A stretch of 25,989 nt of DNA from IMG/VR virus record IMGVR_UViG_3300037189_011105, positions 1-25,989 of that record. One strand, written 5' to 3'. Position 1 is the first letter of the stretch; each line of letters opens with the position of its first letter. The notes under the pieces were generated by a model. The model worked only from the letters and a program-made list of their open reading frames with translations. It was not told where the DNA came from and searched no databases. Made by a program: the position numbers and the translations under genes. Of this stretch, positions 1 to 25,989 are shown one piece after another. This DNA comes from a virus.

Positions 1-2
1 TT

Positions 3-263
3 ATGGAAAATAAATTGGATTCATTGAAGGAACAAGTTGAAAAAAATAAAGAAGAGTTTTTACATAGTGTAAGAACTTTTAATTATGCGTTAAAAGTGTC
101 TGAAGAATCTCCTAACACATTTACTGATGATACGTTGGGTAGATTGATTGGAGGTATAAACACTTCTTATTACGAATATGTAAATAGTAGACTTGAATTT
201 ACAGATGAATATGTAAAGAGTATTTTAGATAATAAATCAGACAACAATACTAAAAAAGATTAA
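3..263 (+). CDS. Hypothetical helical phage protein, possibly 5'-truncated
   Basis: This 86-residue protein belongs to no family I recognise. Its first 40 residues are charged and look helical, with heptad-like spacing of Leu, Val and Phe. The C-terminus is acidic and Asn/Lys-rich. The ATG lies two bases from the window edge, so it may be an internal methionine of a longer gene. The next gene starts two bases after its stop, as expected for a co-transcribed early cluster. Base composition is very AT-rich, about 25-30% GC by hand count. The reading frame is trusted mainly for its tight packing with its neighbours. Confidence 0.6.
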   Translation: MENKLDSLKEQVEKNKEEFLHSVRTFNYALKVSEESPNTFTDDTLGRLIGGINTSYYEYVNSRLEFTDEYVKSILDNKSDNNTKKD

Positions 264-265
264 TT

Positions 266-505
266 ATGACATCAGAAAAAGACATAAACTATTGGAAAAA
301 TAATTGTGAAGAAGATTATATCACTACACCAATTAGTGTGTTAAGATATATTTCTGAACTTGAAAAACTTGTTCCCCAACAAGAAATATCAGATGAAGAA
401 ATAGAGAAGTTTGCAGATGAAGAACTTGGAACTATTAGAACTGATTTTGATTTTGGCGTTATTCAAGGAATGAAATGGTATAGAGAACAATTAAAAAGTA
501 AATAA
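266..505 (+). CDS. Small conserved-type phage protein with WYREQLK ending
   Basis: A 79-residue acidic protein. Its middle carries a run of Glu/Asp, and it ends in a helix with the motif GMKWYREQLK. Short phage proteins ending in a 'G-x-x-WYREQ' helix are common in Bacteroidota phages, but no function is known to me. The start follows the previous stop by two bases. Its own stop overlaps the next start as TAATG, so translation of the two is probably coupled. It is a likely accessory early protein. Confidence 0.7.
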   Translation: MTSEKDINYWKNNCEEDYITTPISVLRYISELEKLVPQQEISDEEIEKFADEELGTIRTDFDFGVIQGMKWYREQLKSK

Positions 506-792
506 TGAAAGAGTTAGAGCAATACGAAAAGGTAAATCAAGAAGTTGTTATTCCTGTTAAATCAGAAATGAAATTGCTTGGTAAAATAAGACCAAACAAA
601 GGGCATAAAGTTTTTAAAATAAACACAACTACTAATGAGATATCAGAAGCTGAATATTTTTATGATGCTGTAAGTATGTTCTCTTCAAGCTATGAAAGAA
701 AAAAGAAGCTATCAATGGAAGAAGGATTTGCTTACATATCAGCACTGAACAAACAAAATGCTATTAAAAAGTATAAAAAATTAAAGAAATGA
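505..792 (+). CDS. Small basic conserved hypothetical phage protein
   Basis: A 95-residue protein that ends in a lysine-rich tail (KKYKKLKK). The central segment 'LLGKIRPNKGHKVFKIN' followed by 'TNEISEAEY' looks like a small beta-hairpin domain of a type I have seen in other phage hypotheticals. No enzymatic motif is visible. The start overlaps the previous stop by one base (TAATG), and the stop overlaps the next start by four bases (ATGA). Both arrangements support the frame and co-translation within the early cluster. Confidence 0.7.
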   Translation: MKELEQYEKVNQEVVIPVKSEMKLLGKIRPNKGHKVFKINTTTNEISEAEYFYDAVSMFSSSYERKKKLSMEEGFAYISALNKQNAIKKYKKLKK

Positions 793-1124
793 ATAAACAA
801 CAAACAATGCATGTTGGCATGATGAACTCATACAACCTGCTTATGGATAAGGTATCATTAGATACCGTAGTACAATCAGGAGTAGGAATATTTGCACACG
901 TGCCTGATGACGAGCCAAGACTCGATGATATAGAGATGATGATTATATATTTTCAAGACCACGACATGTTTGAAATATGCTCAGAACTTGTAAAGTACAT
1001 TGAAGAAAACTATAATCAGAACGGTAGCCTTAAAGGAGAGCAGTGCGACTGCGAATATCCAACCCTAAAAGAATACACACGTAAAATGAAATGTGCAACA
1101 TGTAACAAAAGACTTAGAAAATAA
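789..1124 (+). CDS. Hypothetical protein with C-terminal zinc-binding cysteine cluster
   Basis: A 111-residue protein. Residues 43-75 form an acidic helical region containing 'DDIEMMIIYFQDHDMFE'. The C-terminal 30 residues carry Cys86, Cys88, Cys102 and Cys105 (C-x-C then C-x2-C) followed by a basic tail, which looks like a small zinc ribbon or finger. The start overlaps the upstream stop as ATGA, and the stop overlaps the helicase start as TAATG. Base composition rises here to about 35-38% GC, from under 30% upstream, and stays higher into the helicase gene. This suggests the two genes share an origin. A role as a helicase partner is inferred from position only. Confidence 0.7.
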   Translation: MNKQQTMHVGMMNSYNLLMDKVSLDTVVQSGVGIFAHVPDDEPRLDDIEMMIIYFQDHDMFEICSELVKYIEENYNQNGSLKGEQCDCEYPTLKEYTRKMKCATCNKRLRK

Positions 1125-2566
1125 TGGAAATAATACAAAGGAGATTAGGCTACAGCAATACAGATATGCTGAAGCACTGCGAAATATTAAAATCAGTTAT
1201 GTCAAAATCAAAAGAAGCTAAGATAGGTAGAGGCAAGACCGTTGAGACAATTCAGATACCTAAGTACAAAGAAGATAAGGCTATTGTTGAGAAGATTAAT
1301 AATAGCCTTACTCATTACGCAAAGCACGACTTTGACTTCAGAGATTATCAGCGTGACATCATAAGCAGAGGAGTTGAGATAATAAACAAGCACCGCTTCT
1401 TATACTTAGCCATGGAGGTTCGTACAGGTAAAACACTAACAAGTCTCGGTATCGCAAACGAAATAAACGCAACAGATGTATTGTTTGTTACAAAGAAGAA
1501 AGCCATATCATCAATAGAGAACGATTTCAATATTCTTAAGCCATCTTTCTCTTTGTGTGTAATAAATTACGAGAGCCTTCATACTATCGACCCTGACATT
1601 TGTTGGGATTTAATAATCTTAGATGAGGCTCATGGCATTGGTGCGTTTCCCAAGCCAAACCTTAGGGCAACCATGGTAAGAGACTTGATTAGGAAAATGA
1701 AACCAAAGATTATATTGCTATCAGGAACTCCAACGCCTGAGTCTTACTCTCAGATGTACCATCAAGTGTTTGCCATACCGGGCAATCCTTTTGCTGAGTT
1801 CCCTAACTTCTATCGTTTCTGCGATAAGTATGTGAAGGTTAAAGAGAAAAAAGTGAATGGACTTATGATACGTGACTACACTGATGCGTATGATACAATA
1901 CTTGAGAAGATGAAGCCGTACACCATCAACTACACACAGCAGGAGGCAGGCTTTAAAACGGAGACTATTGAAGAGGTACTTGAGGTTGCTATGAAGCCAT
2001 CGACCTATAAGATAATCAAGAAGCTTAAGCGTGACTTGGTTGTGGAGGGAAAGGATGACGTGATACTTGCTGACACGCCTGTTAAACTTATGATGAAGGT
2101 GCATCAGCTATGCTCAGGAACTATAAAGTTTGAGAGTGGCAAGTCAATGATACTCGATCTGTCTAAGGCTGAGTTTATCAAGGAGCACTTTGAAGGATTT
2201 AAGATAGGCATCTTCTATAAGTTTAAAGAAGAACTAAATGCGCTTCAGGAAGTGTTTGGCAATATGATTACGACAGATCTTGATGAATTTAACGAAACAA
2301 ATAAAATCATAGCTTTACAAATAGTTTCCGGGAGGGAAGGCATATCGTTAAAGGCCGCTGATTATTTGGTATATTACAATATTGACTTTAGTGCAACAAG
2401 TTATTGGCAGTCAAAGGATAGGATGACAACAAAAGACAGATTACATAATAAAGTGTATTGGATATTTAGCAAAGGCGGAATAGAACATGATATATATAAA
2501 GCTGTTACAAAAAAGAAAGACTTTACTATTAATCATTTCAAAAAAACGCTATGTACAGATTCCTAA
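1124..2566 (+). CDS. SNF2-type superfamily 2 DNA helicase/translocase
   Basis: A 480-residue ATP-dependent DNA translocase of the SNF2-like branch of superfamily 2, probably acting in phage replication or recombination. The Walker A motif is 'EVRTGKT' at about residues 98-104. The Walker B DEAH box is at 167-170 and motif III 'SGTP' at 200-203. Motif V lies in 'SGREGISLKAADYLVYYN' near 402-419, and motif VI is 'QSKDRMTTKDR' at 429-439 in place of the usual Q-x-x-x-R-x-x-R. Both RecA-like lobes are therefore present. The length fits compact phage SNF2 proteins that lack accessory domains. The start overlaps the previous stop (TAATG), and the stop overlaps the following microprotein start in the same way. 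A VRR-NUC nuclease lies three genes downstream, a known pairing. GC falls from about 44% to about 32% near base 2280, so the C-terminal part may have been recombined. Confidence 0.92.
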   Translation: MEIIQRRLGYSNTDMLKHCEILKSVMSKSKEAKIGRGKTVETIQIPKYKEDKAIVEKINNSLTHYAKHDFDFRDYQRDIISRGVEIINKHRFLYLAMEVRTGKTLTSLGIANEINATDVLFVTKKKAISSIENDFNILKPSFSLCVINYESLHTIDPDICWDLIILDEAHGIGAFPKPNLRATMVRDLIRKMKPKIILLSGTPTPESYSQMYHQVFAIPGNPFAEFPNFYRFCDKYVKVKEKKVNGLMIRDYTDAYDTILEKMKPYTINYTQQEAGFKTETIEEVLEVAMKPSTYKIIKKLKRDLVVEGKDDVILADTPVKLMMKVHQLCSGTIKFESGKSMILDLSKAEFIKEHFEGFKIGIFYKFKEELNALQEVFGNMITTDLDEFNETNKIIALQIVSGREGISLKAADYLVYYNIDFSATSYWQSKDRMTTKDRLHNKVYWIFSKGGIEHDIYKAVTKKKDFTINHFKKTLCTDS

Positions 2567-2658
2567 TGATACCTGTGATTATGTTTTTAGTTGCATGTAT
2601 TGGATATGTTTATACTATTATTATTTACTTTAATGACGATAAAAATGGCAAAAAATAA
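2566..2658 (+). CDS. 30-residue single-pass membrane microprotein
   Basis: A very short frame that begins at the ATG overlapping the helicase stop (TAATG), the same coupling used at two other junctions in this cluster. The product starts MIPVIMFLVACIG and continues with Tyr, Thr and four Ile. This gives one hydrophobic segment of about 21 residues (3-22), followed by a charged tail ending DDKNGKK. That topology suggests a small inner-membrane protein with its tail in the cytoplasm. It overlaps the start of the next gene by 14 bases and fills what would otherwise be an empty gap. Function is unknown. Small phage membrane proteins often act in superinfection exclusion or lysis control, but nothing here decides that. 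An alternative is an N-terminal extension of the next gene in the other frame. Confidence 0.55.
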   Translation: MIPVIMFLVACIGYVYTIIIYFNDDKNGKK

Positions 2659-2926
2659 ATTAGCAGGGAAGCACCCCTCTTACGACAAATTAAATATGTC
2701 GCCTGAAAGAAGGAAAAAGAAAATAGCTTACGACAAGAAGTATGCTGCTTCTGAAGAAAGAAAAAGCTACAGGGTAGAACTCAATCGTGCTAACAGAAAA
2801 GCAGGAACCTATGGCAATGGAGATGGTAAAGATATGAGCCATACTAAGGTAGGCAAGTTAATATTAGAAAGCGCACGTAATAACAGAGCAAGAAACGGAC
2901 ACAATGGTAAATCAAGCAAGAAGTGA
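2645..2926 (+). CDS. Small, very basic HNH-like/DNA-binding phage protein
   Basis: A 93-residue, strongly Lys/Arg-rich protein. It has 'GDGKDMSH' at 59-66 and 'RNNRARNGHNGKS' at 78-90. This arrangement (GDGK-D-x-x-H, then spaced Asn/Arg) resembles small phage proteins with HNH-endonuclease-like ends. The exact catalytic pattern is incomplete, so nuclease activity is uncertain and simple nucleic-acid binding is possible. I chose the ATG that gives 'MAKNKLAGKH'. An upstream ATG at 2591 would add 18 hydrophobic residues unlike the rest of the protein, over sequence better explained by the preceding microprotein. The stop overlaps the nuclease start (GTGA). It sits within the helicase-nuclease module. 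Confidence 0.65.
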   Translation: MAKNKLAGKHPSYDKLNMSPERRKKKIAYDKKYAASEERKSYRVELNRANRKAGTYGNGDGKDMSHTKVGKLILESARNNRARNGHNGKSSKK

Positions 2927-3162
2927 CAGAGCAACAAATACAAACCAAGAAGATAAAAGAACTTGAGGACAAGGGGTACTATGTAATAAAGCTTATCAAT
3001 ACCAACAAGAATGGAATACCTGACCTCATAGCCATACCTCGTGGCTCCGATGTATTATTTGTAGAAGTCAAAGGCCCTAATGGGAAGCTTAGCAAACTAC
3101 AGGAATTTAGAATCAAAGAACTTGAATCATATCAAATCAAAACAGAAGTACACAAAGGATGA
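2923..3162 (+). CDS. VRR-NUC family nuclease (PD-(D/E)XK fold)
   Basis: A 79-residue stand-alone VRR-NUC domain, a compact Mg-dependent nuclease of the restriction-endonuclease fold. Catalytic residues are visible: Asp34 in 'NGIPDLIA', Glu48 and Lys50 in 'FVEVKG', and Gln60 in 'LSKLQEF'. An N-terminal Glu (Glu3 or Glu15) could be the further acidic residue. Its length is normal for the viral stand-alone form. Translation starts at GTG, overlapping the previous TGA stop by three bases. GTG is uncommon here, but no in-frame ATG exists nearby. Stand-alone VRR-NUC proteins of phages are known to be linked with SNF2 helicases and are thought to resolve or process branched DNA. The SNF2 gene three positions upstream fits that. 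Confidence 0.9.
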   Translation: MTEQQIQTKKIKELEDKGYYVIKLINTNKNGIPDLIAIPRGSDVLFVEVKGPNGKLSKLQEFRIKELESYQIKTEVHKG

Positions 3163-3677
3163 AACCACAATCAAAAGAAATAATACTGTCTGACATGGAC
3201 CTTCTCAAAGGAATAATTGAAGAATCGTTCAAGACGAAGATAATAACAAAAAGAAGGCATAGAGAAATTGTAGACGCGCGCATGGTGTTTGCAAAAATAC
3301 TTAGAGAGAGAGGTCACATATATAAGTCAATAGGAGTCTATCTTAATAAAGACCACTCAACAATTATACACTATGTAGAGCAAGCTCCTAATATCTTTAA
3401 GACAGACAAGAAGTTAATGGACTTGTACCTTGAGTGTAGAAATAAGTTTCTTGAGAACAGAGAACCTATAGTGCTGCACACAGACAGAGATTTAGTCAGA
3501 GAAGTGCTATCTTTAAGGAGCCAACTTGATGATCTCATATCTCAGTATGAGGCTATAAAAGAAATAGAAAAAAAGTACGAAAGACTAAATTCTATTATAA
3601 ATCTAATTGACCTGCGCACACCGGTTGGCAGTGAAAATCTAATCAAAAGGAAAATAAATGAATTGTTTAATGAGTAA
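3159..3677 (+). CDS. DnaA domain-IV-like DNA-binding protein with coiled coil
   Basis: A 172-residue protein. Residues about 28-77 resemble the DnaA C-terminal DNA-binding domain: a helix ('VDARMVFAKILRE'), a second helix ('YKSIGVYLN'), then 'KDHSTIIHYV' at 64-73, which matches the DnaA signature D-H-[ST]-T-[IV]-x-[HY]. No AAA+ ATPase domain is present. The remaining C-terminus (about 105-150) is a charged helix likely to form a coiled coil. In bacteria, domain IV binds DnaA boxes at oriC. Here it may recognise a phage origin, act as a transcription regulator, or compete with host DnaA. The start overlaps the nuclease stop by four bases (ATGA), which places it within the replication module. 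Confidence 0.8.
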   Translation: MKPQSKEIILSDMDLLKGIIEESFKTKIITKRRHREIVDARMVFAKILRERGHIYKSIGVYLNKDHSTIIHYVEQAPNIFKTDKKLMDLYLECRNKFLENREPIVLHTDRDLVREVLSLRSQLDDLISQYEAIKEIEKKYERLNSIINLIDLRTPVGSENLIKRKINELFNE

Positions 3678-3680
3678 TTT

Positions 3681-3875
3681 ATGGAGCAAAATAAAAACCT
3701 CGATAATGACAGGGCATTCAGGATACACCTGAGAATACATCATTGTCACATTACATTGTCTAACATCTACGAAAATTTAGTAGATAGAGACTTTGACTCC
3801 GTAAACAAAGACGCTAAACTAATTATAACTGAAATCAAATTTATTTTAAAAGCATTAGAAGATGATGACTTTTGA
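3681..3875 (+). CDS. Small helical hypothetical protein
   Basis: A 64-residue protein with no family I recognise. It appears entirely helical. It has a His/Arg-rich first half ('FRIHLRIHHCHITL') that could bind metal, and an acidic end (EDDDF). It begins three bases after the DnaA-like gene stop and overlaps the next gene by 14 bases. Tight packing supports it as a real member of the operon. No membrane segment or signal peptide is visible. Confidence 0.65.
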   Translation: MEQNKNLDNDRAFRIHLRIHHCHITLSNIYENLVDRDFDSVNKDAKLIITEIKFILKALEDDDF

Positions 3876-4245
3876 TACACCTGAAGACCTAAGAAGAGAA
3901 AAGAAAGCCATTGAACTATTCGTGAGTATGTTCAGTGGCTCATACCAAAAGCTTGACCCACAAGATGTAGACTATAAAGTCTTTGACAAAGACAATAAGT
4001 TAATAGCATACGCTGAGGTTGTTAGTCGCGTGAGAACAATGGTTAATGCTTACCCACTTCCAGTACCTGCAAAGAAACTTGTCAAGCTGTTTGACAAAAG
4101 AATACCGCCTGTTATTATATGGTCTTGTGATGACGGCATCATATACGCCAAAGCAAACGAGCTCAGAGGGGAAATAATTTTCGACTCTGAGCTCATTGTT
4201 TATTACAAGAAAAGTAAGGAGTTTAAGTATATTAGGTTTACTTAG
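3862..4245 (+). CDS. PD-(D/E)XK nuclease-like protein with altered active site
   Basis: A 127-residue protein whose layout looks like a restriction-endonuclease fold: an N-terminal helix, then 'DVDYKVFDKDNKLIAYAEVV' at 35-54, the helix 'KKLVKLF' at 71-77, and strands 'PPVIIWSCDDGIIYAK' at 82-97. Asp37 and Glu52 would be the metal ligands. The expected catalytic Lys two residues after Glu52 is Val54 (EVV instead of E-x-K), so it may be inactive or use another lysine such as Lys72. Two adjacent ATGs can serve as the start; the first is used. Its TAG stop overlaps the TAA stop of the giant convergent gene on the other strand, and a strong hairpin lies in its last codons. The fold call is from pattern only. 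Confidence 0.75.
   Translation: MMTFDTPEDLRREKKAIELFVSMFSGSYQKLDPQDVDYKVFDKDNKLIAYAEVVSRVRTMVNAYPLPVPAKKLVKLFDKRIPPVIIWSCDDGIIYAKANELRGEIIFDSELIVYYKKSKEFKYIRFT
4159..4194. other. Strong stem-loop at the convergent gene junction
   Basis: A perfect 10-base inverted repeat GAGCTCAGAG / CTCTGAGCTC flanks a 16-base loop. An inner GAAA/TTTC pairing is possible, and AAAC/GTTT flanks can extend the stem across a three-base bulge. It lies inside the final codons of the + strand gene, about 50 bases before its stop. Neither side has a long T run, so it is not a classical terminator. Because it is symmetric it would form in transcripts from either strand, and it could slow or end both converging transcripts. 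It is antisense to the region just past the giant gene's stop. Confidence 0.5.
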
Positions 4246-7200
4246 TATCTTTTAAAATATGACTTGTAGTATGATTTCTTATAGGTACCATCCCTATTCT
4301 TTTTTCTTTTTTTTCGTTTAGAATAATCGTACTCTTCATCTTCAATTATCTTTTTCTCTTTTGTTAGGTCAGACTTCACTTCTTTTTCTGTATTATTTTT
4401 TTCGTAATAATCACTACCCTCTCCAAATGTCTTTTCGTATAAATCAGGGTCATACCTTTTCATGTCTGACTTGCTATCGTATCCTTGAAGCATCTCCTCT
4501 AACTTTTCCTTTTCTTCTCGTCTCGTCATCTTCTCCTCTTCCTTCTGATCCTTTCCTTTGTATGGAGCTTCTTTTGCTTCTCTTATCTTTAACTTTATTT
4601 CTTTTCTTTTGTCAGGCTCTGTTTCTTCTTCAAGCATTCTATTAAGTGCCTCTACCTCAATTTTCATTTTATCTTCTTTCTTTTTAAGAACATCAGCTCT
4701 TTTGCTTTCTACTTCACGAGTGTACGCTTCTTTACCCCCTTGCTTTGTACTACTATTTTTCTTTGCCAATCTAAGAGAGTTTCTAAGGACAGCGTTCATC
4801 TCCGCAGGGAAACCAATAAGAGAACTACCTGTCGACATCAGTGCAACATCCCCTAATGCATCAGCCGTTTTTCTTGAAACGTATTTTTCTCTTCCATACT
4901 CATCCGTATACTTTCCGGTTGTAGCAATTTCAAATGCATCAATTATTGAATTGGCTTTGTCAACAGCAATACCATATAAACCCAAAGATTTCGCTCCATT
5001 TTGTTTGAAGCTTGTCATAAGATTGAACTTATCCTCTTCATCTATATCCTCTAAGTCTTGAAAATAGCTGAGTGCCTTATCTGCGCCAATAGCTACCGGA
5101 ACGTCAAGCACAGGTAATGGAGAAAGTACATCAGTAACTGTTCCTGTAGTCTGAGACTTATTCAGCATTTCCTCTCTTTTCTTTTTATCATCATCCGTCT
5201 CATTTATACCCATTGCCTGAACGGCTAAACCTCCAATATAAGAAGCAATGAGATATTGAGTATACTTAAAAGTAGCCATTTCTGCGCCATAACCTGCAAG
5301 TGATTTAAACGCAGTTATCCTGTCTTCTTTTGTAGCATTACCTTTTTTTGAAAAAAGAGATTTCAAGTCGCTATACATTCTCATTGTCTGATTCATTCTA
5401 AAGCTTGCAAAAGGCATAACTGTTTTTACCATTACACTTTTTATTGGGTCTTTAGTATTCATGAGCTTTCCTTGCAAGTCAGCGTCTGATATGTTCTGTT
5501 GTCTATCAACCATATCTTGAGCGTAATCTGCTGCCTCTTCATTTATCTTATCTTTTGCATAATCAAACTTTGATGGGTCTATGCCTTGTTTCTTCAATCC
5601 TTTTTCATAATAAGTAATCCAAGAGGCTTTTGCTATCCATACGTCAGGCTTTTCAACAAAGGCCTTTAGTGCTATCTCATTTGCCTTCCCCAACAATTCA
5701 ATTACTTTTGAAGCCTTTGATGTAGCGGCAGCCTCTGCTAATTTATTTATTGAGTCAACGCTAACTCTCGACTTGCCACCTCTGATAGCAATACCTCTTT
5801 GTGAGTTGTTAATAAAATTTACCTTGTCTTTGTTTCTGAAATAAAAGAAATCAGGCATCTTACCGGCATTGATAATTGTATTTATAGCAACAGGAATGGT
5901 CTGCTTAACAGGCTGAGTTACACCTGCCAAAGCTGTAGCTGCACCTGCCGTACCGAGGTTGCTAAGTTTTCTAAAAACACTTGTCAATTCATCTGTAACA
6001 ACAACTTGCCTTTGCCTTGTAGTTCTTATCAAGTCAGGTATAACTCCTTCTTTTCCGCTATTTCTAAACAACAAATCACGGTCTTCCTTATTAGGTATGA
6101 TTTTCTTTATGGCTTTGGAAGAAAAGAACGACTCTATCTGTCTTACTGTTCCTGCAGTATTAATGTCCATCAAAGCGTCCTGATATGCATTAATCATATT
6201 CCTGTCAAAAGATAAATCAAAGTATCTATCCTCCATACCATCAGCCTCAGGTCTTGTTGACTTCTCAAGTACGCCTGTCTTCTTTTTGTATACACCCTTA
6301 CCGAATATGTCATTGTTGCTATTAAGAAATACAGACTCTCTTGAAGATAACTCAGGAGCTTTCTCCCCTCCTGAAAGCAAAGAGAATTTAAAGTTGGTAT
6401 AGTTCAAATCTCTATCTAACTTTTTATTGTAGATGCTCTCAGATACATCAGCCAATTGGTCGTATATATCAGACCACTTATCAATCCACCAATCAACAGC
6501 CTCAATGTTTTTATCGTCTGATTTTTTTAATACCTCATCAACTGTGTTAGAATCTTTCAATACTTTGTCGTATGATTTCTGATATACATCAGCCATTTTG
6601 CGCTCCTGCTCGGTTCCGTCTCTTAAAAGTTCTATGCTCTTTTCTACTAACTCCTTCTTTCTTTTAAACTCAGCCTTTTGTTGCTCCGGGGTCCCGGGTA
6701 TATCTCTTTTCATGGCTGCGATAATACCTCTCTCAGCTACGTTATCAGCCGTGTCAAACGCCTTGCCATTTGCTTTTTGATTGTAGAACTGCTTAATGAA
6801 TGAATCAGTAAGCACATTCATCGTTCTTTGTACAGAAGCTTTTTTGTTTACCAACTCAGTAATTCCTGACAATCTCTTAAACTCTTCTGATGCTGCTACA
6901 CCACGAAACATTTGTTCTGTTAGGTTAGGTAGTGTTGATATCTGTTGACCAAAGGCTCTACCTGTCTTTTTGCTGAAGAATAGCTTTAGCTTCTTAGCTA
7001 CCACATTATTTTCTATTGCTTTTGCTAAACTATCTTTTGCTTTGTAGTCAGCATAAACTGTCTCCATGTTTGCAACTGATCCATTGCGAATGAAATTGTT
7101 TAACGCATCAATAACACCAAGCTTCTCTTTGTCGCTTAAATCCCTCATGTCCATAGACATAAACCTCTCGGCAATCTTCTTTCTGTTTTCAGACAAATCA

Positions 7201-10200
7201 ATGTCCTCTCCGGTTAATGGGTCTTTGCCTGTGCGAAGCATTTCATCAACCATGGCAGCGCTTGAGTCAAATATCTTGTTTACTCTTTCAGTTATCTTCT
7301 TGAGAAGACTATCATCAACTTTAGTATTGCCTTCAACCTGACCCGTCTTAATTAATTCAAGAACCTCGTCATCACTTAAAAACGTAGCGTCATCGCCCAT
7401 TATTCCTCTTGCTGATTTTATTAACTTGTCCTTATCAATTTTATACTGCGCCTCAAGCATCTTATCAACATATTCGCCCATCTTAGCGATGTCAATCATG
7501 TCCGCTATTTTTATGGGATTATTCTTATCCTTTGTAATCTTAGAACCCTCTAGTGACTCTCTTAGCTTTTTAGCCATTTCATTATACTCGTCAATATTTT
7601 CAACATCAGATGGACGTATTTTCAAGAATTGTTTTGCAAATACAGATAATTCTGCGTTCTTCTTTTTGTTACTTGCAAGTGCTTTTATTGCTGCTCTTAC
7701 GCCATTAGCGTCATTTAGTTTGTTATCATACTCTGCATCCTCAAATAACTTCTCAGCATACTCGATAACTTTTTCAACTGCTGCATCATCCTCTAAGTTA
7801 ACCTTGCTTATCTTGTTTAATAAGGCGTCTACTTTTTTTGTGCTAATGGCTCCTGACTTTTCTATTTGCTTTATGGCTGCCGCAAATACCTTTCTTCTCT
7901 CCATCAAATCCTTAGCCGTCTTTAATCCTTCTTTAACGCCTCTGCCAAATGCTTTTATCTGCTCTTTCAATGCAGCCTTTTCAGTCATGGTAACCACTTT
8001 AGGCGGTTCAATACCAAGTATTGTCTCTGCGCTTGGAGCTTTCTTTACTCTCTCTCCAAACTTCCTAACTACTTCTTTTACCATTGCATCTTGCTGAACT
8101 TGACTAGCGGTCTTATATTCATTCGACTCTGTCAATATCTTTAATGCCTCTTTCTTTTTTGCCTCAACTTCAGCCTTATATTCTTCAGCAGCAGCCTTAG
8201 CCTTATCAAGCGTTTTCTTGGCCTCTTCTATCTTAGTGGCATTACCATTCTTCTTTGCAACTTTAAGCTTGTCCTTAGCCTTGTTTAAATCCCTATCAAC
8301 ATACTCCTTGTACTTAGGTATGAGCAGTTCAATATCATCCATTATAGATGTCTTTGTTTCATTACCTTCAGCCATGGTAACATTAGTAGGTTTGCCTTCA
8401 GATACGGTAGCGCTTCCTGTTTTTATCGTAGTACCTAACGCTTCATTAACTGAGGATACAAGTTGCTTTTGTTGTTCTGTTCTTTCTTGTTCAGGAACTT
8501 TTAATGCTTCATTGTATGCTTCAGCAGGAGTGCTTACTGTTCCTTCTTTTAGATCAAATATTGCACTACCTTCAGTGAAGCTATCGGGAGACGCCTCATC
8601 TGCTGTTTCTTTTGCATCTCTAACATCAACTCCCTCATATCCCATTTTCTTTAATATGCGAGTTTCTAATCTATCTGTTTTATAATCATCTTTAGATGTC
8701 TCTTTTGAGTATTCTTTTAATTCAGAAGAAAAATCTGTATTTTTTATTTTATTTAAAAATTCAGGCATCCAATATTCTAACATTTGAGAATATCCATATC
8801 CTCTTGAATTGTTTTCTATTGATTCTTCAACAGTTAATTTGTTTTTAACTAAGTCGGTAGCTAATCTTTTTAGTGCATTTTTTACTACCCAATATTGAGG
8901 TGTTGTCAATTTGAGTAAATTGTATTTTGAAAAATCAACTATTTTAAATCCTTTTTCTGTAGATTTTCTTGATTCTTTTCCTACAACTTTGTTGGGATCT
9001 GATACAAAATAATATCCTGTAAATGGCATATCTCCATTGTAAGATTCTGTAGCATAATCTGATTTATCTTGTAAATTTCCAACATGATATCCTGCATCTT
9101 CAAAAACTTTAGATGCAGCATTAGCGATTAATTTAGGATTTTTTTCTGCAATATTATTAAGTTCTTTCTCAACATCAACTCCTCCTGTCTTAGTCTCCGT
9201 TCCTTCAGCCATAGTAACATCGCCACGCTTTGCCTCACTATTTCTTTTTAGTAATTCATTTACTGCCTGTTCTTGCGTTCTGCCAAGAACATCTCCATAA
9301 AAAGACTTTGCAGTGTATGGCTTTGCTTCTGCTTTATTGAAATCAGCATTAACAAAGTTTCCAAATTCCTTATCAATGACCATTCTACCTATTGGTTTGC
9401 CATCTAAAGTAACTGTTAGATTGCCCCTACCATCATCCTCAATTTTTGTATTTTCAAACTCATACCTCCATGATCCTGTCTTAGTTTCCGTTCCTTCGGC
9501 ACTGGTAACATCGGCACGAGTTTTTGGTTCCCTGCTCATTGGAACAGCTTCAGATTCATTTTCTAAAGCATAGTCAATAAGTTCTTGTTCTGTTTTAAAT
9601 GCACCACCAAAAGCATCTTCGAAATCAACCTTAAATCCGTTCTTTTTATAGAAATCAATAAGTTGCTTTTTGCTTAATCCATCACGGCCAAATGGCTTTG
9701 CATCAAGAGTGAGTTTTACACCAAGCGCATCAGCAGCATCTGTTATATCTTTCATAACAGCCTTGCCGGTGCCTTTGCCTTTATCAAGAGATAATATTGA
9801 TTCAATAGATATTTCATTCCTATCTCTCTTGTCAAACCTATTAAATTCTAAAGAAGCCTTATTTCCATAAACAAATGACTTGTTATCAATAGGATTTTTT
9901 TGAAGCGGATTTAAACTGTTAAGTTTATTAAGAAACCTATTTAGTATATTATCTTTTACAAATTGAACTTTTTGAGGTTCTTCTTTTTGAGGTTCTTGCT
10001 TTTCATTTTTATTAGGCTCAGGAATTTTGAAGAAATTATTTTCAATATTCTTATCAGGATTTTTGCTTCTTTTTACTAACTCATCAATAGCTTCTTGCTT
10101 AGACTCTCCAAGTACATCTCCATAAATCCATTCAACAGAATAAGGTTTAACTCCTGCTCTACTAAAGTTTGCATTTTGCCAAGTTTTTTGACTTGGATCG

Positions 10201-12773
10201 TAATACATTTTACCTATCTCTTTACCATTAAGAGTTACTGTATGCTCGTTATCTTCATTCTTTTTGGTTTTAACTATATCTGTTCCACTTGTCATTGTCT
10301 CCGTTCCTTCGCCACCGGTAGTAACCTCAGTAGGACCACCACTTGTAGTAGCGGTAGCACCGCCTGCACCAATGGTAATTGTTGTGCCTTTAGCAGAAGC
10401 AGGAGTAGCTGTAACCTCAGGAGTAGACTCACTAACTGTAGCACTACTACCTGCTTGAATAGTTGTGCCTTCAGGCCTAGACTCAGCAGCTTTATGCGCC
10501 TCAAGCATTTTCTTGAAGTAGTCTAACGAAGCGACGTCATCCTCTGTTGGATTAGCTTCCTCTTCATAAAACTTAATCTTCTCCTCGTAATACTTTATAG
10601 GGTCAGCAAAGTAATCCTTAGCCTCTTGTACATCAGTCTCATCATGATTATCGGGGTTATCTAAGATTTCTTGGAACGCGTCTTTCTCATCAGCGATGGC
10701 TTGACTTTGTTCGGGAGTGATTTCAAGTTTGGCGTTTCCTTCGCCCACTTCTTGCAATCCCAATTCGGGTTGTTGGCCGAGTAGCACGCTTTCATTTGTT
10801 GTTTGCTTTTGAACGGCATCTTCTTTCTGTTTATTGGTTACTAATTCAGTTAACTCATTATTTAATTCTGCAAGTTTTGCTCTTTTCGCATCAATAAATG
10901 CTTTTATAGACGCTCTCTCTGAAGGTAATTTTGAATTTGTGAACTTATCTGACAAGTCACTCAGTTCAGCATCCAAATTCATTATCTCTGTATTCAGTTC
11001 TCTTTTTCTTGTGCCAAACGTAGAGTTATCATAAGCATCAGCAATAGCCGATATCTTATCAATTATCATCTTCTTCTCATTTGCTCCAAAGCTCTTATTG
11101 TTATTCATTAAATTAATAAGCGCGTCTCTATGCTCAACAATGTCATTGATTGTATTGTGAGCATCTATTTTATTTTGCAACTTAACAGCCTCATCTCCAA
11201 GCGTCTTCTTTTTTTGCATGTCAGGCTCCCTCAGTATTGCTTTTTTTATAGCATCTCTTGCGGTCATCATGGCTTGTATATCGTCCTGAGTAAGATTTGG
11301 GTCGTAAGATATATCAAGGTTCGCCTTAGTCTCATTTATGACTCTTCCAAGAGAGTTAATTGGATTGTCACTGAGTACGCTCTCATAGTAGTGGTTAGCT
11401 TCATTTTGGTTCTTATATATTGAACCTGCATGCAACAAACTAAAACCAACGCCAGTACCTGCCTCCATAATCATTTCTTCAGGCGTTAATGCTCTCCTTT
11501 CTGTAGCAGCAACTCTTAATGCCTTAGCTGACGTAAATACACCTGCATTTGCAAGTGGATTTGATATAGCCGTAGCTATAGCGCTATTAAGACCTGTCTT
11601 TGATATTAATTTAGCTATAGCAGGAGAGACCTCCCCTGCAGTTACACCAAGCACATGCATATACGCACCTTCAGCCGCTCCTTCTAATGCACCATATAGT
11701 GAGTTAACATATGGGTCTTCTCCTTCTTTAGTCTCAGCCATGCCTTTTATAGCACCTTTCGTTGCCATTATCTTAGTGAATGGAGAAGTGACTGATTCTT
11801 TTACAAGCTTTGTAGTTTTAGGTAAGTATTTTTCTACTACCTTAGCAGCTTGAGGAGAATATTTTTCAATAACGGGAACTGCTTTTTTAGTTGTTGTTTC
11901 AGCCCATTTAGCCGCTGCTGATTCAGCATATGCAGGATTGTCCATAGCTGCAGCCAATACCAAATCAGGAGCCATCCCTGCTATATTCTTAGTTATCTCA
12001 TAAGGTATCTTCATTACTCCTTCAGGAGCTACTTTTTGCTGATACTCCTCTATGTCTTTTAATTGGTCTTTTATATTTGAAGAGGCATTGGCAAGCGCTG
12101 TTATAGATTTTGTTTTTTGCTCTTGAGGTAAGACTGAATTGATTATCAAGCTTGATACATTACCAATTCCTTGCAATATCGCTCTTGGGTCAATAGGAGA
12201 CATATCTCCTCCCTTTTTCTTACTTAATTGCTCTAATTGGTTTTTTACAGCATCACTCGCAGGCTTATCTGTATCAGGAATATCTCCTCCAAAAAAATTG
12301 CTTTCATTTAATTGATTTTTAAATGCATTCAATACGTCATCAACAGGCTTTAAGAAACCTTCAGACCATATATTTGAGGCTATACCTGATACTGCATCTG
12401 CAACTTTCTTTGTACCAAGCATTGTATATGCCTGTGCTTTAAGTGCAGCATTGCCAATCTTAGATAGGATACCATCATCCTCAGTCTCTTGCGATGATGA
12501 CCCCGATGAAGCATCTGCCGAAGACGAACCCGAAACGACTGAATTTTTTTTTTCAACGGAAGGTTCAGTAGCCTTTATTTTGTTCAAAAAAGAGTCTATA
12601 GGAATATCTTTTGTAAACGAAGGGTCAATAGAACCTACCCATCCATGCATTTCCTTTGCATAAGAAGGGTCCTGCATTTTCTGAATGAATGTAGCGTATG
12701 GAACATCGGTTCCGTATGTTGAATCATTTTGCACAATCCAACCATATAGGTCTTTTAAATACTTCTCGTTCAT
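4242..12773 (-). CDS. Giant polyvalent virion/ejection protein (T7 gp16-like position)
   Basis: A 2843-residue protein, the last and longest gene of the virion block. Residues 1-67 hold a tandem repeat. Residues 100-460 include hydrophobic Ala/Gly-rich helices. About 500-780 is coiled coil. About 780-1480 is a mosaic of Thr/Ser-rich linkers with a GNAT-like domain (about 965-1072), a duplicated unknown module (about 837-905 and 1108-1180) and an ADP-ribosyltransferase-like domain (about 1198-1410). Long helical regions follow from 1480. About 2268-2525 resembles C-terminal domains of large polyvalent proteins and has a hydrophobic segment near 2497-2525. The tail is Lys/Arg/Tyr-rich. I infer that it is packaged in the virion and ejected with the DNA, by analogy with T7 gp16, which follows gp14 and gp15 in the same order. 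Polyvalent proteins of this design are known in phages and carry effectors that act at host entry. No transglycosylase motif was recognised. Its TAA stop overlaps the convergent gene's stop. Confidence 0.85.
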   Translation of the reverse strand: MNEKYLKDLYGWIVQNDSTYGTDVPYATFIQKMQDPSYAKEMHGWVGSIDPSFTKDIPIDSFLNKIKATEPSVEKKNSVVSGSSSADASSGSSSQETEDDGILSKIGNAALKAQAYTMLGTKKVADAVSGIASNIWSEGFLKPVDDVLNAFKNQLNESNFFGGDIPDTDKPASDAVKNQLEQLSKKKGGDMSPIDPRAILQGIGNVSSLIINSVLPQEQKTKSITALANASSNIKDQLKDIEEYQQKVAPEGVMKIPYEITKNIAGMAPDLVLAAAMDNPAYAESAAAKWAETTTKKAVPVIEKYSPQAAKVVEKYLPKTTKLVKESVTSPFTKIMATKGAIKGMAETKEGEDPYVNSLYGALEGAAEGAYMHVLGVTAGEVSPAIAKLISKTGLNSAIATAISNPLANAGVFTSAKALRVAATERRALTPEEMIMEAGTGVGFSLLHAGSIYKNQNEANHYYESVLSDNPINSLGRVINETKANLDISYDPNLTQDDIQAMMTARDAIKKAILREPDMQKKKTLGDEAVKLQNKIDAHNTINDIVEHRDALINLMNNNKSFGANEKKMIIDKISAIADAYDNSTFGTRKRELNTEIMNLDAELSDLSDKFTNSKLPSERASIKAFIDAKRAKLAELNNELTELVTNKQKEDAVQKQTTNESVLLGQQPELGLQEVGEGNAKLEITPEQSQAIADEKDAFQEILDNPDNHDETDVQEAKDYFADPIKYYEEKIKFYEEEANPTEDDVASLDYFKKMLEAHKAAESRPEGTTIQAGSSATVSESTPEVTATPASAKGTTITIGAGGATATTSGGPTEVTTGGEGTETMTSGTDIVKTKKNEDNEHTVTLNGKEIGKMYYDPSQKTWQNANFSRAGVKPYSVEWIYGDVLGESKQEAIDELVKRSKNPDKNIENNFFKIPEPNKNEKQEPQKEEPQKVQFVKDNILNRFLNKLNSLNPLQKNPIDNKSFVYGNKASLEFNRFDKRDRNEISIESILSLDKGKGTGKAVMKDITDAADALGVKLTLDAKPFGRDGLSKKQLIDFYKKNGFKVDFEDAFGGAFKTEQELIDYALENESEAVPMSREPKTRADVTSAEGTETKTGSWRYEFENTKIEDDGRGNLTVTLDGKPIGRMVIDKEFGNFVNADFNKAEAKPYTAKSFYGDVLGRTQEQAVNELLKRNSEAKRGDVTMAEGTETKTGGVDVEKELNNIAEKNPKLIANAASKVFEDAGYHVGNLQDKSDYATESYNGDMPFTGYYFVSDPNKVVGKESRKSTEKGFKIVDFSKYNLLKLTTPQYWVVKNALKRLATDLVKNKLTVEESIENNSRGYGYSQMLEYWMPEFLNKIKNTDFSSELKEYSKETSKDDYKTDRLETRILKKMGYEGVDVRDAKETADEASPDSFTEGSAIFDLKEGTVSTPAEAYNEALKVPEQERTEQQKQLVSSVNEALGTTIKTGSATVSEGKPTNVTMAEGNETKTSIMDDIELLIPKYKEYVDRDLNKAKDKLKVAKKNGNATKIEEAKKTLDKAKAAAEEYKAEVEAKKKEALKILTESNEYKTASQVQQDAMVKEVVRKFGERVKKAPSAETILGIEPPKVVTMTEKAALKEQIKAFGRGVKEGLKTAKDLMERRKVFAAAIKQIEKSGAISTKKVDALLNKISKVNLEDDAAVEKVIEYAEKLFEDAEYDNKLNDANGVRAAIKALASNKKKNAELSVFAKQFLKIRPSDVENIDEYNEMAKKLRESLEGSKITKDKNNPIKIADMIDIAKMGEYVDKMLEAQYKIDKDKLIKSARGIMGDDATFLSDDEVLELIKTGQVEGNTKVDDSLLKKITERVNKIFDSSAAMVDEMLRTGKDPLTGEDIDLSENRKKIAERFMSMDMRDLSDKEKLGVIDALNNFIRNGSVANMETVYADYKAKDSLAKAIENNVVAKKLKLFFSKKTGRAFGQQISTLPNLTEQMFRGVAASEEFKRLSGITELVNKKASVQRTMNVLTDSFIKQFYNQKANGKAFDTADNVAERGIIAAMKRDIPGTPEQQKAEFKRKKELVEKSIELLRDGTEQERKMADVYQKSYDKVLKDSNTVDEVLKKSDDKNIEAVDWWIDKWSDIYDQLADVSESIYNKKLDRDLNYTNFKFSLLSGGEKAPELSSRESVFLNSNNDIFGKGVYKKKTGVLEKSTRPEADGMEDRYFDLSFDRNMINAYQDALMDINTAGTVRQIESFFSSKAIKKIIPNKEDRDLLFRNSGKEGVIPDLIRTTRQRQVVVTDELTSVFRKLSNLGTAGAATALAGVTQPVKQTIPVAINTIINAGKMPDFFYFRNKDKVNFINNSQRGIAIRGGKSRVSVDSINKLAEAAATSKASKVIELLGKANEIALKAFVEKPDVWIAKASWITYYEKGLKKQGIDPSKFDYAKDKINEEAADYAQDMVDRQQNISDADLQGKLMNTKDPIKSVMVKTVMPFASFRMNQTMRMYSDLKSLFSKKGNATKEDRITAFKSLAGYGAEMATFKYTQYLIASYIGGLAVQAMGINETDDDKKKREEMLNKSQTTGTVTDVLSPLPVLDVPVAIGADKALSYFQDLEDIDEEDKFNLMTSFKQNGAKSLGLYGIAVDKANSIIDAFEIATTGKYTDEYGREKYVSRKTADALGDVALMSTGSSLIGFPAEMNAVLRNSLRLAKKNSSTKQGGKEAYTREVESKRADVLKKKEDKMKIEVEALNRMLEEETEPDKRKEIKLKIREAKEAPYKGKDQKEEEKMTRREEKEKLEEMLQGYDSKSDMKRYDPDLYEKTFGEGSDYYEKNNTEKEVKSDLTKEKKIIEDEEYDYSKRKKRKKNRDGTYKKSYYKSYFKRY
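8347..8436 (-). repeat. Linker repeat copy 4, with second shared linker motif
   Basis: Encodes 'GTTIKTGSATVSEGKP' followed by 'VTMAEGNETKTS'. The first part repeats 'GTTIQAGSSATVSESTP' encoded at 10411-10470, so the mosaic opens and closes with the same linker pair. It forms the C-terminal border of the ADP-ribosyltransferase-like domain. Confidence 0.7.
8540..9180 (-). other. ADP-ribosyltransferase-like domain inside the giant protein
   Basis: Residues about 1198-1410. Signs are 'TGYYFVSDPNKV' near 1250-1260, 'FKIVDFSKYNLLKL' after it, 'TRILKKMGYEGVDVRD' near 1372-1386, and 'GSAIFDLKEGT' at the end. This order (a G-x-YF-x-[SD] strand, a D-x-S-K-Y-N-L strand, a late GY-[ED]-G-[IV] and a final [IV]-[FY]-D strand) resembles the ART-type toxin domains found in phage polyvalent proteins. 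I cannot assign the catalytic triad with certainty. Base composition is much more AT-rich than the flanks (about 27%, one 60-base stretch near 15% by hand count), which suggests a later arrival. Confidence 0.5.
9184..9224 (-). repeat. Linker repeat copy 3 (AEGTETKTG type)
   Basis: Encodes 'GDVTMAEGTETKTGG'. The surrounding 60 bases are about half G+C, while the ADP-ribosyltransferase-like domain directly after it is about 27% G+C by hand count. It forms the N-terminal border of that domain. Confidence 0.75.
9232..9450 (-). repeat. Duplicated unknown module, copy 2, in the giant protein
   Basis: Second copy of the ~65-residue module with the conserved 'YGDVLG' core and a 'LLKRN' ending. The two copies differ at many residues, so the duplication is old or the copies were gained separately. 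It is bounded on both sides by linker repeats 2 and 3, like a removable cassette. Confidence 0.75.
9474..9516 (-). repeat. Linker repeat copy 2 (AEGTETKTG type)
   Basis: Encodes 'ADVTSAEGTETKTGS'. Its DNA is close to copy 3 over some 40 bases, with about six differences by eye, which is closer than the protein context needs. It separates the GNAT-like domain from copy 2 of the duplicated module. Confidence 0.75.
9558..9885 (-). other. GNAT acetyltransferase-like domain inside the giant protein
   Basis: Residues about 965-1072. The strand 'ISIESILSLD' leads into the Gly-rich loop 'KGKGTGKAVMKDI' (about 996-1008), which matches the acetyl-CoA pyrophosphate-binding motif [QRK]-x-x-G-x-G of GNAT enzymes. 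Next come 'GVKLTLDAKPFG' and the C-terminal GNAT signature 'LIDFYKKNGFKVDFED'. An active fold is plausible. The substrate is unknown; a host protein modified after ejection is one possibility. Confidence 0.75.
10058..10264 (-). repeat. Duplicated unknown module, copy 1, in the giant protein
   Basis: A module of about 65 residues with 'VTLNGKEIGKMYYD', then 'ANFSRAGVKPYS', 'YGDVLGESKQEAIDELVKR'. It aligns along its whole length with copy 2 at 9232-9450 ('VTLDGKPIGRMVID', 'ADFNKAEAKPYT', 'YGDVLGRTQEQAVNELLKR'). It looks like a small alpha+beta domain with no recognised function. A Lys/Glu/Pro-rich spacer ('NEKQEPQKEEPQK') separates it from the GNAT-like domain. Confidence 0.75.
10291..10330 (-). 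repeat. Linker repeat copy 1 (AEGTETKTG type)
   Basis: Encodes 'GGEGTETMTSG' at the end of a Thr/Ser/Gly-rich stretch. It matches the cores of the copies at 9474-9516, 9184-9224 and 8347-8390. The local GC content is around 45-50% by hand count, well above the modules on either side. It marks the boundary before the first copy of the duplicated module. Confidence 0.7.
12573..12773 (-). repeat. Tandem duplication of a ~33-residue module at the N-terminus of the giant protein
   Basis: Residues 1-34 and 35-67 align as two copies: 'YLKDLYGWIVQNDSTYGTDV' with 'YAKEMHGWVGSIDPSFTKDI'. These are followed by 'YATFIQKMQ' with 'IDSFLNKIK'. Shared features are a Gly-Trp pair, a spaced Asp, and a Phe-[IL]-x-K ending. 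I infer a small helical repeat that could be a docking or packaging signal for loading the protein into the virion. Confidence 0.75.
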
Positions 12774-12794
12774 TTGCTTTGTTTTAATTTGTTG

Positions 12795-14684
12795 TTATTT
12801 GCCTCCCGGTCTTGGTGCAGGTGTTTTCTTCACCGGCGCAGGCGCAGGCGCAGAAGCAGGAGTCGGCTCAGCCTTTGCTTTTTTATCAGGATTGCTTTCA
12901 AAAAAGTTTTGAGCTTCTGTTGCATTTGCATTTTGAGACAACCAATTTAAAATGTTTTTAACTTGTGATTTATCATCTACAGAAAAAGTAACACCCTTTT
13001 CTTTTGATATGTCCTGTCCTTTCTTGTATATAATAATGTCATCTGTAGTTCCAAGTGTGCTTTCATCAGCCTCAAATGTAAATCCAAGACCACCAAATGT
13101 AGAGTTTAAATTAGATGCAGTTTCTGTAGCTTTATTTGGCATTATCTGACTGTCTAAGCTTGAAGACACATACTCATTTATGTCTTTAGTATAAGACTTT
13201 TGCCCAGTCTCTTCTGAGCCAATTGCTTTTCCGGGTTTATTTACAGTTTTCCCTTGAGAGAACTCTCTCGCATACTTAACAGCGTCTGTCTCATCAATTT
13301 GAGTGTCTGAAATATACTTTTTAGCATATCCCATGATACTTGATATAGCGCTTCTTACCTCATCAGGTGTTTTAGGAGCAAACTGAACATATTGCCCATC
13401 TGGTCCCATTACGTTGAAAATAGGATTCTTGTCTGCGTCTTCTGTTATATAGTTAGAAATGCCTATTTTATTTAAATAATTACTTGCATCACTTTGCTCG
13501 TTAACGCTACCTGTAAAGAATTTTCCTACGTTCTCTCCAAGATTTTTAGCGCCTTGCTCTTCTTTTTTAACTCCATATTCAAACTGCTTTCTTCCAAGTG
13601 TAACATCACTTAATTGACCTGTAGATGATTGAATTTTTTTCTCTACATCAATCTTGCTGATTATTTGGTTTCTTGCATAATCAAACGCTTCTTGTCTCTG
13701 CTCTTTATAATGAGGACCATTAGGGTCTATTACATTTAATCCTGTTGATGGGTCAACCATTGCCAATATTTTAGTCTTATCTTTTGCCGCCAACTCCTTA
13801 TCATAAGTATATGATTCAGCGCCATACTTACCTGTATTTTGAGTTAGTATAGACATCATGTTGTATGGCACAGATAAATACTTTTCTACGTTATTATCTA
13901 TTGACCTTAAGAACTCGTCAGCAGCTTTTTTACCCCCCGGAAAAGTCTTCTCCATCATCTCAGGAGAGTTTAAATATTCAGTAACGCTACCTGCTCTTGA
14001 CATTTTAGCCGCTTGCAAAACAGCCGTTCTTAAAGCTCCCTTAGATTCAGCGTCCCTTGTAGTATTGCCATCTAAATCAAACGTAGGTATATCTGTCTGC
14101 ATATTCTTCATGCCTGTACCAACAGGAATAATTTCTCCTGTAAGTTCCATTAGTCCCGTCTTCTCATTTTTTTTCATCTTGGCTAAATTGATAACCCCTG
14201 TTGCAGGGTCTACAACAGCTTTTGAATTAGAGAAATCAGCATACGCTTCTATTGTAGACATATTAAAAGCATTTACAGCCTGAAGGGAATTGTCTGTTAT
14301 TCCTTTCATTTTTTTTGCGTATTCGCTTTGATATGTTTTTTGAAGATCAAATAACGTGTTTGTCCCATCTAATATATTGTTGTTAATTAAATTAATTTGC
14401 TTTTCACTTATTTTGCCTGCTTTAAAAAGTTTCATGGCAATTTGTTTTTGCTTAGTAATAGCATCAACGGCATTACTCGTAAATGCATTACCATCCCTAT
14501 ATTGGCCCATAGGAGAATTAGCCAATGTTTGAGAAAGTTTTCTATCTCTCTCTTCAATACCAGCTTTTCTGTTCTCCCTATCCTTTATATCGGCATCAAT
14601 AACGTCAGTAAATCCTTTTGCGACTGACGCCCAATCCACATAACTTGAATTTTCTCTTGATTGATATCCGTAACCTATTGGCAT
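12795..14684 (-). CDS. Internal virion/ejection protein, T7 gp15-like by position
   Basis: A 629-residue, mainly helical protein with no recognised enzymatic motif. The N-terminal 130 residues are charged helices ('DWASVAKGFTDVIDADIKDREN'-type), and the middle is mixed. The C-terminal 25 residues are Ala/Pro/Lys-rich ('TPASAPAPAPVKKTPAPRPG'), a flexible tail. It lies between a small Gly/Ala-rich membrane-prone protein and the giant last gene. The T7 internal core proteins gp14, gp15 and gp16 have the same order and relative sizes. I infer that it is packaged in the head or tail and forms part of the channel built at DNA ejection. The assignment is by gene order and character, not by direct similarity. 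Confidence 0.65.
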   Translation of the reverse strand: MPIGYGYQSRENSSYVDWASVAKGFTDVIDADIKDRENRKAGIEERDRKLSQTLANSPMGQYRDGNAFTSNAVDAITKQKQIAMKLFKAGKISEKQINLINNNILDGTNTLFDLQKTYQSEYAKKMKGITDNSLQAVNAFNMSTIEAYADFSNSKAVVDPATGVINLAKMKKNEKTGLMELTGEIIPVGTGMKNMQTDIPTFDLDGNTTRDAESKGALRTAVLQAAKMSRAGSVTEYLNSPEMMEKTFPGGKKAADEFLRSIDNNVEKYLSVPYNMMSILTQNTGKYGAESYTYDKELAAKDKTKILAMVDPSTGLNVIDPNGPHYKEQRQEAFDYARNQIISKIDVEKKIQSSTGQLSDVTLGRKQFEYGVKKEEQGAKNLGENVGKFFTGSVNEQSDASNYLNKIGISNYITEDADKNPIFNVMGPDGQYVQFAPKTPDEVRSAISSIMGYAKKYISDTQIDETDAVKYAREFSQGKTVNKPGKAIGSEETGQKSYTKDINEYVSSSLDSQIMPNKATETASNLNSTFGGLGFTFEADESTLGTTDDIIIYKKGQDISKEKGVTFSVDDKSQVKNILNWLSQNANATEAQNFFESNPDKKAKAEPTPASAPAPAPVKKTPAPRPGGK

Positions 14685-14695
14685 GTGTTTTTATT

Positions 14696-15586
14696 TTAAA
14701 ACTTAAAGTAATTGTAAGCATCCATCCAATTTGGAGTTTTAAATCCCGAACCAAGTTTAGAGCCTTCGTTGAAATTTGTATTATTATACATCTGTTGCTC
14801 CGCAAGAGATTTCCAAGAAGGCATTGTCTGAAAAGAACTTACATTTAATTTAGATGATGGAACTTGTTGGGCCCCTGATGGTTTTTGTACATTTGGTATA
14901 CTTGAAACTTGACCTTGATTATCAGTTTTATTTGTATCATTCCCTTTCCCTCTTCCAATAATCAATGGCACTTGCCCAAGACCATACTCCAGTGCTTTTG
15001 CTCCGGTCTGATATCCTTGTTGTATAGCCATAGCTCTTGCTTTAGCAGCGTCTTCAGACTGTTTATTATATCCTTCAGCTTCTGATAAACTAATTTGTGC
15101 CAAATTCGTTTTGATTTTAGCATCTTCTTCAGCGCTCATCTTCTCAAGGTTTAATAAATCAGCATTAAGAGCATCTCTTTGAGCGCCTTGAGCTTCATTT
15201 TGAGCCAATTGAATACGTCCTGCTGTAGCTGCTGCGCCTCTGTCTCCTTCTTGACCTGCCGCTATAGCCTGAGCTCCTTGAGCAAGTAACGCTTCTCTTT
15301 CTCTTTCGTAAGCCTCTTTATTGATACCAAGCGCATCGAATGGATTAATGTTTATTTGTCTTTTAGCTTCTTCAAGCGCCTTTGTGGCATTTTGTTCGGC
15401 TTCTCTTTGCAACTTCATTTGTTTGCTTGCCTGAATAAAAGATGTAGCAGCAAGGCCCGTAGCAATTAATCCTCCTATAGGCCCCCCTGTTGCAAGACCT
15501 GTGGCAATTCCTGCGCCTGCGTTAGCTAATGACGCTGCTGATGCAGGGTCTTGTGCTCCTGTTGCGTTTCCTGTTGATGCTCCCAT
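14696..15586 (-). CDS. Internal virion/ejection protein with hydrophobic Gly/Ala segment, T7 gp14-like
   Basis: A 296-residue protein. Residues about 18-52 are a long Gly/Ala/Ile-rich hydrophobic stretch ('GAGIATGLATGGPIGGLIAT') able to insert in a membrane. Residues 52-210 are an Ala/Gln/Glu-rich helical coiled region. The C-terminus (210-296) is polar and looks disordered. This plan, a membrane-prone glycine-rich N-terminus followed by helices, is that of T7 gp14-type ejection proteins that open the outer membrane. It starts two bases after the GNAT-like gene stop. The next gene, the candidate gp15 equivalent, follows after 11 bases. Function is inferred. Confidence 0.7.
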   Translation of the reverse strand: MGASTGNATGAQDPASAASLANAGAGIATGLATGGPIGGLIATGLAATSFIQASKQMKLQREAEQNATKALEEAKRQININPFDALGINKEAYEREREALLAQGAQAIAAGQEGDRGAAATAGRIQLAQNEAQGAQRDALNADLLNLEKMSAEEDAKIKTNLAQISLSEAEGYNKQSEDAAKARAMAIQQGYQTGAKALEYGLGQVPLIIGRGKGNDTNKTDNQGQVSSIPNVQKPSGAQQVPSSKLNVSSFQTMPSWKSLAEQQMYNNTNFNEGSKLGSGFKTPNWMDAYNYFKF

Positions 15587-15588
15587 AA

Positions 15589-15999
15589 TTATAAATATTT
15601 AATAAGTTCCTCTGTATATGACGCACTCTTTATATAACCAAGTTTCTCGTATGTTTCAACTAGACCTTTATTGTCCATTAAAGAGTATGCATATTTGTAT
15701 CCTAAATTTCTTGCAATATTTGTAAGTGTCATTATAAGCAATGATACTGACTCTTTTCTTTCAGGCTTTTTTCTGTAAGTTTTGCTTGATATAATCCAAT
15801 CAACCCAAGCTATTTTAGAATTTGTGCTATACAAAAAACCTGCACAAATCGGTTCATCTTCATCCACAATCATACACCCCCCAATTCCATTGTCAGGTAA
15901 GAAGTCTTTAGATGGAGGAGTAAACCCCCAATCCTTCCACCAACCTACAAGAATGTCATCGTAATCTGAGCTATTTAGTATTCTTACATCTAAAGCCAT
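15589..15999 (-). CDS. GNAT-like N-acetyltransferase family protein, stand-alone
   Basis: A 136-residue protein with GNAT layout. It has an N-terminal 'VRILNSSDYDDI' strand-helix, then 'CMIVDEDEPICAGFLYST' (strands), 'IAWVDWIISS' (central strand), a helix 'ESVSLLIMTLTNIARNLGY', and the C-terminal signature 'GLVETYEKLGYIKS'. The segment at the acetyl-CoA pyrophosphate loop is 'RKKPERKES', without the usual Gly-x-Gly, so catalysis is doubtful. GNAT-like genes are often seen among the tail genes of related phages, where their role is unknown. A promoter-like box lies just upstream of its start. It may lead a unit with the three ejection protein genes. Confidence 0.8.
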   Translation of the reverse strand: MALDVRILNSSDYDDILVGWWKDWGFTPPSKDFLPDNGIGGCMIVDEDEPICAGFLYSTNSKIAWVDWIISSKTYRKKPERKESVSLLIMTLTNIARNLGYKYAYSLMDNKGLVETYEKLGYIKSASYTEELIKYL

Positions 16000-16007
16000 A
16001 TTGATTA

Positions 16008-16015
16008 CAAATATA
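16008..16015 (-). promoter_or_regulatory. Candidate Bacteroidota-type promoter -7 box before the GNAT/ejection genes
   Basis: On the minus strand this reads TATATTTG, matching the Bacteroidota -7 consensus TAnnTTTG, and continues TAA. The same 11 bases occur before the gene starting at 23798. The box lies in a short inverted repeat (ATTGAT / ATCAAT). No clear -33 element is visible. Its nearest edge is only 8 bases from the ATG, which would give a very short or absent leader. Confidence 0.45.
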
Positions 16016-16022
16016 TCAATTA

Positions 16023-16847
16023 TTAAGGAAAACTTTTCATGACCTCTGAGCCAACTCCAAACAATTCAATCTTGCTTGACGAGCCATTGGTTATGTCAAA
16101 CACGCAGTAGTGACCTAATACTCCATGAGATTCAGCAACTGAGTTTTTAACTGTGAAAAAGTAGTCGTCATCGTCCGGTATGGAAACAGTTCCCGGAGGA
16201 GTTGTATCTATAACTAATTGGTTTATTCCTGCAGGATAATTTTGAATTATATTTGACACCACGCCTGCAAAGAATGTTGTTGTATAAGCAGGAGGTATAG
16301 CAAAATAAACGCTATCTCCAATACTAACAACTCCTCCTATTGATATTAGCGGCACAATAGAGAAGTTTACCTCTGTATAACCTGCTTGTATATCTCTACT
16401 TATACTTCTGCCTATTCCCGTAACCGCTCTTGTAGACAATTCTCCTGAAGCATCATTTCTAATAAACGCAAAGAATGTCTGCTCTTTCTTTTCAAACCAC
16501 GTTGATGTAATAAATCCTGAGTTCTGAAGGTCAGTTACCAATGTAGCATCCCACTTAGAGTCTCCTTGCAGCACAATGGTTTTAAAAAGCTTGTTCTCAA
16601 GAACTCCTTCGTTGATAACGCCAACTAACCTTGTCGGAACAAATGGACCGGGGGGAGGCGGAACTAAAAATTTGTCATACCACTGCTGATAGAAAGTATT
16701 TCTGCTTTCATTCACATTGTGTTTATAAAGGTCTCCGCCTTTAAATGTGTACAGGTAGTTGTTCATCCCTATTATCCAATCAGGATAAAAAGAGTAGAAT
16801 GACGGCCAACCTTTTGCGCCTTCACTATATGTTAATGTATATGACAT
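16023..16847 (-). CDS. Tail/virion structural protein of the crAss-like neighbourhood
   Basis: A 274-residue, beta-rich protein with no membrane segment or signal peptide. The N-terminus, with 'YSEGAKGWPSFYSFYPD' and 'GMNNYLYTFKGGDLYKHN', is a pattern I associate with proteins encoded beside the large tail protein in crAss-like and other Bacteroidota phages. A proline run (PPPP in 'FLVPPPPGPFVP') separates it from the C-terminal beta-rich part ('FEKKEQTFFAFIRN'), which contains a 'DDDDYFF' segment. It probably attaches to, or completes, the tail assembly formed by the 1474-residue protein two genes upstream. The exact role is unknown. Confidence 0.7.
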   Translation of the reverse strand: MSYTLTYSEGAKGWPSFYSFYPDWIIGMNNYLYTFKGGDLYKHNVNESRNTFYQQWYDKFLVPPPPGPFVPTRLVGVINEGVLENKLFKTIVLQGDSKWDATLVTDLQNSGFITSTWFEKKEQTFFAFIRNDASGELSTRAVTGIGRSISRDIQAGYTEVNFSIVPLISIGGVVSIGDSVYFAIPPAYTTTFFAGVVSNIIQNYPAGINQLVIDTTPPGTVSIPDDDDYFFTVKNSVAESHGVLGHYCVFDITNGSSSKIELFGVGSEVMKSFP

Positions 16848-16859
16848 AGTTTATTATTT

Positions 16860-17435
16860 TTATTTTTCACACCCACAACTATCGAATCCTATAAATCCTA
16901 TACCTGAAATAACTGTTGGTGTTGTATTATTTTTACAACAAAAAGTTGATCCGTTATATGCAAAATAAACATTTTGCTCAATGCCTGAACAATTTATAAA
17001 TGAAACTCCAAGTATACCTTCAATACCAAATACTACATATCTATTGCAATCTTGACTACAGCAACCACAAGTTTGATAATGAACTAAGTCTGCCTTACCA
17101 AATATTATATCAGGCGTTGTGCCATATACTACACATAACGACTCATCAAAAGGGCCTGTAAATGTTTGCTCAACAACTGCTTGTTCTGCGCAACTTTCAT
17201 ACCTAACCGTTACCGTTCCTAACAAAGCAGTAATAGTCCATCCTGAGCATGGGTCTGAGCAACATGCTGTGCATATCTGCTCAGGTAAAAGAACGCATTC
17301 AACTTGCTCTCTTGTTACGATGCCATCAGAATAAAATCCGTTAGGAGAACAAATAGTAAGTGCTGCATCGTCAAACACAGCAGTCGATGAACTTAAAGAT
17401 GGTCCGTTGATGTAAAAAGGTTGTGTATATGGCAT
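16860..17435 (-). CDS. Cysteine-rich virion protein with two tandem beta modules
   Basis: A 191-residue protein with 17 cysteines (about 9%). Residues 1-63 ('FDDAALTICSPNGFYSDG', then C-x2-CC-x3-C) resemble the starts of tail-associated proteins of Bacteroidota phages. Residues 64-130 and 131-191 are two copies of one module. Each has a strand pair ending Y/F-x-[SN]-C, a second Cys after about 17 residues, TTP, and a final Cys-Gly-Cys. The cysteines could bind metal or form disulfides once the virion is outside the cell. No signal peptide is present, as expected for a virion protein. It lies between two tail genes, so a tail-surface or tip role is inferred. Confidence 0.7.
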   Translation of the reverse strand: MPYTQPFYINGPSLSSSTAVFDDAALTICSPNGFYSDGIVTREQVECVLLPEQICTACCSDPCSGWTITALLGTVTVRYESCAEQAVVEQTFTGPFDESLCVVYGTTPDIIFGKADLVHYQTCGCCSQDCNRYVVFGIEGILGVSFINCSGIEQNVYFAYNGSTFCCKNNTTPTVISGIGFIGFDSCGCEK

Positions 17436-17446
17436 ATATTTATTTT

Positions 17447-20400
17447 TTAAGCTCCACTAATACAATCGCAACAAGATGCAATTGGGTCATTTTCGCTATA
17501 ACATAATTGAACAGGAACAGAATCTCTCAAATCCCATATCAAATACAATGTATCTCCATCTACCGTATCAGGCGTAGAAAACTCTGCATAGTTTACATTG
17601 TATATTGTTACATTTGGACTTGCCACACTTGATGCTGCAATCATTGCACTAATATCAGAAACATTATTTTCATACAGAGTATTTGTTCTAAGGTATCTAA
17701 ACTTATCTGATGCAGGGTCAAATACATAATCATCATCTCCTATCTTGTTTGTTTGTATTCTAACTGTGCTTCCTTGCGTAGGGAATGAGCCTGCTCCTGC
17801 AAATCCTGAAATCAAACTATACCAAGAAACAAGAGGGTTCTCTGTACCTGATAAGAATGTTACAAGATTAGATTGTGTTGGTCCAACAAAAGAACCTACA
17901 TCATATCTGTATTCTGCATGTATTGTCTTTTCTGAATCGTAATTATTGGTAAGTACAACTTGAACTACCTTCATAGCCTCAGGTGTAGGGCAATTAACAG
18001 TTACATCTAAAACGACGTTGCCTGAATGTTCAATTTCAATTTGAACTGTGTCTACATAGTTAAGGTTTTTATTAAACGTAAGGCTGTCGCTAAAATCTAT
18101 AAACCCTGAAGTAAAATCATTTCCATTATAAAATGCTGTAACTTTAAAATCTTCCCCTGAATCAATGCTTACTACTGTCCATACTATATCAACAGGTCCA
18201 ACAAGAGCACCTAAGTTTACACAATAGTTTTGTGTTGTATTCCCTGACAACGTAAATGTTTGAGATGTACCACAAGCCAAGCATGATGGGTTGTTTGACA
18301 ACTCTCTATCAGTCATGCATAACACATACTCATTCATGTATGGGTCAAACCCTCCAAGTTTCTGAGTAGAGAATGACGCATTGAATGTATCTCTAAACCA
18401 TGTCCTCATGTTCAAATCTGAGATTACATTTAACTGCTCATTAGAATATGAGTTACCTTGAAGCTGAATTACTGCTCCTCTTTTGGCATCTGTAAAGAAC
18501 CTATCGTAACCCCATTGTACATAGCTCTCAGGATTGAAACTAATGCCGTATTTTTCGGTTCTTGCAATCTGTGTACCCAACACCTCAGGAACTGATGAAA
18601 TAGCTCCTCCTGCGGCTGAATCAGACAGCAAATTCTTACCTGCTAATACATAGGATATTTTATCCTCTTGCAAAACAAGCACGTCAGTTTCTCTTCCGTC
18701 CATTTTGTATATCTCTCCAAAAGAAATCTCTAAAGCCTTATAGTTAAGCAATCCTGAGTTAAACTCATTTAGCTTATTTAAATTGGTCTCAGGATTATAA
18801 ATACCACTATAAGTAATGTCAGCAAATCTATCTGACTCTTTATAATCTTGAGCAGCAACTGTAGTTACTCTATTCCCTAAATTAAAAGAACGTCCTGAAA
18901 TAGAGTCTCTTATTTTATAACTCTCTACACCATTTCCAAAAGCAAAGCAATTAAAGAATTGAGTATCAACTATACCGGGAGTATTTGTAGCAATATCTTG
19001 ATTTTGAATATTGCCCATGTGATTACCATCTGCATCAACTTCAAAAGACAAATCATTCTCAAAAAACACATCAGGCAAAGCTTCGTCAGGTTCTGTTTCA
19101 AATACAAATACGGTATCTGCTCTAAATACTTGAATGTCTAATATTATTGACGATGCTCTTGCTGCAGTGGGTCCGCAAGACTGAACGGCGCTTATGCATA
19201 AACTAAGTCTATTATTTGACTCTCTGCACCATTGCCAATGATTTGTATCAAAAGTATATCCAATAAATATTGGGCTAGCTAACAATGCAGTAAAATATTC
19301 ATTTCCCACCGGAGTAGCTCCAGATCCAACAGTAGAAGTGCCATTATTTATAAACTCTTTTATATTATCTCCATTCCACCAATCTCTCATATCATTATAC
19401 GTAGTGGAAGAAATAAAAGTTTGAGACCAAGTATATATTCTTTTTTCGCAACTCCTATTGCCATCTCCCGGGCCTAATCTCTGAGTGGTTATATTTATGC
19501 TAATTTTGCTTCCTGCAGGAACGGTATAATCAACCCAAACGCCGGGAGATGTTTCCGTATTCATATCGTATGACATTATAGGGAATCCTCCATTTAATGC
19601 AGTCTCTGTTTTAGTTCCGGGAGAAATTATAGCGTATGGGTCATCTGTTACCGAAAATGAGTTTGGATTTATTTTCATGTATACGCCACCGGGAGGAGTA
19701 ACTCCTGTAACAGGCTCAATAAATCCTTTTATTTTTGACTCTATCTCAAGCACAGTAGCATATACGCAAGTTTGCGTTGGGCCATTAGAGTCTCTTTTAA
19801 CAATAAACCTATCTCCACGTTCCACCTTTCTTGCATTTTCTCCTTCAAGAAGAAAATATACTGCATTATCTGTTGGGCTAGAAAAAAATATGCTTGAGTA
19901 TATAGTATCGTAATTCTCTTGGTCAGGCTTAATTACAAACTTATATCTCTTTGCCCAATAAGGAGCGACTTGTGAAGTTGGTATAGTTACATAAATAGAG
20001 TTCTTTGTATCTGAATTTGAACATGGCACATACTCTGTATTGTTCAAACTTACTAATGCTGTACTTGACCTGTTAAACTCATCCATATAAACAATACCAA
20101 TCTCGTAACCCCTATTGCTATGCAAGCTTTTTGGACTTGCTATTTCTTGGAATGTAGCACTTGCCGAAGTGACACTATAATACTCAAAAGCATAATCAAC
20201 AGGAGTGGTAAGGTTATCTACGTACTGCATAGCAATCATTTGGAAACCTATAATCTTACTTCCCGGACTTGTTATTATTTTAATAGGCTGACCCAATCCT
20301 GATATACCACTTGCATATTTTTCTAACGCATCTAAATTTTGAGGTAGTGCACAATTAAGCTTGTCTGTAAATGTAAACCCATTGCAAGGGTTTGTAAGGC

Positions 20401-21871
20401 CTGCAGGATCATATACAGGAAGTATATTAGCAAGAGTACCAACGGCATTTTGAAACTCGGCGCTTGTTGCCATCTGATAAACAGATGTATAATCTTGAGA
20501 AAGTGTAAAGTAAAAAGAAACATTTACGTTTGATGTTGTTTCTGCAGGAGTTAAAGGTCCTGAGAATGATTCATGCGTAATCGTTATGTCTAATGAAAAT
20601 GACGCTCCATTTTTTAAATTTGGCTCAACTGATATAAAATCTACATTTACTACTGAATTAGGAACTACAACACTTCCATTGACAGTATAAGCATCGCCTG
20701 TTGTTGTATTATCAAAAAGCAATGTATCTCCTATTATTTCTGTAACAAGACTTGTTTGATAATTAAGGCTTATTGTCCTTCCTGTTTTGTCAATCAAATC
20801 GTATCCTTCAACATAGTTTCCATACATAAGCCTATTACCCATAATGGTCTGAGCCTTTGCGAATCTTGGAACATTATCAAATAATCTTAAAAGTTCAGAT
20901 TCAGGAAGTATTGTGAATATTTTGCTATTATCAAAATAGTATTGATAATTAGTATCGTCATTTAACCCCAAATCTTTCTTATCAAGCTTCTCTATAATTT
21001 TTATTATATTGTTATTGGCTTGCTTAAAAAGTAAATCCACACCCACTACAAGCGGACCTCCTGTATTGTATGTAATCCTTGCAGCATTACAAAGATTCAC
21101 CATTCCCTCATTCAAGTAGCTGTTTATGCTAAACTCAAAATTCTGAGGAAGAAAAGCAGGAGCAGACCATTGAGATGTAGCAGAATATTCGCCATCGGCA
21201 TATCTATATCTATAAGCAAAGCAAATGAATCTTGTATCCATATAGTTTTGCTGACCACCTGTAACTATAGGTTCAGCTCCGGGAGACTCAATAGGAGGCT
21301 TCTTAACTACAAGTAAACACTCTGCGCTAAATTGATCTATAGACGCTACAGGATTTGGATACCTATTCGTAGTTGGTTTTACATTGAAAAATCTTGGAGG
21401 GTTATAATCATCCGTAAAAAATATCAAATTCTCTATCTTATCAACCCCTGTAATTAAATACTGCGGATTAAAATTCAATGTAGTAGCTAAACCTGACCCA
21501 TCGTCTGTACTTATTATATGATAAGTCAATATACCTGTAAGTACATTTAAGGAAACTATCATATCTAATTTACCTGTTAGACTATCTCCTCCAAAGGTTG
21601 AGTCGTGAACAAACCAATAAATAGTTTCGTTTGCGCTATCGGCTATTGCGCCAATGCAAATCGCATCTGTACTTAATGGCGTGCCATCTATATATGTTAG
21701 AGCAGTTAAAGCTAAATTACCCTTTGAATTTTCAATGGCGCCAATCTCGGAGTTCTCTGTAGAACCCATACGTACATTCATGGCATCTATGTATTCTCCA
21801 TTTGGGATTACACGTTGGTCATAGACCTTATTCATTCTGCCTGCTAAGAAATTCCTTGTAAGATTTGCCAT
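17447..21871 (-). CDS. Large tail protein, crAss-like 'stabilization/muzzle' type
   Basis: A 1474-residue, beta-rich virion protein. The N-terminus 'NFLAGRMNKVYDQRVIPNGE' followed by 'YIDAMNVRMGSTENSEIG' matches the start of the large protein called stabilization protein in crAss-like phages. Repeated short blocks with 'NIIFFTDD', 'NRLMYGNYVEGYD' and 'YDRFFTDAKRGAV' suggest a beta-propeller core like that of short-tail nozzle proteins. After about residue 1200 come Ig-like beta segments with paired cysteines ('CLACG', 'CCDC' near the end). It follows the two ring/adaptor genes by one base. It most likely forms the distal tail tube or muzzle through which DNA exits. There is no sign of a depolymerase or peptidase motif. 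Confidence 0.8.
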   Translation of the reverse strand: MANLTRNFLAGRMNKVYDQRVIPNGEYIDAMNVRMGSTENSEIGAIENSKGNLALTALTYIDGTPLSTDAICIGAIADSANETIYWFVHDSTFGGDSLTGKLDMIVSLNVLTGILTYHIISTDDGSGLATTLNFNPQYLITGVDKIENLIFFTDDYNPPRFFNVKPTTNRYPNPVASIDQFSAECLLVVKKPPIESPGAEPIVTGGQQNYMDTRFICFAYRYRYADGEYSATSQWSAPAFLPQNFEFSINSYLNEGMVNLCNAARITYNTGGPLVVGVDLLFKQANNNIIKIIEKLDKKDLGLNDDTNYQYYFDNSKIFTILPESELLRLFDNVPRFAKAQTIMGNRLMYGNYVEGYDLIDKTGRTISLNYQTSLVTEIIGDTLLFDNTTTGDAYTVNGSVVVPNSVVNVDFISVEPNLKNGASFSLDITITHESFSGPLTPAETTSNVNVSFYFTLSQDYTSVYQMATSAEFQNAVGTLANILPVYDPAGLTNPCNGFTFTDKLNCALPQNLDALEKYASGISGLGQPIKIITSPGSKIIGFQMIAMQYVDNLTTPVDYAFEYYSVTSASATFQEIASPKSLHSNRGYEIGIVYMDEFNRSSTALVSLNNTEYVPCSNSDTKNSIYVTIPTSQVAPYWAKRYKFVIKPDQENYDTIYSSIFFSSPTDNAVYFLLEGENARKVERGDRFIVKRDSNGPTQTCVYATVLEIESKIKGFIEPVTGVTPPGGVYMKINPNSFSVTDDPYAIISPGTKTETALNGGFPIMSYDMNTETSPGVWVDYTVPAGSKISINITTQRLGPGDGNRSCEKRIYTWSQTFISSTTYNDMRDWWNGDNIKEFINNGTSTVGSGATPVGNEYFTALLASPIFIGYTFDTNHWQWCRESNNRLSLCISAVQSCGPTAARASSIILDIQVFRADTVFVFETEPDEALPDVFFENDLSFEVDADGNHMGNIQNQDIATNTPGIVDTQFFNCFAFGNGVESYKIRDSISGRSFNLGNRVTTVAAQDYKESDRFADITYSGIYNPETNLNKLNEFNSGLLNYKALEISFGEIYKMDGRETDVLVLQEDKISYVLAGKNLLSDSAAGGAISSVPEVLGTQIARTEKYGISFNPESYVQWGYDRFFTDAKRGAVIQLQGNSYSNEQLNVISDLNMRTWFRDTFNASFSTQKLGGFDPYMNEYVLCMTDRELSNNPSCLACGTSQTFTLSGNTTQNYCVNLGALVGPVDIVWTVVSIDSGEDFKVTAFYNGNDFTSGFIDFSDSLTFNKNLNYVDTVQIEIEHSGNVVLDVTVNCPTPEAMKVVQVVLTNNYDSEKTIHAEYRYDVGSFVGPTQSNLVTFLSGTENPLVSWYSLISGFAGAGSFPTQGSTVRIQTNKIGDDDYVFDPASDKFRYLRTNTLYENNVSDISAMIAASSVASPNVTIYNVNYAEFSTPDTVDGDTLYLIWDLRDSVPVQLCYSENDPIASCCDCISGA

Positions 21872-21872
21872 T

Positions 21873-22796
21873 TTATTTTATTGTCTTGTCCATACCCCTA
21901 AGATTCATTAATAGTCTACCGGGATGAATATTACTCATTCTTATTTTTGCATTTCTAAGTAAAGCACCCCTCTCTTTTCTTGCTCTATTTACAACATACT
22001 CTTGCACACCAAATTTAGAATTTAATAACTCAAATCTAATGGCTGCATAAATATACTGCTCAAACAATTTATTAACCGTAACTAAAGAGTTATCTCCATT
22101 CTCCATGCCATCAGAAATATACTCAAGAATACAAGTCTGACCTGCCATTCCTGAGTCAAAGTTAATAACACCATTCTTCTTATCAATATTAAACGTAGGA
22201 TTAAAATTAGCCGTTTCTGTATTCAATCCATAAGCAGCACCTATGCCATAATCAAAGTACCACATACCGTCTACATACCATCCCCATTGGCCATTAAACT
22301 GATGTCCTTCGTTAAGATATATACTCTTCTTTGTTCTGTGTATTCTATCGTAGTCAATATTTGAGTCTTGAGGTCTTAAGATATTCCCAAATTGGTCAAA
22401 TAATATGTTGCCTTGATTGTCCTGAAGGTAAGCATTTGAAGATAGAGTTTGAATATTCTCAGTCAATGGCCTTAAGTATCCATCCTTGTAAAGAGATATT
22501 CTAACCCAATTAACAAAGTCAGAAGGCAATACATATCTGAGAGAATCAACTACTGATAACTCAAGAACTTTAATTTCTTTGAATGCATCGTAATTCAATT
22601 CCTGTATTGCTCTTTTAGCATGGAATAGTATTTTATACTTCTTTTCATTATTTACTAAAGAGTGATTTCCAGTATGCATCAACATGAAGTTGTTGACTAT
22701 ATCAAACAAGCTAACATATTGGTAAGAACCCCAATTTGCATCTTGGGGTGTATTACCTGAGTTTGCATAGTATTGATAATCTGATATATATGCCAT
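21873..22796 (-). CDS. Ring/tail-adaptor virion protein (T7 gp11 / crAss ring type)
   Basis: A 307-residue protein. The helical N-terminus (about 25-70, ending 'HAKRAIQELNYDAF') is followed by 'VVDSLRYVLPSDFVNWVRIS', a beta segment with the LP-x-D pattern seen in tail-tube/ring proteins that sit between portal and nozzle. The middle is Tyr/Trp/Gly-rich ('FNGQWGWYVDGMWYFDYG'), and the C-terminal helix carries many Arg. It is one base from the large tail gene and six bases from the other adaptor gene, so the three are surely co-translated. The role is inferred from order and pattern. Confidence 0.7.
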   Translation of the reverse strand: MAYISDYQYYANSGNTPQDANWGSYQYVSLFDIVNNFMLMHTGNHSLVNNEKKYKILFHAKRAIQELNYDAFKEIKVLELSVVDSLRYVLPSDFVNWVRISLYKDGYLRPLTENIQTLSSNAYLQDNQGNILFDQFGNILRPQDSNIDYDRIHRTKKSIYLNEGHQFNGQWGWYVDGMWYFDYGIGAAYGLNTETANFNPTFNIDKKNGVINFDSGMAGQTCILEYISDGMENGDNSLVTVNKLFEQYIYAAIRFELLNSKFGVQEYVVNRARKERGALLRNAKIRMSNIHPGRLLMNLRGMDKTIK

Positions 22797-22802
22797 TGTC
22801 TA

Positions 22803-23798
22803 TTATTGTTGTTGACTGAATGTTGGTTGTTCGTGTTGCTCTTGAGCCATTGCAAATTGAGTAACCTCGCTCTCACGTATAGAAACACCACAATATTGTA
22901 AAATCTTCATTACTAATTTAAACTCATCTTCTTGAGGCAATTCAAAATCTTGATAGTCAGGTTGAGATTGGTCAAACACAGGCTCGCCTGCAGCAAGTGT
23001 AATATAAGTCCATTTTGGCTCCTTAGGATATCTAAAGTAAGCGCATTTAACTTGACCCAATAAACCAAGCGTAAATGTTGTAGAGAATGGGTACAATTGA
23101 ATCAAAGTAGAGTCTTGAGTATAAGCAGGAAACATACTGCTTGGTGCTGTTAGATTAGAAAGATTAAGGCTTGTAATCTTGCCTGTACTTACTTTTTCAG
23201 ACTCTACATAGTTCTGAGCAGATACGATATAATAATCATCTCCTGTAGAAGTAAATATATCAGCACTTAAAAATAATTCTGTGTCTGTAAGAACTTCATA
23301 GACAGTTGCAAGCTGAGGAGGAGCTGCGCTCCAATTAGCAACTATATCTCCGGCTTTAACACCATCTGCTATAAATGTTGCTGTACTATCTATTAATCTA
23401 AATGCCGAAACGCCATCATTGAAGCTATTGTCTTTTAATATTGTTGGATAACAAACCAATCTATTAATCATGTACGCCTCATTGCCTGTAGTCGTAAGAG
23501 ATGGTATATAAAATCTGTTTCTTGTTATACTTGGCAAATCGTAATTAAAAGGCTTTAAGAAATCATCAACAAAAAAATACTCCATCGTTTCTCCAATTGC
23601 CTTATTGATATCAGCATAATCGCTTCCTGATGTACGAATATTCTCAGCAGTAACAGTTTTATTATAGTTACTAAAGTATTCTTCGTAAGCTTCCAATTGC
23701 GCTTGCTTTGCATAAAGATTAAAATCGGATGGAGATATATATCCGTAGTTATTTTTATTAAGCACAGACAGCACTGTGTTTCTAACCGAGTTTATCAT
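22803..23798 (-). CDS. Ring/head-completion adaptor virion protein
   Basis: A 331-residue protein. The first 70 residues are helical ('SPSDFNLYAKQAQLEAYEEY'), a common opening of adaptor proteins in Bacteroidota phages. They are followed by beta segments ('DGVKAGDIVANW') and a helical C-terminus ending in a Gln-rich tail. It is the first gene after an intrinsic terminator, and it has its own promoter-like box 14 bases upstream of the ATG. It therefore probably heads a tail operon with the next genes. It may bind under the portal, which lies outside the window. No enzyme motif is visible. Confidence 0.65.
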   Translation of the reverse strand: MINSVRNTVLSVLNKNNYGYISPSDFNLYAKQAQLEAYEEYFSNYNKTVTAENIRTSGSDYADINKAIGETMEYFFVDDFLKPFNYDLPSITRNRFYIPSLTTTGNEAYMINRLVCYPTILKDNSFNDGVSAFRLIDSTATFIADGVKAGDIVANWSAAPPQLATVYEVLTDTELFLSADIFTSTGDDYYIVSAQNYVESEKVSTGKITSLNLSNLTAPSSMFPAYTQDSTLIQLYPFSTTFTLGLLGQVKCAYFRYPKEPKWTYITLAAGEPVFDQSQPDYQDFELPQEDEFKLVMKILQYCGVSIRESEVTQFAMAQEQHEQPTFSQQQ

Positions 23799-23812
23799 TG
23801 CTCACTTTTTTA

Positions 23813-23820
23813 CAAATATA
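23813..23820 (-). promoter_or_regulatory. Candidate Bacteroidota-type promoter for the tail operon
   Basis: On the minus strand this reads TATATTTG (consensus TAnnTTTG), followed by TAA, identical over 11 bases to the site before the GNAT-like gene. A TTTC lies 19 bases upstream, inside the terminator hairpin, in the right place for a weak -33 element (consensus TTTG). It sits directly after a terminator, and the leader to the ATG would be only some 7-10 bases long. Confidence 0.55.
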
Positions 23821-23850
23821 CAAAAAAAAAGAGGGCGTAGAAACGCCCTC
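23821..23850 (-). terminator. Intrinsic terminator after the capsid-neighbour gene
   Basis: Minus-strand transcript: stem GAGGGCG / CGCCCTC (7 perfect pairs), 6-base loop, then nine T. It lies about 45 bases past the stop of the 247-residue gene. It is a textbook rho-independent terminator. Confidence 0.9.
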
Positions 23851-23893
23851 ACACATGAATCATCTTTAACAAAAAACAAATCAAAAACAAATA

Positions 23894-24637
23894 TTAAGAC
23901 ATTGACGCGTCTAGCATTTTTAATGAGTCTATACCTTCGTCACTTTGAAGGTAAGATGCCGCTGATTCATAAGGATCATCTCCAAATGGAATAGACATCA
24001 TTTTCTTTTTATTAGTTGCGGTGTTAAACCAAATTTCTTTCTCGTTATTTTTAAGCACCAGTAATTTGTTGTCAAAAAACTGACGAATTTTAGCTTGGAA
24101 TTTTAGCTCAGGGTCATTGATTAGATTTAAGAAATCTTTAGGTTCGTTCTTAGCAAATACCAATATATCCCTTTTTAATTCCGCTGTTGATATTGTAGAT
24201 GGGTCTTTTCCAAACATAACTCTAGTTATCATCTCAATTTGCTCTATTGAAAGCTGACGAGCTTCAATTAAAGCATCAACCTCAATATTTAATTCATAAA
24301 CCTCTTCACTTGCTTCTTTTTCTTTATCTACCTCTCCAAATATAATCCCATTCAATGGATGGTAGTGTAAAAACTGTTGTAATACAGGATTGTTTTTTGG
24401 TACATGCAAAAGACCATCGGTAAAAACAACAGGCTCTAAAATTGCATTTCCGTCTTGTTCATCTTCAAATGGAGACTTTTGGTTAACCGCATATCTAAGA
24501 GCACGGTTTACATTATTTTTTTCATCATACCACATTAAAGGAAAACGTGGATGGTTTCTTGATGAAAGCGTATAAGACAATGGATTGCCTTGTTTTAATT
24601 TATACGTCTTATTTGTTGGTGTTGTATTTTTTGACAT
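23894..24637 (-). CDS. Probable capsid-associated protein downstream of the major capsid gene
   Basis: A 247-residue protein beginning 'MSKNTTPTNKTYKLKQGNPL'. I chose this ATG because the longer frame, starting at 24769, would begin inside the capsid gene and run through the terminator hairpin. The N-terminal 110 residues are probably a beta domain ('NPLSYTLSSRNHPRFPLMWYD'-type, then 'FEDEQDGNAILEPVVFTDG'). The rest is helical ('ALIEARQLSIEQIEMITRVMFG'). Genes of this type directly follow the capsid gene in related phages, so a decoration or capsid-completion role is possible but unproven. It is flanked by two intrinsic terminators, and its level is probably set separately from its neighbours. 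The leader is A-rich (TATAAAATG), with no Shine-Dalgarno. Confidence 0.75.
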   Translation of the reverse strand: MSKNTTPTNKTYKLKQGNPLSYTLSSRNHPRFPLMWYDEKNNVNRALRYAVNQKSPFEDEQDGNAILEPVVFTDGLLHVPKNNPVLQQFLHYHPLNGIIFGEVDKEKEASEEVYELNIEVDALIEARQLSIEQIEMITRVMFGKDPSTISTAELKRDILVFAKNEPKDFLNLINDPELKFQAKIRQFFDNKLLVLKNNEKEIWFNTATNKKKMMSIPFGDDPYESAASYLQSDEGIDSLKMLDASMS

Positions 24638-24664
24638 TTTATAAGATTTAATTTGATTTAAGTT

Positions 24665-24700
24665 ATTAAAAAAGCAGGGGATTTTAATGCCCCCTGCTTT
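24665..24700 (-). terminator. Intrinsic terminator after the major capsid gene
   Basis: Minus-strand transcript: stem AAAGCAGGGG / CCCCTGCTTT (10 perfect pairs), 10-base loop, the stem's last T's running into a T-rich tail of about six T. It begins 17 bases after the capsid stop codon. Strong and unambiguous. Confidence 0.92.
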
Positions 24701-24717
24701 ATTATTCTTCTTACCTA

Positions 24718-25989
24718 CTATCCATAACGGAAAAGTACGAAGTTGTTTGCACCTAAAGTACACACGCAACGCTCAGAAAGGAAGTTGACCTCCATTGCAT
24801 CCAAGTCGCTCGTTTGAGCACCACCGGCAGAACCTGTAATCCAAGTTTTATATCTGCGGTCTTCAGCTTCAGAAGCACGGTATCTAACGTGTAAGAATGG
24901 TCTCTTAGCGTTTTTGCCCATGATTTGATCGTAAACTGATGTAGAACCTGCAGGAACTAACAAACCTGTAACGGTACCTGTTGCAGTAGCAAGAGTTGAG
25001 TTCAAACCACCACGCATTGTTGGGTCGTTTAAGTACTTCCAATCAGACTTGTAGAAATCGTAACCTCTACGGAATCCTGTGAAGCCTAAGTTCAACGCCA
25101 TATTTACGTCATTGTCGAACAAACCGAAAGAAGCAGACTGAGCAACACCGCCCGAAGTGTAACCATTCAACTGAGCCAACATATTATCTACATCAAAGCT
25201 CAATCCACGATTACAGAACAATACGTTCTCTTCAATCGCTCCTTGCTTATCCAAACGAGATACGATTGAATCCCAATCAGCAAGAGTTGTAGGAGTACCT
25301 GCGCCCCATACGTTACCACGAGTATTTACAACGTAGAAGATACCTTCAGAACCTTTGTTACCAACGGTTGTGTTAGTAGTCTGAGTTGCAACACCTGAAC
25401 CGGAAGCAGCAGGAACAGCTTCAATCATAGCAGTCTCAAGATAATCTTCAAAACGAAGACGAGTCTCGTGCTCTGATTTCAAATACCAAAGGTATCCTGT
25501 TGCGCCATTCTCAGTTGTTACTTCTACCCATCCAATCTGAGCCATATCAGAGCCATTTACAGCGTATTTGTCTTTGATAATAATTGGAGAGTTTGAATAG
25601 ATATCATCTTCTGCTTCTAAAGAACCAACCATCCCGTTTTGTCCTTTTTTAAATTCAGAACCATAGATGAATACAGTACAAACTGTTGACACTGCGAAAG
25701 CTTGGCCACCTGATTCGTAGTAAGCTACAGTGAAAGTTGTTGCACTTGGAACAGCAATAACGATTCCTTTGTTGAAAACACCTGAAGTGTTTGACTGAAT
25801 CATTACAGTTTGACCTACACGAATTGCAATGTAAGTAACACCTGAATCAGCTACTGTGTAAGTTGCTGTAGTAGCAGCCGCAGCTCCTGCAGTTGTACAT
25901 GAAGTGTACTTAATGTGAAGACGACCTTGTTCTGCCCATTTGATTTGGTCAGAGTTAGAAGGCATCTCAGCACCTACCATTCTTAAGAA
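24718..25989 (-). CDS. Major capsid protein, HK97 fold, 5' end outside the window
   Basis: At least 420 residues counted from the first visible Met at 25980. The frame stays open upstream (F-L-R before that Met), so the true start is probably beyond the edge. Residues about 119-190, with 'GSLEAEDDIYSNSPIIIKDK', 'VNGSDMAQIGWVEV' and 'YLWYLKSEHETRLRFEDYLE', match the capsid protein of crAss-like and related Bacteroidota phages. Residues 24-112 are an unusual Ala/Thr/Val-rich beta insert with 'VADSGVTYIAIRVGQTVMIQ', placed about where the E-loop lies. The C-terminus (about 370-420) is beta-rich and ends 'NFVLFRYG'. It forms the icosahedral shell. It is followed by a strong terminator, fitting very high expression. 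Confidence 0.88.
   Translation of the reverse strand, partial: FLRMVGAEMPSNSDQIKWAEQGRLHIKYTSCTTAGAAAATTATYTVADSGVTYIAIRVGQTVMIQSNTSGVFNKGIVIAVPSATTFTVAYYESGGQAFAVSTVCTVFIYGSEFKKGQNGMVGSLEAEDDIYSNSPIIIKDKYAVNGSDMAQIGWVEVTTENGATGYLWYLKSEHETRLRFEDYLETAMIEAVPAASGSGVATQTTNTTVGNKGSEGIFYVVNTRGNVWGAGTPTTLADWDSIVSRLDKQGAIEENVLFCNRGLSFDVDNMLAQLNGYTSGGVAQSASFGLFDNDVNMALNLGFTGFRRGYDFYKSDWKYLNDPTMRGGLNSTLATATGTVTGLLVPAGSTSVYDQIMGKNAKRPFLHVRYRASEAEDRRYKTWITGSAGGAQTSDLDAMEVNFLSERCVCTLGANNFVLFRYG

What the first reader, a model, noticed from the sequence alone, without database searches (positions are those of the whole stretch)
16860..17435. Virion protein with 17 cysteines in two repeated 60-residue modules
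A 9% cysteine content is extreme for a cytoplasmic phage gene. Paired CC and CGC motifs recur in both modules, and similar cysteine pairs occur near the C-terminus of the neighbouring large tail protein. They may form disulfides after release and harden the tail tip, or bind metal.
Basis: partly seen in the sequence, partly recalled or inferred. Interest (0 to 1): 0.5.

Follow-up and report, generated by a model that had tools for sequence, protein, structure and literature searches.

The report
Cysteine-rich tail-tip protein in split muzzle
In an uncultured short-tailed virus of bacteria, the gene for the tail-tip gate is broken in two and a small protein crammed with paired cysteines sits in the gap, probably as a disulfide-stiffened, swappable piece of the tip that meets the host cell.

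Summary
In detail: ORF 16860-17435(-) has 17 Cys in 191 aa and two tandem repeats (67 and 66 aa), preceded by a separate 58-aa domain. The gene lies between the two halves of a split crassvirus-type muzzle (tail-tip gate) gene: 17447-21871 and 16023-16847 (Pfam crAss_MUZ_C). In phi38:1 both halves are one protein with 5 residues at that junction. Of the 80 best relatives found through the C-terminal half, 74 have a gene with the same N-terminal domain in the gap, 5 carry that domain in the large part's tail, 1 is truncated. What follows the domain varies. The same Cys repeats occur in large-part tails and, in two contigs, before the C-terminal half. Sixteen of 17 Cys are invariant across the window and five homologs (41-47% identity). 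C29 and C47 are both present in 79 and both absent in 68 of 147 distinct domains, never single. Best reading: a disulfide-stapled, exchangeable tail-tip module that contacts the host. Location is well supported, disulfides inferred from co-variation, receptor role inferred. Against: the large half does not match crAss001 gp44 by sequence, and tree support for repeated Cys-pair switches is weak.

The parts
16860..17435 (-). the Cys-rich protein (191 aa, 17 Cys), middle gene of the split muzzle cassette
   Evidence: homologs at the same place
17262..17435 (-). N-terminal domain, residues 1-58: conserved docking-type module (docking inferred); C29/C47 pair and C55-x-x-C58
   Evidence: alignment A2; 147 distinct copies
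17061..17261 (-). Cys module 1, residues 59-125; Cys 59, 63, 82, 101, 123, 125
16863..17060 (-). Cys module 2, residues 126-191; Cys 126, 130, 149, 166, 187, 189, plus private Cys 167
17447..21871 (-). large N-terminal part of the split muzzle (1474 aa, 22 Cys)
   Evidence: phrog_14478 E 1.4e-211; homologous to the unsplit phi38:1 and elemo proteins that also carry the crAss_MUZ_C region; no significant profile match to crAss001 gp44
17450..18316 (-). tail of the large part, residues 1186-1474: not aligned to phi38:1 or elemo, present in the split-muzzle relatives; ends in LC-x9-CC-x-C
16023..16847 (-). C-terminal part of the split muzzle (274 aa)
   Evidence: Pfam PF25729 crAss_MUZ_C E 8.6e-11; 18 of 18 members of alignment A3 hit it; A3 profile matches crAss001 gp44 from residue 1199, E 1.2e-12 in a one-sequence search
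21873..22796 (-). neighbouring virion protein (307 aa), probable tail-ring protein by position
   Evidence: phrog_13977 virion structural; name inferred from synteny
22803..23798 (-). neighbouring virion protein (331 aa), probable tail-ring protein by position
   Evidence: phrog_14543 virion structural; name inferred from synteny
15589..15999 (-). GNAT-like protein next to the muzzle C-part
   Evidence: Pfam Acetyltransf_1 E 0.0092, below cut-off; syntenic homologs in many loci

Best explanation
The ORF encodes the middle piece of a three-gene tail-tip (muzzle) complex in a crAss-like podovirus lineage, probably of Bacteroidota. In this lineage the muzzle polypeptide is cut at one loop, the one that corresponds to about residue 1197 of crAss001 gp44. 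The break holds an added tail domain on the large half plus a separate protein. That protein docks through its conserved N-terminal domain and displays exchangeable domains, here two tandem beta-strand modules held by disulfides. Likely bonds are C29-C47, C63-C82, C130-C149, C101-C123 and C166-C187; the remaining conserved Cys (55, 58, 59, 125, 126, 189) sit at domain borders, where they could staple neighbouring domains or chains. The bonds would form after the virion leaves the reducing cytoplasm. The exposed loops vary and probably contact the host surface, whose binding triggers opening of the muzzle gate. Shown: gene place, conservation, modularity, Cys co-variation. Inferred: disulfides and their pairing, docking, surface exposure, host contact, host group.
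For: Split muzzle: the large part aligns to phi38:1 gp097 up to residue 1072 and the C-part from 1078 (elemoF 1238 and 1260), so 5 residues separate them where the window has 290 residues plus a 191-aa gene. Place: homolog directly after the large part in 36 of 36 loci (one of them the window's identical twin contig), C-part next in 31, 4 contigs ending first, 1 (L030) without it nearby; in the 80 best loci found with the C-part profile, N-module gene in the gap in 74, N-module only in the large part's tail in 5, 1 truncated (72 distinct C-part sequences). Exchange: gap gene of 62-71 aa (N-module alone) in 4 loci, up to 640 aa in L146; Cys modules in large-part tails of 42 and gap genes of 15 of 80, and fused before the C-part with Pro-Thr linkers in L239 and L240; Fib_succ_major in the L120 gap gene (E 5.4e-37) and the L043 large-part tail (E 2.3e-30), Lcl_C below cut-off in the L043 gap gene; Ig/cadherin-like domain in the tail region of the phi46:3 large part. 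Disulfides: 16 Cys invariant in window plus 5 homologs; C29/C47 79 both, 68 neither, 0 single of 147, seven disjoint pairs 75-89% identical elsewhere differing at both; model mean pLDDT 88.2. Diversification, window against L009: Cys modules 36.9%, muzzle core 79.9%, C-part 80.1%, ring protein 92.5%. Precedent: crAss001 tail hub and ring proteins joined by disulfides (passages read).
Against: No structure, proteomics or redox data. A profile of 18 large parts (17 relatives and the window) does not match crAss001 gp44 significantly (E 0.3 for the sequence, top of 201 with 200 shuffles but close to them), and Pfam crAss_MUZ does not hit the large part, so the muzzle identity of the large half rests on its being one chain with the crAss_MUZ_C region in phi38:1 and elemo. 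On the N-module tree C29 and C47 each need 11 changes, but of 11 independent pairs only 1 lies on well-supported branches, so the sign test has no power. Co-loss of the second and third module Cys is essentially one clade. Model pTM is 0.47 and no Cys distances were available. No PDB fold match above Z 4.0, Foldseek none at E 0.001. Fib_succ_major occurs in 1 of 70 gap genes. Faster divergence can also mean relaxed constraint. No cultured relative with this gene was found. The C-part profile itself was built mostly (17 of 18 rows) from phages that have the N-module gene.
Confidence: 0.6

Rival explanations
1. Pure structural staple: the protein is a clamp that re-joins the two muzzle halves and stiffens the complex by intra- and inter-chain disulfides, with no role in host recognition.
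For: Cys clusters at domain borders on both partners (LC-x(6-14)-CC-x-C in 70 of 79 large parts; C55-x-x-C58-C59 here); four relatives consist of the N-module alone; crAss001 tails use inter-protein disulfides.
Against: What follows the N-module is exchanged for unrelated domains, including Fib_succ_major and Pro-rich arrays, and the Cys modules are the least conserved part compared. The N-module alone would suffice for clamping.
Confidence: 0.23
2. Metal-binding (for example zinc) Cys clusters.
For: C-x-x-C and C-x(3)-C spacings; CC and CGC clusters.
Against: The two Cys sets that vary do so in twos, not fours; 8 of the 12 module Cys lie on or within two residues of predicted strands' ends; Pfam with E up to 5 listed no family for the protein.
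Confidence: 0.07
3. The split and the extra gene are sequencing or assembly errors in one muzzle gene.
For: In phi38:1 and elemo phages the halves are one ORF.
Against: The split recurs in all 80 contigs and in annotated MW202828.1, with the gap gene in 74 of 80; in phi38:1 only 5 residues lie at that place.
Confidence: 0.01

Closest known systems
crAss001 gp44 muzzle (Structural atlas of a human gut crassvirus, PMC10172136; passages read)
   Same: Tail-tip gate; the window C-part is over the cut-off of Pfam crAss_MUZ_C and its family profile matches gp44 from residue 1199; the authors propose cell-surface contact and note length variation by insertions.
   Different: gp44 is one chain with 10 Cys in 1371 aa. 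Its reported insertions are in the crass and IG2 regions (IG2 region ends at residue 1021), whereas here the added material lies at about 1197 and includes a separate Cys-rich protein. The large half shows no significant sequence match to gp44.
Podoviridae sp. ctfjg026 MW202828.1, UOF82484.1 'putative glycosidase'
   Same: Same gene order and same N-terminal domain, 37.9% over 58 residues; its muzzle large part ends in one Cys module.
   Different: No tblastn match beyond residue 58; no Cys modules in this protein; C29/C47 both absent.
BACON-domain tandem repeats of crAssphage (review PMC10136315, passages read)
   Same: Variable domains on virion proteins near the tail, thought to bind the cell surface.
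   Different: No BACON family listed for the window protein or 70 gap genes; that BACON is not Cys-based is recalled.
DGR-diversified tail proteins of crAss-like phages (PMC12386605, abstract and passages)
   Same: Fib_succ_major/Lcl_C domains in some relatives; their lectin-like fold and link to DGRs are recalled, not from a call.
   Different: No reverse transcriptase match in the two contigs tested; the Cys modules matched no lectin fold confidently.

Membership tests
Crassvirus muzzle (for the flanking genes) | Pfam crAss_MUZ_C over its curated cut-off in the C-part | tested here: met
   42.6 bits against cut-off 27; 18 of 18 A3 members match at E 0.01 or better
Crassvirus muzzle (for the flanking genes) | Pfam crAss_MUZ (main muzzle model) in the large part | tested here: not met
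   No family listed at E 5 for the window's large part; the unsplit phi38:1 and elemo proteins, which carry crAss_MUZ_C, do not hit it either, so the model does not reach this branch; 6 of 18 C-parts hit it at E 0.01
Crassvirus muzzle (for the flanking genes) | Sequence homology of the large part to crAss001 gp44 | tested here: inconclusive
   Profile of 18 large parts against gp44: E 0.3 among gp44 plus 200 shuffles
Order Crassvirales (for the phage) | Placement inside the order on hallmark-gene trees | not tested
   Named relatives examined are Pachyviridae, Pervagoviridae and Elemovirus, listed under Caudoviricetes without that order; Crassvirales families listed, Pachyviridae
Any Pfam or PHROG family (for the 191-aa protein) | Profile match | tested here: not met
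   PHROGs 0 at E 1, Pfam 0 at E 5. NCBIfam was run on 70 gap genes of relatives only: 2 families, 1 member each; PHROGs on those 70: phrog_21885 in 3, phrog_5624 in 1, both undescribed
Disulfide-stabilised domain | Even, conserved Cys set changing in pairs | tested here: met
   16 conserved Cys; C29/C47 never single in 147; second/third module Cys single in 1 of 163. Independence on the tree is weak
Disulfide-stabilised domain | Sulphur-sulphur distance about 2 angstrom | not testable with these tools
   No model coordinates in the box
BACON domain | Pfam BACON match | tested here: not met
   No such family listed
Known folds in PDB | Confident structural match | tested here: inconclusive
   Best Z 4.0, 62 residues, rmsd 2.6; Foldseek best E 0.069

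The most novel reading that the evidence does not exclude
The break in the muzzle is a docking port for exchangeable host-contact cartridges: one conserved 58-aa plug carries whatever binding domain the phage needs, in cis (fused to the large half) or in trans (a separate gene). The Cys-rich version matures only after lysis, by oxidation. The virion as a whole is redox-polarised: tip proteins gain cysteines, while the proteins encoded after the muzzle, which by analogy with crAss001 cargo must unfold through the tail, are purged of them (141 of 141 distinct homologs, some partial, of the window's 296-aa protein have none, 0 Cys in 34,980 aa).
Probability: 0.35. Interest if true: 0.68.

Novelty: new variant of a known kind. 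Interest (0 to 1): 0.52.

Why it matters
Crass-like phages are very abundant, and how their tail tips find and open a cell is not settled. This locus shows where an environmental branch places exchangeable tip domains, gives two domain families without a described Pfam or PHROG match in the window protein and with a clear cysteine code, and offers a testable link between tail-tip oxidation after lysis and infectivity.

Tried and rejected
Metal-binding, pure staple and assembly error are treated as rivals. A diversity-generating retroelement was considered because of Fib_succ_major and Lcl_C domains; no RVT_1 match in the two contigs tested. PDB sequence searches with window proteins and with profiles A3 and A11 gave nothing convincing. 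Fold searches gave no confident PDB match for the Cys protein; BFVD gave 7 matches at E 0.001 or better, all without a name. A relative with the common long domain (L010, pLDDT 90.1, pTM 0.76) resembles beta-sandwich ectodomains at Z up to 8.3 (SIDT1) and a collagen-binding domain at Z 7.5, Foldseek none at E 0.001; the tool warns that such Z may be only a common arrangement, so no function is drawn. First/last module Cys co-occurrence was uninformative (152 both, 6 first only, 3 neither of 161). Genome contigs with the N-module found no relative; with the C-part 17 loci, most from metagenome bins of mixed and partly unlikely hosts, so host is not inferred from them. A module of L024 found no annotated phage and the protein no plasmid. 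Mixed alignments A6 and A7 put modules out of register and were not folded; A9 was not folded either. Literature: no paper on a cysteine-rich crass-like tail protein or a split muzzle was seen in the listings, nor on cysteine lack in ejected proteins; the library is open-access only and most listed papers were not opened.

Limits of the counts: the 80 loci are the best of at least 588, include contigs already met and near-identical ones (72 distinct C-part sequences), and 17 of the 18 rows of the query profile come from phages with the N-module gene. The N-module set collapses 275 instances to 147 distinct after dropping copies with more than 12 gaps, leaves out the window's twin contig, contains 6 second, degenerate copies, and was partly gathered with patterns that favour C or I at position 29 (none includes position 47). 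The module set drops copies with more than 15 gaps. One search counts include ORFs cut by contig ends.

Full report
What is there. The window is a whole 25,989-base virus record; an identical protein lies in a 59,969-base IMG/VR contig. ORF 16860-17435(-) encodes 191 aa with 17 Cys. The other 20 ORFs that I took as genes hold 0.61% Cys, so about 1.2 would be expected. Residues 59-125 and 126-191 are a genuine repeat: score 81, reached by 0 of 2000 shuffles, and by 0 of 2000 with the Cys fixed. Residues 1-58 are not part of the repeat.

Where it sits. Upstream is a 1474-aa protein matching phrog_14478, virion structural. Downstream is a 274-aa protein over the cut-off for Pfam crAss_MUZ_C. In phi38:1 and elemo phages the two are one protein: the large part aligns up to residue 1072 and the small one from 1078 in phi38:1, 1238 and 1260 in elemoF, and those proteins carry crAss_MUZ_C. 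A profile of the small part matches crAss001 gp44 from residue 1199. The window therefore has a muzzle split at one loop, with 290 extra residues on the large half and a 191-aa gene in the gap. The gaps between the genes are 11 and 12 bases, so the three look like one operon (inference). Against this naming: the large part has no match to the main Pfam muzzle model and a profile of large parts no significant match to gp44; its muzzle identity comes through phi38:1 and elemo.

How general it is. All 36 loci found with the N-terminal region (one is the window's twin contig) have the gene directly after the large part; 31 show the C-part next, 4 contigs end first, 1 (L030) lacks it nearby. I then searched with a profile of the C-part: at least 588 relatives, best 80 kept. 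This is a different handle but not a blind one, since 17 of its 18 rows come from phages that have the gene. All 80 have a separate C-part ORF; 74 have an N-module gene in the gap (3 of them two), 5 have the N-module in the large part's tail and no gap gene with it, 1 is truncated. Among 17 loci in genome assemblies, 6 (L241-L246) have an N-module gene before the C-part, L239 and L240 have Cys modules fused to the C-part, and the others, among them Aquimarina and Myroides isolates, have neither. The three cultured phages examined are unsplit (phi38:1, elemoF) or split without the gene (phi46:3). In the annotated phage collection tblastn finds the N-module only in MW202828.1.

Modularity. After the N-module come two Cys modules (window and eight others including L088), a long domain (33 aligned in A11; beta-rich in the L010 model), proline repeats (L030), Fib_succ_major (L120), Cys repeats of another kind (L146, 47 Cys) or nothing (L136, L138, L140, L149). 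The Cys module, 163 distinct copies, occurs in 42 large-part tails and 15 gap genes of the 80, and in front of the C-part in L239 and L240 with Pro-Thr linkers. phi46:3 has a Big_9/cadherin-like domain at residues 1366-1453 of its 1612-aa large part. One junction thus hosts many extracellular-type domains, in cis or in trans.

Cysteine chemistry. Sixteen of 17 Cys are invariant in the window and five homologs at 41-47% identity, making 16 of the 38 invariant columns. C29 and C47: 79 both, 68 neither, 0 single of 147 distinct domains; seven disjoint pairs 75-89% identical elsewhere differ at both positions at once. On the N-module tree each trait takes 11 changes; of 11 independent pairs only 1 lies on well-supported branches. 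In the module, the second and third Cys are both present in 148, both absent in 14, single in 1 of 163, essentially one clade; the fourth and fifth are nearly invariant (160 and 161 of 163). AlphaFold gives mean pLDDT 88.2, pTM 0.47, strands only; strands 63-70/74-81 and the stretch 130-147 would set 63 against 82 and 130 against 149 (geometry inferred from strand limits). Pairwise change argues for disulfides over metal, but it is not proof.

Divergence. Window against L009: ring 92.5%, muzzle core 79.9%, C-part 80.1%, N-module 72.4%, added tail domain 57.6%, Cys modules 36.9%; against L080 the modules are 34.6%, N-module 63.6%, C-part 71.5%. A fixed Cys frame with fast-changing loops fits a surface under selection by hosts; relaxed constraint is not excluded.

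Mechanism. Likely order: the three chains assemble at the tail tip in the cytoplasm; lysis exposes them to oxidising surroundings; disulfides lock the modules and perhaps neighbouring chains; the modules touch the host surface, and movement passes to the muzzle gate. In crAss001 the muzzle is thought to be a gate that contacts the cell, and other tail proteins are disulfide-linked (passages). Every step here is inference.

Side result. Homologs of the three proteins encoded after the muzzle, which I take as cargo by position, are nearly Cys-free: 0 in 34,980 aa (141 distinct ORFs), 11 in 52,288 aa (101) and 6 in 40,981 aa (30), against 3.9% in the gap-gene family; crAss001 gp45-47, 49 and 50 hold 7 in 7478 aa, while its tail hub gp38 has 11 in 215. 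Cargo must unfold to leave the tail, so stray disulfides would be costly; this is my inference, and homology of the window's proteins to crAss001 cargo was not tested.

Verdict. Real, conserved and placed at the tail tip; a new variant of the crassvirus-type muzzle with two domain families that the window protein does not share with Pfam or PHROGs; among 70 gap genes of relatives, Pfam, PHROGs and NCBIfam each list 2 families, in 1 to 3 members.

Noticed in passing
window 4242-12773, 12795-14684, 14696-15586: The three ORFs after the muzzle block (3768 aa) have no Cys at all; 141 of 141 distinct homologs of the 296-aa one are Cys-free, and crAss001 cargo proteins are also strongly depleted.
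   Followed up: partly
window 15589-15999: A GNAT-like acetyltransferase gene follows the muzzle C-part in many relatives, including phi46:3 and an Aquimarina longa contig, inside a virion gene block.
   Followed up: no
L146:6062-7984: Gap gene of 640 aa with 47 Cys, carrying tandem repeats of the type YNCVSGTCIDPGDGSGTY, a second kind of Cys repeat.
   Followed up: no
L120:6098-7984; L043:1710-6989 and 6992-7933: Fib_succ_major and weak Lcl_C domains in the gap gene or the muzzle tail, without a detectable reverse transcriptase in those contigs.
   Followed up: partly
L239:7029-8792; L240:3321-5246: Cys modules joined by long Pro-Thr linkers and fused in front of the muzzle C-part.
   Followed up: no
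L028:2146-6834: Muzzle large part broken into two ORFs with a gap of about 165 bases; L030 shows a similar break.
   Followed up: no
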